DNA of 64,000 nucleotides from Flavobacterium sp. I3-2. Its GTDB lineage: Bacteria > Bacteroidota > Bacteroidia > Flavobacteriales > Flavobacteriaceae. Below the pieces are notes generated by a model. The model saw only the letters and a program-made list of their open reading frames with translations. It was not told where the DNA came from and did not search any database. The stretch's first letter is position 1; the number at the start of each line of letters is the position of its first letter. A program made the translations under genes and the position numbers. Shown one piece after another: positions 1 to 64,000 of this stretch. The stretch lies in NCBI RefSeq assembly GCF_013389595.1, contig NZ_CP058306.1:682001-746000 (forward strand), in the 5' to 3' direction.

Positions 1-3000
1 ACATAATTGATATTTAAAACATCATTTACTGGGTTTGGATAATATTTCAATCCTTCTTTATCAAATTCATCGTTAGATAAATAAACTTGGACAGTTACTG
101 CAAATGGATAACTTGGACATCCATTAGAACCAATAATTACCGCATAATAAGCAGTTCCATTTACCAAAGGCGTATAAGATGGTAGTGCGTTTACTCCATT
201 TTGAGAATCATTGATACTAGCATACCATACAACATTCGATTGATTAAGTACCAAATTAGCAATTGTTGAACCTTCAACATAAGATTGAGAAGCTACACCA
301 GTTGGCGGATTTGGAACTGCACCAATATTAACTTGAACCATCGCTCTAGCAGAAACACAACCATATTGAACTCTTTCAACATAATATGTACCTTGAACCA
401 AAGGTGTTGTTTGTGCTAATTCAAAATCACTAGATGGAGATAAATACCATTTATATGATGTTTCAGCAGGTGTCGAAATGTATAAATCTGAAATCGTACC
501 ACCTCCACAAACTGTGAATGCTGAAATTTGAGGAGCCGAAATCGAAATCACTCTTACAGCAACCGCTCTTTTCTCAGATGAACATCCATTCATAGTTTGA
601 GCTACATAATATGTTCCGTTTGATAATTGAGTTGAAGGCGACAATGCATTAGTTGATGTTGCAGAAGAATACCAAAGTATTTGTGCACCTGCAGTTCCTT
701 GAGCTATTAAATTAGCAACTGTTCCACTTCCACAGAAGTTTTGAGCGCCCGCAATTGGTTTATTCAATGACTCATTTTGAGTTATTTGGAAAGGAACTCT
801 CTGAGATTCACAAGTACCGAAACTTTGAGTTACATAATAAGTTCCAGTAACAACTGGTACATTATTTCCAATTGGAGTTGTTGCAGTTTGCGAAACATAC
901 CATTTTACAGTTGTACCGGTTTGATTATTAATTGATAAATTTCCGAAAGTATAACTTCCGCACAAACTGATTGTTTGAGAAACAAGATTTGGAGGAGTTG
1001 TATTAATAACAACTGGCACCATTACTCTATGAGAAGTTGTAACTCCATCAGTTTGAACAACATAATAATTACCAGTTACTAGTGGCGTATTTAAAGGTAA
1101 AGGTGTCGTACTAGTTTCAGTTGCATACCAAATAACAGTTGCACCAGAAACTGAAGTAACCGGAATATCTCCAATAGTACCACTATCACAGAAGTTTTGA
1201 CCTGAAGGCACTACTGGCATTGCAATTCGCTGTAAAACTGTAACATCAACAATCAAATATGCATCACTTTGACAGTTTATCGTTTGCGTAACATAGTAAA
1301 CTCCACTTGACTGAAGCACTGTTGAAGCTGGAACTTCAGTAGTCAATGTTGGATCTAAATAGTATCTAAGATTTACTCCATTAATTACAAGTTGAGCCAA
1401 AGTATCATCTGAAACCAATGTTTGCGCACCATCTCCAGTAGGTTCTGGTGTATCACAGAATACATAAGTAGTTGTTACTGTACTCCAATCACTATATAAA
1501 TCACCACATTTTTTTCTTACATAGAAATCATAAGTTGTACCAGGAGTTAAATTTTCTAATGTATAAGGTTTTGTAACATTAAGAATCGTTGTACCTGTTC
1601 CTTGAGTAAAACCAGTTACACCATATTCTAATTCAAATCCTGAATTTCCTTGTCCATCCCAATCTAACACTACGTACTCATATCCAATATCCAAGAAATT
1701 AACATTTGTTGGTTGGATACATGGGAATGTAATATTTACTAATAAATCTACTGTTACTCCCCAAGAACCCGAATAACATGAATTAGGTATAGCTTGACCT
1801 GAATCAGCAGTTCCAATTCTCATTCTATAAGCTCCAGTTAGATAACCTAAATCATCTGGAATAGTAAAAGAAACATCTAATGTTGTTGGATTATCATTTA
1901 AAGATTCTCCTTGATAAATCAATTCTACATTATTTTCAAAAACTCCGTTATTATTTAAATCAACCCAAATATTAGTATTATATGTAAAACCAGTATTAAA
2001 AGTGATAGAAGCTGGAACTACTTCTCCTGCATTAAAAGTTATAACTTGATTTGTAAAATCTTCATATGTAACATCATTAGGAGAATCCATACTTACTCCT
2101 GCGATAGTCACATTTCCAATACCTGTTCCATCATTTGAAGTAGGAATAGAAGTACAATATCCCATCTCAAAAGTATATGGTCCTACCCAAGCAGTACTTT
2201 CATTTCCACAAATTCTTCTTACATAAAACGAATAGGTTTCGTCTGCAATAAGACTCGAAATCATTGTAGAAGTATTTGTTGCATTAACTACAGTTCCTGC
2301 ACCTTGAACAAATGGAGCAACTCCCCACTCTACTTCAAAATTATTAGGAATATTAGCTGGTCCATCCCATCTTAAATTAGCTGTTAAACTACTTAAATTC
2401 TTTTCAACGCTTAAATTCACTGGTTCAGGACAAGCAGGATTTGGTTCATAAGAAATATCATCAATATAAATCGTTACGTATGTACTTTGCTGGCCATGTT
2501 TAAATGCAAAATAATCATTCGTTCCTTCTGGTAAATACACGACAAAATATGGTGTTGCATTTACATTATATGTTGTTGGCAATGCAAATGTTTGCAAAGG
2601 AGTAAAAGTTGAAGCATCTAAAGGATTAGACATTGTTCCAAATATTAATGTTTGTCCAGAAGTACCTGATCTCGCATTAAATTTTACTCTATAACCACCA
2701 TTTCCTAAATTTTGTGTTTCAGGAGAAATTAAAATATACGGATTTATTAAATCTCCATTATCATACATCTGGAATGACTTAGGTGAAGCCAACGCAGTTG
2801 TCCCCACATATCCATATCCTATACCTCCATCATAAAAAGACCAACAATCAGGAAGTGTTAAATTTGTTGACGAGCCAGTTGCAACACCAGAGAAATTTTC
2901 AGAGAATGCTCCAACAAAAGGATCACAAGTTGTTTTAAATTTATATCTTCCAACCCAAGTAGATTCACCTGAAGAACAAGTCTTTCTAATAAAATATTCA

Positions 3001-4619
3001 TAGGTTGTATTTGCTGTCAAATTATTGATAGTAGTTCCTGAAACCCCAACATTAAGAACAGTACCTGAACCTTGTGTAAATCCAGCAACTCCCCATTCAA
3101 TTTGATAATTATCAGAAGCGTTACCTGCCCATGTCAAAACTACATTGGTTTGAGTAACTGACTGTACACTTGGAACCGCAGGTAATCCGCATGGTCCGAT
3201 ATAAAAGTTATCCAATGCTACATAAGCATCTCCTGACGCCAAAGTATAAATAATTCTTACTTTAACATTTTGTCCTATGTATGAATTCAATGGATATTCA
3301 AAAGTTTGCCAACCTAAATCATTCTGAACTGGAATTGTAGATATATTTGTAAATGTATTTCCATAATCAGTAGATATCAAAACTTCCATTTCACCCGCAC
3401 TAGGAACATCTACATAATAATTTCTAAATCCATAATTAAAAGATAATATATCACCAGCTACAATTGCGCCAATATTCATTGTGGTAGTAGTTGATGTAGC
3501 ACCTTCACCAACTAAATTACGATAATAATAATATGTAAAACCACCCGGCATAATTGTAGCAGAGTTCGTTAACGTCTGATTACTTATCATTGCTGCCGGA
3601 ACAGTTGATGTATTAAAAGGTTCGAACCAAGGTCTAGGAAGCAACAATTCTGTTAAAAAATTATTTGCATTTCCCCAAACAGGAGTATACCCAGTACAAT
3701 TAGATTTCAAATACAAAGTATAATTTGTATTACCAAGTAAACTATTAAATGTTTTTGTATTTACTCCAGCAGCTACTGTACCACTTTCTACCAAACCTGT
3801 CGTACCACTTCCTGCTGCTCCTGATGTTCTCAACTCATATAAATACCCTAAATTCGCAGAAGGGTTAATAGTCCAAGTTGCAACTGCACTATTATGTGTT
3901 TTGGTAATTACAACATTCTGAGGTGTAGCACAAGGCGTCAATGTTCCTGTAAATTGAATTTGCGCCAATGTATTACCTCTAGATTTATAAACAGTTGAAG
4001 ATGGATCCGTAAGATCTATTTCATCATCATCTTGATATCCATAAAGACCTCTATAACTAGACGAAGGAGATCCTACATATGCAGCGAATTCAGGAGAAGT
4101 ACTCCATCCTAATGTATTTTCAACAACTGCAACTAAAATATTATCTGTTCCATTGTAAACAAATGGTGTTGCTAAATTTACTGTAATCCAAGTATCATCT
4201 CCATCAAAAGTTATTAACCCAGAATATACCTGAGTCAAATCTGCAAAAGGAACATAATCTGTTGAAGAACTAAAAGTAGTTTTCGTTGTATGACTTAAAT
4301 AAACGGTCCAGTTATTCCAGTCTTCATAATTACTAACACCGGTTTTAATCTTCCATTTTATTTGGGTAATCGGACCTGCTATACCATCTGCAGCGGCATA
4401 CTCACTTGCCAAAACAATTTGCTGACTATAGCTATAATCATACAAACCATAAATTGGGAAATAGGTAGAAGTAGTAGTTCCACTTGCACCTACATGAATT
4501 TGCGCATTTAATGATATTGATCCAAATAATACCATTACGAAAAGTAACTTATGAAAAAGCCATCGGTTGAGCCCTTTTTCATAACCTCTTCTTAATTTGT
4601 TTAAAGTAATTTCATTCAT
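1..4619 (-). CDS. Giant T9SS-secreted FN3/Ig-repeat surface protein (3' end cut by window edge)
   Basis: The reading frame is open from an ATG at 4619 to the window edge, giving about 1,539 codons. The start is chosen because it precedes a basic stretch and a hydrophobic signal peptide ending in SISLNAQ near residue 45; the N-terminal extension is unusually long. In order I see a beta-rich adhesin-like domain, several fibronectin type III units (motifs such as LTWAGNAS and TTYEYFIRKTC), a GEVED-like segment (NIWVDLNNNGVFEN), and about six Ig-like repeats of the FCG...IWYSS...TGTYYVAQ...NGC type. The last residues before the edge, LKYYPNPVNDVLNINY, are the start of a type A T9SS sorting domain, so only some tens of residues are missing. 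It is probably an exported, surface-attached adhesin or matrix protein. It is the most diverged of the four array members; its ligand is unknown. Confidence 0.85.
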   Translation of the reverse strand, partial: MNEITLNKLRRGYEKGLNRWLFHKLLFVMVLFGSISLNAQIHVGASGTTTSTYFPIYGLYDYSYSQQIVLASEYAAADGIAGPITQIKWKIKTGVSNYEDWNNWTVYLSHTTKTTFSSSTDYVPFADLTQVYSGLITFDGDDTWITVNLATPFVYNGTDNILVAVVENTLGWSTSPEFAAYVGSPSSSYRGLYGYQDDDEIDLTDPSSTVYKSRGNTLAQIQFTGTLTPCATPQNVVITKTHNSAVATWTINPSANLGYLYELRTSGAAGSGTTGLVESGTVAAGVNTKTFNSLLGNTNYTLYLKSNCTGYTPVWGNANNFLTELLLPRPWFEPFNTSTVPAAMISNQTLTNSATIMPGGFTYYYYRNLVGEGATSTTTTMNIGAIVAGDILSFNYGFRNYYVDVPSAGEMEVLISTDYGNTFTNISTIPVQNDLGWQTFEYPLNSYIGQNVKVRIIYTLASGDAYVALDNFYIGPCGLPAVPSVQSVTQTNVVLTWAGNASDNYQIEWGVAGFTQGSGTVLNVGVSGTTINNLTANTTYEYFIRKTCSSGESTWVGRYKFKTTCDPFVGAFSENFSGVATGSSTNLTLPDCWSFYDGGIGYGYVGTTALASPKSFQMYDNGDLINPYILISPETQNLGNGGYRVKFNARSGTSGQTLIFGTMSNPLDASTFTPLQTFALPTTYNVNATPYFVVYLPEGTNDYFAFKHGQQSTYVTIYIDDISYEPNPACPEPVNLSVEKNLSSLTANLRWDGPANIPNNFEVEWGVAPFVQGAGTVVNATNTSTMISSLIADETYSFYVRRICGNESTAWVGPYTFEMGYCTSIPTSNDGTGIGNVTIAGVSMDSPNDVTYEDFTNQVITFNAGEVVPASITFNTGFTYNTNIWVDLNNNGVFENNVELIYQGESLNDNPTTLDVSFTIPDDLGYLTGAYRMRIGTADSGQAIPNSCYSGSWGVTVDLLVNITFPCIQPTNVNFLDIGYEYVVLDWDGQGNSGFELEYGVTGFTQGTGTTILNVTKPYTLENLTPGTTYDFYVRKKCGDLYSDWSTVTTTYVFCDTPEPTGDGAQTLVSDDTLAQLVINGVNLRYYLDPTLTTEVPASTVLQSSGVYYVTQTINCQSDAYLIVDVTVLQRIAMPVVPSGQNFCDSGTIGDIPVTSVSGATVIWYATETSTTPLPLNTPLVTGNYYVVQTDGVTTSHRVMVPVVINTTPPNLVSQTISLCGSYTFGNLSINNQTGTTVKWYVSQTATTPIGNNVPVVTGTYYVTQSFGTCESQRVPFQITQNESLNKPIAGAQNFCGSGTVANLIAQGTAGAQILWYSSATSTNALSPSTQLSNGTYYVAQTMNGCSSEKRAVAVRVISISAPQISAFTVCGGGTISDLYISTPAETSYKWYLSPSSDFELAQTTPLVQGTYYVERVQYGCVSARAMVQVNIGAVPNPPTGVASQSYVEGSTIANLVLNQSNVVWYASINDSQNGVNALPSYTPLVNGTAYYAVIIGSNGCPSYPFAVTVQVYLSNDEFDKEGLKYYPNPVNDVLNINY

Positions 4620-4909
4620 AAATTAATTGTTAGTTAGTAAAAAAAAAACAAAGTTTTAAAATTAGTTAAATATATATTTTTTAAAATTAATCAAAAAAAT
4701 AACAAAAGCAACAGATATATACACAATTTAAAAGTAATTATTTTAAATAAAAAATCACAATAACAAAAAATCACAAAGAATAACCACAATACATCAAAAT
4801 TGACATTTCATATTTTTTTAGCACTTCATAATTTTGTCAAAATAATTAATAAAAAAATCCAGAGAGAAAATTTCCCTCTGGATTAAAACCAATTTTAATT
4901 TAGTAAAAT
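4620..4909. other. Intergenic region with promoter of the preceding gene and terminator of the next
   Basis: These 290 bases are very AT-rich. The side near 4620 must hold the promoter of the gene reading into 1-4619; a weak -7-like box (AAACTTTG on the minus strand, around 4650-4657) is the best candidate. The part from 4788 onward belongs to the 3.3-kb direct repeat and contains the hairpin terminator at 4856-4884. No reading frame or RNA gene is visible. Confidence 0.6.
4856..4884 (-). terminator. Rho-independent terminator of the 4910-11200 gene
   Basis: On the minus strand AATCCAGAG pairs with CTCTGGATT across an 11-base loop and is followed by a run of seven T. It lies 25 bp beyond the stop codon. 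The same hairpin occurs after the next two array genes. Confidence 0.88.
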
Positions 4910-7900
4910 TTATTTTTTGATAATTTTCAAGAACTGTGATTTATTTTCAGTTTTCAATTGAATCATGTAAGTTCCGCTTGCTAAATCTGATAAATCAATT
5001 TTAACTTCTTTATCATCTGTTGATTGAGCTTTAACTCGCTTACCTAATAAATCAAATACTTCTATCTGTAAAATACGATCTGAATATGATATTGTTAACA
5101 AATCCTCTACTGGGTTTGGATAATATTTCAAATCTTCTTTTACGAATTTATCATCTGATAAATAAACATCTACTGTTAACGCAAATGGTAAACTTGGACA
5201 TCCGTTCGTTCCGATTATTACACCGTAGTAAGTTGTTCCGTTTACTAAAGGCATTCCTTGAACTAATGGATTTACTCCATTTCTTGCATTTTGTTCTGAA
5301 ATATACCAAACCACATTTGGTTGATTCATTACGATATCATTTATCGTAGAACCTTGAATAAATGTTTGAGGACTTATTCCAGTTGGCGCATCTGGAACAG
5401 AATTTATGTTTACTGTTACAGCCGTTCTTGCTGATTCACATCCGAATTGTGTACGTGAAACAAAATATGTTCCTGAAGCTAATGCTGTATCAGCATTTAA
5501 TTGTGTCGAACTTGATGGTGAATTAAACCATTTGTAAACAACTCCTGTTGGTGTTGGCAATACCAAATCTGAAACTTTTGCACTTCCACAGAAATTAAAT
5601 GTATCTACATTTGGCCCTGCTACTGAAACTACAAAAACAGAAATTGGAACTCTAGCTGAAAAACATCCGTTTCTTGTTTGAGCCGCATAATATGTTCCTG
5701 TTGCTAAAGCTGCACTTGGCGATAATGGGTTTAATGCTACTGATGAATTATACCAAACTATCGTTGATCCAACTGAACCTTGAGCTACTAAATCTGCTAC
5801 AGTTGCTGAACCACAGAAAGTTTGAGAAACTGCCGTTGGGTTACTTAAAGCATCTGTTTGTGTTATAGTAATCATTACACGTGCCGACTCACATCCTCCT
5901 ACTGTTTGTGAAACATAATATGTTCCTCCTACAACATTTGTCGATGACCCTAGAGGTGTTGTCGAAGTTGATGTTTCATACCAATTTAAAGTAGCTCCTG
6001 ATATTTGACCAATAGATACTTGTCCAAAATTATAGTTTCCACATAACTGTACATTTGCATTACTTGGTGCTGGTGGCACAGTTCCTACTGTAACTTGAAC
6101 GGTAGTTTTATCTGACCAACAAGCTCCATTAAATTGAGCTACATAATATGTTCCTGTTGAAACATTCTGAGTTGAAGCAATTGGCGTAGTTGAAGTCATA
6201 GAGGAGAACCATCCGATTGTTCCGCCTGAAGCTGCATTAGCTGCTAAATCTGAAATCAATGTTGATCCACAATATAACTGAGTTGCTGGTGCAACTGGAG
6301 CTGGTAAAACTGCTTGAACAGTTACTGAAACTGCAACTCGAGATGACTCACATCCTCCAATTGTTTGAGAAACATAATATGTACCTGTTGCTACTGACAA
6401 TGTCATTGGTAAAACTGCAGTTGATGTTGCTGTTTCATACCATTTCAATGTAGCATTTGACGCTTGTCCAAAATTAATTTCGCTTAAAGGACGTGTTCCA
6501 CAGAAGTTTTGTGCTGTTACTGCTGGCGCACTAGGCACAGGTACAACTGAAACCGTCACTGAAGCTCTTGGAGACCAACAATGTCCATTATACTGAGAAA
6601 CATAATAAACTCCTGAGGTTAATTCTGTTGTAGATGTCAATTCTGTTGTAGATGTTTCACTACCAAACCATCCAATGGTATTTCCTGTTAAAGCCGTAAC
6701 TTCTAAATCACTAACTGTAGCGATACCACAGAAGTTCTGATTTGCTGGAGCAACTGGAGCTACATTTACGCCGTTTAGTTCAATTTCTACAGCAACTCGA
6801 GATGAAGAACATCCATTAAGCTCTTGAACTACATAGTAAGTTCCTGTAGCAGCTATTGAAGTAATTTCTGTTGTTGAAGTTTCTGAAGCATACCATTTCA
6901 ATGTTGCTCCAGTAGTTAAGCCTGTTACAATTACATCAGAAACTTCTACTTCATCACAGAATGATTGATCTGCAGCAACTGGTGTATCAACAAAAACATT
7001 TGTGATTGCTACTGTTTGAGTTACTGAACAATCAGCTGCACTAATTACTGTTACTTCATAATCTGTTTCAGCCATAGCTACAGCAGATTTAAAATAAACT
7101 ATAGCAGCATCTGAACCTGCAACATAAGGTACAGTAGCAGCAGCATCGGTATATAAATTAGTAGCTGGGGTCCAAATTGCTGTTGTAAGTGGAGCTTCTT
7201 TAATATTTACATTATCGATGAACCAACCTGCATAGCTAGTTGAACTATCAGAAGTTACTTTAAATCTAATTTTTACATTTGAAAGATCTCCATTTGTTGG
7301 AAAATTAAAACGAGCTGGTTTCCACAAAGCGTTCGTCGGGTCACTAGATGAAGAAGTTATAGCCGCTTTCCAATCAGCATAAGATCTCGTTGAAAAACGT
7401 TGTCCAATTGCATCAGTTGAACCTATAGCTTCAGCTGTTCCAACATAATCTGCTGGCTTAAAAACAACCCAAGTTGTTCCTCCATCTAAACTATATTCAA
7501 CGTATCCATAATCATATGAATAATCTCCCGAACCTTCCAATGCTGCAATATGATCAAAAGATAAATATGGTGTTGCAAAACTAGACAGATCAAGTGAATT
7601 TGTAAGCGTAACATATCCAGAAGCACTAGAAGCATGTGTAATTTGTAAAGATCTTGCTCCAACACTTGCAACTAGGGTCGTGGTATTTGTAGAAACACCT
7701 CCTGTAGCACTTGTAACAAAACCTTGAACTTGAGATGACTCAAACGAATTAAAATAATTAGACGGCCAAACTGTATTATCACCAACTTTTAGCTGCAATA
7801 CTGTTCCTGCACAAACTTGATGTTCTTCTCCTAAATCCAACATTAAAGGAAGTGGGTTTACTTTAACATCAACTATAAGCGCATTAGAACACAAGGATCC

Positions 7901-10900
7901 TGTGCTTTGAGATGCTGTCAATGTATAAACTGTACTTTCTGTAGGATTAAATACCCAACCAGTTGTCGCATTCCCTGTAACTCCTGTTGTTGGAGACCAA
8001 ACAAATGAACTATAATCTGCAGCACCTGCTGTAACTGTTACTGTTGACGTTTGTCCTTCGCAAATTTCAACACTATTTGTAGACAATGTTAAAACTGGAG
8101 CTGGTGTAACAGTAGCAACTACTTCTGTTCGTGGTGAAGAACATATCGCAACCCCATTAAAAAATGTATTTGCTCTACTCGAACTTGTTGTAGTTCCTCC
8201 AGAAGTTGTACCAGAATCATTTGGCACGCCTCCTGTTAATGTTCCTAAAAGCTGAGCAACTGTTCTATTATCTACATATGTATATGTAGTTTTACTAGCT
8301 GGAGATGTTGAATGATAAGCAACAGAACCAGATTCAGAATTATTACCTCCATTATTATTACTCCAATTTACTTGAACCACAATATTACTTGTTCCGTCCC
8401 AAACAAATGGTGTAGTAAACACATATGGATTTACTCCTAAATTCATTGGTTGTGCAGCATTAGAATACACTAAATTTAAACCAGAAATATGTGTTGAAGT
8501 AGCTGTATTTTGAGTAGTAGTTCCTATATAAATAGTAAAACCTAATCTATTAACAGAACTAGCTGTTTTAACATCAAAAGCAACAGAATTTATTGGACCA
8601 GCCATTAAACCCGCATTCAACAACTCCTCAGCAGTGTAAATATATTGATGCTTGTACCCTCCATAATTATAGTAAAGTGGTGACTCTCCAGCAGCTGTTG
8701 AATTTGAAGTTCCATTTCCTACTTTAACAACTGAATTAGGCGTTGCTACACCAGCTTGAACAAAATAGCTAGTCGTTGTATCAACATTTGGAGTAACAAA
8801 ATTTGCACCTGTAAACAATGGCAAACCACCTGTTGAAGAACTATACCAAGAAACAATTGGGTTGTTTAAATAATTAGCAGACAAGTTCACTGTTCCAAAT
8901 CCGCATCTTGAACCTGGAGTAGTTGAAACCAAATCTGGATAATCACAAAGTGTTGTAAATGTCTTAACTTCTGACCAAGCGCCATTCTGACCAGAAAGAC
9001 AGTTTGTTCGCACATAAACTGTATATCCAGTCTCTGGAAGCAATCCAGTCACATTTTTAGTATTAAAATCAGAAGTAACAGTACCCGTCTGAATAGCTCC
9101 AGGTGTACCAGGCTCACCTGTTGTTCTAATCTCATATTCATATCCAACAGTCGGCGCAGGAGTAGAAACATTCCAAGAAATTGTAGCTGAATTTTTAGCT
9201 ACATTTGTAATTGTAACTCCAAAAACATCTGAACATGCTGGTAATTTCTCAATGACAATATCAGCAAGATGGAAGTAATAATCGTTAGTATCATCCACTG
9301 GACCATCGACTGCCTTAAATCCAATTCGAACATTTTGACCGATATATGAGGAAGGTATCAATACTTCTTGTGGAACTAAACTAGTTCCAAATTGCGCAGC
9401 ATTACTGGCGTCAATTGTGTACAACGGAGTCCAAATATTTCCACAAGCATCTGTAGAAATCATCACTTGTATTTTATCATCTGTATTAACCATCCCCCCG
9501 TTACTCGCAACAGTTGTTGAAGTGGCAGCAGTCATAGCAGCCTTGAAAGTTACTCTCGAAGCTTCATTTAAATTAACAGGAGGTGAAATAATCCATTCCT
9601 TTCTTGAAGTAGTATAAAGATTAATTCTAGCGGTTGTAACTCCATTAACTGAACTATTTGTCCATGCTGAAGTTGTTGTTGTAAAAGATCCGTCACCAGC
9701 TCGTTCATCCCAACCAGGTGAAACTGTTGATAAATTTGAACCCGTAAAGCCCGTTAAAGTAATTGCCTCAGGCATGTTTACAACAGTTGTACTCAATGTA
9801 GTTGCGGTTGTCATTTGAGAACCACTTAATGCTACACCATAATTATAACTATATGGTGCCGCTGAACCACAACGTACATATTCATAAACACGCACATAAT
9901 ATGTTTTAGAACAGTTTAATTGTGTTACAGAAACCGACGTCCCTGTTCCGTCATAAATAATTTGCTGTCCAGAACCTGAATAGGCTGTTGCTGCAACTAA
10001 AGCAGCATCATTTCCATCAACTGGATTAACAAAAGTATTAGTATCATTAATTACAACAACTCTACGATTTCCTCCACCATTAATCCATCCTATATTCATA
10101 GAAAAATCTGTAACATTAGAAAAAGTTAATGATGTTGCTGACAAAGGAGCTCCTGCACCAGTAATCTCACAAACAGTAGAATAGGCTACACCTGCCCCAT
10201 TAGCACAAGTTGTTTTTAATCTATAATATTTAGTCGTTCCATTATATGCTGGCGGCGTATAACTTAATGTAATGCCTGCTGTTGCACCTGCAACATCAGT
10301 CCAAGTAGCATTATCTGTTGACTCTTGCCATTTATAAGAAATACCTGATAAACCTGGATTTACAAGACCAACAGAAATTGTTGTAGGAGTTGCACCTGAA
10401 CACAAGTTTTGTCTGGCAACTGAAACTAAACCACCATTTGGAACACCTGCACAAGGAAGTGGAGGAGTAAAAACATAGGTCAATCCATCTACAAAACCAG
10501 TTACCCCATTAAACTTACATATTGAACTCGAAGTAACTCCTGTAATTGATGTATTTGCATTCACCCATGAATCACCTGAACCTAAAATTAGATATTGATA
10601 ATCACTTGTACTATTTTTTATACCAATTTGCGGATAATAATCTGTTGAAACATCATAAGGTGGATTACCATTATATATAAATTTTATTACGCCTGTTGTA
10701 TTATTCATTCTAATTTGGAAACTAAATGATTCTGTTTTTCCAAATCTTCTAAAATTTCTCCATTCAACTACACTTTCATTTCCAACAACCTGAAATCTTA
10801 TATCTGAAATCCCAGTAGCTCCAACATTTAAATCTGCACCGAATGGGGATAATACTTTGTTATCGGCAAAACTAGTACTAATAGCCTTATACTCATATGC

Positions 10901-11200
10901 AGAAAGAGTTCCTGTAGACCCAAAAACCATTTGACCATTTGAAGTTACCCTTACACTTGTATAAGTAACCCCTGCAAATTCAAATGCAGGAATTGTAACT
11001 GCTGCAGAAGTTTTTGAATCTTGTCCTGGATCACCGTTAACAGCTGCTATCGGATCACCTGAAGATGTCTGAAAAACAATTCCTCCTGTTAACGGAACAT
11101 AAGTCCCATTTTCAATTGTAAATTGATAAAGACTAGACTGAGCATTGACTCTTAACATTGAGAGTAACAATACCAAAAATAATAAGTAAATTTTTCTCAT
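4910..11200 (-). CDS. Giant T9SS-secreted Ig-repeat surface protein, array gene A
   Basis: A 2,096-residue protein with a signal peptide (MRKIYLLFLVLLLSMLRVNAQ, cleaved after about residue 21). The N-terminal part (about 1-1026) is unique to this gene: a beta-rich domain (about 25-245), an Ig-like unit (about 255-345), an FN3-like unit with YYVRVYEY, an adhesin/MAM-like domain (about 480-655), an FN3 domain (about 660-750), and a further beta-rich domain. Residues about 1027-2096 are the same as in the next gene. They hold a MAM-like domain, seven Ig-like repeats each with an FCG and an NGC cysteine, an eighth repeat lacking cysteines, and a type A T9SS sorting domain (YYPNPVEDLLTISY to LKIIKK). 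The protein should cross the outer membrane through T9SS and be attached or released at the surface. It has its own promoter and terminator. The adhesin role is inferred from architecture; the ligand is unknown. Confidence 0.9.
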   Translation of the reverse strand: MRKIYLLFLVLLLSMLRVNAQSSLYQFTIENGTYVPLTGGIVFQTSSGDPIAAVNGDPGQDSKTSAAVTIPAFEFAGVTYTSVRVTSNGQMVFGSTGTLSAYEYKAISTSFADNKVLSPFGADLNVGATGISDIRFQVVGNESVVEWRNFRRFGKTESFSFQIRMNNTTGVIKFIYNGNPPYDVSTDYYPQIGIKNSTSDYQYLILGSGDSWVNANTSITGVTSSSICKFNGVTGFVDGLTYVFTPPLPCAGVPNGGLVSVARQNLCSGATPTTISVGLVNPGLSGISYKWQESTDNATWTDVAGATAGITLSYTPPAYNGTTKYYRLKTTCANGAGVAYSTVCEITGAGAPLSATSLTFSNVTDFSMNIGWINGGGNRRVVVINDTNTFVNPVDGNDAALVAATAYSGSGQQIIYDGTGTSVSVTQLNCSKTYYVRVYEYVRCGSAAPYSYNYGVALSGSQMTTATTLSTTVVNMPEAITLTGFTGSNLSTVSPGWDERAGDGSFTTTTSAWTNSSVNGVTTARINLYTTSRKEWIISPPVNLNEASRVTFKAAMTAATSTTVASNGGMVNTDDKIQVMISTDACGNIWTPLYTIDASNAAQFGTSLVPQEVLIPSSYIGQNVRIGFKAVDGPVDDTNDYYFHLADIVIEKLPACSDVFGVTITNVAKNSATISWNVSTPAPTVGYEYEIRTTGEPGTPGAIQTGTVTSDFNTKNVTGLLPETGYTVYVRTNCLSGQNGAWSEVKTFTTLCDYPDLVSTTPGSRCGFGTVNLSANYLNNPIVSWYSSSTGGLPLFTGANFVTPNVDTTTSYFVQAGVATPNSVVKVGNGTSNSTAAGESPLYYNYGGYKHQYIYTAEELLNAGLMAGPINSVAFDVKTASSVNRLGFTIYIGTTTQNTATSTHISGLNLVYSNAAQPMNLGVNPYVFTTPFVWDGTSNIVVQVNWSNNNGGNNSESGSVAYHSTSPASKTTYTYVDNRTVAQLLGTLTGGVPNDSGTTSGGTTTSSSRANTFFNGVAICSSPRTEVVATVTPAPVLTLSTNSVEICEGQTSTVTVTAGAADYSSFVWSPTTGVTGNATTGWVFNPTESTVYTLTASQSTGSLCSNALIVDVKVNPLPLMLDLGEEHQVCAGTVLQLKVGDNTVWPSNYFNSFESSQVQGFVTSATGGVSTNTTTLVASVGARSLQITHASSASGYVTLTNSLDLSSFATPYLSFDHIAALEGSGDYSYDYGYVEYSLDGGTTWVVFKPADYVGTAEAIGSTDAIGQRFSTRSYADWKAAITSSSSDPTNALWKPARFNFPTNGDLSNVKIRFKVTSDSSTSYAGWFIDNVNIKEAPLTTAIWTPATNLYTDAAATVPYVAGSDAAIVYFKSAVAMAETDYEVTVISAADCSVTQTVAITNVFVDTPVAADQSFCDEVEVSDVIVTGLTTGATLKWYASETSTTEITSIAATGTYYVVQELNGCSSSRVAVEIELNGVNVAPVAPANQNFCGIATVSDLEVTALTGNTIGWFGSETSTTELTSTTELTSGVYYVSQYNGHCWSPRASVTVSVVPVPSAPAVTAQNFCGTRPLSEINFGQASNATLKWYETATSTAVLPMTLSVATGTYYVSQTIGGCESSRVAVSVTVQAVLPAPVAPATQLYCGSTLISDLAANAASGGTIGWFSSMTSTTPIASTQNVSTGTYYVAQFNGACWSDKTTVQVTVGTVPPAPSNANVQLCGNYNFGQVSIGQISGATLNWYETSTSTTPLGSSTNVVGGTYYVSQTVGGCESARVMITITQTDALSNPTAVSQTFCGSATVADLVAQGSVGSTIVWYNSSVALNPLSPSAALATGTYYAAQTRNGCFSARVPISVFVVSVAGPNVDTFNFCGSAKVSDLVLPTPTGVVYKWFNSPSSSTQLNADTALASGTYFVSRTQFGCESARTAVTVNINSVPDAPTGISPQTFIQGSTINDIVMNQPNVVWYISEQNARNGVNPLVQGMPLVNGTTYYGVIIGTNGCPSLPFALTVDVYLSDDKFVKEDLKYYPNPVEDLLTISYSDRILQIEVFDLLGKRVKAQSTDDKEVKIDLSDLASGTYMIQLKTENKSQFLKIIKK
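6621..6656 (-). repeat. In-frame 18-bp tandem duplication inside an Ig-like repeat
   Basis: Two adjacent 18-bp units (6621-6638 and 6639-6656) differ at one base and encode TSTTEL twice in the second Ig-like repeat. The same duplication occurs at 13140-13175 in the other copy of the large repeat, but is absent from the third array gene. Slippage here would change length by six residues without a frameshift. Confidence 0.85.
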
Positions 11201-11244
11201 TAAAAAAATAATTTTTTAGGTTAATTAATAATTATAGTAATTAA

Positions 11245-11274
11245 CAAAAATAGATTTTTTTTTTACATATCAAA
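11245..11274 (-). promoter_or_regulatory. Promoter of array gene A
   Basis: On the minus strand TTTG (11271-11274) is followed after 18 bases by TATTTTTG (11245-11252), a full match to the Bacteroidota TAnnTTTG -7 box. It sits about 45 bp upstream of the ATG at 11200. The flanking sequence is closely similar to that upstream of array gene B. Confidence 0.7.
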
Positions 11275-11374
11275 AAAAAATCATTAAAAAACACTTTTCT
11301 TATTAAAATACATCAAAATTGACATTTCATATTTTTTTAGCACTTCATAATTTTGTCAAAATAATTAATAAAAA

Positions 11375-11403
11375 AATCCAGAGAGAAAATTTCCCTCTGG
11401 ATT
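11375..11403 (-). terminator. Rho-independent terminator of the 11429-17143 gene
   Basis: Same hairpin as at 4856-4884 (AATCCAGAG/CTCTGGATT followed by a T run on the minus strand), since it lies inside the large direct repeat. Confidence 0.88.
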
Positions 11404-11428
11404 AAAACCAATTTTAATTTAGTAAAAT

Positions 11429-14400
11429 TTATTTTTTGATAATTTTCAAGAACTGTGATTTATTTTCAGTTTTCAATTGAATCATGTAAGTTCCGCTTGC
11501 TAAATCTGATAAATCAATTTTAACTTCTTTATCATCTGTTGATTGAGCTTTAACTCGCTTACCTAATAAATCAAATACTTCTATCTGTAAAATACGATCT
11601 GAATATGATATTGTTAACAAATCCTCTACTGGGTTTGGATAATATTTCAAATCTTCTTTTACGAATTTATCATCTGATAAATAAACATCTACTGTTAACG
11701 CAAATGGTAAACTTGGACATCCGTTCGTTCCGATTATTACACCGTAGTAAGTTGTTCCGTTTACTAAAGGCATTCCTTGAACTAATGGATTTACTCCATT
11801 TCTTGCATTTTGTTCTGAAATATACCAAACCACATTTGGTTGATTCATTACGATATCATTTATCGTAGAACCTTGAATAAATGTTTGAGGACTTATTCCA
11901 GTTGGCGCATCTGGAACAGAATTTATGTTTACTGTTACAGCCGTTCTTGCTGATTCACATCCGAATTGTGTACGTGAAACAAAATATGTTCCTGAAGCTA
12001 ATGCTGTATCAGCATTTAATTGTGTCGAACTTGATGGTGAATTAAACCATTTGTAAACAACTCCTGTTGGTGTTGGCAATACCAAATCTGAAACTTTTGC
12101 ACTTCCACAGAAATTAAATGTATCTACATTTGGCCCTGCTACTGAAACTACAAAAACAGAAATTGGAACTCTAGCTGAAAAACATCCGTTTCTTGTTTGA
12201 GCCGCATAATATGTTCCTGTTGCTAAAGCTGCACTTGGCGATAATGGGTTTAATGCTACTGATGAATTATACCAAACTATCGTTGATCCAACTGAACCTT
12301 GAGCTACTAAATCTGCTACAGTTGCTGAACCACAGAAAGTTTGAGAAACTGCCGTTGGGTTACTTAAAGCATCTGTTTGTGTTATAGTAATCATTACACG
12401 TGCCGACTCACATCCTCCTACTGTTTGTGAAACATAATATGTTCCTCCTACAACATTTGTCGATGACCCTAGAGGTGTTGTCGAAGTTGATGTTTCATAC
12501 CAATTTAAAGTAGCTCCTGATATTTGACCAATAGATACTTGTCCAAAATTATAGTTTCCACATAACTGTACATTTGCATTACTTGGTGCTGGTGGCACAG
12601 TTCCTACTGTAACTTGAACGGTAGTTTTATCTGACCAACAAGCTCCATTAAATTGAGCTACATAATATGTTCCTGTTGAAACATTCTGAGTTGAAGCAAT
12701 TGGCGTAGTTGAAGTCATAGAGGAGAACCATCCGATTGTTCCGCCTGAAGCTGCATTAGCTGCTAAATCTGAAATCAATGTTGATCCACAATATAACTGA
12801 GTTGCTGGTGCAACTGGAGCTGGTAAAACTGCTTGAACAGTTACTGAAACTGCAACTCGAGATGACTCACATCCTCCAATTGTTTGAGAAACATAATATG
12901 TACCTGTTGCTACTGACAATGTCATTGGTAAAACTGCAGTTGATGTTGCTGTTTCATACCATTTCAATGTAGCATTTGACGCTTGTCCAAAATTAATTTC
13001 GCTTAAAGGACGTGTTCCACAGAAGTTTTGTGCTGTTACTGCTGGCGCACTAGGCACAGGTACAACTGAAACCGTCACTGAAGCTCTTGGAGACCAACAA
13101 TGTCCATTATACTGAGAAACATAATAAACTCCTGAGGTTAATTCTGTTGTAGATGTCAATTCTGTTGTAGATGTTTCACTACCAAACCATCCAATGGTAT
13201 TTCCTGTTAAAGCCGTAACTTCTAAATCACTAACTGTAGCGATACCACAGAAGTTCTGATTTGCTGGAGCAACTGGAGCTACATTTACGCCGTTTAGTTC
13301 AATTTCTACAGCAACTCGAGATGAAGAACATCCATTAAGCTCTTGAACTACATAGTAAGTTCCTGTAGCAGCTATTGAAGTAATTTCTGTTGTTGAAGTT
13401 TCTGAAGCATACCATTTCAATGTTGCTCCAGTAGTTAAGCCTGTTACAATTACATCAGAAACTTCTACTTCATCACAGAATGATTGATCTGCAGCAACTG
13501 GTGTATCAACAAAAACATTTGTGATTGCTACTGTTTGAGTTACTGAACAATCAGCTGCACTAATTACTGTTACTTCATAATCTGTTTCAGCCATAGCTAC
13601 AGCAGATTTAAAATAAACTATAGCAGCATCTGAACCTGCAACATAAGGTACAGTAGCAGCAGCATCGGTATATAAATTAGTAGCTGGGGTCCAAATTGCT
13701 GTTGTAAGTGGAGCTTCTTTAATATTTACATTATCGATGAACCAACCTGCATAGCTAGTTGAACTATCAGAAGTTACTTTAAATCTAATTTTTACATTTG
13801 AAAGATCTCCATTTGTTGGAAAATTAAAACGAGCTGGTTTCCACAAAGCGTTCGTCGGGTCACTAGATGAAGAAGTTATAGCCGCTTTCCAATCAGCATA
13901 AGATCTCGTTGAAAAACGTTGTCCAATTGCATCAGTTGAACCTATAGCTTCAGCTGTTCCAACATAATCTGCTGGCTTAAAAACAACCCAAGTTGTTCCT
14001 CCATCTAAACTATATTCAACGTATCCATAATCATATGAATAATCTCCCGAACCTTCCAATGCTGCAATATGATCAAAAGATAAATATGGTGTTGCAAAAC
14101 TAGACAGATCAAGTGAATTTGTAAGCGTAACATATCCAGAAGCACTAGAAGCATGTGTAATTTGTAAAGATCTTGCTCCAACACTTGCAACTAGGGTCGT
14201 GGTATTTGTAGAAACACCTCCTGTAGCACTTGTAACAAAACCTTGAACTTGAGATGACTCAAACGAATTAAAATAATTAGACGGCCAAACTGTATTATCA
14301 CCAACTTTTAGCTGCAATACTGTTCCTGCACAAACTTGATGTTCTTCTCCTAAATCCAACATTAAAGGAAGTGGGTTTACTTTAACATCAACTATAAGCG

Positions 14401-17143
14401 CATTAGAACACAAGGATCCTGTGCTTTGAGATGCTGTCAATGTATAAACTGTACTTTCTGTAGGATTAAATACCCAACCAGTTGTCGCATTCCCTGTAAC
14501 TCCTGTTGTTGGAGACCAAACAAATGAACTATAATCTGCAGCACCTGCTGTAACTGTTACTGTTGACGTTTGTCCTTCGCAAATTTCAACACTATTTGTA
14601 GACAATGTTAAAACTGGAGCTGGTGTAACAGTAGCAACTACTGCTGTACCTGTAGTATTAACACAAACTGTATTTGCATTGAATATAAACTGAGGTCTAT
14701 TTAAATAACTCTCTAAATTCGATGAAGTGTTTGCACAAACTGTTTCTGCAGAAGTAGAAGAAGTAACATGAGCCTTTACTGTAGCTTTATATGGAGTCTC
14801 TACAGACTTTATAGTTCTACTCATAGTAGCTGACGAAGCTGAATTTCCGTGGCAAAACTCAATTATGATATTTGATTTACCATCCCAAACAAATGGAGTT
14901 GTAAACACAAAAGTATTAACACCAGCAGTTGGTAAATAAGAAGCTGACGTATAAACACTTGTCATTACTGCATTTGTATCAAAAGTTTCTAATGCAGAAC
15001 GTGTTGTTGTACCAACCTTAATCGACAAGTTAATCATTGGTAAAGTACCAATACTTGTAACATCTAAGGCGATTGAATTAATTGCTCCTGGACCAACACC
15101 ATAATTTAATAATTCTCTTGCCGTAATTAAATGCTGTGTATGATTATTGCTCCAAGCACTATAAAACGGATTAGAATAAGTATTTGAAGTTAAGTCACCA
15201 GCACCTGCATTAATTAACGAAGGAGTTGTACTTACATTTCCACCTGTTGCATAATAAGTAGTAGTAGCTGACAATTGAGGTGTCGTAAAATCTTCTGTAA
15301 TTGCTAAAACATTTCCGCTTACTGCATTATCAAACCAAAAAACATGCGATGAATTAAAATCAGCAGATAAATTTACAGTCCCTATACCACATCTGGTTAC
15401 CGGTGGCGCCGAAACTAAATCAGGATAATCACAAAGTGTTGTAAACGTAATTCCTGAAGACCATAAACCAAATTGAGATACACTACAAACCGCTCTTAAA
15501 TAAACTGTATACTGCGAAGATGGCAATAGATTACCAAGGTTATGGAATGATTCACTTGAAGAAACCGCTCCTGTAAATATAGCTCCAGGTGTTCCTGGAT
15601 CTCCAGAGGCTCTGACTTCATATTCATATCCGATTCCTGGTAATAGATTTGGTACATTCCAAGAAAGTTTGGCGGTATTTTTAGTTACATTTGACACCTG
15701 CAAACCTGTAATATCTGGACAAGTTGGTAGTGGTTCAACAACAAAATTATCTATATAAAATTTAAAATCAGTAGATGTACTAGTGCTTTTTGCAAAAAAA
15801 GCGAATTTAACAACTCCTGAATATGCACTTAAATCAATAGTTTCAGGGTTTACTAAATTATAAGGTATATTTGAATCGTTATAAACCTTTAGAATATTTG
15901 TAGTTGACCAAGTTTGCCCATTATCTGTTGAAATCAAAACTGTCACTGATTTATCAGCTCCCATACTAGTAACACTTGAAGAACCTGAATAGGGAATAAC
16001 TGACACATCATACTTAAGCCTAAAATTAGGACCTGAAACTAAGCCTAAATCTATTGAAGGAGAAATCATCCATTCTTTATCATCACCATACAAATTTATA
16101 TATAAAGCTTTCCCATTAGGATTTGAACTTGAACTATTATAATCTCCCGAAGTCCAACTACTAGTAGTTCCTGTTAAAGCATCACCTATATTAGCACCAA
16201 CTCTCTCTTGCCAACATGGTAAACTAGTTGTAGAAATTGACCCCGTGTAAGTACTAAATGTTTCTACAGCAGTTGGCGCAATTTCGTTATCGCATGTTGT
16301 TCTAAAAGCTACTTTAGAACTCCAAAAACTTAAATCTCCTGAGCCACAATTTGATCTTACATAAACATTATAATTAGTTAATTCAGATAAATTAGAAATA
16401 TTTGCAGTCAAAACGCCTGACAAAGTAGTTCCCGAAGCAATCAAACCAGAACCAACAGTTCCAGGATTTTCATCTGTTCTTACTTCATAAATATAGCCAT
16501 CAGAAGGGATACTTGTAGGAGCTGTCCAACTTATAGTAGCAGAGTTTGAATTTACACCCGAAACTAAAATATCAGTTGGTCTAAAACATGTAGGAGTGAC
16601 TCCTTGAGTAACATTTACGTTATCAAAATAAATATAATAATCTCCATCACCATCCGACAAATCTTCTGATACAAATCTCATATACGTATCCCCTGAAGAA
16701 GGAACAAAAGTTGCAGTAACCGTACTACAGGTTGTCGAAGCTGTATGATTTGAACTATTTATTTCATAAAAATCATTCCATGGACCAGTAGTTGCATTAG
16801 CCCATTGCATCTTAATCTTAAAATAAGATGCAGGTGTAGCTGTTGAAGCATAATTAATTACCTTATAAGATAAATTAACAGTAACCAAACCTTGATTTGA
16901 AGTACCTAAAGAAGGTGACCTAAAAATATTATCATAATAATAATCAAACCAATCAAAATAGAAATTAGTTCTAACAGATGCAGTACCTTCACAAGGTGCA
17001 GTTGTTGTTCTTCCCATACTAGCAGAACCAGAGTTTACCCAGTTACCTAAGCCAGTTGGCTCCCATCCATAAGAATAATTTATTTGTGCATTATGCACCC
17101 ATGGGAGCAGAAGCATCAAAAAAAGTAAGTAAATTTTCTTCAT
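11429..17143 (-). CDS. Giant T9SS-secreted Ig-repeat surface protein, array gene B (chimeric)
   Basis: A 1,904-residue protein with signal peptide MKKIYLLFLMLLLPWVHNAQ. Residues about 20-185 form a domain (WVNSGSASM, DDYYIYFDNVNV region) homologous to the start of array gene C. Then come FN3 (about 190-280), an adhesin/MAM-like domain (about 290-470), FN3 (about 475-565), and a beta-rich domain up to about 834. From about 835 to the end it is the same as gene A: MAM-like domain, seven Cys-containing Ig-like repeats, one Cys-less repeat, and the type A sorting domain with YYPNPVEDLL. So its front resembles gene C and its back equals gene A, which points to gene conversion or recombination within the array. 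Expected location is the outer surface via T9SS. Function as an adhesin is inference. Confidence 0.9.
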   Translation of the reverse strand: MKKIYLLFLMLLLPWVHNAQINYSYGWEPTGLGNWVNSGSASMGRTTTAPCEGTASVRTNFYFDWFDYYYDNIFRSPSLGTSNQGLVTVNLSYKVINYASTATPASYFKIKMQWANATTGPWNDFYEINSSNHTASTTCSTVTATFVPSSGDTYMRFVSEDLSDGDGDYYIYFDNVNVTQGVTPTCFRPTDILVSGVNSNSATISWTAPTSIPSDGYIYEVRTDENPGTVGSGLIASGTTLSGVLTANISNLSELTNYNVYVRSNCGSGDLSFWSSKVAFRTTCDNEIAPTAVETFSTYTGSISTTSLPCWQERVGANIGDALTGTTSSWTSGDYNSSSSNPNGKALYINLYGDDKEWMISPSIDLGLVSGPNFRLKYDVSVIPYSGSSSVTSMGADKSVTVLISTDNGQTWSTTNILKVYNDSNIPYNLVNPETIDLSAYSGVVKFAFFAKSTSTSTDFKFYIDNFVVEPLPTCPDITGLQVSNVTKNTAKLSWNVPNLLPGIGYEYEVRASGDPGTPGAIFTGAVSSSESFHNLGNLLPSSQYTVYLRAVCSVSQFGLWSSGITFTTLCDYPDLVSAPPVTRCGIGTVNLSADFNSSHVFWFDNAVSGNVLAITEDFTTPQLSATTTYYATGGNVSTTPSLINAGAGDLTSNTYSNPFYSAWSNNHTQHLITARELLNYGVGPGAINSIALDVTSIGTLPMINLSIKVGTTTRSALETFDTNAVMTSVYTSASYLPTAGVNTFVFTTPFVWDGKSNIIIEFCHGNSASSATMSRTIKSVETPYKATVKAHVTSSTSAETVCANTSSNLESYLNRPQFIFNANTVCVNTTGTAVVATVTPAPVLTLSTNSVEICEGQTSTVTVTAGAADYSSFVWSPTTGVTGNATTGWVFNPTESTVYTLTASQSTGSLCSNALIVDVKVNPLPLMLDLGEEHQVCAGTVLQLKVGDNTVWPSNYFNSFESSQVQGFVTSATGGVSTNTTTLVASVGARSLQITHASSASGYVTLTNSLDLSSFATPYLSFDHIAALEGSGDYSYDYGYVEYSLDGGTTWVVFKPADYVGTAEAIGSTDAIGQRFSTRSYADWKAAITSSSSDPTNALWKPARFNFPTNGDLSNVKIRFKVTSDSSTSYAGWFIDNVNIKEAPLTTAIWTPATNLYTDAAATVPYVAGSDAAIVYFKSAVAMAETDYEVTVISAADCSVTQTVAITNVFVDTPVAADQSFCDEVEVSDVIVTGLTTGATLKWYASETSTTEITSIAATGTYYVVQELNGCSSSRVAVEIELNGVNVAPVAPANQNFCGIATVSDLEVTALTGNTIGWFGSETSTTELTSTTELTSGVYYVSQYNGHCWSPRASVTVSVVPVPSAPAVTAQNFCGTRPLSEINFGQASNATLKWYETATSTAVLPMTLSVATGTYYVSQTIGGCESSRVAVSVTVQAVLPAPVAPATQLYCGSTLISDLAANAASGGTIGWFSSMTSTTPIASTQNVSTGTYYVAQFNGACWSDKTTVQVTVGTVPPAPSNANVQLCGNYNFGQVSIGQISGATLNWYETSTSTTPLGSSTNVVGGTYYVSQTVGGCESARVMITITQTDALSNPTAVSQTFCGSATVADLVAQGSVGSTIVWYNSSVALNPLSPSAALATGTYYAAQTRNGCFSARVPISVFVVSVAGPNVDTFNFCGSAKVSDLVLPTPTGVVYKWFNSPSSSTQLNADTALASGTYFVSRTQFGCESARTAVTVNINSVPDAPTGISPQTFIQGSTINDIVMNQPNVVWYISEQNARNGVNPLVQGMPLVNGTTYYGVIIGTNGCPSLPFALTVDVYLSDDKFVKEDLKYYPNPVEDLLTISYSDRILQIEVFDLLGKRVKAQSTDDKEVKIDLSDLASGTYMIQLKTENKSQFLKIIKK
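13140..13175 (-). repeat. In-frame 18-bp tandem duplication (copy in gene B)
   Basis: Second occurrence of the 18-bp doublet described at 6621-6656, carried by the large direct repeat. Confidence 0.83.
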
Positions 17144-17186
17144 AAGAAATAACTTTTTTAAGTTAATTAATAATTATAGTAACTAA

Positions 17187-17194
17187 CAAAAATA
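17187..17194 (-). promoter_or_regulatory. -7 box of array gene B promoter
   Basis: TATTTTTG on the minus strand, at the same distance from the start codon as in gene A and in clearly homologous flanking sequence (including a shared TTAATTAATAATTATAGTAA stretch on the plus strand). The -33 TTTG of gene A is TTTT here, so the two promoters may differ in strength. Confidence 0.6.
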
Positions 17195-17284
17195 GATTAT
17201 TTTTTTACATATAAAAAAATAATGTTAAAAAATACATTACAAAAAACAAAATAGATTATTTTTTTCTATAAATATTTATTAAAA

Positions 17285-17314
17285 AATCCAGAGAGAAAAA
17301 TTCCCCTCTGGATT
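17285..17314 (-). terminator. Rho-independent terminator of the 17338-22776 gene
   Basis: AATCCAGAG/CTCTGGATT stem followed by a T run on the minus strand. It is closely related to, but outside, the exact repeat that carries the other two copies. Confidence 0.87.
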
Positions 17315-17337
17315 AAAATCATAAGTCTTTTAAATTC

Positions 17338-20300
17338 TTATTTTTTTACAACTTTTATAAATTGTTGTTTTGATACTGTTTTCAATTGGAGCATATAAGT
17401 TCCGCTTGCTAAATCTGATAAATCGATATTAACTTCTTTATCATCTGTTGATTTGACTTTAACTCGCTTACCTAAAATATCAAAAACTTCTATTTGTAAA
17501 ATACGTTCTGAATATGTAACGTTAAAAATATCTTCAACAGGGTTTGGATAATATTTCAATTCATTTTTAACAAATCCTTTATCAGAAAGATAAACATCTA
17601 CTGTTAACACAAATGGTAAACTTGGACAATTGTTTGTTCCGATTATTACACCGTAGTAAGTTGTTCCGTTTACCAATGGCATACCTTGAACCAAAGGGTT
17701 AACACCGTTTGCAGCATCTTCAGCAGATATATACCAAGTTACATTTGATTGATTCATTACAATATCGTTTATTGTTGAACCTTCAATAAATGTTTGTGGC
17801 GTAATTCCTGTTGGAGCATCTGGTATTGAATGAATTGTTACCTCTACTGAAGCTCTAGCAGATTCACATCCGCTTTGAACTCTAGAAACGTAATAAGTTC
17901 CCGTAGCTAAAGCCGTATCGGGAGTTAACTCTGTCGGATTAGAAGGCGAATTATACCATTTATAAGTAGTTCCTGTTGGAGCTGGAATTACTAAATCTGA
18001 GACAAGTCCGCTTCCACAGAAATCAAATGGATTCACTGTTGGAGCTGCACTTGAAGTAATCTGAACTGCAATTCCAATTCTAGCTGACGTACAACCATTC
18101 ATTGCTTGCTCTGCATAATAAGTACCTGTAACTAAAACTGTACTTGGCGCTAATGGATTCAAAGCATTAGCTGCATTATACCAATTAATAGTTGCCCCAG
18201 AAACACCTTGCACGACTAAATCTGCAACAGTTGCACTACTACAAAAAGTCTGAGCAACTGTTGTTGGTAATCCAAGAGCTGCTGTTGAAGTAACATTTAT
18301 CATTACTCTAGCTGACTCACAACCTCCAATTGTTTGCGAAACATAATAGGTACCTGTTATTGCATTTGTTGATAATGGCAGAACAGGCATTGAAGTTTGT
18401 GTCGCATACCAATTTAATGTGGCATTATTTGGTTGTCCTAATGAAATTTGTCCTAAAGTATATGAACCACATAATTGCAAAGGTGCATTATTAGGAGTTA
18501 CAGGAACTGAACCAACAGTCACCTGAATAGTAGTCATTGGTGACCAACATGCTCCATTGTATTGCGCTACATAATAAGTTCCAGTAACCACATTCAGTGT
18601 TGAAGCTAATGGAGTATTGCTAGTTGAAGAATCAAACCATCCAATTGTACCACCAACATCTGCTGTTGCATTAAGGTTAGCTATTGTAGTGATACCACAA
18701 TACAATTGTGTTGCAGGTGCAGCTGGCGCTGATAAAACAGCTTGAACAGTCATCGGTACTGCAACTCTTGAAGATTCACAACCATCAATTGTTTGAGATA
18801 CAAAATAAGTAGTTGTTATAATCTGAGTGGTCAATGGTAACACAGAAGCAGAAGTTGCTGAAGTGTACCAATTTAAGATAGCATTTGATGCTTGACCCAA
18901 ATCAACTTCTGCTAAAGTATGAACTCCACAGAAAATTTGATTAACACTTGTTGGTGCAGCAGGAACAGTACCAACTGTAACCACAACCTCAACTTTAGGA
19001 GACCAACAATTACCATTAAATTGCGCTACATAATAAGTTCCACTAACTAAAGTAGCCGAAGTAGCTAAAGGTGTATTTGAAGTAGCACTATCAAACCAAC
19101 CAATTGTATTTCCAGTTAATGGAGTTGCTACTAAATCTGCAACTGTATAAACACCACAAAAAACTTGGGTTGCGTTTGTTACTGGATCTACATTTACATC
19201 ATTTATATTGATATCTACAGAAACTCTCGAAGAAGAACAACCATTAAGTTCCTGAACCACATAGTAAGTTCCTGAAGTTGTAATAGAAGTAATTTCTGTT
19301 GTTGAGTTTATCGAATCAAACCATTTCAATGTTGCACCGGTAGTTAATCCTGTTACAATTATATCTGAAACTTCTGTTTCATCACAGAAAGTTTGATTTG
19401 CAATTACTGGATCAGATACTGTAGTTATATTGACTGATGTTGTTGCATCTTGTACACAACCTTCTATACTAACCATATTAACAGTATAAACAGTATTTCC
19501 ATTTTGCGAACTCTTAACATAAACTTTCGTTGCATGTCCTCCAGTATATGGTTGAGTAGCCGCTTGATCCATATACAGATTTGTCTGTGGTGACCAAGTC
19601 GCAGTTGCTAAATCTTGAAATACAAACCTAGCATTTAATCTATTTGCTGATAAAGTACCCGTAGTTGCATTCAAGGATTCACCTGCTGTATCTGACCTTG
19701 TGTACAAACTTTTATTATCAGAAGTGACAGTAAATTGCGTTTTAGCATTTGATCCTGTTCCAGCACCATCATTAAAAATTTCTACAAGTAAATTTGAGTC
19801 ACCATCCCAAACAAAAGGAGTTGAAAAATCAATTTGTTGCCAACCAGATGCTGTATGAGTATGTGTAACAGGTCCATAAACTGTTGTAAAACCACCAGTC
19901 AAGAAAGTACTATTAGCAAAATTTGATTGTGCTACAGTTTTAATTTTAATTGTATAATTATTATTAGTTGCTGAAGTTCCTAATGACGAAACATTAAATG
20001 CAATACCTGAAATTGTTCCAGAAGTAATTCCTAAATCATTAAGTTCTTGTTTTGTATATATGAATTGCTTTTTAGCTTCTCCATAATAATTTTCAAAAGC
20101 CGTTTCTTTGTCTGTTGAAAGCGATTCGTTTGTTCCAGTTCCAACAACTACTTGAGATGTATTTACTAAATTAGTATTCAATTCTTGAGCTACATTGGCA
20201 CAAAAATCATAAGTTGCATTTAAAGCAGTAAATACAGGTAATGGATTAACAACCACATTCAACTCTTTTGTAGTTACACATAATGAACCACTAGTTTGTG

Positions 20301-22776
20301 AAGCAGTTAATGTATAAACTGTAGTTTGAGTAGGATTAAATGTCCAACCTGTCGTTTGATTACCCGTTACACCTGTAGCTGGAGACCAAACAAATGAATC
20401 ATAATCAGAAGCTCCTGCAGTTACAGAAAGTAAAGCTGAAGTATTTGCACAAATTTCTAATTGATTATCAGACAATGTCAAAACTGGAGCTGGAGTAACA
20501 GTAGCTACAACTTCTGTACGAAGTGAACTACAGTTTGATTTAATTGACCAGTTATAGAAGAAATAATATGAAGATGACACACCTGATAAATACCCTCCTG
20601 TTATAGAACCTAAACTACCCAAAGCATACGGATATGTATTACCAGAAGAATCTCTCACTAAACTTAATGAAGAAGTAGCAAGTAATCGATATCCAGTACC
20701 TACAGGAACATTCATATCCAAATTCAATGTATGCAATACCGGAGAAATAGCATTTCCTGTTGGCACAGCTATTGTACGAGAATCTATAACTGTTCCTAAA
20801 TTATTTGTTAGATTTACGACAATGCTTCCTGCATTATTAGATGCTAAATACACATCAACTGTTTCTATTTTGAATCCTGAATTGGCATCAAAAATTAAAC
20901 CATAAGTTGAGGCACTCGTATAAGACACACCTCCTGGCACAGCTTTACCACCTATTTCTGTCGCTCCAATTAAACTTGAATCTACCCAAAAACTAGTAGT
21001 TGTATTAATTACAGGAGTTGTAAATGTATTTCCTGACCCTAATACACTTCCTCCTGTCTGAGAAGTATACCAATTCAAAACTCCTGAATCAAATGATGCA
21101 GATAAGTCAACCGTTCCTTCACCACATCTTGCTGCCGGTGTAGCTAAAACTAAATCTGGATGATTACAAAGTGTTTTGAAAACAAAAGGTGCAGACCAAT
21201 TTCCTATTTGAGTTGAACCACATAATGATCTAACATAAACGGTATAATCTGTTAATGGTACTAAATTAATCAAATCTTTAAAATGAACACCTGATGCAAC
21301 AGTCCCTGACTGGATTGCTCCTGGAGTCCCTGGTAATCCAGATGTTCTAATTTCATATGAATATCCATTTGCTGGTTCAGGTGTAATACCGTTCCAAGAA
21401 ATTCTTGTCGTACTTTTTGTTGTATTTGAAGTAGCCAAACCAAAAACATCTGAACATAAAGGCAATTCTTCAACAACAACGTCATCTAGCCAATAATACC
21501 AATTAGAAGCACCTGATATATGCTTGAACGCAATATATCGATTTGTTCCTGTTATACTAGAAGTGTTTAATGGAATTGTATATTCATGTGAAACATAATC
21601 TGTAGGATTGATACTTTGAATCAACACAAAAGAGTTCAAATCACTTGGATCTGTCATTACACCAACTTCGATTTGACCTGAATTAGCGCCCTCTCTTTTA
21701 AGATTAAATTTCACACGTAATGTTTCAATATTCGGGCTGAATGCTGGTGTAATAGCATAAGTGGGTGCTGTGGTCAAAGATTGAAATCTAAGCGAATTTG
21801 GTCCACTTGAACTATTTGATGCAACAACTGAAGGATAACCAGAATATAGTACTGGTCTCGTCCAACATTGTGGAAAAGCACCTACTGCATATGAATCAAA
21901 ATTTTCTAGATATGGTACATTAGAAGGCAAACAAAGTGTTCTGAATGTTGAAATCGCACTCCATCCACTCAAATCTCCTGATCCGCAATTTGCTCTTACA
22001 TAAACATTATATTGTGTATTTGCTGATAATGTATTTGGGTTCGCAGTTGTAATACCTGCTACTGTTGTACCTGAAGCAACTAGAGCAGCTCCAGCTACAC
22101 CTGGATTAGTATCTGTTCGAACTTCATACATATAACCATTAGCTGGCAAACTTGTAGATGCTGTCCAATTAATTATTGCTGAGTTAGGTGTTACCGTTGT
22201 TATTACAACATTTGTCGGAGCAATACATGTCGGTGGTGGTCCTTGAAGAATAGTTAAATCGTCAAAATAAATCTGAAGATCTTCATCATCATCTAAAAGA
22301 TTAGAAACAAATCTTATATAAACATCACCAGTCCCAGGTGTAAAAGTACCTGTAAAATCAGTACAACCAAGTGCAGGTATTGTTAAAGTCCCAAAATTAG
22401 TCCAAGGTCCACTTGCAGTACTTGACCATTGCATTTGAACTTCAAATGAACCAGAAGCTGCTGCTGCTGCTGGAGCACTATAATTATAATTTACAGCTCG
22501 ATACTTAAGATTAACAGTAACTAGATCACCATTAGAGCCTGATAATAATGGAGAACGAAAATTATTTGTTTCGTAACTAATGTAATCGTAAAAATCAAAA
22601 TAAATATTCGTTCTCACAGCACCTGAACTACATCCATAAGTTGTAGAATTCATTGTGGTACTACCAGATGAAACCCATCCTTCTAAACCAGAATCCCAAT
22701 TATAGGACTGGTTTATTTGTCCGTAATGTATCAGCGGCAGTAAGAGCATCAGATACAATAAGTAAATTTTTTTCAT
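17338..22776 (-). CDS. Giant T9SS-secreted Ig-repeat surface protein, array gene C
   Basis: An 1,812-residue protein with signal peptide MKKIYLLYLMLLLPLIHYGQ. The first domain (about 20-185) is homologous to that of gene B; next come FN3 (about 190-280), a cleaved-adhesin/MAM-like domain (about 285-440, LENFDSYAVGAFPQCW), FN3 (about 445-535), a beta-rich segment, and then Ig-like units. The last third holds seven FCG/NGC Ig-like repeats plus one Cys-less repeat, and a type A T9SS sorting domain (YYPNPVEDIFNVTY to KVVKK). Its repeat region is clearly paralogous to genes A and B but diverged in many residues, so it did not take part in the recent homogenisation. It probably serves as a surface adhesin; the ligand is unknown. 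Confidence 0.9.
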   Translation of the reverse strand: MKKIYLLYLMLLLPLIHYGQINQSYNWDSGLEGWVSSGSTTMNSTTYGCSSGAVRTNIYFDFYDYISYETNNFRSPLLSGSNGDLVTVNLKYRAVNYNYSAPAAAAASGSFEVQMQWSSTASGPWTNFGTLTIPALGCTDFTGTFTPGTGDVYIRFVSNLLDDDEDLQIYFDDLTILQGPPPTCIAPTNVVITTVTPNSAIINWTASTSLPANGYMYEVRTDTNPGVAGAALVASGTTVAGITTANPNTLSANTQYNVYVRANCGSGDLSGWSAISTFRTLCLPSNVPYLENFDSYAVGAFPQCWTRPVLYSGYPSVVASNSSSGPNSLRFQSLTTAPTYAITPAFSPNIETLRVKFNLKREGANSGQIEVGVMTDPSDLNSFVLIQSINPTDYVSHEYTIPLNTSSITGTNRYIAFKHISGASNWYYWLDDVVVEELPLCSDVFGLATSNTTKSTTRISWNGITPEPANGYSYEIRTSGLPGTPGAIQSGTVASGVHFKDLINLVPLTDYTVYVRSLCGSTQIGNWSAPFVFKTLCNHPDLVLATPAARCGEGTVDLSASFDSGVLNWYTSQTGGSVLGSGNTFTTPVINTTTSFWVDSSLIGATEIGGKAVPGGVSYTSASTYGLIFDANSGFKIETVDVYLASNNAGSIVVNLTNNLGTVIDSRTIAVPTGNAISPVLHTLNLDMNVPVGTGYRLLATSSLSLVRDSSGNTYPYALGSLGSITGGYLSGVSSSYYFFYNWSIKSNCSSLRTEVVATVTPAPVLTLSDNQLEICANTSALLSVTAGASDYDSFVWSPATGVTGNQTTGWTFNPTQTTVYTLTASQTSGSLCVTTKELNVVVNPLPVFTALNATYDFCANVAQELNTNLVNTSQVVVGTGTNESLSTDKETAFENYYGEAKKQFIYTKQELNDLGITSGTISGIAFNVSSLGTSATNNNYTIKIKTVAQSNFANSTFLTGGFTTVYGPVTHTHTASGWQQIDFSTPFVWDGDSNLLVEIFNDGAGTGSNAKTQFTVTSDNKSLYTRSDTAGESLNATTGTLSANRLNARFVFQDLATATWSPQTNLYMDQAATQPYTGGHATKVYVKSSQNGNTVYTVNMVSIEGCVQDATTSVNITTVSDPVIANQTFCDETEVSDIIVTGLTTGATLKWFDSINSTTEITSITTSGTYYVVQELNGCSSSRVSVDININDVNVDPVTNATQVFCGVYTVADLVATPLTGNTIGWFDSATSNTPLATSATLVSGTYYVAQFNGNCWSPKVEVVVTVGTVPAAPTSVNQIFCGVHTLAEVDLGQASNAILNWYTSATSASVLPLTTQIITTTYFVSQTIDGCESSRVAVPMTVQAVLSAPAAPATQLYCGITTIANLNATADVGGTIGWFDSSTSNTPLASTLNVVTGTYYVAQYNGACWSPMTTIQVTVGSVPVTPNNAPLQLCGSYTLGQISLGQPNNATLNWYATQTSMPVLPLSTNAITGTYYVSQTIGGCESARVMINVTSTAALGLPTTVAQTFCSSATVADLVVQGVSGATINWYNAANALNPLAPSTVLVTGTYYAEQAMNGCTSARIGIAVQITSSAAPTVNPFDFCGSGLVSDLVIPAPTGTTYKWYNSPSNPTELTPDTALATGTYYVSRVQSGCESARASVEVTIHSIPDAPTGITPQTFIEGSTINDIVMNQSNVTWYISAEDAANGVNPLVQGMPLVNGTTYYGVIIGTNNCPSLPFVLTVDVYLSDKGFVKNELKYYPNPVEDIFNVTYSERILQIEVFDILGKRVKVKSTDDKEVNIDLSDLASGTYMLQLKTVSKQQFIKVVKK

Positions 22777-23174
22777 TCTTCACTTTTTTTAAAAGGTTAA
22801 CAATTTTTTAATTCTAATACCAACGAATATAACCCATTAATTGTTAAAAAACTATTTTTATTTAAAAAAACACAATAAAAACAAATAAAAAACTAAAAAT
22901 TTATTTTTTTTTAGTTGATTTATTGAATTATATTTAAAAATACCGTTATATATCATATCTCTTATTTAAAATGACGAATAATTTTAATATTACTCTATCA
23001 GATTTAGAAAAAAATCAAGGATAAATGGAAAATTCAAACTAAACGAAGTTAATAACAAATAAAAACTGTCATTCTGAGCGTAGTGAAACGAAGTCGGGAA
23101 TCTTTAGATCATAAAAAAAATTTCTCATTACGTTGGAATGACAATACTACTTTAAACAATCACAGATAATAAAA

Positions 23175-23207
23175 AACTCCGACAGCGTTTGAAACTCTGT
23201 CGGAGTT
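23175..23207. repeat. Strong 11-bp-arm hairpin
   Basis: AACTCCGACAG (23175-23185) and CTGTCGGAGTT (23197-23207) are perfect complements around an 11-base loop. It is GC-richer than its surroundings and has no T run directly after it on the plus strand, so it looks more like a repeat palindrome than a terminator. Confidence 0.8.
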
Positions 23208-23466
23208 AGTAAAAGATTCCTCCTGTCGTTGGAATGACAAAAAAATTAAAATCTTAGTTTATACCTACAAGGTTTTGAAAACCTTGCAGGATATTTTTTC
23301 AAACTTTGGTCATTAAACTTTTGACTTTGAACTTTTGACTTTAAGACTTGGATTGCGTTAGGGATTAAAGCGGTATCCTTTTTTTGGTTTATATTAATTG
23401 GTAATAACTATAAAAGTTAGAGATTCTTCCTATCGTCGGAATGACAATAGAATACTAAAAAAAAGA

Positions 23467-23500
23467 TTTAGCGGAAAGCCCGACCGAGCTTTCCACTAAA
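23467..23500 (-). terminator. Probable terminator downstream of the OsmC-like gene
   Basis: TTTAG-c-GGAAAGC pairs with GCTTTCC-a-CTAAA; on the minus strand the stem is followed by TCTTTTTTTT. It lies about 40 bp beyond the stop at 23541 and suits termination of the 25590-to-23541 operon. Confidence 0.7.
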
Positions 23501-23540
23501 ATATAATTATATATTAATGAGCGAGGGAACGCCCAAAATA

Positions 23541-23960
23541 TTATTTATTAAATATAATTTTAATTTCTATTTCGGCAAAAGAGCGAAACATATGCATGAC
23601 GCCACAATATTTCTCGACCGACAAATCGACAGCGCGAGTTAATTTTTCTTCGTTTAGATTTTCACCAGAAAAATTATAAGTAACTATTACTTTTTCGTAA
23701 ACTGCTGGTTCGGTATCTGTTAAAAAACCTTCGGTTTCGATAAAAAAATCAGAAACTTCAAGTCGCATTTTCTTCATCAACGAAGCTACGTCTAAACCTG
23801 AACATCCCGCAAGTGCAGAAAGCATCAAAGCTTTAGGACGCAAACCATCAGAATTCCCACCTAAATCTTCAGCAACATCAATTTTTAAAGAACCGCCTGG
23901 ATTTGAAGATTCAAATTGCATATTACCTTTCCAAACTGTATTAATCTTGTGTGTTGCCAT
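23541..23960 (-). CDS. OsmC/Ohr family peroxiredoxin-like protein
   Basis: 139 residues, the normal size for the OsmC-like superfamily. The two conserved cysteines are visible: C53 in LSALAGCSGLD on the central helix and C119 in VEKYCGVMHM. In this family they form the thiol-disulfide pair that reduces organic or fatty-acid hydroperoxides in the cytoplasm. The N-terminal beta strands (INTVWKGNMQFES) and the GGNSDGLRPKALMLSALAGC signature fit the OsmC-like branch rather than classical Ohr. The ATG at 23958-23960 lies inside the end of rsmI (20-bp overlap), so translation is probably coupled. The exact substrate is not known. Confidence 0.88.
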   Translation of the reverse strand: MATHKINTVWKGNMQFESSNPGGSLKIDVAEDLGGNSDGLRPKALMLSALAGCSGLDVASLMKKMRLEVSDFFIETEGFLTDTEPAVYEKVIVTYNFSGENLNEEKLTRAVDLSVEKYCGVMHMFRSFAEIEIKIIFNK

Positions 23961-24648
23961 TTTTTTCTTTTTTTACTTTTTCTTTACCTGCAACAATAAC
24001 TACTATTTCTCCTTTTGGAGCTTTTTCTTCGAAATGTTTTAAAACTTCGATTGCGGTTCCTCTTACCGTTTCTTCATGTAGTTTTGATAATTCACGCGAA
24101 ACAGAAACTTGCCTATCTGCACCGAAATACTCAATAAACTCACCTAATGTTTTAACCAACTTATGAGGCGAAACATACAAAATCATCGTTCGTGTTTCTT
24201 CTGCTAAAGCTAAATAACGTGTTTGTCGTCCTTTTTTATCAGGTAAAAACCCTTCGAACACAAATTTATCATTCGGCAATCCACTATTCACCAATGCAGG
24301 GACAAAAGCGGTAGCTCCTGGTAAACATTCAACTGCAATTCCTTTTTCGACACAAGCACGAGTTAAAAGAAATCCTGGGTCTGAAATTGCTGGAGTTCCT
24401 GCATCTGAAATCAAAGCAATGGTCATTCCTTGCTCTAATTTTTGAATAATATTTTCGACTGTTTTATGTTCGTTATGCATGTGATGACTATGCATTTGAG
24501 TAGTAATATCAAAATGCTTCATCAGCTTTGCACTGGTTCTTGTGTCTTCGGCCAAAATTAAATCAACATCTTTTAAAACCTGAATGGCTCTAAAAGTCAT
24601 GTCGTCTAAATTGCCAATTGGCGTCGGAACGATATATAATTTACTCAC
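23941..24648 (-). CDS. rsmI: 16S rRNA (cytidine(1402)-2'-O)-methyltransferase
   Basis: 235 residues of the SAM-dependent tetrapyrrole-methylase fold. The N-terminus LYIVPTPIGNLDDMTFRA, the AEDTRTSAKLMKHF loop, SDAGTPAISDPG (81-92) and the CLPGATAFVPALVNSGLP segment are the RsmI signatures for cofactor and RNA binding. It methylates the ribose of C1402 in the ribosomal decoding centre. The protein is shorter than the roughly 286-residue E. coli enzyme and lacks its C-terminal extension. The start codon is GTG (24646-24648) directly after the TAA of the upstream gene (TAAGTGAG), and the 3' end overlaps the OsmC-like gene, so the three genes form a tight operon. Confidence 0.93.
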   Translation of the reverse strand: MSKLYIVPTPIGNLDDMTFRAIQVLKDVDLILAEDTRTSAKLMKHFDITTQMHSHHMHNEHKTVENIIQKLEQGMTIALISDAGTPAISDPGFLLTRACVEKGIAVECLPGATAFVPALVNSGLPNDKFVFEGFLPDKKGRQTRYLALAEETRTMILYVSPHKLVKTLGEFIEYFGADRQVSVSRELSKLHEETVRGTAIEVLKHFEEKAPKGEIVVIVAGKEKVKKEKNGNTQD

Positions 24649-25590
24649 TTATAAAAATCTTTTTTGAATTAACTGCATAAATCTTTCTTCATATTCTTCT
24701 TTACCTTTCCAATAATTAAAATCAGGTTTTACCAAATCATCAATAAAATCTTGAGCTTCTTGAAAAGACTCGATCGTATTTAACTGCGAAATCACACGAT
24801 TTAAATCTTCTGAACTTCCATTAAAAAGATTCTTCTCAAAGGCTATTCTATCATTTAACCCAACAGTAATTACATGCGAAAAAGCATCGTTAATAGTTTT
24901 ATTGATTGGAATTTGATGAAACGGAATTTCATTACTTTCAGACTTATCAATCAAATGCTGATTCTCGAAATTTGGATGTTTTTCTTCTTCAGAGATTAAA
25001 TCTTGTAATGTATTTTCTGAATTAACTTTTTCAAAATATATTTCTTCAATTGGCATTTCAAAAATAGGATCAACTTTAAGCTCTTCTGACAAAACATGTG
25101 CTTTTTCAATTGTTACCTCATCTTCATTGGATAAAACTTCAAGCTGTTCTTTTTCAACGAATCGATTTTCATCATCAGTATTTTTAATTTCGAAAATTTC
25201 AGAATCTTGATTTTGTTTAATCGATATATCATCAACAGAAACAAAATTGATTTGATCATCAAATGAGATAATTTCCGAATTTTCTGAATCTTCAATCAAC
25301 TCGTTTATCAAATCTTGATTCATCGAAGCATCGCGCATTTCAATGTTTGTTTCTTTTGGTGCAACCAAATTAGATTCATTATCTTGTTGTAAAAACAAAG
25401 CTTTCTGTATATTTTCTTCAGTTATCGAAGGATCTATTCTAAATTTATTATCTTCATAAAATTTTAAAACGGAAATTTTTTCAAAGACATTTTTAGATTC
25501 ATTATACAAAGCATCGATATCGGCTTTATCTTTCAATTTTAGAATTCGATGTGCAATACTGATTAATTCCGATTCAATTATTTTCTTCAT
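24649..25590 (-). CDS. Conserved-looking acidic hypothetical protein upstream of rsmI
   Basis: 313 residues with no signal peptide and no motif that I recognise. The N-terminal 60 residues (SELISIAHRILKLKDKADIDALYNESKNVFEKISVLKFYED) and the C-terminal 80 (AFEKNLFNGSSEDLNRVI ... FMQLIQKRFL) look folded and helical. The middle, about 75-220, is rich in Glu, Asp, Asn and Ser and is probably disordered. The protein is likely cytoplasmic. Its stop codon abuts the rsmI GTG start, giving tight translational coupling, and it is the first gene of the operon, divergent from tdk. Function unknown. Confidence 0.8.
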   Translation of the reverse strand: MKKIIESELISIAHRILKLKDKADIDALYNESKNVFEKISVLKFYEDNKFRIDPSITEENIQKALFLQQDNESNLVAPKETNIEMRDASMNQDLINELIEDSENSEIISFDDQINFVSVDDISIKQNQDSEIFEIKNTDDENRFVEKEQLEVLSNEDEVTIEKAHVLSEELKVDPIFEMPIEEIYFEKVNSENTLQDLISEEEKHPNFENQHLIDKSESNEIPFHQIPINKTINDAFSHVITVGLNDRIAFEKNLFNGSSEDLNRVISQLNTIESFQEAQDFIDDLVKPDFNYWKGKEEYEERFMQLIQKRFL

Positions 25591-25630
25591 AACTTTTTTT
25601 AGATTTGAAATAATACCAATCTTTTTTTGA

Positions 25631-25638
25631 TAAATTTG
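25631..25638 (+). promoter_or_regulatory. -7 box of the tdk promoter
   Basis: TAAATTTG matches TAnnTTTG and lies 52 bp upstream of the tdk ATG. A TTTG at 25604-25607 is 23 bases further upstream, a rather long spacer. Confidence 0.5.
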
Positions 25639-25651
25639 TCTTTTACAAAGT

Positions 25652-25667
25652 AACAGAAAATTCTGTT
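25652..25667. promoter_or_regulatory. Perfect palindrome in the tdk divergent promoter region
   Basis: AACAGAA-AA-TTCTGTT has 7-bp perfect arms and a 2-bp centre. It lies between the divergent starts at 25590 and 25691, just downstream of the tdk -7 box, where a bound dimeric repressor would block transcription. Operator function is inference. Confidence 0.4.
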
Positions 25668-25690
25668 TTACACAACCCGAAATTTAGAAA

Positions 25691-26302
25691 ATGTTTCTTG
25701 AAAATACCGTAAATCATAAAGAGCAATTTGGATGGATCGAAGTCATCTGTGGATCTATGTTTTCTGGTAAAACAGAAGAATTAATTCGTAGATTAAAACG
25801 TGCCCAATTTGCTAAACAACGTGTTGAGATATTCAAACCTGCTGTTGATACAAGATACGACGATGTTGATGTGGTTTCGCACGAAGGTAATACCATTCGA
25901 TCAACTCCCGTTCCGGCTGCAGCAAATATTCGAATTTTAGCTGACGGATGCGATGTAGTTGGTATTGATGAAGCTCAGTTTTTTGACGATGAAATTGTTC
26001 GAGTTTGTAACGATTTAGCAAACGCAGGAATTAGAGTTATTGTTGCTGGTTTAGACATGGATTTTAAAGGAAATCCGTTTGGACCAATGCCTGCATTAAT
26101 GGCAACTGCCGAATATGTTACTAAAGTTCATGCAGTTTGCACACGCACCGGAAATTTAGCTCATTTTAGTTTCAGAAAAGCACAAAATCAAGATATTGTA
26201 ATGCTTGGCGAAACTGAAGAATACGAACCATTAAGTAGAGCTGCTTATTACAAAGCTGTTCGTGAACAACATAAAGATGACACTAAAAGACCAACTGAAT
26301 AG
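25691..26302 (+). CDS. tdk: Thymidine kinase
   Basis: 203 residues, type II thymidine kinase. The P-loop GSMFSGKT is at residues 21-28, the magnesium/base motif DEAQFF at 93-98 with E94 as the likely general base, and the lasso/zinc region near [17 protein letters not shown] (147-163). It phosphorylates thymidine with ATP in the salvage pathway. Only one of the four zinc-ribbon cysteines (C150) is present, so the structural zinc site of the E. coli or human enzyme is not intact. The gene is monocistronic: divergent from the rsmI operon, with a terminator hairpin that includes its own stop codon. Confidence 0.95.
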
Positions 26303-26311
26303 TTGGTCTTT
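26286..26311 (+). terminator. Terminator overlapping the tdk stop codon
   Basis: AAAGACCAACT pairs with AGTTGGTCTTT across GAAT and is followed by T-rich sequence. The TAG stop (26300-26302) sits at the loop edge, so the last tdk codons form part of the terminator stem. Confidence 0.85.
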
Positions 26312-26390
26312 TTATTTAAAATTAACACAATCAACTTTTCTTTTGTAACTTTAATACATTGAAAAAACATCTGTAATAAAAACATATCAA

Positions 26391-27833
26391 ATGACATATA
26401 CCGATTTATTATTCGAAAAATCGTTTGTTAATGGCGAATGGATAAACGAAAACACAACACAATTTGAAATCATAAATCCCGTTGATTTATCTATAATAAG
26501 TCGCGTTTATAACGACGACCGAACCATGGTTAAAAGAGCAATCGATTCAGCTTCGGAAGCTTTTAAAACTTGGAAAAAAACTTCGGCTAAAGAACGTAGT
26601 TCACTTTTAATGAAATGGTACGATTTAATTATTGCAAACAAAAATGAAATCGCAACTATTATGACTTTAGAATCGGGTAAACCGATTGCTGAAAGTTTAG
26701 GAGAAATCGAATACGGTGCTTCATACATTCAATGGTTTGCTGAAGAAGCCAAACGAAATTACGGAGATGTTATTCCTGGATTCACTACAGAAAAAAGAAT
26801 CATTACCTTAAAACAAGCTGTTGGAGTTGTTGGTGCAATCACACCTTGGAATTTTCCTTTAGCAATGATAACACGAAAAATAGCTCCGGCGTTAGCTGTT
26901 GGCTGTACAGTTGTAATTAGACCAAGTGAAGAAACACCTTTAACTGCTTTAGCTATAAACTATTTGGCACACAAAGCTGGTTTTCCAAAAGGTGTAATCA
27001 ATACGGTTGTTGGTACCAATGCTTCTGAAATGGGAAAAGAACTTTGTGAAAATTCAAAAGTGGCTAAAATTTCATTTACCGGTTCAACAACTGTCGGTAA
27101 AATTTTGATGCAACAATGTTCAGATTCGTTAAAGAAAATGAGTTTGGAACTTGGCGGAAATGCTCCATTTATTGTTTTTGATGATGCCGATATTGATTTA
27201 GCGGTTGCAGGAGCGATTGCCGGAAAATTCAGATTTGGAGGTCAAACTTGTGTTTGCGTGAATCGTATTTTGGTTCAAGAAAACATTTATGAAACTTTTG
27301 TCGAAAAATTTATTGAAGCTACTAAATCCTTAAAAATAGGGAATGGTTTAGATACGGATGTAAAAATCGGACCTTTAATCAATTCGAAGGCAATTACTCG
27401 TATGCAAGAAATGATAACTGACGCAATTAAAAAAGGTGGCAAAGTTGTACTTGGCGGTAATTTTATAGCACCTCAGTTTTTTGAACCAACTATAATGATA
27501 GATGCTTCTGTAGATATGCTTTTAGCTAAGAACGAAATTTTTGGACCGATTGCTCCGATATTTAAATTCAAAACCGAGGAAGAAGCAATTGAAATGGCAA
27601 ATGATACGATTTATGGTTTAGCTAGTTATTTTTACACCAAAGATTTAAACAGAACTTGGCGCGTTCGTGAAGCTTTAGAATACGGAATTGTAGGAATAAA
27701 TGACGGTTTAATTTCATCAGAAATGGTTCCGTTTGGCGGAGTAAAACAATCCGGTCAAGGTCGAGAAGGCTCGAAATACGGTATGGATTATTATGTTGAT
27801 ATTAAATACATTTGTATTGGAAATGTTGAATAA
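26391..27833 (+). CDS. gabD: NAD(P)-dependent aldehyde dehydrogenase, succinate-semialdehyde dehydrogenase type
   Basis: 480 residues with the complete ALDH framework: the oxyanion-hole Asn in TPWNFPLAMITRKIAPAL (N154), SFTGSTTVGK for cofactor binding (228-237), the general base E253 in LELGGN, the nucleophile C287 in FGGQTCVCVNR, and the C-terminal PFGGVKQSGQGREGSKYGM. GQTCVCxNR and the tail fit the GabD subfamily, which oxidises succinic semialdehyde to succinate for the TCA cycle; other small aldehydes remain possible. Cytoplasmic. It stands alone on the plus strand between the tdk terminator and the candidate small RNA. Confidence 0.9.
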   Translation: MTYTDLLFEKSFVNGEWINENTTQFEIINPVDLSIISRVYNDDRTMVKRAIDSASEAFKTWKKTSAKERSSLLMKWYDLIIANKNEIATIMTLESGKPIAESLGEIEYGASYIQWFAEEAKRNYGDVIPGFTTEKRIITLKQAVGVVGAITPWNFPLAMITRKIAPALAVGCTVVIRPSEETPLTALAINYLAHKAGFPKGVINTVVGTNASEMGKELCENSKVAKISFTGSTTVGKILMQQCSDSLKKMSLELGGNAPFIVFDDADIDLAVAGAIAGKFRFGGQTCVCVNRILVQENIYETFVEKFIEATKSLKIGNGLDTDVKIGPLINSKAITRMQEMITDAIKKGGKVVLGGNFIAPQFFEPTIMIDASVDMLLAKNEIFGPIAPIFKFKTEEEAIEMANDTIYGLASYFYTKDLNRTWRVREALEYGIVGINDGLISSEMVPFGGVKQSGQGREGSKYGMDYYVDIKYICIGNVE

Positions 27834-27896
27834 ATATTTTATATGATTAAAAAACATAGAAAAAAATCAGAAAATTTACACTAAAATAAAAGATTC

Positions 27897-27908
27897 AGGG
27901 TAAACCCT
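27897..27908. promoter_or_regulatory. Candidate operator AGGGT-AA-ACCCT
   Basis: A 5-bp-arm perfect palindrome centred about 42 bases before the expected start of the candidate RNA at 27946. That is the usual place for a dimeric activator next to the core promoter. No protein-coding gene follows. Confidence 0.45.
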
Positions 27909-27932
27909 TACGCACAATACTAATAAGTATGC

Positions 27933-27940
27933 TACATTTG
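27933..27940 (+). promoter_or_regulatory. Orphan -7 promoter box TACATTTG
   Basis: Full match to TAnnTTTG on the plus strand, about 100 bp past the gabD stop codon, with no downstream reading frame before the terminator at 27991. It is the promoter of the candidate small RNA. Confidence 0.5.
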
Positions 27941-27945
27941 AAATG

Positions 27946-28027
27946 TCTTTAAAACCAAAGAAGACAACCAAAAAAAACACGACTGAATTTAAAAGGCATT
28001 ATACTCAAATTGTATAATGCCTTTTTT
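27946..28027 (+). ncRNA. Candidate orphan small RNA downstream of gabD
   Basis: About 80 nt bounded by a full -7 box (27933-27940) and a strong terminator (27991-28025). The predicted RNA starts with a small hairpin TCTTT-AAAACC-AAAGA (27946-27961), continues as an A-rich unpaired stretch with ACAACC and CACGACTG, and ends in a 14-bp terminator stem with a U tail. No start codon with a useful frame is visible. A palindrome at about -42 suggests activator control. No Rfam comparison was possible. The alternative is that the hairpin is only a two-way terminator between convergent genes and the promoter is fortuitous. Confidence 0.45.
27991..28025. terminator. Strong hairpin terminator between convergent transcription units
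   Basis: AAAAGGCATTATAC pairs perfectly with GTATAATGCCTTTT around a 7-base loop. T runs follow on the plus strand, and A runs before it give T runs on the minus strand. It can serve gabD or the small RNA on one side and the OmpA-family gene on the other. Confidence 0.88.
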
Positions 28028-28054
28028 ATTTAATATGATTATTTAATTTACTTA

Positions 28055-29977
28055 TTATAAATCTGTAATTATAAATTCACTTCTACGATTTTTCTGATGC
28101 TGTTCTTCAGAACACGTAACTCCATTTTCACATTCGTTTACTAACATCGATTCGCCATAACCTTTTCCGGTTAATCGAGATGGATCAACTCCTTGTTCAA
28201 CCAACCATTTGATTGTTCCACGAGCTCGTTGCTCCGATAGTTTCTGGTTATAAGCATCAGATCCTCTACTATCTGTATGTGAACGAACATCAATTTTCAT
28301 TTTCGGATATTCAGACAAAACTTCATAAACTTTAGCTAATTCAACAGCTGCATCTTTTCTTATATTTGATTTATCATAATCAAAATAAATTACATTTTCA
28401 ATTTCAAAAACTTTTGCAAGATCATCACCTTTTTTAACTTCGACAATTCGCTTATCCATTTTGATTACAACTGGAGTATTTCCTGCAATTTCAGGCAAAA
28501 CCATTCGTTTTTCTTCTGTAATATAATCAGGATGCTCTGCTTTTATATAAACGATATCTCCTGGCGCTCCCGCAATCTTTGGTAATTGAAATGTTCCGTT
28601 TGCAACAGAAAGTACATCATAAATAGAATCAAAATTTGCATTTAACACGGAAACTTTCACTTGATTTATTGGAGCTTCAGTTAATCGATCGATAGCTTTT
28701 CCTGAAAATGAATGCAAATATGGAATCGGTTTTGGAGGACGTACAATATCATTAATCGAATAGATATCATCATAACCTAAACCTTGAGGTCTGTTTGATG
28801 CAAAATATCCAGTTTTATTATCATTCTTTAAATAAATTGCAAAATCATCAAATGGACCATTAATAGGTTCCCCTAGATTGACAACCTCAGCATTTTCATC
28901 ATTAAAATCGATTTTAAAAATATCTAATCCACCCAAACCAAGTTGTCCGTTACTCGAAAAATACAATACATTGTCAGAGCTTATAAATGGAAAAGTTTCT
29001 TTTCCTTCTGTGTTGACTTTTTTTCCTAAATTTTCAGGTAAACCATATTGATTATTTTCATATATTTTAACTCTAAAAATATCACTATCTCCAAAAGTAC
29101 CGTTCATATCAGAAGAAAAAAACAACATTTTTTCATCAGTACTTAAAACAGGATGTGCACAACTATAATCTGCATGGTTAAAAGGAAGTTCAGAAATATT
29201 TTCCCATTTTCCATTGATATAATCAGCTCTATAAATTTTCAAATGTGATGTAAAACCATGTTCTTTTTTATTTTTCTTCAAATTATTTTGTGTAAAATAA
29301 ACGGTGTTTCCATCTTTAGTGAAAGCTGGTGTTGAAATATTGTATTTTGAATCTAATTCATCAAAATTTTCAATTTGATTTTCATTCAATATAAACAAAG
29401 AAGAAAATGGAAGACCATCCCAAGAATTCTTTTTACTGGATTTAGAACTAGCCGGACGATTTGAACTTAAAATCAGTTTATCATTCCAAAAAGTCACTGC
29501 GTAATCTGAATATTTTGAGTTTAAATTTACTTTTCCAATCGAATATTTGTCTTTTTGCTTCTCAATATCTTTAAGATAATTCGGATTATTTTTGAATTTA
29601 ATTGCTCGAGAATCATTCTGACTTAATTGATTAAATTTTTCTAGAAATTGATTTGCTTTATCAATTTCACCAATCGATTTTAAGGCATTAGAATATCTAA
29701 AATAAATTTCGGGCTCTACCTCGGTTGTCATCTGAAAAAGTTTACCAAACCATTTTGCAGCTTCTGGATAATTTGCCGAAAAATAATAAGCATTTCCAAG
29801 TTTTCTAAGTATATTTTCTGATTCATAACCTTTATCAGCAAGTTTAGTATAAATTGAAATAGCATCAATGTATGCATAATCTTGATAATTACGATTTGCC
29901 TTTAATTCTTGAACATGTTGTGCATTAGATATAAACACACAAAAAACACAAGCTAAAATTGTTATTTTTTTTATCAT
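28055..29977 (-). CDS. OmpA-family peptidoglycan-binding protein with TPR and PD40 repeats
   Basis: 640 residues with signal peptide (cut near ISNAQ). In order: TPR-like helices (about 25-130, NAYYFSANYPEAAKWF), WD40/PD40-type beta-propeller repeats (about 150-410, e.g. LFFSSDMNGTFGDSDIFRV, YFSSNGQLGLGGLDIFKI), a carboxypeptidase-regulatory-like beta domain (about 425-510), and a C-terminal OmpA domain (about 525-640) with the peptidoglycan-binding signature RSHTDSRGSDAYNQKLSEQRA-RG. It is expected to be periplasmic, anchoring an outer-membrane assembly to the wall. It is the last gene of the operon, 2 bp after the PorP/SprF gene, the classic pairing for T9SS type B cargo export and gliding-type surface proteins. 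Confidence 0.9.
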   Translation of the reverse strand: MIKKITILACVFCVFISNAQHVQELKANRNYQDYAYIDAISIYTKLADKGYESENILRKLGNAYYFSANYPEAAKWFGKLFQMTTEVEPEIYFRYSNALKSIGEIDKANQFLEKFNQLSQNDSRAIKFKNNPNYLKDIEKQKDKYSIGKVNLNSKYSDYAVTFWNDKLILSSNRPASSKSSKKNSWDGLPFSSLFILNENQIENFDELDSKYNISTPAFTKDGNTVYFTQNNLKKNKKEHGFTSHLKIYRADYINGKWENISELPFNHADYSCAHPVLSTDEKMLFFSSDMNGTFGDSDIFRVKIYENNQYGLPENLGKKVNTEGKETFPFISSDNVLYFSSNGQLGLGGLDIFKIDFNDENAEVVNLGEPINGPFDDFAIYLKNDNKTGYFASNRPQGLGYDDIYSINDIVRPPKPIPYLHSFSGKAIDRLTEAPINQVKVSVLNANFDSIYDVLSVANGTFQLPKIAGAPGDIVYIKAEHPDYITEEKRMVLPEIAGNTPVVIKMDKRIVEVKKGDDLAKVFEIENVIYFDYDKSNIRKDAAVELAKVYEVLSEYPKMKIDVRSHTDSRGSDAYNQKLSEQRARGTIKWLVEQGVDPSRLTGKGYGESMLVNECENGVTCSEEQHQKNRRSEFIITDL

Positions 29978-29979
29978 AT

Positions 29980-30897
29980 TTAAAAGAATCTTGGTGTAGT
30001 AAAACGCTTGTACTTATTAAATAATTCAAAACGTAAAAAAACCTCATGAGAGCCACTGTTATAATGAGCTAACTTAGTAACATTTGAATCATACGAATAT
30101 CCAACAAAAAACTGTTCTGATATTTGGAAACCTACCAATGCACTTACTGACGAATCAAACTGATATGAAGCACCAACTGTAAAACGTTCACTAAATAAGA
30201 AATTTGCAGAAAGATCAACTTGTAATGGTGCTCCTTGAATTACTTTGGTTAGTAAAGTTGGTTTAAATTTGATTTCTCTTGAAAGATCAAAAACATGACC
30301 GAAAGTTCCATAAAAATGCATGGTACGTTTCATCGTAGCATACAATTGATCATTTCCTCGATCATATTCTAACATATATGGAACTGAAATTCCAAAATAA
30401 GTTTGCTCTGAATATAAATAAAGTCCAGCACCTACATTCGGATTAAATTGATTTTTTAGATTATCTGTTCCTTCTGTTTCATCATAAATAGTTAATTTAT
30501 TGTAATCTACATTTAGAAAACTTCCGGAAACTTTTACACCAAAAGCTAATTTATAATCGCTATCAAAATCAATGGTATAACTTAAATCAACTGCAACTGT
30601 ATTGTCATTCATTGCTCCCAACTTATCACTAATTATAGAAACACCATAACCTAATTTTGAATAAGTAAACGGTGAATGCACGGTTAATGAAGCTGTTTGT
30701 GGAGCTCCTTCCATTCCGACCCATTGCGAACGAAATTGACCATAAATAGTTAAATCTTCTCGAGAACCTGAATATGCAGGATTTATTATCGAAGAATTGT
30801 ACATATATTGACTAAAATTAGCTTCTTGTTGAGCGAAGACAGAAACAGTAGAAATATTCAATATGAACAATACAATTAATTTAAAATCTCTTTTCAT
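29980..30897 (-). CDS. PorP/SprF family type IX secretion outer-membrane protein
   Basis: 305 residues, signal peptide ending FAQQ, then a beta-barrel pattern. The family signature is plain: FSQYMYNSSIINPAYSGSR, followed by GQFRSQWVGMEGAPQTASL, and a C-terminal aromatic residue (RFF) typical of outer-membrane barrels. In Flavobacterium, SprF-like proteins are needed for secretion or attachment of one particular type B CTD protein encoded next door. Here the 418-aa type B protein lies 2 bp upstream and the OmpA/PD40 protein 2 bp downstream, so it is probably the dedicated partner for that cargo. Confidence 0.92.
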   Translation of the reverse strand: MKRDFKLIVLFILNISTVSVFAQQEANFSQYMYNSSIINPAYSGSREDLTIYGQFRSQWVGMEGAPQTASLTVHSPFTYSKLGYGVSIISDKLGAMNDNTVAVDLSYTIDFDSDYKLAFGVKVSGSFLNVDYNKLTIYDETEGTDNLKNQFNPNVGAGLYLYSEQTYFGISVPYMLEYDRGNDQLYATMKRTMHFYGTFGHVFDLSREIKFKPTLLTKVIQGAPLQVDLSANFLFSERFTVGASYQFDSSVSALVGFQISEQFFVGYSYDSNVTKLAHYNSGSHEVFLRFELFNKYKRFTTPRFF

Positions 30898-30899
30898 GT

Positions 30900-32156
30900 T
30901 TAATGATTTTCTAAATGAATATATCCTACTTTTTTAATCACTTGAGTGCCTCCAGATTTGTCATGCTTCGTATAATTAAGAATATAATAATATGTTCCTG
31001 TCGGAAGTTTTTCATTCTTATCTACGGTTACCTTAGCCTGAGAATATCCAGCAAAAACATTTCCGTTTATACCATATCCATTCGTTTTATAAACCCTAAC
31101 TCCATAACGATTGTATATTTCTAAACTATTTTCAGGGTATCGTTCGATATTTTTGATTATTAAATAATCGTTTTTACCGTTATCGTTCGTTGTTAAATAG
31201 TTATAAACAATTACATCAAACTCAGGAATTTCAGCATCTTTCAATTTACCTAAAGTAAACACACCAAACTTTGAAATAGCAACAGGAGATGTTACAGATT
31301 TCTCAGCAAAATCTACAATTCCACCTTCATTAATCCAAGAATTTGTTTCTTCATCCCAGCGAACAATAACAAGATTTTGAGCACCGTCTATTAAATCAGC
31401 TGGTGTTGTTTGTTCATTCCAAGTCAATGTTAATATTAGATTATTATTAGATTCTTCTCTATTAATTGTCCAATATTCTTTGTCGTCAATAATTTCAAGC
31501 TCATTAGCTCTATGGTGATGTGGATGAATGTTATTTGAATTTTTGAAAAAGTATTCTGTTTTTACAAGCGAATTAATATTTTTTGAAGAAGCTATTGATG
31601 CAGCTCGATAAAACTGTTGATCGCCTACTGGAAAAGTAAAAGATGCGCTACCACTTTTTTCGACCATTCCTTCGGCATAACTTTTATCAGATGTGTTTAT
31701 GTGTTTTGCAGTTTCTGTAAACAACATAGCTCCTTCTTGATTACGATTTATTTTAACAATTCCATTTAAAAAATTTGCAGTTCCATCGATTAAAAAATCG
31801 TTATTTAATTGAAATGCATAAGCTGTTGATTGATTATTAAATAACAAATCATAATGTTTTGAAGGTTGTGTTCCTGAAATTATTTGGAGATCGTTTCCTT
31901 GAAACACCGTATATCCTGATGTAGCATTTGTAGTATGCGTGAACATACCGTTATTTTTATAATTCTTATAAAACTGAAATTCGCCATCATTAAACACAAT
32001 TCCAGTTGTTGAGTTCTCAAAATTAGAATGTGAGGACATTAATGTATTTGGTAAAATATACATTATTCCGTTATTAACCGCGACGTTGTTTTGTGCAAAT
32101 CCAAAAACAGAAGCTAATAAGATTATACTACCTAAAAGATAATTCATTTTTTTCAT
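30900..32156 (-). CDS. Secreted protein with type B T9SS sorting (gliding-motility-associated) C-terminal domain
   Basis: 418 residues. Signal peptide ends at FGFAQ. The middle is beta-rich with NGIVKINRNQEG and FTFPVGDQQFYRAA motifs seen in flavobacterial surface proteins. The last 100 residues (FDVIVYNYLTTNDNGKND ... NRYGVRVYKT ... LPTGTYYYILNY ... GYIHLENH) form the CHU_C/type B sorting domain. Export is through T9SS, and type B substrates usually need a PorP/SprF-like partner, which is the next gene. The short spacing in the operon supports co-expression. It is probably a surface filament or attachment component; the precise role is unknown. Confidence 0.88.
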   Translation of the reverse strand: MKKMNYLLGSIILLASVFGFAQNNVAVNNGIMYILPNTLMSSHSNFENSTTGIVFNDGEFQFYKNYKNNGMFTHTTNATSGYTVFQGNDLQIISGTQPSKHYDLLFNNQSTAYAFQLNNDFLIDGTANFLNGIVKINRNQEGAMLFTETAKHINTSDKSYAEGMVEKSGSASFTFPVGDQQFYRAASIASSKNINSLVKTEYFFKNSNNIHPHHHRANELEIIDDKEYWTINREESNNNLILTLTWNEQTTPADLIDGAQNLVIVRWDEETNSWINEGGIVDFAEKSVTSPVAISKFGVFTLGKLKDAEIPEFDVIVYNYLTTNDNGKNDYLIIKNIERYPENSLEIYNRYGVRVYKTNGYGINGNVFAGYSQAKVTVDKNEKLPTGTYYYILNYTKHDKSGGTQVIKKVGYIHLENH

Positions 32157-32171
32157 ACTTTGCTTTTTAGA

Positions 32172-35100
32172 TTAATTACTCTTCAATCTTGTACGAATCA
32201 TTGGATTGGATATTGTACTGCAATTTTTTATTTTTATTTTAAAATATTGAGTATCTCCGTATATACACCCTTGACGTTTTGTAACAACCTTTAAATATAA
32301 ATTATTAACAGAGCTATATTCTGCATATAATTTATTTAATTGGTATTGATGATATTCATCATCATAACGAGGGTCATTAGCACCGATTTCTGGAAGAGTT
32401 GAATTTTGAATATCATTCCAACCAAGAATATCGAATTCCCCAGTAATAGGATCAGCAACTGCACCTAATGTAGCATAAACAAATGACAAATTATATCCAG
32501 AACATGGATCCAATTTTTCAACTCTAAAAGGAGCAGATGTACAGAATATAACGTTTTCATTGAATTCGAAATTTGGAATTACCGAAACGTCGTAAATATA
32601 TGTTTTTGTTCCTAATAGATTTGCTGACACAACATTATCCATATGTAATTCAACACGATCAAAAGAAGCTCCAATACCTTCTAAAGTCAATACATATTTA
32701 TTTGAAGCTTGGTCTGCAATTAACTTTAATAAATCCAATTTTATTAATGAAAAGTCATCTTTTGTAACTTCATCTCCAATAGGTGTTGAACCTAAATAAC
32801 GTTGGACTGTAAAGTTTGATAATAGATTTAAATCTAAAACAGGTATACCTTCTGAACTCATTGTAATTCTAACCTTATCGCCTGGACGAGCAATATCTTT
32901 AAACTTAACTGTTAAAGTTTGTTTATTTAATGCTCCTACTGAAGAATTAAAAACGGCTGCTGTTTGATAATTAGGTGTCCCATTTAATGGATTATTTACA
33001 TTTGTAGTATCCTCAATTGCATCCGCTGCGTAGTAGGGATACAATACCGAACTTAAAGACGTAGCTACACCTAACCCAGTATCCTCAGTCCCATATAATA
33101 CATCACTAGCAGAAGTATTCAATAGTAAATGTGTATCTAAATTTGTCTCTAATTTACCATTTGCATCACGTACTCTAGATTCAGCCCCTTCAATTACAAT
33201 ATTTGAATTACATTTGTAACCAGCTATTGCAACACGTTCATCAATATAAGCTCCATAAATTTTTACGGTATTACCAACACCTAGTACAGATCCTAAATTG
33301 ATTCTGACTCCGGAATACCAAATATTTTCACCGTTATCTCCTTTGGGTACAAAAGTGTATTCAAAAACATTATCTCCAACCAAAACATTTGCCAAGTCAA
33401 ATTCACCAATAGATAAAAGAGAACCAACAGGTTGTCCAAATGTATTGATTGGCCTAATAGTAATACCGCCTAAAACTTCTAAAACACTATAATCTTGACC
33501 TAATTTTATTGTTAAAGGAGTCCCCGGAGCTATTTGTTTATTTGGACTAGAAGCATTTATATTATCACCCGTTTTAAAAAGTAAATCTTGAGAAATAGTT
33601 CCTAAACCTGCCAATGTAAGTTCATTAAATATGGATCCATGTGTAGACAAGTCATACATATACAGATCAGGAGTAATTTGCAAAGACTTATCTATAGTTG
33701 CCGCACTATTTGAAGACCCTGCTAATGGAATACCTAGTAATGTAACTTGACTAACTGTTTCATAATTAGCTCCTACTCTTTGAAATCTATATTCACACTC
33801 TTCTTGATCGTAAACATAAACTGTGATTCTTTTTACAATATCGCAAGTAACATTAGTATCATTAGCAGCATTTACAGATTTTGCATAATAATTATAACTT
33901 CCAATTGCAGAAAAACTAACTGTTTGATTTGTTACATCAATATTTGTTAATTCATCGTAAATACGAACTCCAGTGTTATCTGGTAAATCAGAACTATATA
34001 ACGACGAAGTAAATATAAATGAAGCGTCAGGAGTATTATCATTATTAGAATCCAACGGCAAACTTATAGCACTTTTCCCTGTTATAGTATATTGTTTATC
34101 TTGTTCAGCAACAAAACTTTCGTATTGATTTGAACAATAACCTGGTTCATTGATACCTTTTATATAATATGTCCCTAAAGGTTGCCATTTAACACTTTCA
34201 ACTGTAGGATAAGTTGCAGTACTTAATTGATCTATAATAACATTTTGATTTTGATCGACAATTAAATATCTACCCGGAATTATTTCATTAAAATTTGGAA
34301 TGATATGTCTGATATCAAACTTACGTTCGCGAATATTATTAGTAATAAACTCTCTAGAACATACTTTTTTAACCTCTGGTTTAATATCAACAAAAGCTAC
34401 ATCGTAAATTCTTAAATCACCAGTAACATCTAACACTTCTAAATTAACTGGCTGTTTTACACTGATTGAAACCTTATCAAAATTTAATCTATTTCCTGCA
34501 GCATCGGTTGGCGGCGTTGCTAGAAAACTAAATGGAACATTATTTCCTGCATTAATTAAACCTAATACATCAGCCCCTATTATAGATGAATCGACCATTT
34601 GAGAACTTATTTTTGTAGAACCATTATAAAAATTAACTTCAATACCTGAAGCTACAGAAACATCTAGCAAGCTAGCTGGCATCTGCATCTTAATTCGGAC
34701 TAACTTATTATTAGAAGGATCAGGTAATTGGAAAAATTGTTCCATACTCATCCCTAAACCTAAACTTAATAAAGATTGATTTCCAAAAGTTGAATATGTT
34801 TCAAGATTATTATCTATAGCACTTTGTGGATTTTGTATACCAGAAGTTCCTGCTGCAGTTAAAAGAGATTGTGAAACTTGACTATAGGTTAAAAACGAAA
34901 AACATTCTGGATTTGAACTATAATAATAAGAATCATAAATTTTGGTCCAACGTTCGGCAATACCTAATACACCACCTGCATCTGGATGAATTTCTATTTT
35001 ATTAAATGGAAAATCTAAATTAACCATAATGTAATTATTTCCCAATCCATCTCTTAAAAACTTCATCTTAAGTTGATCATTAACAGAGTAACCATGTGTT

Positions 35101-35564
35101 CCAGCAGAAAAAGATGTAGTGGAATTTGAAAAAGTAAATTTAGTATTTGGAATCCCCCCTGCAATTGCACTAACTACATTATTTAATAAATCTCCAACAT
35201 AGCCTCCCAATACACTATCTAAAATTTGACCTTCTTTTAAGTCAAACTTTATAAAATAATTTTTATTTGCAGGTACAACTATAGAAGAATGTTCAAGAGT
35301 TAATTTAGGAGCTGTTGAATAAAGTGCAAGATTAGAAGGAACTGTCAACTGGGTAAAAGTATCTTCACCTGGTATAATTATTTCATTTACAGTCTCAGAA
35401 ACATCATACGCTCTTAATCTTTGCGCAACAGTAAGGCCAACTCCAAAAGTATTATTTGTTGAAGAAGAAGTTGTAGGTCTTACTTTTTGCGCAAACACAT
35501 TTGCCCCTATCATCATAAAAGACAATATGAACAAATTTTTTAATATGTTTATTTTTTTCATCAT
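32172..35564 (-). CDS. Large secreted protein of the PorP/SprF operon, function unknown
   Basis: 1,130 residues starting MMKKINILKNLFILSFMMIGANVFAQ, a signal peptide. The rest is beta-rich, with three similar lectin/jelly-roll-like segments (for example VEVNFYNGSTKI... DVTGDLRIYDVAFVDI, KLGQDYSVLEVLGGITIRPI, TVQRYLGSTPIGDEV) and several isolated cysteines. There is no type A YPNP motif and no type B CTD at the C-terminus (ends TRLKSN), so it may be retained in the periplasm or outer membrane, or may ride with the 418-aa protein. It lies 15 bp upstream of that gene in the same operon. I do not recognise a catalytic motif. Confidence 0.8.
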   Translation of the reverse strand: MMKKINILKNLFILSFMMIGANVFAQKVRPTTSSSTNNTFGVGLTVAQRLRAYDVSETVNEIIIPGEDTFTQLTVPSNLALYSTAPKLTLEHSSIVVPANKNYFIKFDLKEGQILDSVLGGYVGDLLNNVVSAIAGGIPNTKFTFSNSTTSFSAGTHGYSVNDQLKMKFLRDGLGNNYIMVNLDFPFNKIEIHPDAGGVLGIAERWTKIYDSYYYSSNPECFSFLTYSQVSQSLLTAAGTSGIQNPQSAIDNNLETYSTFGNQSLLSLGLGMSMEQFFQLPDPSNNKLVRIKMQMPASLLDVSVASGIEVNFYNGSTKISSQMVDSSIIGADVLGLINAGNNVPFSFLATPPTDAAGNRLNFDKVSISVKQPVNLEVLDVTGDLRIYDVAFVDIKPEVKKVCSREFITNNIRERKFDIRHIIPNFNEIIPGRYLIVDQNQNVIIDQLSTATYPTVESVKWQPLGTYYIKGINEPGYCSNQYESFVAEQDKQYTITGKSAISLPLDSNNDNTPDASFIFTSSLYSSDLPDNTGVRIYDELTNIDVTNQTVSFSAIGSYNYYAKSVNAANDTNVTCDIVKRITVYVYDQEECEYRFQRVGANYETVSQVTLLGIPLAGSSNSAATIDKSLQITPDLYMYDLSTHGSIFNELTLAGLGTISQDLLFKTGDNINASSPNKQIAPGTPLTIKLGQDYSVLEVLGGITIRPINTFGQPVGSLLSIGEFDLANVLVGDNVFEYTFVPKGDNGENIWYSGVRINLGSVLGVGNTVKIYGAYIDERVAIAGYKCNSNIVIEGAESRVRDANGKLETNLDTHLLLNTSASDVLYGTEDTGLGVATSLSSVLYPYYAADAIEDTTNVNNPLNGTPNYQTAAVFNSSVGALNKQTLTVKFKDIARPGDKVRITMSSEGIPVLDLNLLSNFTVQRYLGSTPIGDEVTKDDFSLIKLDLLKLIADQASNKYVLTLEGIGASFDRVELHMDNVVSANLLGTKTYIYDVSVIPNFEFNENVIFCTSAPFRVEKLDPCSGYNLSFVYATLGAVADPITGEFDILGWNDIQNSTLPEIGANDPRYDDEYHQYQLNKLYAEYSSVNNLYLKVVTKRQGCIYGDTQYFKIKIKNCSTISNPMIRTRLKSN

Positions 35565-35588
35565 TTTCTAAGTTTAAAAGTTAAACAA

Positions 35589-36284
35589 CTATTTCACTAC
35601 GAAAACAATGTTCACGAAAGAATAATCAGTCCCAGAACCTATAACTGTATATGTCAAGATTCCATTTGCATCTATAGTTAAACTACTCAATGCAGTTGCA
35701 TCGTAATCTGTTATATAGTACCACAAATCTGCTGGTTGTAAAACAAAAGGAATTTCGTTTGGCGCAGTAGTTTCAGGTGATCCTCCAGTACTTTTCACAA
35801 ACTTCAGGCTGTTATTTGCCCCAACATCACCCCCCGTTGAAGAGTTTAAAATAAATTCCTTACCAGTAAATTGAGCCTTATATTCTGCATATAAATTTCT
35901 TTTAAAAGTACCATTTACACTTGTATTAATAATGATTGACGGCATGTAAAAGAACTTAGGCATCGAAGAAAAATCCGACCCTAATGCTATCCATTTACCA
36001 GTTCCATCATTTTCATTTTGATTATTGAAATTTGCCTTCCAATAATAAAAACCATGTGTTAAAGCGGCTCCATTATTAAAAACTAATAAAGCATTTGCAT
36101 TATTAATACTAGATTGCAATTTTTGTGTATCAGAAGTAAGTTCAATACGCGGTATCAAAATTCCTTTATCTGGCGCAAGTATTTCAATAGCAGCAGATTT
36201 ATCTGGCGTAGGTGTCCCGTAACCTACTTGAGCATGTGCGAAAATTGAAATAAGAAATAAAAATGCTAAGTATATTTTTTTCAT
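35589..36284 (-). CDS. Small VGIGT-type secreted protein
   Basis: 231 residues with signal peptide ending IFAHAQ, followed by the VGYGTPTPDKSAAIEI...KGILIPRI motif that opens many secreted Bacteroidota proteins (usual form VGIGTxxPxxxAxLEv..KGvLiPR). Residues about 80-100 hold HGFYYWKANFNNQN and GKWIAL, also found in the neighbouring broken gene, so the two are paralogous at their N-termini. The C-terminal half (about 110-231) is beta-rich, ending in DYSFVNIVFVVK. It is the member of the operon 24 bp upstream of the 1130-aa gene. Function unknown; a surface stalk or adhesin subunit is possible. Confidence 0.8.
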   Translation of the reverse strand: MKKIYLAFLFLISIFAHAQVGYGTPTPDKSAAIEILAPDKGILIPRIELTSDTQKLQSSINNANALLVFNNGAALTHGFYYWKANFNNQNENDGTGKWIALGSDFSSMPKFFYMPSIIINTSVNGTFKRNLYAEYKAQFTGKEFILNSSTGGDVGANNSLKFVKSTGGSPETTAPNEIPFVLQPADLWYYITDYDATALSSLTIDANGILTYTVIGSGTDYSFVNIVFVVK

Positions 36285-36377
36285 AATTTGGGCGTGTATG
36301 TAATTTTGAAGTATTTAAAAAATATCGTTTAACACCAAATCAAAATCTGACTTGGTGTTGTCGATATTTTTTGTAAT

Positions 36378-37466
36378 CTAAGGAGTCACAAACGAAGGTG
36401 CAACTGTTGAAGCAAATTCAACTATTACGTCTGCGGTAATATTTGTATCTCCTAACACATAATACATTTTTCCAGAACCAATTTTAAAACCTAGAGCAGT
36501 CCCAGATAGAGTCATATCAGTAACCGAAGCAACAATACCTGTGTCATATCTTACATCAATAGATAAAATTTTATTACCAGAAACTCCTAATGTAACTCCC
36601 GAAGTATTTGCTTCTTTAGCGGTTACTGTTGTTGTATATGCACCTCGATAAATATAATTCAAAGTTGTCCCAATCATTATAGTATCTCCAGTAAACGAAG
36701 TCGTTGACAAATCATCGCCTAATTTTAATTTTGTACTATTAATTTGTTGATTAGTAAATTGATTGATACCTTGATAAACAATATCATTCATTGGAATAGC
36801 TATTTTAACACCTGTTGCATTAATATAATACAATGTATTTGCAGGTATTACAATTCCACCTGGATTCTGAGCCAAAGGTATTTCAGCAGTTGTAAAACCT
36901 GTATTTCCCATATGTAATTCAAAAACTCCAGATGCGGCTGCCGTAGTTACAGTAGAAGCATCTCCAGTAAAAGCTTCAGAGAAATAAAATGTTCTACCAT
37001 CTAAAGTTTTTACAACAGTTTTTGTTTCGTTATCTTTTACAATTTTAGAAAAAGCAGCATTATCTACATCAACCCACGCTGGTGGTGTTGCAGAGGCATC
37101 CCATTTTTGTAGTTTTGCTATATATGGATCAGCTGGAGTACCAGCACCAGTCAAAACGATTTTGGTATCTCCATTAACTGGCGTGTTTGCTAACATTTGA
37201 ATATATTCTTCTACAGTATAAAATCCACCTGTTGTATTTGCTATATTAGTAATCGAAGTCGAAAGCTCTAAAAAGCTATTAGAAACGCCTTTTACAAAAT
37301 CAATGATATAAACACCTGTTGGAGGCGATGCAGCCCAACCATCAACTACAGATTGAGTTACCGCTGGATTTGTAGAAACCCCTAAATAAGTTTCAGAAAC
37401 ATAGTATTGATACTTTTTATTTGTTGAAGTTTGTAATGAAGTTTTAGATTCGTTTGCATTAATCAA
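36378..37466 (-). CDS. Distal fragment of the interrupted VGIGT-type gene
   Basis: About 362 residues counted from an internal TTG that is unlikely to be a true start: there is no signal peptide and the frame is open further upstream to the TGA. Beta-rich with repeated SETYLGV/SEAFTGD-type openings and VYQGINQFTNQQI. Probably untranslated unless the TGA is read through. Confidence 0.35.
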   Translation of the reverse strand: MINANESKTSLQTSTNKKYQYYVSETYLGVSTNPAVTQSVVDGWAASPPTGVYIIDFVKGVSNSFLELSTSITNIANTTGGFYTVEEYIQMLANTPVNGDTKIVLTGAGTPADPYIAKLQKWDASATPPAWVDVDNAAFSKIVKDNETKTVVKTLDGRTFYFSEAFTGDASTVTTAAASGVFELHMGNTGFTTAEIPLAQNPGGIVIPANTLYYINATGVKIAIPMNDIVYQGINQFTNQQINSTKLKLGDDLSTTSFTGDTIMIGTTLNYIYRGAYTTTVTAKEANTSGVTLGVSGNKILSIDVRYDTGIVASVTDMTLSGTALGFKIGSGKMYYVLGDTNITADVIVEFASTVAPSFVTP

Positions 37467-37583
37467 ATTAGAAATTACTGAAGTAATATCTTCTTTTACA
37501 TAAGCAGTTCCATTCCATTTTAAATATTCAATTTTAGCAGGACTATTAAATGTTGTTTCAACCGCTGGAGTGCTTGGATCATC

Positions 37584-38066
37584 TCAGTCTACAATTGCAG
37601 GAGTAAAAACCATTCCTCCAAACGTATCGCCTGTAGCACCACCAATATTATTAGTACCATAAACAGCATTCAATAGCGCTTTTATTTTGGTAATATCTGA
37701 ATTTTGAGTTCCAATCACAGCGTCTAAATCAGCTTGATTTATAATTCTAATCCATTTACCAGTTGTACTAGCAATTGAACCTGTATTCTGCCAATAATAG
37801 AACCCAGGCTTTACTTCTTTTCCTGCTGTAGTTCCGACAGCTATATTGTAAACTAACAAACTATTCTCTTGAACAACACTTGCTTTCAAAACTGTTTCTG
37901 TGTCAGCTAATGTAACCCTAGGAATCAACACCCCTTTAGAATTATTGTCTTCTGTAAGCACTTCTAACATTGCAGATGGACTTGGACTTGGAGTTCCAAT
38001 TCCAACTTGAGCATTTGAAAAATAAACCGAACCTAATAAGGTCGCTAATAATGTAATCTTTTTCAT
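37584..38066 (-). CDS. N-terminal fragment of the interrupted VGIGT-type gene
   Basis: The 160-residue product that would actually be made if the TGA is real. It has a complete signal peptide and the VGIGTPSPSPSAMLEV...KGVLIPRV motif, HGFYYWQ-like segment (PGFYYWQN) and GKWIRI, but stops just after GGMVFTPAIVD. It resembles the first 110 residues of the 231-aa neighbour. Confidence 0.6.
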   Translation of the reverse strand: MKKITLLATLLGSVYFSNAQVGIGTPSPSPSAMLEVLTEDNNSKGVLIPRVTLADTETVLKASVVQENSLLVYNIAVGTTAGKEVKPGFYYWQNTGSIASTTGKWIRIINQADLDAVIGTQNSDITKIKALLNAVYGTNNIGGATGDTFGGMVFTPAIVD

Positions 38067-38133
38067 ATTTTCTATGTATTTTAGTTATTTAAGACAATAT
38101 TAAGAAAAACTTTCTAAAAAAAACAATTATTAA

Positions 38134-38141
38134 CAAAAATA
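38134..38141 (-). promoter_or_regulatory. -7 box of the PorP/SprF operon promoter
   Basis: TATTTTTG on the minus strand, about 68 bp upstream of the ATG at 38066. No TTTG at the usual -33 spacing. Confidence 0.45.
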
Positions 38142-38335
38142 ATTACACAAAATTAAACTAATAGAGTAAAAAATACAATAAAATCAAAAAAAATGCATTT
38201 TTATTAAAAATCAGTTAACAAAAACAATAAAAAAAAACTTTTTATTACTAAAAATATTCTAAAAAAAAACACATTAAGCATTAAAATATAATAAATATTT
38301 ACTTTTTTAATTAAAAAATAAATAGATACAAAAAA

Positions 38336-38358
38336 AACCAGTCTATTGTAGACTGGTT
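38336..38358 (-). terminator. Rho-independent terminator of the 38380-39360 gene
   Basis: AACCAGTCTA and TAGACTGGTT are perfect 10-bp arms around a 3-base loop, followed by eight T on the minus strand. It separates this gene from the PorP/SprF operon. Confidence 0.9.
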
Positions 38359-38379
38359 CATTTAAAAAATTAGATTTAA

Positions 38380-39360
38380 TTATTTTAAGAAATACCTAAC
38401 ATTTATATTCGAAACTTTAGAAGAGTCTGAATTCATAATTTTATATTTCAAAACACCTGTTTTCGAAATTTCCAAAATTTCAATCTCTTGATCATTGAAA
38501 AAAGTCACCTGATATTCAAAATTCAGATTTGACAATTTTACTTCAGAAGGCACCTTTGAACTACTAACAACCAAATTAGCAAAATTCTTCTCATAATAAT
38601 CAAATAAATCAAAATACAGAACTCTACCATTTCTTGCAGAAATAGTTAATTCGACATTAGGCGCAATAAAAAAACCTGTCATCAATTTTGGTATTTGGTT
38701 TTGACTTTGCAACTCAAATATCTCTACCTTATTTTTTTCTGACATAATCACATCATCATCTTGATTATTGAAATTCTCATCCAACATAGTAGCATCATTA
38801 AAAAACATTGCATCAGCATTAGCAACATTAATTTTTTTTGATGAGTTCAAATTATCTTTGTCATTCAAAGCTACAGGTAAAACATCTACAACTTCATCAA
38901 TTTTAGCTTTTGATTTATCAATAATAGGAATTAATTCTGCCTGAGCAATATTTTGAATAACATTCAAATTAGTTTTATAAATCAATTCAGAAACTAAATA
39001 AGATTCCAACAACTCAACTTTATAAGAATATACCGTTCCAACTGAATCTTTAATTTGTAATTCCTTACGATTGGATTTATCAACTTTAAAATACAATGGT
39101 GATTTTTTTTCTACCAAAAAAATCTCCTTATCATTTATAACTTTATACCACGTATTCTCAATCCATAAATAATAACCTAAATCAATTGATTTTGAAGAAT
39201 CAATCGAAAAATTATATCCGAAATCATAATTTTCATTTGTTGTCAAGTTATTTAAGTCAGAAATATTTAATTCATAAACATTGTAAAAGTCAAAATTATT
39301 TTGAGCATAAACATTCACAAAAAACAATATCAATACAGTAGAAATTAAATCTTTTATCAT
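38380..39360 (-). CDS. Secreted hypothetical protein
   Basis: 326 residues with a signal peptide (LISTVLILFFVNVYAQ, cleaved near residue 20). I recognise no domain. It looks like two beta-rich segments (about 25-115 and 225-326) joined by an acidic, Asn/Asp-rich linker (about 150-225). The C-terminus ends NINVRYFLK and lacks a T9SS sorting domain, so a periplasmic or outer-membrane-associated location is likely. It is monocistronic, with its own TAACTTTG box (39383-39390) and strong terminator. Function unknown. Confidence 0.75.
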   Translation of the reverse strand: MIKDLISTVLILFFVNVYAQNNFDFYNVYELNISDLNNLTTNENYDFGYNFSIDSSKSIDLGYYLWIENTWYKVINDKEIFLVEKKSPLYFKVDKSNRKELQIKDSVGTVYSYKVELLESYLVSELIYKTNLNVIQNIAQAELIPIIDKSKAKIDEVVDVLPVALNDKDNLNSSKKINVANADAMFFNDATMLDENFNNQDDDVIMSEKNKVEIFELQSQNQIPKLMTGFFIAPNVELTISARNGRVLYFDLFDYYEKNFANLVVSSSKVPSEVKLSNLNFEYQVTFFNDQEIEILEISKTGVLKYKIMNSDSSKVSNINVRYFLK

Positions 39361-39382
39361 AACCTACTTAATTTTAAAGACA

Positions 39383-39390
39383 CAAAGTTA
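39383..39390 (-). promoter_or_regulatory. -7 box upstream of the 326-aa secreted protein
   Basis: TAACTTTG on the minus strand, 22 bp upstream of the ATG at 39360, in the 85-bp divergent region shared with the enoyl-CoA hydratase-like gene. No clear -33 element. Confidence 0.5.
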
Positions 39391-39445
39391 AATAATTAAA
39401 CATTAATTTTAAAATGATTAAATTCGTCGCATTAAACAACACAAA

Positions 39446-40207
39446 ATGCAAACAACAGGCACTATAAATACAACACTTACAGGGAAAATTGCGACCATAA
39501 CTTTTTATCATCCTGCTAGCAATTCATTTCCAAGCGAACAATTACAAGCTTTAACAAATGCAATAAACGAATTAAATTCTAACAAAGAAATCACATTAAT
39601 CATACTTGCTAGCGAAGGCGAAAAAGCATTTTGTGCAGGTGCATCTTTTGACGAACTATTACAAATCAATAATTTAGAAAACGGAACAAAGTTTTTCAGC
39701 GGTTTTGCAAATGTGATAAACGCCATGAGAACTTCAAACAAATTAATAATCGGACGAGTACAAGGAAAAACCGTAGGCGGAGGCGTTGGCTTAGCAGCAG
39801 CGTGCGATTATTGTTTTGCAACAGAAAATGCTTCAATTAAACTTTCGGAACTAGCAATCGGAATTGGACCTTTTGTTATTGAGCCGGCAGTTACAAGAAA
39901 AATTGGATTTCCTGCTATGAGCGAAATGACTTTAGAAGCCGAAACGTGGAAATCTGCAAAATGGGCTAAAGAAAACAAATTATTCACTCAAGTATTCTCT
40001 ACCATTCAAGAAATGGACAAAGAAATTGAAAAATTCTCAACAAGGTTATCAAACTACAACCCAGAAGCCTTACTTGAAATGAAAAAAGTTTTATGGAAAG
40101 ACACTGAACATTGGACAGAATTACTAAAAGAACGCGCTGGAATTTCTGGCAAATTAGTTTTGTCCGATTTTACAGTTAAGGCTTTAAACGCTTTCAAAAA
40201 CAAATAA
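39446..40207 (+). CDS. Enoyl-CoA hydratase/isomerase family protein
   Basis: 253 residues of the crotonase fold. The two oxyanion-hole segments are clear: AFCAGASFDELLQ (about 61-73) and GKTVGGGVGLAAACDYCFA (about 106-124). The catalytic region has LSELAIGIGPFVIEPAV. Members hydrate or isomerise acyl-CoA esters, for example methylglutaconyl-CoA in leucine breakdown or enoyl-CoA in beta-oxidation; the sequence does not decide the substrate. Cytoplasmic. The gene stands alone between a divergent secreted hypothetical and a strong terminator. Confidence 0.88.
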   Translation: MQTTGTINTTLTGKIATITFYHPASNSFPSEQLQALTNAINELNSNKEITLIILASEGEKAFCAGASFDELLQINNLENGTKFFSGFANVINAMRTSNKLIIGRVQGKTVGGGVGLAAACDYCFATENASIKLSELAIGIGPFVIEPAVTRKIGFPAMSEMTLEAETWKSAKWAKENKLFTQVFSTIQEMDKEIEKFSTRLSNYNPEALLEMKKVLWKDTEHWTELLKERAGISGKLVLSDFTVKALNAFKNK

Positions 40208-40211
40208 AAAC

Positions 40212-40237
40212 AAAAGCATCTTCGAAAAGATGCTTTT
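40212..40237 (+). terminator. Rho-independent terminator after the enoyl-CoA hydratase-like gene
   Basis: AAAAGCATCTT pairs with AAGATGCTTTT around CGAA, followed by T residues. Only 5 bp beyond the stop codon. Confidence 0.9.
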
Positions 40238-40273
40238 TTAATTAGCTTTAAGAATTTGTTCGGCATATTTTAT

Positions 40274-40281
40274 TAATTTTG
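40274..40281 (+). promoter_or_regulatory. -7 box of the queD-lpxH promoter
   Basis: TAATTTTG matches TAnnTTTG, 17 bp upstream of the queD ATG. TTTG at 40255-40258 lies only 15 bases further upstream, shorter than the usual spacing. Confidence 0.5.
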
Positions 40282-40298
40282 CGTAAATTTTTACAACA

Positions 40299-40751
40299 AT
40301 GAGCAATATTAGAATCACCAAACAATTCACGTTCGAAACAGGTCATGCTTTATATGGATATGATGGCAAATGCAGAAACGTACACGGACACAGTTACAAA
40401 CTTTCTGTTACTGTAATTGGATCTCCGATTGAAGATTCGAATAATGTAAAATTTGGAATGGTCATAGACTTTAGCGATTTAAAAAAAATTGTTAGAGAAG
40501 AAATCGTCGAAGTTTTTGATCACGCAACTGTTTTTAACAAAAACACACCGCATGTTGAACTAGCAAAAGAACTGGAAGAAAGAGGTCATCATGTAATTTT
40601 GGTAGATTACCAACCAACAAGCGAAAATATGGTAATTGATTTTGCTCAAAAAATTAAAAATCGTTTACCCCAAAACATCAAATTATTTTCTTTGCGTTTA
40701 CAAGAAACCGAAAGTTCTTATGCAGAATGGTATCAATCTGATAATTTATAA
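40299..40751 (+). CDS. queD: 6-pyruvoyl-tetrahydropterin synthase family, probable 6-carboxytetrahydropterin synthase QueD
   Basis: 150 residues. The zinc-binding histidines are H16 (FETGHALYG), H29 and H31 (NVHGHSY); C25 in GKCRNVHGH is the expected catalytic cysteine. MVIDFSDLKKIV, FDHATVFN, PTSENMVIDFA and LQETESSYAEW complete the family pattern, with the catalytic Asp/His pair in DHA. QueD converts 7,8-dihydroneopterin triphosphate to 6-carboxytetrahydropterin in queuosine precursor synthesis. A role in tetrahydrobiopterin synthesis cannot be ruled out without neighbours from that pathway. It is in an operon with lpxH (3-bp gap). Confidence 0.88.
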   Translation: MSNIRITKQFTFETGHALYGYDGKCRNVHGHSYKLSVTVIGSPIEDSNNVKFGMVIDFSDLKKIVREEIVEVFDHATVFNKNTPHVELAKELEERGHHVILVDYQPTSENMVIDFAQKIKNRLPQNIKLFSLRLQETESSYAEWYQSDNL

Positions 40752-40754
40752 GAA

Positions 40755-41561
40755 TTGAAATTAAATATTCCTACAGATAAAAAAGTATATTTTACATCGG
40801 ATCATCATTTCGGTGCACCAACGCGTGAACAAAGTTTACCTCGCGAAAAGAAATTTTTAGAATGGTTAAAATTAATCGAAAAAGATGCCGCTGCTTTATT
40901 TATCGTAGGAGATTTATTTGATTTTTGGTTTGAATATAATACAGTTGTTCCAAAAGGATTTGTTCGTATTCTAGGTAAATTAGCCGAAATGCGAGACAAC
41001 GGAATTGAAATTTTCTTTTTTGTAGGAAATCATGATTTATGGATGAAAGATTATTTCCAAACAGAACTAAACATCCCTGTTTATCACGAACCAAAAGAAT
41101 TTGAATTCTTTGGAAAAAAGTTTTTTATTGGACATGGTGATGGTTTAGGTCCAGGAGATTTTGGCTACAAAAGAATGAAACGCGTTTTTACCAACCCGTT
41201 TTCAAAATGGCTATTCCGTTGGTTACACCCAGATTTAGGAGTTAAACTAGCTCAATATCTATCTGTAAAAAACAAATTAATTTCTGGAGATGAAGACGCT
41301 AAATATCTTGGCGAAGATAAAGAATGGCTAATTCTTTATACAAAGAAAAAAATGCAAACTCATCCAAACGACTATTTTATTTTTGGACATCGACACTTAC
41401 CAATGACCTTAAACATTGAGAACAAAACAACTTATGTAAATTTAGGCGATTGGATTCAATATTTCACTTACGGTGTTATAACTTTTAACGGAATATTTGA
41501 ATTAATGACTTTTCGAGATGATAAATCTACAGAGCAATTTAAAAGTAAAATCCAATCGTGA
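40755..41561 (+). CDS. lpxH: UDP-2,3-diacylglucosamine diphosphatase
   Basis: 268 residues of the calcineurin-like phosphoesterase fold. The metal-binding set is complete: D16 and H18 (FTSDHHFGAP), D53 (VGDLFDFWFEY), N92-H93 (FVGNHDLWM), H127 (FIGHGDG), and H212/H214 (FGHRHLP). It hydrolyses UDP-2,3-diacylglucosamine to lipid X in lipid A synthesis at the inner membrane. The start is a TTG at 40755, 3 bp after the queD stop; no ATG lies before the first motif, so the start is well supported and translation is probably coupled. The 3' end overlaps the convergent HTTM gene by 94 bp. Confidence 0.9.
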   Translation: MKLNIPTDKKVYFTSDHHFGAPTREQSLPREKKFLEWLKLIEKDAAALFIVGDLFDFWFEYNTVVPKGFVRILGKLAEMRDNGIEIFFFVGNHDLWMKDYFQTELNIPVYHEPKEFEFFGKKFFIGHGDGLGPGDFGYKRMKRVFTNPFSKWLFRWLHPDLGVKLAQYLSVKNKLISGDEDAKYLGEDKEWLILYTKKKMQTHPNDYFIFGHRHLPMTLNIENKTTYVNLGDWIQYFTYGVITFNGIFELMTFRDDKSTEQFKSKIQS

Positions 41562-42844
41562 TGTTTAAGATGACTCCATTCTATTGTAGTTAAATCAACC
41601 TCAGGATCAATCAACTGACAACCCGGTTTACTATTTATAGAAACATAGCTCGAAGCAGCAAACACTGAAACATCTTTTCCTTCTTTTGCAAATTCACTCT
41701 TTATATATTGAGCTGCTTGCCAAATCATATCCGGCGTATTGATACGTGCTCGTTGTTTTTTATTATAAAACTCGTCCATCTTAAAAGGCAATTTTTCTCC
41801 AGTAGCTTTATCAACCACATGAAATCTAGCGTAACCCGAACGATTTCTAAGCATCATTCGCCAACTTAACCGATGACCTTCTTCCGTCCAAAGAACATCT
41901 CCCTTTATAAACCAATGACGAATTGGAAGTAAAACCTGAATGATTAAATAAGGTATAAAAAAGTACTGAAACACTTTTTTTGATTCTAAATCAACTACGG
42001 GTGTTGTCTCATCCAATGGTTGTTTTTTCTTAAAAAACACACGTCTGATTTGTTCAGGAGGAAAAAAGAAAACACATAAAGCTAATGCGAAATAAGGAAA
42101 AACGCCAATCTCTAAAGTTATGGAATTACTAATATGGAAAATCAACGATAAAACAACTGCAAAAATTCGAGTTCTTTTCCACAACAATGCAGGAACAATT
42201 AAACCATCAAAAGCAATTCCAACATAAGCAATAAACAGATGAAAATAATGATTTTGAAACAATTCGGTAAAAGCAGGAAACTTTTTCATACTTCGATACA
42301 TATTCCCAGTTACCGTTCCGTCTAACCAATCTGGATAGAATTTAGCAATCGTTGCATAAAAATACACACATGAAATTTGAATTATAAAAACCAACAAAAT
42401 CCAATTGGGCATATAATTTTTCTTAATCGAAGGATTCAATCTAGCATCTACTGAAGCAAATCTATTTGCAGGTAAAAAACTCATAATAATTCCAACCAAC
42501 ATCATCAAATAATAATGGTTGTTATAAGAAGTTTTTTGCATAAAATATACCATCGCCCACATAATGGTCATGGTAATAATACTAAATCGATATTTATAAC
42601 CAAAAGTAACCCCAAAAGCTAAAACTCCCATAATCGCAAAATGAACATACATATAATCTCCCATCAGATTTAAGAGAAACTCAAATCCAATAAAGGTAAA
42701 ATTTGTACGAGGTTCAACAAGATTACGAGTAACCCAACCTGTTGCAAGTGAACCAAAACTTTCAAAGGCAAATACAAGTCCAAAGAAAATTCTAAATAAA
42801 ATTAAAGGAGCGTTGTCAACCGACTTAAAAAGTTTTTGTGTCAT
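41468..42844 (-). CDS. HTTM / vitamin K-dependent gamma-carboxylase-like membrane protein
   Basis: 458 residues. The first two thirds carry about eight hydrophobic segments (e.g. FIGFEFLLNLMGDYMYVHFAIMGVLAFGVTF, FSIITMTIMWAMVYFM, NWILLVFIIQISCVYFYATIAKF, YFALALCVFFFP). Short motifs of the HTTM/VKGC family are visible: MQKTSYNNHYYLMML, YFYATIAKFYPDWLDG, FHISNSITLEIGVFPY. The C-terminal third (about 310-458) is soluble, with GHRLSWRMMLRNRSGYARF. Bacterial members are of unknown substrate; true glutamate carboxylation is unproven. It starts 4 bp after ribF, so both are co-transcribed, and it overlaps lpxH tail-to-tail by 94 bp. Confidence 0.85.
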   Translation of the reverse strand: MTQKLFKSVDNAPLILFRIFFGLVFAFESFGSLATGWVTRNLVEPRTNFTFIGFEFLLNLMGDYMYVHFAIMGVLAFGVTFGYKYRFSIITMTIMWAMVYFMQKTSYNNHYYLMMLVGIIMSFLPANRFASVDARLNPSIKKNYMPNWILLVFIIQISCVYFYATIAKFYPDWLDGTVTGNMYRSMKKFPAFTELFQNHYFHLFIAYVGIAFDGLIVPALLWKRTRIFAVVLSLIFHISNSITLEIGVFPYFALALCVFFFPPEQIRRVFFKKKQPLDETTPVVDLESKKVFQYFFIPYLIIQVLLPIRHWFIKGDVLWTEEGHRLSWRMMLRNRSGYARFHVVDKATGEKLPFKMDEFYNKKQRARINTPDMIWQAAQYIKSEFAKEGKDVSVFAASSYVSINSKPGCQLIDPEVDLTTIEWSHLKHHDWILLLNCSVDLSSRKVINSNIPLKVITP

Positions 42845-42848
42845 ATTA

Positions 42849-43772
42849 TTAAGTTATTAATTTTTGAGTCACTAATTTATCATTAGCTAAAGCTGATTTC
42901 AAATAATCTAAAGAATCAAATTTTTTTTGGTCCCGAATTTTATCAATAAAACCAATTGTTATTTGTTTGTCATAAATATCTTGATCAAAATCAAAAATAT
43001 TTATTTCTATAGTCAATGAATTTTCGCTAATTGTAGGATTCGTTCCGACATTGACCATTCCAAAATATTTTACTTCATCAACAATTGCATAAGCTGCATA
43101 AACTCCGATTGCAGGAATTAATTTATACTTTTCATCAACATAAACGTTTGCCGTCGGATAACCAATTGTTCTTCCTAATTGACGTCCTTTTTTAACTGTT
43201 CCGCTTAAGAAATATTCGTAACCTAAAAACTCGTTAGCTAATGAAATATTTCCTTGCTGTAATGCAGTTCTGATTTTAGTCGAACTTATGGAAACGTGAT
43301 TTACTTCTTCAGCCGAAATTTCTTCTACTTCAAAATTATATTTTTTACCAAACGCAATTAAATCATGAATATCTGCGGCTCTATTTTTTCCGAAGCGATG
43401 ATCGTATCCAATGATAATTTTTTTAACATTAAATATATCAACTAAAATCTGTTTAACAAAATCTTCTGGAGTTAATTGCGAAAATGAATTGTCGAATTTT
43501 TGAATAACCAAAAGATCTAAGCCAAGCTTATTTAGTAAATCTGCTTTTTCTTGAATTGTATTTAAAAGTTTTATATCAGAATCTTGTTCGAGAATCATTC
43601 TTGGGTGAGGAAAAAAAGTCAGCACTAAACTTTCCTCATCGGCATGATGAGCCGACTCAATTATTTTATTTAATATTGATTGATGTCCTAAATGAACTCC
43701 ATCAAATGTACCTAAAGTTAAAACCGTTTTTTTATTAGACGCAAAGTCAAAAATGGAATGAAAAATTTTCAA
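42849..43772 (-). CDS. ribF: Bifunctional riboflavin kinase / FAD synthetase
   Basis: 307 residues. The N-terminal FMN adenylyltransferase domain shows GTFDGVHLGH (21-30), the FDNSFSQLTPEDFV and GYDHRFGKNRAAD segments, and SISSTKIRTAL. The C-terminal riboflavin kinase domain starts around 180 with FLSGTVKKGRQLGRTIGYPTAN and continues to the IGFIDKIRDQKKFDSLDYLK region. The enzyme makes FMN and then FAD from riboflavin in the cytoplasm. The start codon is a TTG at 43770-43772; there is no in-frame ATG before GTFDGVHLGH. A TAAATTTG box (minus strand, 43790-43797) lies 17 bp upstream. It heads a two-gene operon with the HTTM gene. Confidence 0.94.
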   Translation of the reverse strand: MKIFHSIFDFASNKKTVLTLGTFDGVHLGHQSILNKIIESAHHADEESLVLTFFPHPRMILEQDSDIKLLNTIQEKADLLNKLGLDLLVIQKFDNSFSQLTPEDFVKQILVDIFNVKKIIIGYDHRFGKNRAADIHDLIAFGKKYNFEVEEISAEEVNHVSISSTKIRTALQQGNISLANEFLGYEYFLSGTVKKGRQLGRTIGYPTANVYVDEKYKLIPAIGVYAAYAIVDEVKYFGMVNVGTNPTISENSLTIEINIFDFDQDIYDKQITIGFIDKIRDQKKFDSLDYLKSALANDKLVTQKLIT

Positions 43773-43911
43773 AATAATAAGATTTTATGCAAATTTAGTT
43801 TTTTTGATCAAAAAAAAATCAGCTTTTAAAGATATATTTAACTAAACTCAACTTTATATTCTCTAAAAAAAAAGCTACTTTTACAAAATAGAATTCAACA
43901 AACATTACAAA

Positions 43912-46218
43912 ATGTCAAATAAAACTAAATTATTAGCATTATTCTTTTTATTTTTCTCAACAATAACAGTTTTTGCCCAAAGTAATCAATGGAAATCAAT
44001 TGATGAAAAAAAACTTTCTGAAAAAGAAAAGATGCCAAGAGGAAACCACCCTACTTCTTCTCAACTTTTTGAAGTTAACCTAATTAGCTTAACAAATCAA
44101 CTTTTAAGTGCGCCCGATGATGAAACAAATAATTCATCAACCACTTATGTTAATTTTCCTGATGGGAATGGTAACATTTCAAGTTTTGAAATTTTCAAAT
44201 CACAAATGTTAGAACCTGAGTTAGCAGCTCAATACCCAAACATTCACAACTTTACAGGAATTAATAAAAAAGACCCTTCAAATGTAATCAAAATCAGTAT
44301 TACTCCTGCCTTTGGTATGCATATTATGGGATATGATGGTCAAGGTACTACATATTACATAGATACTTATACAACTGATTTTAATTCATATATTTTTTAC
44401 AAAAGAAATGATATTCAAAATTCAAATTCAAACTTTAGATGTTTAGTTGAACCAAATAATGCAAACATAGAAGAAAATGAAATTACTTCTGAAAATCAAA
44501 TCTTAAGTACTGATAACAAATTCAGAAGATATCGTCTAGCTATGGCTTGTACTACAGAATATGCAGCCTTTCATGTAAACGCTGCACCTAATAACGTTCC
44601 TCAATCAACAGAAGCTCAAAAGAAAAGTATCGTATTATCTGCAATGAATGTTACAGTAAACAGATTAAATTCTATTTACGAAAGAGATTTAGCCATTCGT
44701 TTGGTTTTAGTAGCTAACAATAGTAATATTATTTTTATTACTAGTGATAATTTCAACAATTGGGAAGCATACGATTTAATTGACCAAAGTCAATCTGTTA
44801 TTACAAATACAATCGGAAGTGCAAATTTCGACATCGGGCACACAGTAAGTACTGGTGGCGGTGGTCTTGCATCTCCAGCCCCTTGTAATTCTAGTAGTAA
44901 AGCAAACGGTATTACAGGTTCATTTAATCCAGTTGGAGACCCATTTGATATTGATTATGTAGCACACGAAGTTGGTCATCAATTTGGAGCTAATCATACA
45001 TTTAATGGCACTACTGGATCATGTGGTGGCGGAAATAGAAATTTAGCAACTGCTGTGGAACCTGGAAGTGGAACTACAATTATGGCTTATGCTGGAATTT
45101 GTGGAGATAATATCAATGTACAACAAAACTCAGATGCTTATTTTCATCAAACTAGTATTCGCGAAATTGTAAGTTTTTTACAATCAAACTGGAACAACTG
45201 CGCAACATTAATCTCTTCAACAAATCCAACACCAGTTATCACATCAACTTCTGGTAACAGAACTATTCCACATTCAACACCATTTATACTAACTACAACT
45301 GCAACAGATACAAATAATCCAAACAGTTTAACTTATACTTGGGAACAAACCAACACGCAATCATCAACTCAACCTCCTGTTGCAACTTCAAGTACAGGTC
45401 CAAATTTTAGATCATTAAGTCCAACAACAAATTCTTCAAGATCATTTCCTTCTACAGCAACCGTTTTAGCAGGAACTACTAACTCGAACGGAGTTGTTCC
45501 AAGCACTTGGGAGAGATTGCCTTCTGTAGCTAGAACCATGTCTTTTGCTACAACGGTAAGAGATAATAACGCAACAAGTGGTGGACAAACAAAATCTGCT
45601 GATGTGACTATTACATTTGCAAACGCTGGCCCATTTGTTATAACATATCCTAACAATATTACAACGACTACAGAACCAAATTGGTCAGTTGGTCAGCAAA
45701 AAACAATTACTTGGAATGTTGCAGGAACAACAGCAAATGGAATTAACACATCAAATGTTAATATTCTTATGTCAGAAGATAATGGTCAAACTTATCCATT
45801 TGTTGTTGGATCAAACGTTCCTAACAATGGTAGTTACACGATAACCGTTCCTGCTTTGACAAACGGAAATAGTTTTGCTCGTATTAAAATTGAAGCCGTA
45901 GGAAACATTTTCTACACAGTATCAAAACCAATTGGAATTAACATTACAGCTGCAAATGAAAATTTTGATTTTGAAGATTTCTCATTATATCCAAACCCAA
46001 CAACTGATAAGGTTACCATTTCATTTAATTCAAATACTGGAAATGAAATAACGATGGAAGTTTTTGATATTAGAGGTCGTAAATTGAATTCTTATAATAT
46101 AGAAAACACAGGTTTTATATCTACTGAAGTCAACCTAGCCAACTATGAATCAGGAATTTATTTAATTTCAATAAAAGATGGTGTAAACCAAGCCACAAAA
46201 AAAGTTATTAAAAAATAA
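43912..46218 (+). CDS. Secreted reprolysin-like zinc metalloprotease with T9SS sorting domain (paralogue 1)
   Basis: 768 residues. Signal peptide ends at TVFAQ. A propeptide-like region (about 25-190) is followed by the catalytic domain (about 200-435) with the metzincin zinc site HEVGHQFGANH at 352-362 and the Met-turn IMAYAGICG around 390. Next are Ig/FN3-like modules (about 445-560 and 575-685, VGQQKTITWNVAGT), and a type A T9SS sorting domain (LYPNPTTDKVTISF to KKVIKK). It is an extracellular protease, probably for protein breakdown outside the cell; the substrate is unknown. It has its own terminator and is the first of two tandem paralogues. Confidence 0.92.
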   Translation: MSNKTKLLALFFLFFSTITVFAQSNQWKSIDEKKLSEKEKMPRGNHPTSSQLFEVNLISLTNQLLSAPDDETNNSSTTYVNFPDGNGNISSFEIFKSQMLEPELAAQYPNIHNFTGINKKDPSNVIKISITPAFGMHIMGYDGQGTTYYIDTYTTDFNSYIFYKRNDIQNSNSNFRCLVEPNNANIEENEITSENQILSTDNKFRRYRLAMACTTEYAAFHVNAAPNNVPQSTEAQKKSIVLSAMNVTVNRLNSIYERDLAIRLVLVANNSNIIFITSDNFNNWEAYDLIDQSQSVITNTIGSANFDIGHTVSTGGGGLASPAPCNSSSKANGITGSFNPVGDPFDIDYVAHEVGHQFGANHTFNGTTGSCGGGNRNLATAVEPGSGTTIMAYAGICGDNINVQQNSDAYFHQTSIREIVSFLQSNWNNCATLISSTNPTPVITSTSGNRTIPHSTPFILTTTATDTNNPNSLTYTWEQTNTQSSTQPPVATSSTGPNFRSLSPTTNSSRSFPSTATVLAGTTNSNGVVPSTWERLPSVARTMSFATTVRDNNATSGGQTKSADVTITFANAGPFVITYPNNITTTTEPNWSVGQQKTITWNVAGTTANGINTSNVNILMSEDNGQTYPFVVGSNVPNNGSYTITVPALTNGNSFARIKIEAVGNIFYTVSKPIGINITAANENFDFEDFSLYPNPTTDKVTISFNSNTGNEITMEVFDIRGRKLNSYNIENTGFISTEVNLANYESGIYLISIKDGVNQATKKVIKK

Positions 46219-46264
46219 TCCCTTAGATTAATTTATTTACTGAAAATAGCTTTTCAAAATAAAA

Positions 46265-46300
46265 AAACAGCGAAACTAATTAAAATTAGTTTCGCTGTTT
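46265..46300 (+). terminator. Rho-independent terminator between the two metalloproteases
   Basis: AAACAGCGAAACTAAT and ATTAGTTTCGCTGTTT form a perfect 16-bp stem with a TAAA loop, followed by a T run. The paralogues are therefore separate transcription units. Confidence 0.93.
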
Positions 46301-46445
46301 TTTTATTAAAACTTAAGTTTCTAAATAGTAATTGTTGTTCAGACAAAAAACATAAATTCATTTTTTTGTGTTTTTTTTAATAAAATTAATTTTTTATTAA
46401 AAAAATATTAAATTTACATCAATCAACTAACTTAAAACTTAAAAA

Positions 46446-48755
46446 ATGAAAAAAAAATCTCATTATCTTTACCTAGTATTTGTAATATTTTCAATTTTTA
46501 CAAGTTCTGCTCAAAATGTTCAATGGATAAAAACAAATGAAAAAGAACTTAGAGATATTGAAAAATTACCACGAAAAAATTCTCCAAATGAATTCACTTT
46601 ATTTAAAGTAAATTTAAACTCTTTAATTGATCAATTAATCTTAGCACCTGTAGACTATAGCAGTTCAGTTTCAAATGTATTCATCAATTTTCCAGATGCC
46701 AATGGAAATATTTCTGCTTTCGAAATTTACAATTCACCAATGCTTGAACCCGAACTAGCAAATAAATATCCAAATATTCAAAATTTTACTGGCATCAATA
46801 AAAAAGACCCAACTAATATCATAAAAATCAGCATTACTCCAGCTTTTGGAATGCACATAATGGGCTATGACGGCGAAGGAACAACTTACTATGTAGACAC
46901 TTTTACAACAGATTTCAATTCATTTATTTATTACAAAAAAAAGAATATCGTCAACAAAAACACAAACTTTACTTGCAACATTAAAGCTAACGACTCAAAT
47001 CATTCATTTGAAAACGAAAATTTTGAAAATCAAATCTTAAGTGTTGATAATAAATTCAGAACTTTCAGATTAGCATTAGCTTGTACAACTCAATACGCAG
47101 CGTATCATGTAAATAACGCCCCAAGCAACATTCCGCAAACTACAGAAGCTGAAAAAAAAGCAATTGTTTTATCCGCTATGAATGTAACCGTTAACAGAAT
47201 CAATGCTATTTACGAAAGAGATTTATCAACTCGTTTAATTCTAGTTAGTAACAACGATACAATAATATTTATAAATTCTGACGATTTTACAGATAGTGAG
47301 AATGCCGATTTAGCAGGAGAAAATCAAGTAATTATAACAAATGTAATTGGTAGCTCAAATTTTGATTTAGGTCACGTTGTAAGTATTGGAGATGGCGGAG
47401 AAGCTGCATTAGGTTCAGTGTGTAATAATTCTTTTAAAGCCACTGCAATGACGGGTTCTTCGAATCCTATAGGCGATCCTTTTGACATTGATTATGTTGC
47501 TCATGAAATTGGGCATCAATTTGGAGCAAATCATACTTTCAATGGAACTACTGGATCTTGCGGTGGCGGAAACAGAAATTTACCAACTGCTGTTGAACCT
47601 GGAAGTGGCACAACAATAATGTCTTACGCTGGAATTTGTGGAGATGAAATTAATGTACAACAAAACTCAGACGCCTATTTTAATCAAATAAGCATTAGAG
47701 AAATTGTCGATTTCTTACAATCAAGTCAAAATAACTGTGCAACAATAATCTCTTCATCAAACCCGACACCAGTAATCACATCAACTTCTGGAAACAGAAC
47801 CATTCCACATTCAACACCTTTCATATTAACAACAACAGCTACGGACTCCAATAATCCAAATAGCTTAACTTACACTTGGGAACAAACTAATAACCAATCA
47901 TCAACACAACCACCTGTGGCAACTTCAAGTACAGGTCCAAATTTTAGATCAATTGCACCAACTAGTAATTCATCAAGATCTTTTCCTTCTACAGCAACCG
48001 TTTTAGCAGGAACATCAAACAGTGATGGTGTAGTTTCAACTACATGGGAAAAATTACCTTCAGTAGCTAGAAACATGTCATTTGCAACTACAGTTCGAGA
48101 TAATAACGCAACTAATGGTGGACAAACCACTTCTGCTGATATACAAATTACTTTTGCTAATGTTGGTCCATTTGTTATAACATATCCTAATAATATTACA
48201 ACAACTACAGAACCAAACTGGTCAGTTGGAGAACAAAAAACAATTACTTGGAATGTTGCAGGAACAACAGCAAATGGAATAAACACATCAAATGTTAACA
48301 TTCTAATGTCTGAAGATAATGGTCAAACATATCCATTTGTTGTTGGATCAAATGTACCTAACAACGGTAGCTACACCATAACCGTTCCAGCGTTAACAGA
48401 CGCAAGCAGTTTTGCTCATGTTAAAATCGAAGCTGTAGGAAACATCTTCTACACGGTATCTAAACCTATTGAAATAAATATTACGGCTGGAAAAAAAGAT
48501 TTTGAGTTTGAAAACCTAAAAATTTATCCAAACCCAACTACTGATAATGTTTCCATTTCATTTAATTCAAATACTGGAAATGAAATAACAATTGAAGTTT
48601 ATGATATTAGAGGTCGTAAATTAAATATTTATAACATTGAAAACTCAGGTTTAATTTCGACTGAAGTTAATCTAGATCAATATGAATCAGGTATTTATCT
48701 ATTTACAATTAAAGATGGTGCAAACCAAGCTACCAAAAAAGTAATCAAAAAATAA
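46446..48755 (+). CDS. Secreted reprolysin-like zinc metalloprotease with T9SS sorting domain (paralogue 2)
   Basis: 769 residues with the same plan as its upstream paralogue: signal peptide ending SSAQ, propeptide, zinc site HEIGHQFGANH (353-363), Met-turn IMSYAGICG, two Ig/FN3-like modules, and a type A sorting domain (IYPNPTTDNVSISF to KKVIKK). From the zinc site to the end the two proteins agree at most positions, while the N-terminal third is clearly more diverged (for example the linker around residues 175-200). Differences in the propeptide could change activation; those in the catalytic domain are mostly near NDTIIFINSDDFTDSEN. Extracellular protease; substrate unknown. Confidence 0.92.
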   Translation: MKKKSHYLYLVFVIFSIFTSSAQNVQWIKTNEKELRDIEKLPRKNSPNEFTLFKVNLNSLIDQLILAPVDYSSSVSNVFINFPDANGNISAFEIYNSPMLEPELANKYPNIQNFTGINKKDPTNIIKISITPAFGMHIMGYDGEGTTYYVDTFTTDFNSFIYYKKKNIVNKNTNFTCNIKANDSNHSFENENFENQILSVDNKFRTFRLALACTTQYAAYHVNNAPSNIPQTTEAEKKAIVLSAMNVTVNRINAIYERDLSTRLILVSNNDTIIFINSDDFTDSENADLAGENQVIITNVIGSSNFDLGHVVSIGDGGEAALGSVCNNSFKATAMTGSSNPIGDPFDIDYVAHEIGHQFGANHTFNGTTGSCGGGNRNLPTAVEPGSGTTIMSYAGICGDEINVQQNSDAYFNQISIREIVDFLQSSQNNCATIISSSNPTPVITSTSGNRTIPHSTPFILTTTATDSNNPNSLTYTWEQTNNQSSTQPPVATSSTGPNFRSIAPTSNSSRSFPSTATVLAGTSNSDGVVSTTWEKLPSVARNMSFATTVRDNNATNGGQTTSADIQITFANVGPFVITYPNNITTTTEPNWSVGEQKTITWNVAGTTANGINTSNVNILMSEDNGQTYPFVVGSNVPNNGSYTITVPALTDASSFAHVKIEAVGNIFYTVSKPIEINITAGKKDFEFENLKIYPNPTTDNVSISFNSNTGNEITIEVYDIRGRKLNIYNIENSGLISTEVNLDQYESGIYLFTIKDGANQATKKVIKK

Positions 48756-48771
48756 TTTTAATACATCTAAC

Positions 48772-48805
48772 AAAAAAGGCTCTTTTAAATAAAAGTGCCT
48801 TTTTT
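48772..48805. terminator. Bidirectional terminator between metalloprotease 2 and the HD-domain gene
   Basis: AAAAAAGGC-t-CTTTT pairs with AAAAG-t-GCCTTTTTT around AAAT. A and T runs on both sides serve the two convergent genes. Confidence 0.85.
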
Positions 48806-48809
48806 ATTA

Positions 48810-49454
48810 TTATAATTCTCCATCCCATTCTGAATAAAACTGTGACAAAAACAACAACATAAAATCATGTCTTTGTTTTGCAATTTCTTTACCTGTTTCG
48901 GTATTCATTAAATCTTTAAGAAGTAATAATTTTTCATAAAAATGATTTATCGTAGTTCCCTTATGATTTTTATATTCTTCTTTCGCCATATTCATTTTAG
49001 GAGCCATTTCAGGATCGTGGATTGAATTATTTTTAAACCCTCCATAATTAAATGTTCTAGCAATTCCGATCGCACCGATAGCATCAAGTCGATCTGCATC
49101 TTGAACAATATTTAATTCGATTGAGTTAAAATTACGTTGAAAATTTCCACCTTTAAAAGAAATATTTTCGATGATTTTTACTACATGATCTATTATTTCG
49201 GGATTGACAGAAATTGACTCTAAAAACGAAGCCGCTTTTTTAGGACCGACAGTTTCATCACCTTGATGAAATTTACTATCGGCAATATCATGAAGCAAAG
49301 CTGCATATAATACAACTTCCTTATTAGCATCTTCTTTTTCAATTATATTTAATGCATTTTTATAAACACGCTCAATATGAAACCAATCGTGTCCAGATTC
49401 TGCATTTTGCAATTCCTGTTTTACAAAACTAATCGTTTGTTCTATCTTATTCAT
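48810..49454 (-). CDS. HD-domain phosphohydrolase
   Basis: 214 residues. The HD-superfamily metal site is visible as H26 (HDWFHIERV), H55-D56 (LLHDIADSKF) and the downstream Asp in VQDADRLDAIGAIG. AFGG-type signature RTFNYGGFKNNSIHDP and the overall length fit the YedJ-like uncharacterised group of HD hydrolases. It probably cleaves a phosphate ester or nucleotide in the cytoplasm; the substrate is unknown. Gene end meets the convergent metalloprotease at a shared terminator, and it lies downstream of the desaturase gene but is separated from it by a terminator. Confidence 0.85.
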   Translation of the reverse strand: MNKIEQTISFVKQELQNAESGHDWFHIERVYKNALNIIEKEDANKEVVLYAALLHDIADSKFHQGDETVGPKKAASFLESISVNPEIIDHVVKIIENISFKGGNFQRNFNSIELNIVQDADRLDAIGAIGIARTFNYGGFKNNSIHDPEMAPKMNMAKEEYKNHKGTTINHFYEKLLLLKDLMNTETGKEIAKQRHDFMLLFLSQFYSEWDGEL

Positions 49455-49471
49455 TTTTAATAGAATTAAAA

Positions 49472-49495
49472 AAAGCCGATGTTATCATCAGCTTT
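49472..49495 (-). terminator. Terminator of the plsC-desaturase operon
   Basis: AAAGC-c-GATG pairs with CATC-a-GCTTT around TTAT; a T run follows on the minus strand. Located directly after the desaturase stop codon. Confidence 0.75.
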
Positions 49496-49501
49496 CTTTC
49501 G

Positions 49502-50506
49502 TTACTTTATTATAGCCGGAGTTACCCATTTAAACACATGAGATTCTTCTGCAACCTTCATTCTGTCAGCTAATTTAGCCATACGTGCTGGTAATTTCAT
49601 TAAATAATCACGAGCTTTTTCTGCATCATCGGTAAGATTATTGATTTTATCAATTTCCCATCGGTTGATTAATTTTTCTAAAATATCTACATAATCCATT
49701 GACGTATAAACACCTATTCTTTGAGCAGAATCAGAAAAATTATGAAAAGCATCCCCAATTTTTCCGCCAGATTCACGAATTAAGTTTGCTGGCATCGTGA
49801 TTTTCTTTTTCATCATATAATGGAAAGCCAACATCATTTCAGATGGATCTACTTTAAAAATTCGATCAACAAATTCTGAATAAGCATGATGATGACGCAT
49901 TTCATCCCCTGCAATTAATCTACAGATTTTTGATAACTTATGATCACCATGTTTTTTAGCCATTTGTGCAACACGATTATGTGAGACATAAGTAGCTAAT
50001 TCTTGAAAACTTGTAAATACAAAATTCTTATATGGATCACTATCTGTTCCTGGATCAAACCCATCGTTTATCAAATGATGCGTAGTAATTTCAACCTCTT
50101 TCATATTCACACGACCTGATAAATATAAATATTTATTTAACAAATCTCCATGACGATTTTCTTCTCCGGTCCAATGACGAATCCATTTTGCCCAACCGTT
50201 ACCACTTCCGTCTTCACCACCTCTTTGATCTACACCTTCAACATCTAACAACCACGATTCATAAGTTGGTAATGCTTCTTCTGTAATTGTGTCGCCTACC
50301 ATCACAACCCAGAAGTCGTAAGGCAATTCTTTAGCATACTCACGTAATTCTTTTACTTCTTCTAAAAAATTTTCACTTTCTGAATCAGGTAATAAATCCG
50401 ATGGTTGCCAAATTTTTTCAACTGGAATTAAATAATTTTCTACAAAACTATCTATATTTTTTTCCAGAAATTGCATTACTTCTAAACGCACATTTTTTAT
50501 TGACAT
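49502..50506 (-). CDS. Acyl-ACP desaturase (ferritin-like di-iron)
   Basis: 334 residues of the plant-type soluble stearoyl-ACP desaturase family. The di-iron ligands can be traced: a Glu around 76-77 (TITEEALPTYE), E116 and H119 (GEENRHGD), E169 (SFQELATYVSHNR) and E202 and H205 (GDEMRHHHAY). It introduces a double bond into an ACP-bound acyl chain using ferredoxin and oxygen, in the cytoplasm, and so adjusts membrane fluidity. It lies 33 bp after plsC in the same orientation with a terminator behind it, making a two-gene phospholipid operon. Confidence 0.92.
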   Translation of the reverse strand: MSIKNVRLEVMQFLEKNIDSFVENYLIPVEKIWQPSDLLPDSESENFLEEVKELREYAKELPYDFWVVMVGDTITEEALPTYESWLLDVEGVDQRGGEDGSGNGWAKWIRHWTGEENRHGDLLNKYLYLSGRVNMKEVEITTHHLINDGFDPGTDSDPYKNFVFTSFQELATYVSHNRVAQMAKKHGDHKLSKICRLIAGDEMRHHHAYSEFVDRIFKVDPSEMMLAFHYMMKKKITMPANLIRESGGKIGDAFHNFSDSAQRIGVYTSMDYVDILEKLINRWEIDKINNLTDDAEKARDYLMKLPARMAKLADRMKVAEESHVFKWVTPAIIK

Positions 50507-50539
50507 ATTATCATTTTATTCGTTGTTTAATAACAACAA

Positions 50540-51274
50540 TTAGTATTCAATTTTAGAGATTACTGCTTCATGAGTCTTTTCAAAAAGAGTTTTAAAGTCG
50601 TAATCTGAAACTTTTAAAGGTTCATGCACAAATAACGAAACCTTTGCACCTAAACCATTCGGAAACATTCCGTATTTAAACAATTTCCAAGAATTATTAA
50701 TTGTTAGCGGCACAACATAAGCATCTGGCGCATATTTCACTAACATTTTCAAGCCATTTTCAGAAAAAGATTTCGGAACTCCCGTTCGTGATCTAGTTCC
50801 TTCTGGAAAAATTACTGCCGAACGATTATATTTCTGAATATACTCACCCAATCCCTTAATTGCAGGTAAAGCTTGTTTTGGATCTTTACGATCGATAAGA
50901 ACAGAACCACCATATTTTAAATTAAAAGAAACACTTGGAATTCCTTTTCCTAATTCTTTTTTACTTACAAACTTAGGATGTGCTTTTCGTAAAAACCAAA
51001 TAATTGCACTAATATCAAACATCGACTGATGATTAGAAACAAAAATTATAGGTTTATCGTTTGGAATAAGATCTACATTTTTTGCAGAAACAGTAGTTCC
51101 AAGCACATTAACACATCTTAATAAAAACCAATTTAAAACAACCACACTTTGATTATGTACCTGATAACCAAAGAACTTATAGCATACCCATTGAATTGGT
51201 TGAAAAATTACCAAACAAAGACCTAGTAAAAGATAAAAAATTGCACTTATAGGATATGATATAATTTTTTCCAC
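50540..51274 (-). CDS. plsC: 1-acyl-sn-glycerol-3-phosphate acyltransferase
   Basis: 244 residues. An N-terminal membrane segment (ISAIFYLLLGLCLVIFQPIQW) precedes the catalytic NHQSMFD motif (81-87, the HxxxxD pair), the substrate-binding FPEGTRSRTG (156-165) and the conserved VPLTINNSWKLF. It acylates lysophosphatidic acid to phosphatidic acid at the inner membrane. The start codon is GTG (51272-51274). It is the first gene of an operon with the acyl-ACP desaturase, coupling chain transfer and chain unsaturation. It follows the bacilliredoxin terminator, so its promoter should lie within about 60 bp upstream. Confidence 0.92.
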   Translation of the reverse strand: MEKIISYPISAIFYLLLGLCLVIFQPIQWVCYKFFGYQVHNQSVVVLNWFLLRCVNVLGTTVSAKNVDLIPNDKPIIFVSNHQSMFDISAIIWFLRKAHPKFVSKKELGKGIPSVSFNLKYGGSVLIDRKDPKQALPAIKGLGEYIQKYNRSAVIFPEGTRSRTGVPKSFSENGLKMLVKYAPDAYVVPLTINNSWKLFKYGMFPNGLGAKVSLFVHEPLKVSDYDFKTLFEKTHEAVISKIEY

Positions 51275-51315
51275 TATAACAAATATTTTGGTTCAAATAT
51301 ACGATTTTATAAAAA

Positions 51316-51339
51316 AAACCACCTCAAAAAAGGTGGTTT
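51316..51339 (-). terminator. Rho-independent terminator of the bacilliredoxin gene
   Basis: AAACCACCT/AGGTGGTTT stem with a short A-rich loop; eight T follow on the minus strand. Lies between the bacilliredoxin stop and the plsC start. Confidence 0.9.
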
Positions 51340-51361
51340 GTTTTATCTCAAAGCAAAAAGA

Positions 51362-51772
51362 TTAACAATTTTGATTGTAAGCTTCTTTTAAATTTTCAGC
51401 GATTACTTCCGCAGGATGTCCTTCGATATGATGACGCTCTAACATATGAACTAATTCACCGTCTTTAAACAATGCCATACACGGAGATGATGGAGGGAAA
51501 GGAAACATTTTTTCACGAGCGGCATTTACAGCTTCTTTATCAACTCCTGCAAAAACAGTTACAATATGATCTGGTTTTTTTTCGTTATCTAAACTAAAAC
51601 GAGCTCCTGGACGTGCATTACGAGCCGCACAACCACAAACAGAATTTACAACAACTAAGGTTGTTCCTGGTTTAGACAAAGCCTGTTCAACATCTGAAGC
51701 TGTATATAATTCTTGAAAACCTGCTAAAGTTAATTCTTCGCGCATTGGTTTTACTATTTCTTCTGGATACAT
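51362..51772 (-). CDS. BrxA/BrxB-type bacilliredoxin (YphP/YqiW family)
   Basis: 136 residues with the thioredoxin-like CGC active site (C46-G47-C48 in VVNSVCGCAARNARPGA), the FPPSSPCMALFKDGELVHMLERHHIEGH segment and a C-terminal Cys (NQNC). In Bacillus these proteins remove bacillithiol from mixed disulfides; Bacteroidota members have the same fold, and whether this organism makes bacillithiol cannot be seen here. Cytoplasmic. It has its own promoter box (TAACTTTG, 51797-51804) and its own terminator, so it is monocistronic. Confidence 0.9.
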   Translation of the reverse strand: MYPEEIVKPMREELTLAGFQELYTASDVEQALSKPGTTLVVVNSVCGCAARNARPGARFSLDNEKKPDHIVTVFAGVDKEAVNAAREKMFPFPPSSPCMALFKDGELVHMLERHHIEGHPAEVIAENLKEAYNQNC

Positions 51773-51796
51773 AATAAATACAATTAAGTTAGTTTA

Positions 51797-51804
51797 CAAA
51801 GTTA
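51797..51804 (-). promoter_or_regulatory. -7 box of the bacilliredoxin promoter
   Basis: TAACTTTG on the minus strand, 24 bp upstream of the ATG at 51772 and downstream of the candidate small RNA terminator, so the gene need not depend on read-through from upstream. Confidence 0.55.
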
Positions 51805-51858
51805 AAAAACTAAATGATAAATAACTACATCATTTTTTCTTAAAGAATTGTTATTTAT

Positions 51859-51956
51859 AAAAAAAAGGTTGCTCATTTCTGAGCAACCTAACCAACCACT
51901 TATAAAATGAATCAAATATTCATTTTTGTTTCAGAAATAGTTTATATTTCAGAAAC
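51859..51956 (-). ncRNA. Candidate small RNA between glyS and the bacilliredoxin gene
   Basis: On the minus strand a TATATTTG -7 box (51961-51968) is followed by about 95 nt and a very strong terminator (51866-51889 with eight T). The predicted RNA carries a doubled TTTCTGAAA element (two near-identical 14-base units), an internal hairpin AATGAA/TTCATT (51906-51924), a GGTTGGTTAGG stretch, and the terminator hairpin. There is no plausible reading frame. glyS has its own terminator just before it and the bacilliredoxin gene its own promoter just after it. The -33 element is missing, so it may instead be a second glyS terminator. Confidence 0.4.
51866..51889 (-). terminator. Strong terminator of the candidate small RNA
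   Basis: AGGTTGCTCA and TGAGCAACCT are perfect 10-bp arms around a 4-base loop, followed by eight T on the minus strand. Confidence 0.88.
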
Positions 51957-51991
51957 AGTTCAAATATAATATAATTTTTTAATTAAAAAAG

Positions 51992-52019
51992 AAAAAGTTA
52001 CTTAAAAAAGCAACTTTTT
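51992..52019 (-). terminator. Probable glyS terminator
   Basis: AAAAAGTT-a-CTT pairs with AAG-c-AACTTTTT with one mismatch; T-rich sequence follows on the minus strand. About 10 bp beyond the glyS stop codon. Confidence 0.65.
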
Positions 52020-52025
52020 TTATTT

Positions 52026-53567
52026 TTACATTTTCATCAACCATTTTCTCATAGAAACATCTTCGTTAATGATGTTTCTCAAATCAGAAATTGCAACACG
52101 TTCTTGCTCCATGGTATCTCTATGACGAATGGTAACTGTTTTATCTTCTAATGTTTGATGATCAACCGTAATACAGAAAGGTGTTCCTAATGCATCTTGG
52201 CGACGGTAACGACGACCAACCGCATCTTTTTCATCATAAGCCACATTGAAATCCCATTTTAAATCTTCGATGATTTCTCGAGCTACATCTGGTAAGCCAT
52301 CTTTTTTAACTAATGGTAAAACGGCTGCTTTTGTTGGAGCTAAAACTGCAGGTAATTTTAAAACTGTTCTTGTTGAACCATCTTCTAAAGTTTCTTCTTC
52401 TAAAGCTTTAGAGAAAACTGCCAAAAACATACGATCTAATCCAACAGACGTTTCTACCACATACGGAACGTAAGACGAATTTGATTCGTTGTCGAAAAAC
52501 TGTAATTTTTTTCCTGAGAATTGTTCGTGTGCTTTCAAATCGAAATCTGTACGAGAGTGAATCCCTTCTAGTTCTTTAAATCCGAATGGGAAGTTAAATT
52601 CAATATCAGCTGCAGCATTTGCATAATGAGCTAATTTCTCATGATCATGAAAACGGTAATTTTCTTTTCCTAAACCTAAAGACAAATGCCATCTTAAACG
52701 AGTTTCTTTCCAATACTCGTAATATTTCATTTCTTCTCCTGGTTTTACAAAAAATTGCATTTCCATTTGTTCGAATTCACGCATACGGAAAATAAACTGA
52801 CGTGCAACAATTTCATTACGGAAAGCCTTTCCTGTTTGAGCGATTCCAAAAGGAATTTTCATTCGTCCGGTTTTCTGAACGTTTAAAAAATTCACGAAAA
52901 TACCTTGAGCTGTTTCTGGACGTAAATATAAATCCATAGCCGAATCAGCAGAAGCACCTAATTTAGTTCCAAACATTAAATTAAACTGACGAACATCAGT
53001 CCAATTTTTTGAACCTGTTTCTGGATCAGCAATTCCTAATTCTTCAATCAGCAACTTAACATCTGCTAAGTCACCAGTTTCTAAACCATGAGCCATGCGT
53101 TCTAAAATCTCTTTCTTTTTAGAAAGATACTCTACAACTCTACCGTTTGTCGCAACAAATTGTTCTTCATCAAAAGATTCACCAAAACGCGCACGAGCTT
53201 TTTCGATTTCTTTTTGTGCTTTTTGCCAAAGTTTCTCGCAATAATCTTCAATTAAAACGTCCGCTCTATATCTTTTTTTAGAATCTTTATTATCAATTAA
53301 TGGATCATTAAAAGCATCCACGTGACCTGATGCTTTCCAAGTGGTTGGATGCATAAAAATTGAAGCATCAATACCTACAATATTTTCATGCATTTGAACC
53401 ATTGATTTCCACCAATATTCACGGATGTTTTTCTTTAATTCTACTCCATTTTGAGCATAATCGTAAACCGCGCTCAAACCATCGTAAATTTCGCTTGACG
53501 GAAAAATAAATCCATACTCTTTTGCGTGCGAAACTACATTCTTAAAAATATCTTCTTGTTTTGCCAT
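52026..53567 (-). CDS. glyS: Glycyl-tRNA synthetase (single-chain, alpha2 type)
   Basis: 513 residues. Class II features run in order: the N-terminal GFIFPSSEIYDGLSAVYDYAQNG, motif around ASIFMHPTTWKASGHVDAFNDP, motif 2 region FGIAQTGKAFRNEIVARQFIFRMREFEQMEMQFF, motif 3 region YVPYVVETSVGLDRM, and the C-terminal anticodon-binding domain from about 395 (VLPLVKKDGLPDVAREI to the end). This is the eukaryote-like homodimer form used by Bacteroidota, not the alpha2beta2 GlyQ/GlyS. It charges tRNA-Gly in the cytoplasm. The promoter box ends only four bases before the ATG, so a leaderless mRNA is likely. Confidence 0.97.
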   Translation of the reverse strand: MAKQEDIFKNVVSHAKEYGFIFPSSEIYDGLSAVYDYAQNGVELKKNIREYWWKSMVQMHENIVGIDASIFMHPTTWKASGHVDAFNDPLIDNKDSKKRYRADVLIEDYCEKLWQKAQKEIEKARARFGESFDEEQFVATNGRVVEYLSKKKEILERMAHGLETGDLADVKLLIEELGIADPETGSKNWTDVRQFNLMFGTKLGASADSAMDLYLRPETAQGIFVNFLNVQKTGRMKIPFGIAQTGKAFRNEIVARQFIFRMREFEQMEMQFFVKPGEEMKYYEYWKETRLRWHLSLGLGKENYRFHDHEKLAHYANAAADIEFNFPFGFKELEGIHSRTDFDLKAHEQFSGKKLQFFDNESNSSYVPYVVETSVGLDRMFLAVFSKALEEETLEDGSTRTVLKLPAVLAPTKAAVLPLVKKDGLPDVAREIIEDLKWDFNVAYDEKDAVGRRYRRQDALGTPFCITVDHQTLEDKTVTIRHRDTMEQERVAISDLRNIINEDVSMRKWLMKM

Positions 53568-53571
53568 AGTG

Positions 53572-53579
53572 CAAAAATA
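53572..53579 (-). promoter_or_regulatory. glyS -7 box placed for leaderless transcription
   Basis: TATTTTTG on the minus strand is followed by CACT and then the ATG at 53567. With the usual spacing from this box, the transcript would begin at or next to the start codon. No -33 match. Confidence 0.5.
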
Positions 53580-53672
53580 GCAAATAGTTTATAAATAATT
53601 GTTCTTTGTAAAAAATTAAAAACTTAGTTGATTTATTTTTTTGTAAATTAACAAAACCTAAAAACGAAGAAT

Positions 53673-54356
53673 ATGTTTCAACATCTATTCAATTTAATTT
53701 TTCCGAAAAAATGTCTTGGTTGTAATGAAACAATTATCAATACAAATCATTTTATATGTATTGAATGTTTACATAGTTTAGATTTTGTTGTTCCTGGAAA
53801 TGATTCTAATCCGACTTTACTTACTCGTTTTTTTGGAAAAATTCCACTAGTTAGCGCCAACGGATTATTATATTATGACAAAAAAGAAATTTCACACAAT
53901 CTAATACATGAGTTAAAATACAAAAACCAACAGAACATAGGTGTTCTATTTGCGGAATTGACTTATGAAAATTTTAAAAACCATCTTGCTTTCAGAAATA
54001 TTGACGAGCTAGTTTCAGTTCCACTTCATAAAAAAAAAGAGAGAGAACGAGGTTATAATCAAATTGATTCTTTTGGTAATCGATTATCTGAATTAACTGG
54101 AATTCCTTATAATAAAAAAAGATTAATTCGAAATTTTTATACAACTCCACAAGCAAAGAAAAAAAATCTATTTCTACGAAGCGCTTTAAAAACGGATTTA
54201 TTTACAGTTTGTTTTGACGAATCTGATCATGGTAAACATTTTATGATTCTTGATGATGTTGTGACCACTGGTTCTACAATAGAAATCTTGGGAAAAGAAT
54301 TACTAAAAATACCCGATTGTAAAATAAGTACATTTTTTATAGCTGTGACGAAATAA
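53673..54356 (+). CDS. comF: ComF family phosphoribosyltransferase-like protein
   Basis: 227 residues. An N-terminal four-cysteine zinc motif (CLGCNETIINTNHFICIECL, about 14-33) is followed by the ELKYKNQQNIGVLFAEL helix, VPLHKKKERERGYNQ (the ComF/GntX signature) and the PRPP-binding loop FMILDDVVTTGSTIE near the C-terminus. ComF-type proteins take part in DNA uptake in naturally competent bacteria; in others the role is unknown. Cytoplasmic. It is divergent from glyS and sits 62 bp before a lipoprotein gene. Confidence 0.9.
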   Translation: MFQHLFNLIFPKKCLGCNETIINTNHFICIECLHSLDFVVPGNDSNPTLLTRFFGKIPLVSANGLLYYDKKEISHNLIHELKYKNQQNIGVLFAELTYENFKNHLAFRNIDELVSVPLHKKKERERGYNQIDSFGNRLSELTGIPYNKKRLIRNFYTTPQAKKKNLFLRSALKTDLFTVCFDESDHGKHFMILDDVVTTGSTIEILGKELLKIPDCKISTFFIAVTK

Positions 54357-54418
54357 CATCGCATAAAACATTTTTAAACTCTAAAATAAAATAGTTACTT
54401 TGTAGAAATTTGTAATTA

Positions 54419-56023
54419 ATGAAATTTCTAACATACACACTTGCAATCTTTTTTGTTTCATGCTTACTTTTAACAAGTTGTGCAAAACGCGGTTATATTA
54501 CTGGAGGAGCTGCGGATACACTTGCGCCAGTTGTTTTGAAATGTATCCCTGAAAATTTTTCAACGAATTTTGATGCCAAAGAAATAAAAATCACATTTGA
54601 TGAATATATTAAATTAAACAAAATCAATCAAAATTTAATCATTTCACCTCCTTTTAATACACAACCAGAAATCATTCCAGCAGGTGCTGCAACTAAAACA
54701 ATTACAATAAAACTTTTAGATTCACTAAAATCAAACACTACCTATAGTTTTAATTTTGGTCAAAGTATTGCTGATAATAATGAAGGGAATATTCTAACTG
54801 ATTTTAAATATATTTTTTCAACTGGTAGCTATATTGATTCTTTAAAAATCAAAGGCTCAATAAAAGAAAGTTATAATTTCAAAAAAGATAATTTTGTTTC
54901 AGTAATGTTGTATGATGCAACGACTTTTAACGATTCGACTGTTTATAAAGAAAAACCAATCTACATCACAAACACTTTAGACAGCTTGACCACCTTCTCA
55001 ATAGAAAATATAAAAGAAGGTTCATATTATTTAGTTGCGATGAAAGACCGAAATGGCAACAACAAATTTGAACCAAAGACAGAGAAAATCGGATTTTTTG
55101 GAGGACCTATTCAATTACCAAACGATTCTTTAAGAGAATTAGTTTTATTTAAAGAAGAAAAACTTCCGTCAGTATCAAAACCCTCTATGGTTAGTCAAAA
55201 CAAATGGTTGGTTCCTTTTGAAGGAGATTATAAAAACTTAGAAATTGAAGCCTTAGCGAACAATAGACCAATTGATGTAAGATTTTCTAAGATTCAAGAA
55301 AAAGATTCGGTTCATATTTTTATTCCAAAGATTGCTTACGATTCGATTCAGTTTAATTTTAAAAATGGTAATTACGAGAAATCATTCGTCAATAAACCAC
55401 GAAAATTAAAAGAGATTGATTCGCTTAGTATTTCTTTTAACAAGAACGGAAACATTGATTTTACAGATAAAATTGAACTTTTAACTTCTACACCAGTTCA
55501 ATCTTTTGATATTAAAAAGATGAATTTAATCAACAAGGATTCTATTCAAGTTCCTTTCAATATCATCAATGACGAATTGAATTTGAAAATGATTATTGAT
55601 TTTGAAAAACTTGAAAATCAAAAATATTCATTTGAAATGTTACCAGGTGCAATTGTCGATTTTTACAACAAATCAAACGATAGTTTATCAACTACTTTTC
55701 AGACTGATGCTTATACCAAATTTGGAAATCTAACATTGACTTTAGGAAACACTTCACAATTTCCATTGATTATTGAATTGCTCAACGAGAAGGAACAAAT
55801 TATTGCATTTAAAATAATTGAAGAAAATAATCCGGTTGAATTTCCGAATTTAAAGCCAAGTAAATATTTTGTTCGAATTATAGTTGATGAAAACAAAAAT
55901 GGAAAATTTGACACTGGAAATTATCTTTTAAAACAACAACCAGAAAAAGTTTATCTGTTTGAAAAACCAATTGATGTACGAGCCAATTGGGAAGTTAATG
56001 AAACATTAGTCATACCAAATTAG
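54419..56023 (+). CDS. Big_5 (Ig-like) domain lipoprotein
   Basis: 534 residues. A lipobox LLLTSC places the lipidated cysteine at residue 21; the following AKRG lacks the acidic export signal used for surface lipoproteins in Bacteroidota, so a periplasmic-facing anchor is likely. Residues about 30-135 match the Big_5 Ig-like fold (DTLAPVVLKCIPENFSTNF ... ITFDEYIKL, NTTYSFNFGQSIADNNEGN). Two later segments carry KDRNGNNKFEPKTEKIGFF and VDENKNGKFDTGNYLLKQQPE, which look like a repeated calcium-style DxNxNGxF loop. It is a common but uncharacterised flavobacterial envelope protein. A shared terminator separates it from the convergent amidase. Confidence 0.85.
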   Translation: MKFLTYTLAIFFVSCLLLTSCAKRGYITGGAADTLAPVVLKCIPENFSTNFDAKEIKITFDEYIKLNKINQNLIISPPFNTQPEIIPAGAATKTITIKLLDSLKSNTTYSFNFGQSIADNNEGNILTDFKYIFSTGSYIDSLKIKGSIKESYNFKKDNFVSVMLYDATTFNDSTVYKEKPIYITNTLDSLTTFSIENIKEGSYYLVAMKDRNGNNKFEPKTEKIGFFGGPIQLPNDSLRELVLFKEEKLPSVSKPSMVSQNKWLVPFEGDYKNLEIEALANNRPIDVRFSKIQEKDSVHIFIPKIAYDSIQFNFKNGNYEKSFVNKPRKLKEIDSLSISFNKNGNIDFTDKIELLTSTPVQSFDIKKMNLINKDSIQVPFNIINDELNLKMIIDFEKLENQKYSFEMLPGAIVDFYNKSNDSLSTTFQTDAYTKFGNLTLTLGNTSQFPLIIELLNEKEQIIAFKIIEENNPVEFPNLKPSKYFVRIIVDENKNGKFDTGNYLLKQQPEKVYLFEKPIDVRANWEVNETLVIPN

Positions 56024-56027
56024 TATA

Positions 56028-56055
56028 AAAAAACCGAGCTTTTAAACTCGGTTTT
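56028..56055. terminator. Bidirectional terminator between lipoprotein and amidase genes
   Basis: AAACCGAG/CTCGGTTT stem with flanking A and T runs on both sides of a CTTTTAAA loop. Confidence 0.85.
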
Positions 56056-56060
56056 TGTTT

Positions 56061-56828
56061 TTATCTAATTTTAAATTGATCAGCGTCGTCTAAAAAAGCA
56101 AAACGATTTCGAGCTTTTTCTAAACCCTCTTTTTGCAAAGTAACAATAACAATTTGTTCATCAATCATTGGTTCTTGAATGAATTGCCCCATATAATCAA
56201 TCACCTGAGAATGCCCTGAATATTTATTTTCTAAAGCATCTTTTCCACTTCTATTCACAGCAACAACAAAACTCATATTTTCTATTGCTCGAGCCTTTAA
56301 AAGTGTATCCCAAGCATAAATACGCTGGTCTGGCCAAGAAGCCACATAAATCAACAAATCGTAAGCTTTGTCAACAATACGAGAATAAACTGGAAAACGT
56401 AAATCGTAACAAATCAACGGGCAAATATTCCAACCTTTATAATTGACAATTAATTTATCATTTCCTGGCTCATAGACATTTTCTTCTCCAGTTAAAGAGA
56501 ACAAATGCTTCTTATTATAGGTTTTATAATTTCCGTCAGGAAAAACAAAAAACAAACGGTTGTAATACTTTTCATTTTCTGAGATTACTAAACTCCCTGT
56601 AATGGCAATGTTTTGGGACTTTGCAGTTTCAATCATCCATTTAATGGCTTTACCATTTTCAGTTTCAGAAACCAAATCAGGCTTCATTGTAAATCCCGTA
56701 GAAAACATTTCGGGTAGAACTACCAAATCTACATCTGATTCTAATTGATCTATTTTAGCAGTTAAGGTTTGAATATTTATATCAATATTTTCCCATACTG
56801 GCGCATATTGAATTAAAGCAATTTTCAT
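56061..56828 (-). CDS. Nitrilase-superfamily omega-amidase
   Basis: 255 residues. The catalytic triad is present: E40 (VVLPEMFSTGFTM), K106 (YNKKHLF) and C140 (CPLICYDLRFPVYSR). MFSTGF and DLRFPV fit the YafV/Nit2 omega-amidase group, which hydrolyses alpha-ketoglutaramate or alpha-ketosuccinamate formed by glutamine and methionine-salvage transaminases. Cytoplasmic. The gene is monocistronic, convergent with the lipoprotein gene, and its start is 52 bp after the stop of the upstream 283-aa gene on the same side. Confidence 0.9.
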   Translation of the reverse strand: MKIALIQYAPVWENIDINIQTLTAKIDQLESDVDLVVLPEMFSTGFTMKPDLVSETENGKAIKWMIETAKSQNIAITGSLVISENEKYYNRLFFVFPDGNYKTYNKKHLFSLTGEENVYEPGNDKLIVNYKGWNICPLICYDLRFPVYSRIVDKAYDLLIYVASWPDQRIYAWDTLLKARAIENMSFVVAVNRSGKDALENKYSGHSQVIDYMGQFIQEPMIDEQIVIVTLQKEGLEKARNRFAFLDDADQFKIR

Positions 56829-56880
56829 AGTAATTATTTAAAATGCAAAAATACGGAATAGTATATTTGCATTGAAATCA

Positions 56881-57732
56881 TTACTTTTTACAATTAAATT
56901 CTAGATATTTTTGATACATGTATTCAAAAATTCCTTCATAATATCTTGCACTATTTTCTTGAACAAGATATTGGTTACTAATTTTATTTTTCTTATTTTC
57001 TTTAGCTTCTTCTTTAATCATTTTTTTAAAAGCTGCTTTATATTCTTTCTTTGCCTTTTTAAATTCTTTAAACTCAATTGAACTTTTATCTTCTAAAAGC
57101 GTTAGATAATCTAGAAAAGCTTGACAATCGCTTCCCATATATTTAAAATAATTAACTACGCGATTATGTATAATCATACTCCAAGGATTTATAGAAACAA
57201 CTTCATTCTTATTAGGTGATTTGATAAAATAATATGGTGTGTACATAACAGTTTTACCTCGTTCTGTAGCTCTCATAAAAATTCTATAACGTTTAAAACC
57301 TGTTAGATTATTGGATTGGAAAAACATTTTTTTGGGGTTATCATAATCTATTTTAAGGGTTTTGGCATTAATATCGTACATAGTAGTTCTATCATAGATA
57401 ATAAATCCATTTTCAACATTTTTAAAAATGACTTGAGAAATTGTCATTACATCAATTTCTTTATACTCAGTTTCATTTTCAGATGGTTTAAATAATATAT
57501 TATCTACAATTAATTCAGGATTTGAAAATGCATTTGAATTAGACCCCATAGCAACAGCACGAAGTATTTTATTTTTCGGTTTATTATTCTTAACAAATCC
57601 ATCTTTAACAGATCCGTCTTCAAAAACTATAGTAACAGGATTTTCAGATTCTTCATTTGAGTTTAAATGAATAAACTGTGCATTAGCATTAAAAGCTAAA
57701 AAAAACAGTACCATTTGTAAATAATTCTTCAT
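56881..57732 (-). CDS. Secreted hypothetical protein
   Basis: 283 residues with a signal peptide ending FNANAQ (about residue 18). No family is recognised. The N-terminal half is beta-rich (VTIVFEDGSVKDGFVKNNKP) and looks like many flavobacterial periplasmic proteins that carry a guided beta domain. The C-terminal half is helical and strongly basic (EFKKAKKEYKAAFKKMIKEEAKENKKNK), ending EFNCKK, with cysteines at QAFLD-adjacent and C-terminal positions. It is next to the sdh operon but separated from it by a terminator, so it is probably transcribed on its own. Function unknown. Confidence 0.75.
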   Translation of the reverse strand: MKNYLQMVLFFLAFNANAQFIHLNSNEESENPVTIVFEDGSVKDGFVKNNKPKNKILRAVAMGSNSNAFSNPELIVDNILFKPSENETEYKEIDVMTISQVIFKNVENGFIIYDRTTMYDINAKTLKIDYDNPKKMFFQSNNLTGFKRYRIFMRATERGKTVMYTPYYFIKSPNKNEVVSINPWSMIIHNRVVNYFKYMGSDCQAFLDYLTLLEDKSSIEFKEFKKAKKEYKAAFKKMIKEEAKENKKNKISNQYLVQENSARYYEGIFEYMYQKYLEFNCKK

Positions 57733-57757
57733 AAAATAGAGTTGGTTTAAAATAAAA

Positions 57758-57784
57758 AAAGCTCTCTATTGCATAGAGAGCTTT
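57758..57784 (-). terminator. Terminator of the sdhCAB operon
   Basis: AAAGCTCTCTAT pairs perfectly with ATAGAGAGCTTT around a 3-base loop; seven or more T follow on the minus strand. Located 26 bp beyond the sdhB stop. Confidence 0.92.
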
Positions 57785-57809
57785 AAATATAATGATAATT
57801 TTTAACAAA

Positions 57810-58553
57810 TTATTTAATAGAAGCTGATAAATATTCACGATTCATACGAGCAATGTTTTCTAAAGAAATTCCTTTAGGACATTCAACTTCACAAGCACCT
57901 GTATTTGTACAGTTACCAAAACCTTCGTTATCCATAGCTTCAACCATGTTTAACACACGTTCAGTAGCTTCAATTCTACCTTGAGGTAACAAAGCAAACT
58001 GAGAAACTTTTGCAGAAACGAATAACATTGCTGAAGAGTTTTTACAAGTTGCAACACAAGCACCACATCCGATACAAGTTGCAGCATCGAAAGAACGGTC
58101 TGCATCGTGTTTGTTAACTGGAATATTGTTTGCATCTTGCGTATTTCCTGATGTATTTACAGAAATAAATCCACCTGCATGTTGAATACGATCAAAAGAA
58201 GAACGGTCTACAACTAAATCTTTAATTACTGGGAATGCTTTAGCTCTCCAAGGTTCGATATAAATTGTATCGCCTTCTTTGAATTTACGCATATGTAATT
58301 GACAAGTTGTAATTCCGCGATCTGGACCGTGTGCTTCACCATTAATAAATAAAGAACACATTCCACAAATACCTTCACGACAATCGTGATCAAAAGCAAC
58401 TGGTTCGTCACCTTTCTCAACAAGCTCATTGTTTAAAACATCAAGCATTTCTAAGAAAGACATATCTGGTTCAATACCGCCGATTTTATAATCGACCATT
58501 TGACCTTTATCTTGTGCGTTTTTTTGACGCCAAATTTTTAATGTAAGATTCAT
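57810..58553 (-). CDS. sdhB: Succinate dehydrogenase/fumarate reductase iron-sulfur subunit
   Basis: 247 residues. The plant-type [2Fe-2S] cysteines are C58, C63, C66 and C84 ([12 protein letters not shown] ... TTCQLH). The [4Fe-4S] set is C160, C163, C166 (CIGCGAC) with C225 of the last group, and the [3Fe-4S] set is C170, C215 and C221 ([17 protein letters not shown]). It passes electrons from the FAD of SdhA to the quinone site at the inner membrane. It is the last gene of sdhCAB. The gap to sdhA (about 80 bp) is larger than the others in the operon and carries dispersed repeats. Confidence 0.96.
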
Positions 58554-58634
58554 CTTGACTAGTTTTTAAAGTCTTAAAGTCATAAGTCTTAAAGCCAGGG
58601 CATTATAACTTTTGACGTTTAACTTTTGACTAAA
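58554..58634. repeat. Dispersed repeat segment between sdhA and sdhB
   Basis: Contains two copies of AACTTTTGAC-type units (58607-58631) that match 23316-23340 at 23 of 25 positions, and on its left two AAGTCTTAAAG-type units (58568-58594). It sits inside an operon, unlike the other copy at 23.3 kb. On the minus strand it leaves sdhB with a long untranslated spacer. Confidence 0.65.
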
Positions 58635-60635
58635 TTATTTATAACTACGAGTTACCATTTTAATGTTTTCGTAAACTAAGTCTTCTTTATGAAGAACAGC
58701 TTCTCTAGGATTACCTTTGTATTCCCATGCAGCTACATAAGCGAAGTTTGCGTCATCACGTTGCGCTTCACCTTCAGCAGTTTGATGCTCTTCACGGAAG
58801 TGACCACCACAAGATTCCTCACGGTGTAAAGCATCTTTAGCAAACAATTCTCCTAATTCAAGGAAATCGGCAACACGTAAAGCTTTTTCTAATTCTTGGT
58901 TGAAAGAGTTAGCTGTTCCAGAAACTTTTACATTTTTATAGAAATCTTCTCTAATAGCAGCAATTTCGTCCATAGCTTCAGTTAAACCTTTAGCGTTACG
59001 AGCCATACCAACATTATTCCACATTACTTTTCCAAGTTTTTTATGGAAATAATCAACTGAATGTGAACCATTATTGCTCATTAAATGATCAATTAATGAT
59101 TTTACATTTTTTTCAGCTTCGTCAAATTCAGGTGTATCCGTAGGAATTTTTCCTGTACGGATATCATCAGCTAAGTAGTTACCAATTGTATATGGCAATA
59201 CGAAATAACCATCAGCTAAACCTTGCATTAAAGCAGAAGCTCCTAAACGGTTTGCACCGTGATCAGAGAAGTTAGCCTCTCCAATACAGTAACATCCTTC
59301 GATAGTCGTCATTAAGTTATAATCAACCCATACTCCACCCATTGTGTAGTGAACTGCAGGATAAATCATCATTGGAGTTGTATACGGATCCTCATCTACA
59401 ATTTTGTAGTACATTTGGAATAAGTTACCGTATTTATTTTCAACTACTTTTTGACCTAAATCATAAACTAATTTAGCATCATTTTCGTCTAAATGGTGAA
59501 TACGAGCTTGTTCTTTACCATAACGATCAATTGCAGCAGCGAAATCTAAATAAACAGCTTCTCCTGTTGCGTTAACACCGAAACCAGCATCACAACGTTC
59601 TTTAGCCGCACGTGAAGCAACGTCACGAGGTACTAAGTTTCCGAAAGATGGATAACGACGCTCTAAGTAATAATCTCTGTCAGCTTCAGCTAAATCAGTA
59701 GGTTTCTTTTTACCTTCACGAATTGCTTGAGCATCTTCTAATTTTGCAGGAACCCAAATACGTCCATCATTACGTAAAGATTCAGACATCAAAGTTAATT
59801 TTGATTGGTGATCTCCAGTAACAGGAATACAAGTTGGGTGAATTTGTGTATAACAAGGGTTTGCGAAATATGCTCCTTTTTTATGGATTTTCCAAGCAGC
59901 AGTTACGTTAGATCCCATTGCATTTGTTGACAAGAAGAAAACGTTTCCGTATCCACCTGTAGCAATAACTACAGCATGAGCAGAATGACGTTCTAATTCT
60001 CCAGTAATTAAGTTACGAGCAATAATACCACGTGCTTTTCCACCAACTAATACAACATCTAACATTTCGTGACGGTTGTACATTTTGATTTTTCCACGAC
60101 CGATTTGACGGTTCATTGCAGAATAAGCACCTAATAATAATTGTTGTCCTGTTTGTCCTTTAGCATAGAAAGTACGAGAAACTTGCGTTCCACCGAATGA
60201 ACGGTTATCTAATAAACCTCCATATTCACGAGCTAATGGCACACCTTGAGCTACACATTGGTCAATGATGTTTACAGAAACTTCAGCTAAACGGTGAACG
60301 TTTGCTTCACGAGCACGGTAATCTCCACCTTTTACAGTATCATAAAATAATCTGTAGATTGAGTCACCGTCACCTTGATAGTTTTTTGCTGCGTTGATAC
60401 CTCCTTGAGCTGCAATTGAGTGCGCACGACGAGGAGAATCTTGGTAACAAAAAGCTTTTACGTTATATCCTAACTCAGCTAAAGTAGCAGCTGCAGAACC
60501 ACCTGCTAAACCAGTACCAACAACAATAACATCAATATTACGTTTGTTTGCAGGATTCACTAAGTTAATATGATCTTTATAATCTGTCCATTTCGTATCG
60601 ATTGGACCTTGAGGTATTTTATTATCTAAACTCAT
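58635..60635 (-). CDS. sdhA: Succinate dehydrogenase/fumarate reductase flavoprotein subunit
   Basis: 666 residues. The FAD dinucleotide site [21 protein letters not shown] is followed by [19 protein letters not shown], where the His is the usual covalent FAD site, and by the catalytic region with [27 protein letters not shown], and [11 protein letters not shown]. It oxidises succinate to fumarate in the TCA cycle, or reduces fumarate under low oxygen. The start is the ATG at 60635 ([10 protein letters not shown]); a TTG two codons upstream is possible but less likely. It is 19 bp after sdhC and before sdhB. The length and sequence fit the type B enzyme of Bacteroidota. Confidence 0.96.
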
Positions 60636-60654
60636 AATCAATTATCTTTTTAGA

Positions 60655-61479
60655 TTACTTAACAAAATGAAGGTATAATGGAATAATAGCAAATAACGCA
60701 GGAACGATATAAGCAAATCCTAAACCAATTACATTAATTAACCCGTTATATTTAGGATTATTAGCTCCTAAAGATTGGAAAGCACTACGGAAACCGTGTG
60801 ATAAATGGAAAGCTAAAACTACCATTGATAACACATAGAATAACGTAAATACTAATCCGTAAGTTGGATCTTTGAAGAAATCAACTGTGATTTTGTATAA
60901 ATCTTTGTACCCTTCTGCAAATTTAATATCAGAACCAGGAATGTAAAATTCTTTTCCATTCTTTAATTCTAATTGACCCATCTGAACTTGAGCTGCATCA
61001 ACAAAACTACCCGTTGTTGTGTTATAAACAACACTTTGTCCCATTGGGTTAGTCAACGTTTGAGTTTGTAAAGGCATTTCAGCAAAATGCATTTTAGCCC
61101 AGAAATTCACCATGTGAGTAGCGATAAAAACCAATAACAAGGTTCCTAGAACAGCCATATTTCTTGATGCCCAAGTACTATTTGCTGCCGCATTGTTTTT
61201 TGCATAACCAACTGGTCTTGCTTTTTTGTTTTGTATTGTCAATAAAATACCATCGATAGCATGGAATAAAATTGAAATATACGTAACATAAGATAAAACT
61301 TTTATCGCAGGATTTGTAGTCATGAAGTAAGCATATTGATTGAACTGCAAATCAGTTCCAAAAATCAACTGTAAGTTACCCACTAAGTGACCTATCAAAA
61401 ACACGCATAAAAATAAACCCGTAAGTGCCATCCAGTATTTCTTACCGATTGACGACTTTAAAAGTGCAGATTTTGCCAT
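60655..61479 (-). CDS. sdhC: Succinate dehydrogenase cytochrome b subunit
   Basis: 274 residues, a type B membrane anchor with five hydrophobic helices (starting YWMALTGLFLCVFLIGHLVGNLQ, VLSYVTYISILFHAIDGILLTI, AVLGTLLLVFIATHMVNFWA, LVFTLFYVLSMVVLAFHLSHGF, and the C-terminal IVPALFAIIPLYLHFV). Histidines in GHLVGN, FHAIDG, THMVNFW and FHLSHG fit the two heme b ligands. A hydrophilic stretch of about 70 residues (130-200, MPLQTQTLTNPMGQSV ... FAEGYKDLY) between helices 3 and 4 makes it longer than the approximately 200-residue canonical form. It anchors SdhAB and reduces menaquinone. First gene of the operon. Confidence 0.93.
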   Translation of the reverse strand: MAKSALLKSSIGKKYWMALTGLFLCVFLIGHLVGNLQLIFGTDLQFNQYAYFMTTNPAIKVLSYVTYISILFHAIDGILLTIQNKKARPVGYAKNNAAANSTWASRNMAVLGTLLLVFIATHMVNFWAKMHFAEMPLQTQTLTNPMGQSVVYNTTTGSFVDAAQVQMGQLELKNGKEFYIPGSDIKFAEGYKDLYKITVDFFKDPTYGLVFTLFYVLSMVVLAFHLSHGFRSAFQSLGANNPKYNGLINVIGLGFAYIVPALFAIIPLYLHFVK

Positions 61480-61518
61480 AATGTAATTTTAGTAGTTTTT
61501 TTCCTTAAAAAAATCATA

Positions 61519-61550
61519 CAAAAGTAAGGCTATTTACAAAAACAAGCAAA
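61519..61550 (-). promoter_or_regulatory. sdhCAB promoter
   Basis: On the minus strand TTTG (61547-61550) is followed after 20 bases by TACTTTTG (61519-61526), a good fit to the Bacteroidota promoter. The ATG of sdhC is 40 bp downstream. Confidence 0.65.
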
Positions 61551-61614
61551 GTAATTTGTTCTAATTGTTACGTATTTAAAATGATTACAAATAAGAACCC
61601 ATTCAAGCAAAACA

Positions 61615-62472
61615 TTAAAAAGTTTTTGTCATATCTTCGTCTACAATGATAATATAATCAGCAAGTTGCTTTTCTGTTAAAGATATCTCATTAATATTAG
61701 CTTTTTGTAAAACAGATATTGTAGTCATTTTTATATCTGAATTATATTTATTGACATACCAAAAAATACCTTCGTAATCGTTAGAATGATACGCTCCATT
61801 AAAATGCACAAACAAATTATTTGGCTTAAAATTCTGAACAATTGAATATGCCATCGTTGCATCTTTTATAGCTTGCGCCTTTGGAAAATTGGGATTTGCA
61901 TGGTCACTATCTTTGAACATATCCATCATTTTTACATAAGCAGGTAAACTTGCATCATAAGGAAAAGGCAACGGAGCAATCCATTGTTTATCTTCATCAT
62001 TCAAAGCTAACAAAGCTTCTTCTCCTTCTTTATATAAAAGACTTGCAAATTTTCTTGGCACATTTGTAGCGATCACTTCCATCTTATTTTCTTTTGCAAA
62101 GTCAACCAATGGTTTGTAATCCGTTTTATAATTATTCCATAAACGAGCCGATTTTCCAAAATCCTCATCAGATAACTTTCCGTTTAAATAATCATTTAAA
62201 TAAACCTGATTATCTCGTTCAAACATTTCCATTCCTAAAATCAACGGCTTATTCTCAGCTAAAGCTTTTATCGTCTTTAATTGCAACCAATGCACGATTG
62301 AATTATCATGAAATTCTCCAAACAAAATCAAATCGGATTTTTGAAGTTCTTTTACCATTTTTTCAAATGTGATTTTCTTTCCTTTTGAATTATAAATTTG
62401 ATACGGTTTTAATTCTTGAGCGAATATTGATGTCGTTGCTAATAACAACATAAAAGTGAATAATTTTTTCAT
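61615..62472 (-). CDS. ChaN-like (DUF399) haem-binding-uptake type protein
   Basis: About 285 residues counted from the ATG at 62472, chosen because it directly precedes the signal peptide MKKLFTFMLLLATTSIFAQ; an ATG three bases upstream is an equal alternative, and a much longer frame to 62553 is less likely. The ChaN core is clear: SDLILFGEFHDNSIVHWLQL, the conserved LILGMEMFERDNQ, and a C-terminal HFNGAYHSNDYEGIFWY. Campylobacter ChaN binds haem as a surface lipoprotein; here there is no lipobox but a normal signal peptide, so it is probably periplasmic. It is separate from the sdh operon by 135 bp. Confidence 0.85.
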   Translation of the reverse strand: MKKLFTFMLLLATTSIFAQELKPYQIYNSKGKKITFEKMVKELQKSDLILFGEFHDNSIVHWLQLKTIKALAENKPLILGMEMFERDNQVYLNDYLNGKLSDEDFGKSARLWNNYKTDYKPLVDFAKENKMEVIATNVPRKFASLLYKEGEEALLALNDEDKQWIAPLPFPYDASLPAYVKMMDMFKDSDHANPNFPKAQAIKDATMAYSIVQNFKPNNLFVHFNGAYHSNDYEGIFWYVNKYNSDIKMTTISVLQKANINEISLTEKQLADYIIIVDEDMTKTF

Positions 62473-62602
62473 CATGATATTTAGAATGATTTTAAATAAA
62501 GATGTAAAAATACAAATCGTTTCTGACAAAACAACAAAAAACCCAACAAACAAAATGATGTTTATTGGATTTCATAAATATACTAAAAAACTAGATTGAT
62601 AA

Positions 62603-63013
62603 TTATACGCTTCCATAACCAAAGCCTGGATATTGATATGCATACATTTTCATAAATTTATCGTACTGATATTTAGATAAAACTTTAGAGATTTTTAAAT
62701 CGTAAGCTTTTTCAATTTTTCGAATCTGAAATTCTGGACGACGGTAGTTACGTTGTGCGATTTTTATATCTTGATGCATACGAAACATTAAATCATCTAA
62801 TTCTAGTTTTTGACTACGTGACAAATCTAATCCGCGATAATCAAAATCTTTAGAATCATATTTTTGCTTATACGGGTCAAGACGTTGTTGTCTTCCAACT
62901 TCGCGTCGTTCGTGCTGATATTTTGGAGATTGCCCCTCTTGATATACCGAACGTTGCTGCGCAGATGCTCCAAACGAAAGAGCAAACATTGCAATTAAAT
63001 AAACACTTTTCAT
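62603..63013 (-). CDS. Small exported basic protein
   Basis: 136 residues. Signal peptide ends at GASAQ. The mature part is highly charged with many Arg, Lys, Gln and Tyr (QQRLDPYKQKYDSKDFDYRGLDLSRSQKLELDDLMFRMHQD), and ends in a Gly/Tyr-rich tail (YPGFGYGSV). LSRSQKLELDDL and VLSKYQYDKFMKM are weak LTxxQ-like helices, so it may be a distant Spy/CpxP-type periplasmic protein, a paralogue of the next gene upstream. Likely periplasmic; function unknown. Confidence 0.7.
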   Translation of the reverse strand: MKSVYLIAMFALSFGASAQQRSVYQEGQSPKYQHERREVGRQQRLDPYKQKYDSKDFDYRGLDLSRSQKLELDDLMFRMHQDIKIAQRNYRRPEFQIRKIEKAYDLKISKVLSKYQYDKFMKMYAYQYPGFGYGSV

Positions 63014-63044
63014 AATTTCTATTTTTTTAATGTTAATTCAGCAA

Positions 63045-63476
63045 TTAACTTTTACTTTCTTTTTTTTGTTTCATCTCTTTTTTAGCAGAGAATTTTTGAT
63101 ATTGTTCTGGAGTTAAAATCGTTTTGATTTTTGCATCGCGCTCTGCTCTTTTTGCTTGTATTTCTTCTTTTGACGGTTTTGTATTTTGAGCTAATTCTCC
63201 TTTAGATTTGCGTTCGCCTTTCAAATCTTTTAATTGTGATTTTTGAACATCCGTTAAATTTAAATTAGCAAATTTATCTCCTCCTCTTTTTTTACCTCCT
63301 TTATGTTTACCGTCTTTACGACCTTCTTTTTTATTACAATCCTTTTTATCGCCTTCTTTCTTAACTCGAACTTCAGTTGATTGATTTTCTTTACTTTTTT
63401 TATCTGATTGTTTTCCTGTTTGCGCGAAAGTTGCTACTGATAAAGCTAACATGGCTACGGTCATTAATTTTTTCAT
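63045..63476 (-). CDS. Spy/CpxP-like periplasmic protein
   Basis: 143 residues with a signal peptide (VAMLALSVATFAQ). The mature protein is strongly basic (KKEGDKKDCNKKEGRKDG) and carries two LTxxQ motifs: LNLTDVQKSQLKDLKGE (about 92-108) and ILTPEQYQKFSAK (about 121-133), the hallmark of the Spy/CpxP chaperone fold. Such proteins bind unfolded periplasmic proteins or metals and are often under envelope-stress control, but the basic N-terminal insert is unusual. It lies 31 bp before the related 136-aa gene, so the two are probably an operon. Confidence 0.8.
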   Translation of the reverse strand: MKKLMTVAMLALSVATFAQTGKQSDKKSKENQSTEVRVKKEGDKKDCNKKEGRKDGKHKGGKKRGGDKFANLNLTDVQKSQLKDLKGERKSKGELAQNTKPSKEEIQAKRAERDAKIKTILTPEQYQKFSAKKEMKQKKESKS

Positions 63477-63588
63477 GATATTTAAATTTTGTTGTTATTT
63501 TATTTGCTAAGAGAATTTCAATACTTGTGCCAAAAGAAAAAAAAGCAACAAAACATAGGTAAACCGATAAAAAATTGCGGTAAACAAA

Positions 63589-63620
63589 AAAAAAGCACCA
63601 AGAAAACTTGATGCTTTTTT
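63589..63620 (-). terminator. Terminator of purF
   Basis: AAAAAAGCA-c-CAAG pairs with CTTG-a-TGCTTTTTT around AAAA; T-rich sequence follows on the minus strand. Confidence 0.8.
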
Positions 63621-63639
63621 AAAAAATTAAGATTTATAT

Positions 63640-64000
63640 TTAATACGCTCTTGCGTCTTTTCCTTCATAGAAATTCATGAATGCACGATTTACCACTCGA
63701 TTACCTCCATGCGTTGGATAATTTCCGGTAAAATACCAATCACCCAAATTATCTGGACAAGCTTGATGTAAATTTTCAACCGTTTGGAAAACAATTTTCA
63801 CATCAGCCTTAACTGTATCTGGACGTAACATCACAGAAATCTTATCAGAAATTTCTTGGTCAGTAAACGGAGCATAAATTTCTTTTACATGATTAATCAC
63901 TTCTGCATCATGTAAATTTTCTTGTGCTTTACATTTTGCATAAACCTCATCAACAATATGATACATATTACGGTCTTTTAATAATTCTAATGAAGCCGTA
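63640..64000 (-). CDS. purF: Amidophosphoribosyltransferase, C-terminal part (5' end beyond window)
   Basis: About 120 codons; the frame stays open to the last base, so the visible ATG at 63966 is internal. The segment ASLELLKDRNMYHIVDEVYAKC ... KEIYAPFTDQEISDKISVML ... IVFQTVENLHQACPDNLGDWYFTGNYPTHGGNRVVNRAF is the C-terminal region characteristic of the long Bacteroidota PurF. The enzyme makes phosphoribosylamine from PRPP and glutamine, the first step of purine synthesis. The N-terminal glutaminase and PRPP domains are not visible. It is recognised from family knowledge, not from a search. Confidence 0.85.
   Translation of the reverse strand, partial: TASLELLKDRNMYHIVDEVYAKCKAQENLHDAEVINHVKEIYAPFTDQEISDKISVMLRPDTVKADVKIVFQTVENLHQACPDNLGDWYFTGNYPTHGGNRVVNRAFMNFYEGKDARAY

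Follow-up and report, generated by a model that had tools for sequence, protein, structure and literature searches.

Two adjacent giant surface-protein genes of Flavobacterium sp. I3-2, here called B and C, carry an identical rear half behind different fronts. Gene conversion of the rear together with modular replacement of the heads is the best explanation of this arrangement and probably the right one. All coordinates refer to the window, the whole stretch of 64,000 nucleotides that was analysed.

The two copies of the common tract (4788-8123 and 11307-14642) were equal at 3336/3336 bases with 0 differences in a pairwise sequence comparison. The boundaries are abrupt, with an in-register identity of 18-42% per 50 bp directly outside the tract on both sides. 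BLAST extends the tract by 5 bases upstream with one mismatch, giving 3341 bp at 99.97%. The tract starts within codon 834 in gene B and within codon 1026 in gene C; its other end lies 122 bp beyond the stop codon, with the terminator, a 13-pair terminator-like hairpin, included. It encodes 1070 residues that are the same in both proteins (835-1904 in B, 1027-2096 in C), behind differing fronts of 834 residues in B and 1026 residues in C. Beyond the signal peptide, similarity between the two fronts lies at 14-56% per 60-column window. Third codon positions of the rear agree between B and C at 1070/1070 sites, compared to 57% for gene A and gene B over the last 760 residues. The sequence-only reading had described this identity, including synonymous sites, terminator and sharp ends, and had placed the Ig stack and the type IX secretion system (T9SS) tail in 1,070 common residues behind unlike N-terminal parts of 834-1,026 residues; all of this was upheld. 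Across the genome the tract has 100% matches at these two places only, and the next-best match is gene A (73% over about 2.15 kb).

The genes lie in tandem in the order A, B, C, D and all point leftward. The features of the locus are the following.

4788..8123, minus strand: repeat copy 1, comprising the rear of gene C, stop codon and terminator; all 3336 bases identical to 11307-14642
11307..14642, minus strand: repeat copy 2, comprising the rear of gene B, stop codon and terminator; one of the two 100% genome matches
4910..11200, minus strand: gene C, 2096 aa; Ig_7, fn3, Por_Secre_tail
11429..17143, minus strand: gene B, 1904 aa; Ig_7, fn3, Por_Secre_tail
17338..22776, minus strand: gene A, 1812 aa; third paralog in the tandem row, without the homogenisation seen in B and C
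3..4619, minus strand: gene D, fourth tandem gene, crossing the window end; 1596 aa in the genome
8124..11200, minus strand: front of gene C, 1025 full codons plus two bases of codon 1026
14643..17143, minus strand: front of gene B, 833 full codons plus two bases of codon 834
14654..15238, minus strand: module V2 of gene B, type alpha, directly before the rear; from alignment, all-beta model with mean pLDDT 80.7
8135..8737, minus strand: module V2 of gene C, type alpha, 33% identical to V2 of B
20506..20985, minus strand: module V2 of gene A, type beta; from alignment, all-beta model with mean pLDDT 74.4
16586..17083, minus strand: N-terminal module V1 of gene B, 49% identical to V1 of A and 48% to P0014 (residues 21-190)
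13712..14203, minus strand: central module within the rear of B, with a weak reelin/MAM-like match that falls below the Pfam cut-off when the module is scanned alone
11432..11641, minus strand: T9SS type A sorting domain of gene B (TIGR04183, E 6.7e-15)
4913..5122, minus strand: T9SS type A sorting domain of gene C (TIGR04183, E 2.9e-14)
4856..4884, minus strand: terminator-like hairpin after gene C, within the repeat
11375..11403, minus strand: terminator-like hairpin after gene B, within the repeat
17285..17314, minus strand: terminator-like hairpin after gene A, resembling those of B and C without being identical to them
11245..11273, minus strand: promoter-like TTG-N18-TATTTTTG before gene C, outside the repeat

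Genes A, B and C encode Ig_7 and fn3 domains and a type A sorting tail, and the part of gene D inside the window encodes Ig_7, fn3 and GEVED. The sorting tail scored 54.8 bits in B and 52.8 bits in C against a cut-off of 23 (Por_Secre_tail / TIGR04183); the tail scan was run without gene D because that gene is truncated by the window end. SprA_N of the T9SS translocon was matched twice in the source genome, within one 2430-codon frame. By sorting tail and genomic translocon B and C are predicted to be T9SS type A sorted surface proteins. The fronts contain two conspicuous modules, V1 at the N-terminal end and V2 directly ahead of the rear. V2 is of type alpha in B and C and type beta in A, an assignment made by short patterns and alignments rather than profiles. 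A TATTTTTG box also lies ahead of gene B, again outside the repeat; TTG-N18-TATTTTTG is taken here to be the promoter motif of Bacteroidetes. A scan for sigma-70-type promoters was uninformative, with 55 found and 52.8 expected.

The same arrangement was found in other genomes. A strong match to gene A was present in 37 of 398 same-genus genomes, the source genome included, and a minority of these, picked for several hits, were compared. Large ORFs were compared within each of 20 sequence sets, 18 of which had two or more. Eight of the 20 sets contained paralogs with rears of at least 97% DNA identity over a tract of about 2.5-3.5 kb and with differing fronts; this is not a prevalence, since the sets were picked for several hits. 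The eight were the source genome, G022, xlx-214, G174, G262, G277, G107 and G206, and they are not fully independent because G022 and G174 are close relatives. Rear identity in the seven besides the source genome was 97-99.96% at the DNA level. Ten of the 20 sets had no tract of 800 bp at 85% identity or more, four of these (L027, L029, L034, L036) being covered at one locus only, and two of the 20 had a single gene. Seven other closed or near-closed genomes had weaker matches (best E 4.8e-54) and were left out of the pairwise comparison. In one further genome the proteins P0067 and P0070 had rears 97.6% identical over 943 residues, and a second pair in the source genome had a rear identity of 93%. 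V2 types alpha and beta both precede near-identical rears in G107, G206 and xlx-214.

Front and rear were then compared separately in 56 genes, the front being all but the last 950 residues and the rear the last 850. Among the 32 homogenised genes the best front match was in another genome for 26 and in the own genome for 6. The best rear match was in the own genome for 30, a count that is partly by construction as the genes were picked for a homogenised rear, and in another genome for 2. For the 24 non-homogenised genes the best front match was elsewhere in 21 and the best rear match was in the own genome in 6. The L124 gene of G277 and a gene of G174 have fronts 79% and rears 69% identical, while the L124 rear is 97% identical to those of its own paralogs. 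The L131 gene of G107 compared to G206 gave 57-59% for fronts and 73% for rears, with own-genome rears at 100%. The B/C rear had a best outside match of 65-70%. Paralogous segments within a genome were thus closer than orthologous segments between genomes. Judged from these sequence comparisons, fronts tend to match other genomes and rears their own genome, as expected of concerted evolution.

Relatives of the individual genes also combined parts differently. The metagenomic protein P0014 has 88% identity to B across residues 191-834, and 94% across 600-834. Within the rear of B the identity is 83% over 835-900, 25% over 901-1140 and 56% over 1141-1904, and in V1 it is 48%. From this profile the relative has the middle and V2 of B, yet another V1 and another rear. 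The switch point lies about 25-60 residues within the rear and does not coincide with the B/C edge. P0125 shares 70% identity with C over about 845 residues from the N-terminus and continues with an A-like module. For V2 of C the closest matches (72%) are proteins of another genome. The best front match was 78% for B and 72% for C, each the best of about 7990 scored candidates. The rear of B and C matched P0006 of Paenimyroides tangerinum at 65% over 772 residues. In three protein searches a near-identical relative was found for gene A only (P0008, 97.6% over 1803 residues). A DNA search of the 398 same-genus genomes gave no closely similar locus; two besides the source genome matched at 65-71%.

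Replacement of head modules was seen between the close species G022 and G174, in 5 of 9 gene comparisons, with none in the other 4. The replaced blocks have roughly chance-to-moderate identity (43-57% in the clearest) and high or saturated dS, while the rest of these genes is mostly 93-100% identical. Among the four V2 modules of the main homogenised pairs in G022 and G174, similarity is 45-53%.

These observations suggest the following process. A family of giant T9SS-exported surface proteins would combine a constant rear (Ig_7 stack, C-terminal sorting signal and terminator) with variable fronts. Ordinary homologous recombination between paralogs would copy the rear from gene to gene, presumably as non-reciprocal conversion, and the copied stretch would run from the point where front homology fails to just beyond the stop codon. 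Rears within a genome would turn identical while fronts retained their own histories. Separately, head modules, mainly V2 and V1, would each be replaced as a whole, through recombination in flanks that are better conserved. The outcome would be several heads on one stalk and export tail, and selection may favour such head diversity. New chimeras would need exchange with a different rear or exchange inside the fronts.

The earlier interpretation is partly supported as a whole. Its picture of one constant rear with interchangeable fronts holds at the evolutionary scale, in P0014, in 8 of 20 sets and in the G022/G174 replacements, but the tandem array is not required, as homogenised rears also lie 0.4-2.2 Mb apart. 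It had further proposed that a single crossover would excise 6,519 bp and leave a chimeric gene. The tract copies are indeed 6519 bp apart and one front would be lost. Because the B and C rears are identical, however, such a crossover would remove gene C as a 6519-bp unit and leave gene B unchanged. An excision chimera by this route is therefore not supported, the product being gene B itself.

This outcome bears on whether the genes form a programmed surface-variation system, in which rears and head modules recombine often enough to alter the displayed head within a population. Such a system would be in keeping with the constant rears, the hypervariability of V2 and V1, the replacement between close species and the promoter-like and terminator-like sites of each gene. 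The competence-type genes dprA and comEC are present in the source genome and would fit too, though the same searches matched 11/14 and 10/14 control genomes. Set against this, a crossover between the B and C rears gives no new head. The 64-kb window has no inverted repeat with a length of at least 60 bp, and Pfam gave no recombinase, transposase or integrase among the 20 neighbouring window proteins scanned (8 further ORFs of at least 150 aa lay outside the scan). Neither a dedicated recombinase nor an invertible segment was thus found at the locus by these searches. A programmed system is on balance unlikely.

A recent tandem duplication of a single gene, followed by acquisition of a different front in one of the copies and by no continuing process, would account for two adjacent genes in the same orientation with rears 100% identical, and an adjacent pair resembling B and C is present in G107. 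It sits badly with the dispersed loci at which homogenised rears were found in five sequence sets (G022, G174, G262, G277 and xlx-214). Partners are 0.96 Mb apart in G022 and G174, 1.8 Mb along the contig in G277 and 2.2 Mb in G262, and xlx-214 has three loci 0.4-1.3 Mb apart. Elsewhere, fronts related to that of B (78%) and that of C (70-72%) carry other rears, so the B and C fronts both probably predate the common rear, and for this reason recent duplication is weaker than gene conversion. With one pair alone, duplication and conversion are difficult to distinguish, since duplication with front replacement involves the same recombination and the same edge. Duplication without a continuing process is considered improbable.

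Complete identity could also result from repeat polishing, and one rear could have been duplicated or polished into identity during assembly. The source genome, however, is a single closed contig of 3,549,933 bp (assembly listed as 99.94% complete) with two different flanks on each side of the repeat. Other assemblies have the same pattern with some mismatches, unlike what collapse would give. An assembly artefact is very improbable.

The edges of the tracts were compared in 18 pairs. At the rear end, tracts stop 0-122 bp beyond the stop codon; in G206 the contigs end there. The front edge lies in a common linker in 8 of 18 pairs. These 8, the PAPVLTLST/PKPAFELST class, were aligned and the other 10 left out; 7 of the 8 front edges are within 20 columns of one linker and the eighth is 9 columns further out, with the 8 together spread over about 28 alignment columns. 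In the other 10 pairs the front edge is elsewhere, 679 to 1170 residues from the C-terminus. These are the L047 pair of the source genome, both type-II pairs of G022 and of G174, L119/L120 of G262, three pairs of G277 and one pair counted by longer similarity. The tract of L121/L122 in G277 includes V2. A site-specific junction was rejected as front edges differ among pairs, and the 10 of 18 off the common linker indicate no fixed site. Loss of homology, rather than a fixed site, accounts for the edge positions. That the rear is a mobile cassette inserting into fronts is hardly credible: the edges are rather constant in having the linker in front and a position just beyond the stop behind, but they spread over those columns in the aligned pairs and lie elsewhere in 10, the rears are homologous to those they replaced, and the proteins scanned included no transposase or integrase.

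The natural reading of the proteins is a head-on-stalk adhesin, with a putative role in adhesion. The rear matched the Aureispira grappling-hook protein GhpA (PDB 9flp and others) at E 1.1e-18 with ten stretches above threshold, a likeness limited to the repetitive Ig-like part, and the HMMER scores are strongly affected by composition bias. The V2 structures were predicted as all-beta for both types, at modest confidence (pLDDT 74 for beta and 81 for alpha). Foldseek gave no match at E 0.001 or better for either model. The weak Foldseek matches of V2 include lectin and phage structures. Searched by sequence against proteins of solved structure, alpha V2 gave 0 matches, and Pfam gave nothing above cut-off on six excised pieces.

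The proposed process is of a known type, here in another protein family. For homA/homB of Helicobacter pylori, the accessible part of one report describes a 3' segment that clusters by strain through gene conversion while the upstream part varies, and the same for babA/babB (PMC2795765). On that account the bab/hom genes resemble the present ones as paralogous surface proteins with a 3' segment in concerted evolution and variable upstream segments. Those are outer-membrane proteins and not T9SS substrates, whereas here there are several genes per genome, dispersed and tandem, with replaceable head modules. The rgpA/kgp/hagA genes of Porphyromonas gingivalis are described, in the portion of the source available, as having identical repeats, both inside single genes and from one gene to another, with module variants that are unlinked to the front (catalytic) variants (PMC5266723). 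To that extent the gingipains and HagA are alike in being T9SS substrates with identical repeats and mixed modules. Their common part is cleaved adhesin domains behind a protease, while here it is an Ig_7 stack and sorting tail, with fronts of predicted beta-sandwich modules. The Vomp genes of Bartonella quintana are likewise tandem and encode adhesins, with members lost during infection according to the available extract of the report (PMC10936683); at the B/C locus, of putative adhesin genes, such a loss is hypothetical. Vomp proteins differ in being trimeric autotransporters, and that extract places their conserved part at the 5' region. A literature search found no description of the pattern of constant rear and swapped head for Flavobacteriaceae.

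Homogenised rears would also explain why draft assemblies can break at such genes, as in G206 where two contigs terminate at the stop codon of homogenised rears, and short reads could not establish which front is paired with which rear. A further-reaching possibility is put forward tentatively. The T9SS adhesins of this Flavobacteriaceae clade may form an active combinatorial head repertoire, in which the rear serves as a homology platform through gene conversion and V1 and V2 are swapped among paralogs and with incoming DNA in conserved flanks, at a rate sufficient for surfaces to diversify within populations. If true, the proposed conversion of the rear and modular replacement of heads would give a testable rule for adhesin renewal in gliding-type bacteria: stalk and export tail would be kept uniform by gene conversion, and heads would be exchanged as modules.

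A second gene pair of the Flavobacterium sp. I3-2 genome was found at locus L047 (genome 2.99-3.01 Mb). The rears (C-terminal parts) share 93% identity over 2606 bp and the fronts are unlike. The pair contains internal tandem repeats with a unit of ~225 bp. Tandem repeats with 96-98% identity were present at another locus, L048. The features are as follows.

L047 2788-7194: one gene of the pair
L047 7666-15540: the other gene of the pair
L048 7636-8746: ~222 bp units inside a T9SS-type gene
Window 43912-46218: reprolysin-like metalloprotease, T9SS tail
Window 46446-48755: reprolysin-like metalloprotease, T9SS tail
Window 28055-35564: OmpA/PD40, PorP/SprF, CHU_C (type B) T9SS and 1130-aa proteins (Pfam scan)

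Draft contigs L138 and L139 of sequence set G206 both end (position 1) at the stop codon of a gene with a near-identical rear, as expected if the assembly broke at the repeat.

The two metalloprotease genes are in tandem, with 79% DNA identity over 2080 bp. The genes at 28055-35564 form an operon-like run, and the 1130-aa protein beside the other three had no Pfam match. The run resembles the PorE-PorP-type B sets described in PMC9143113.
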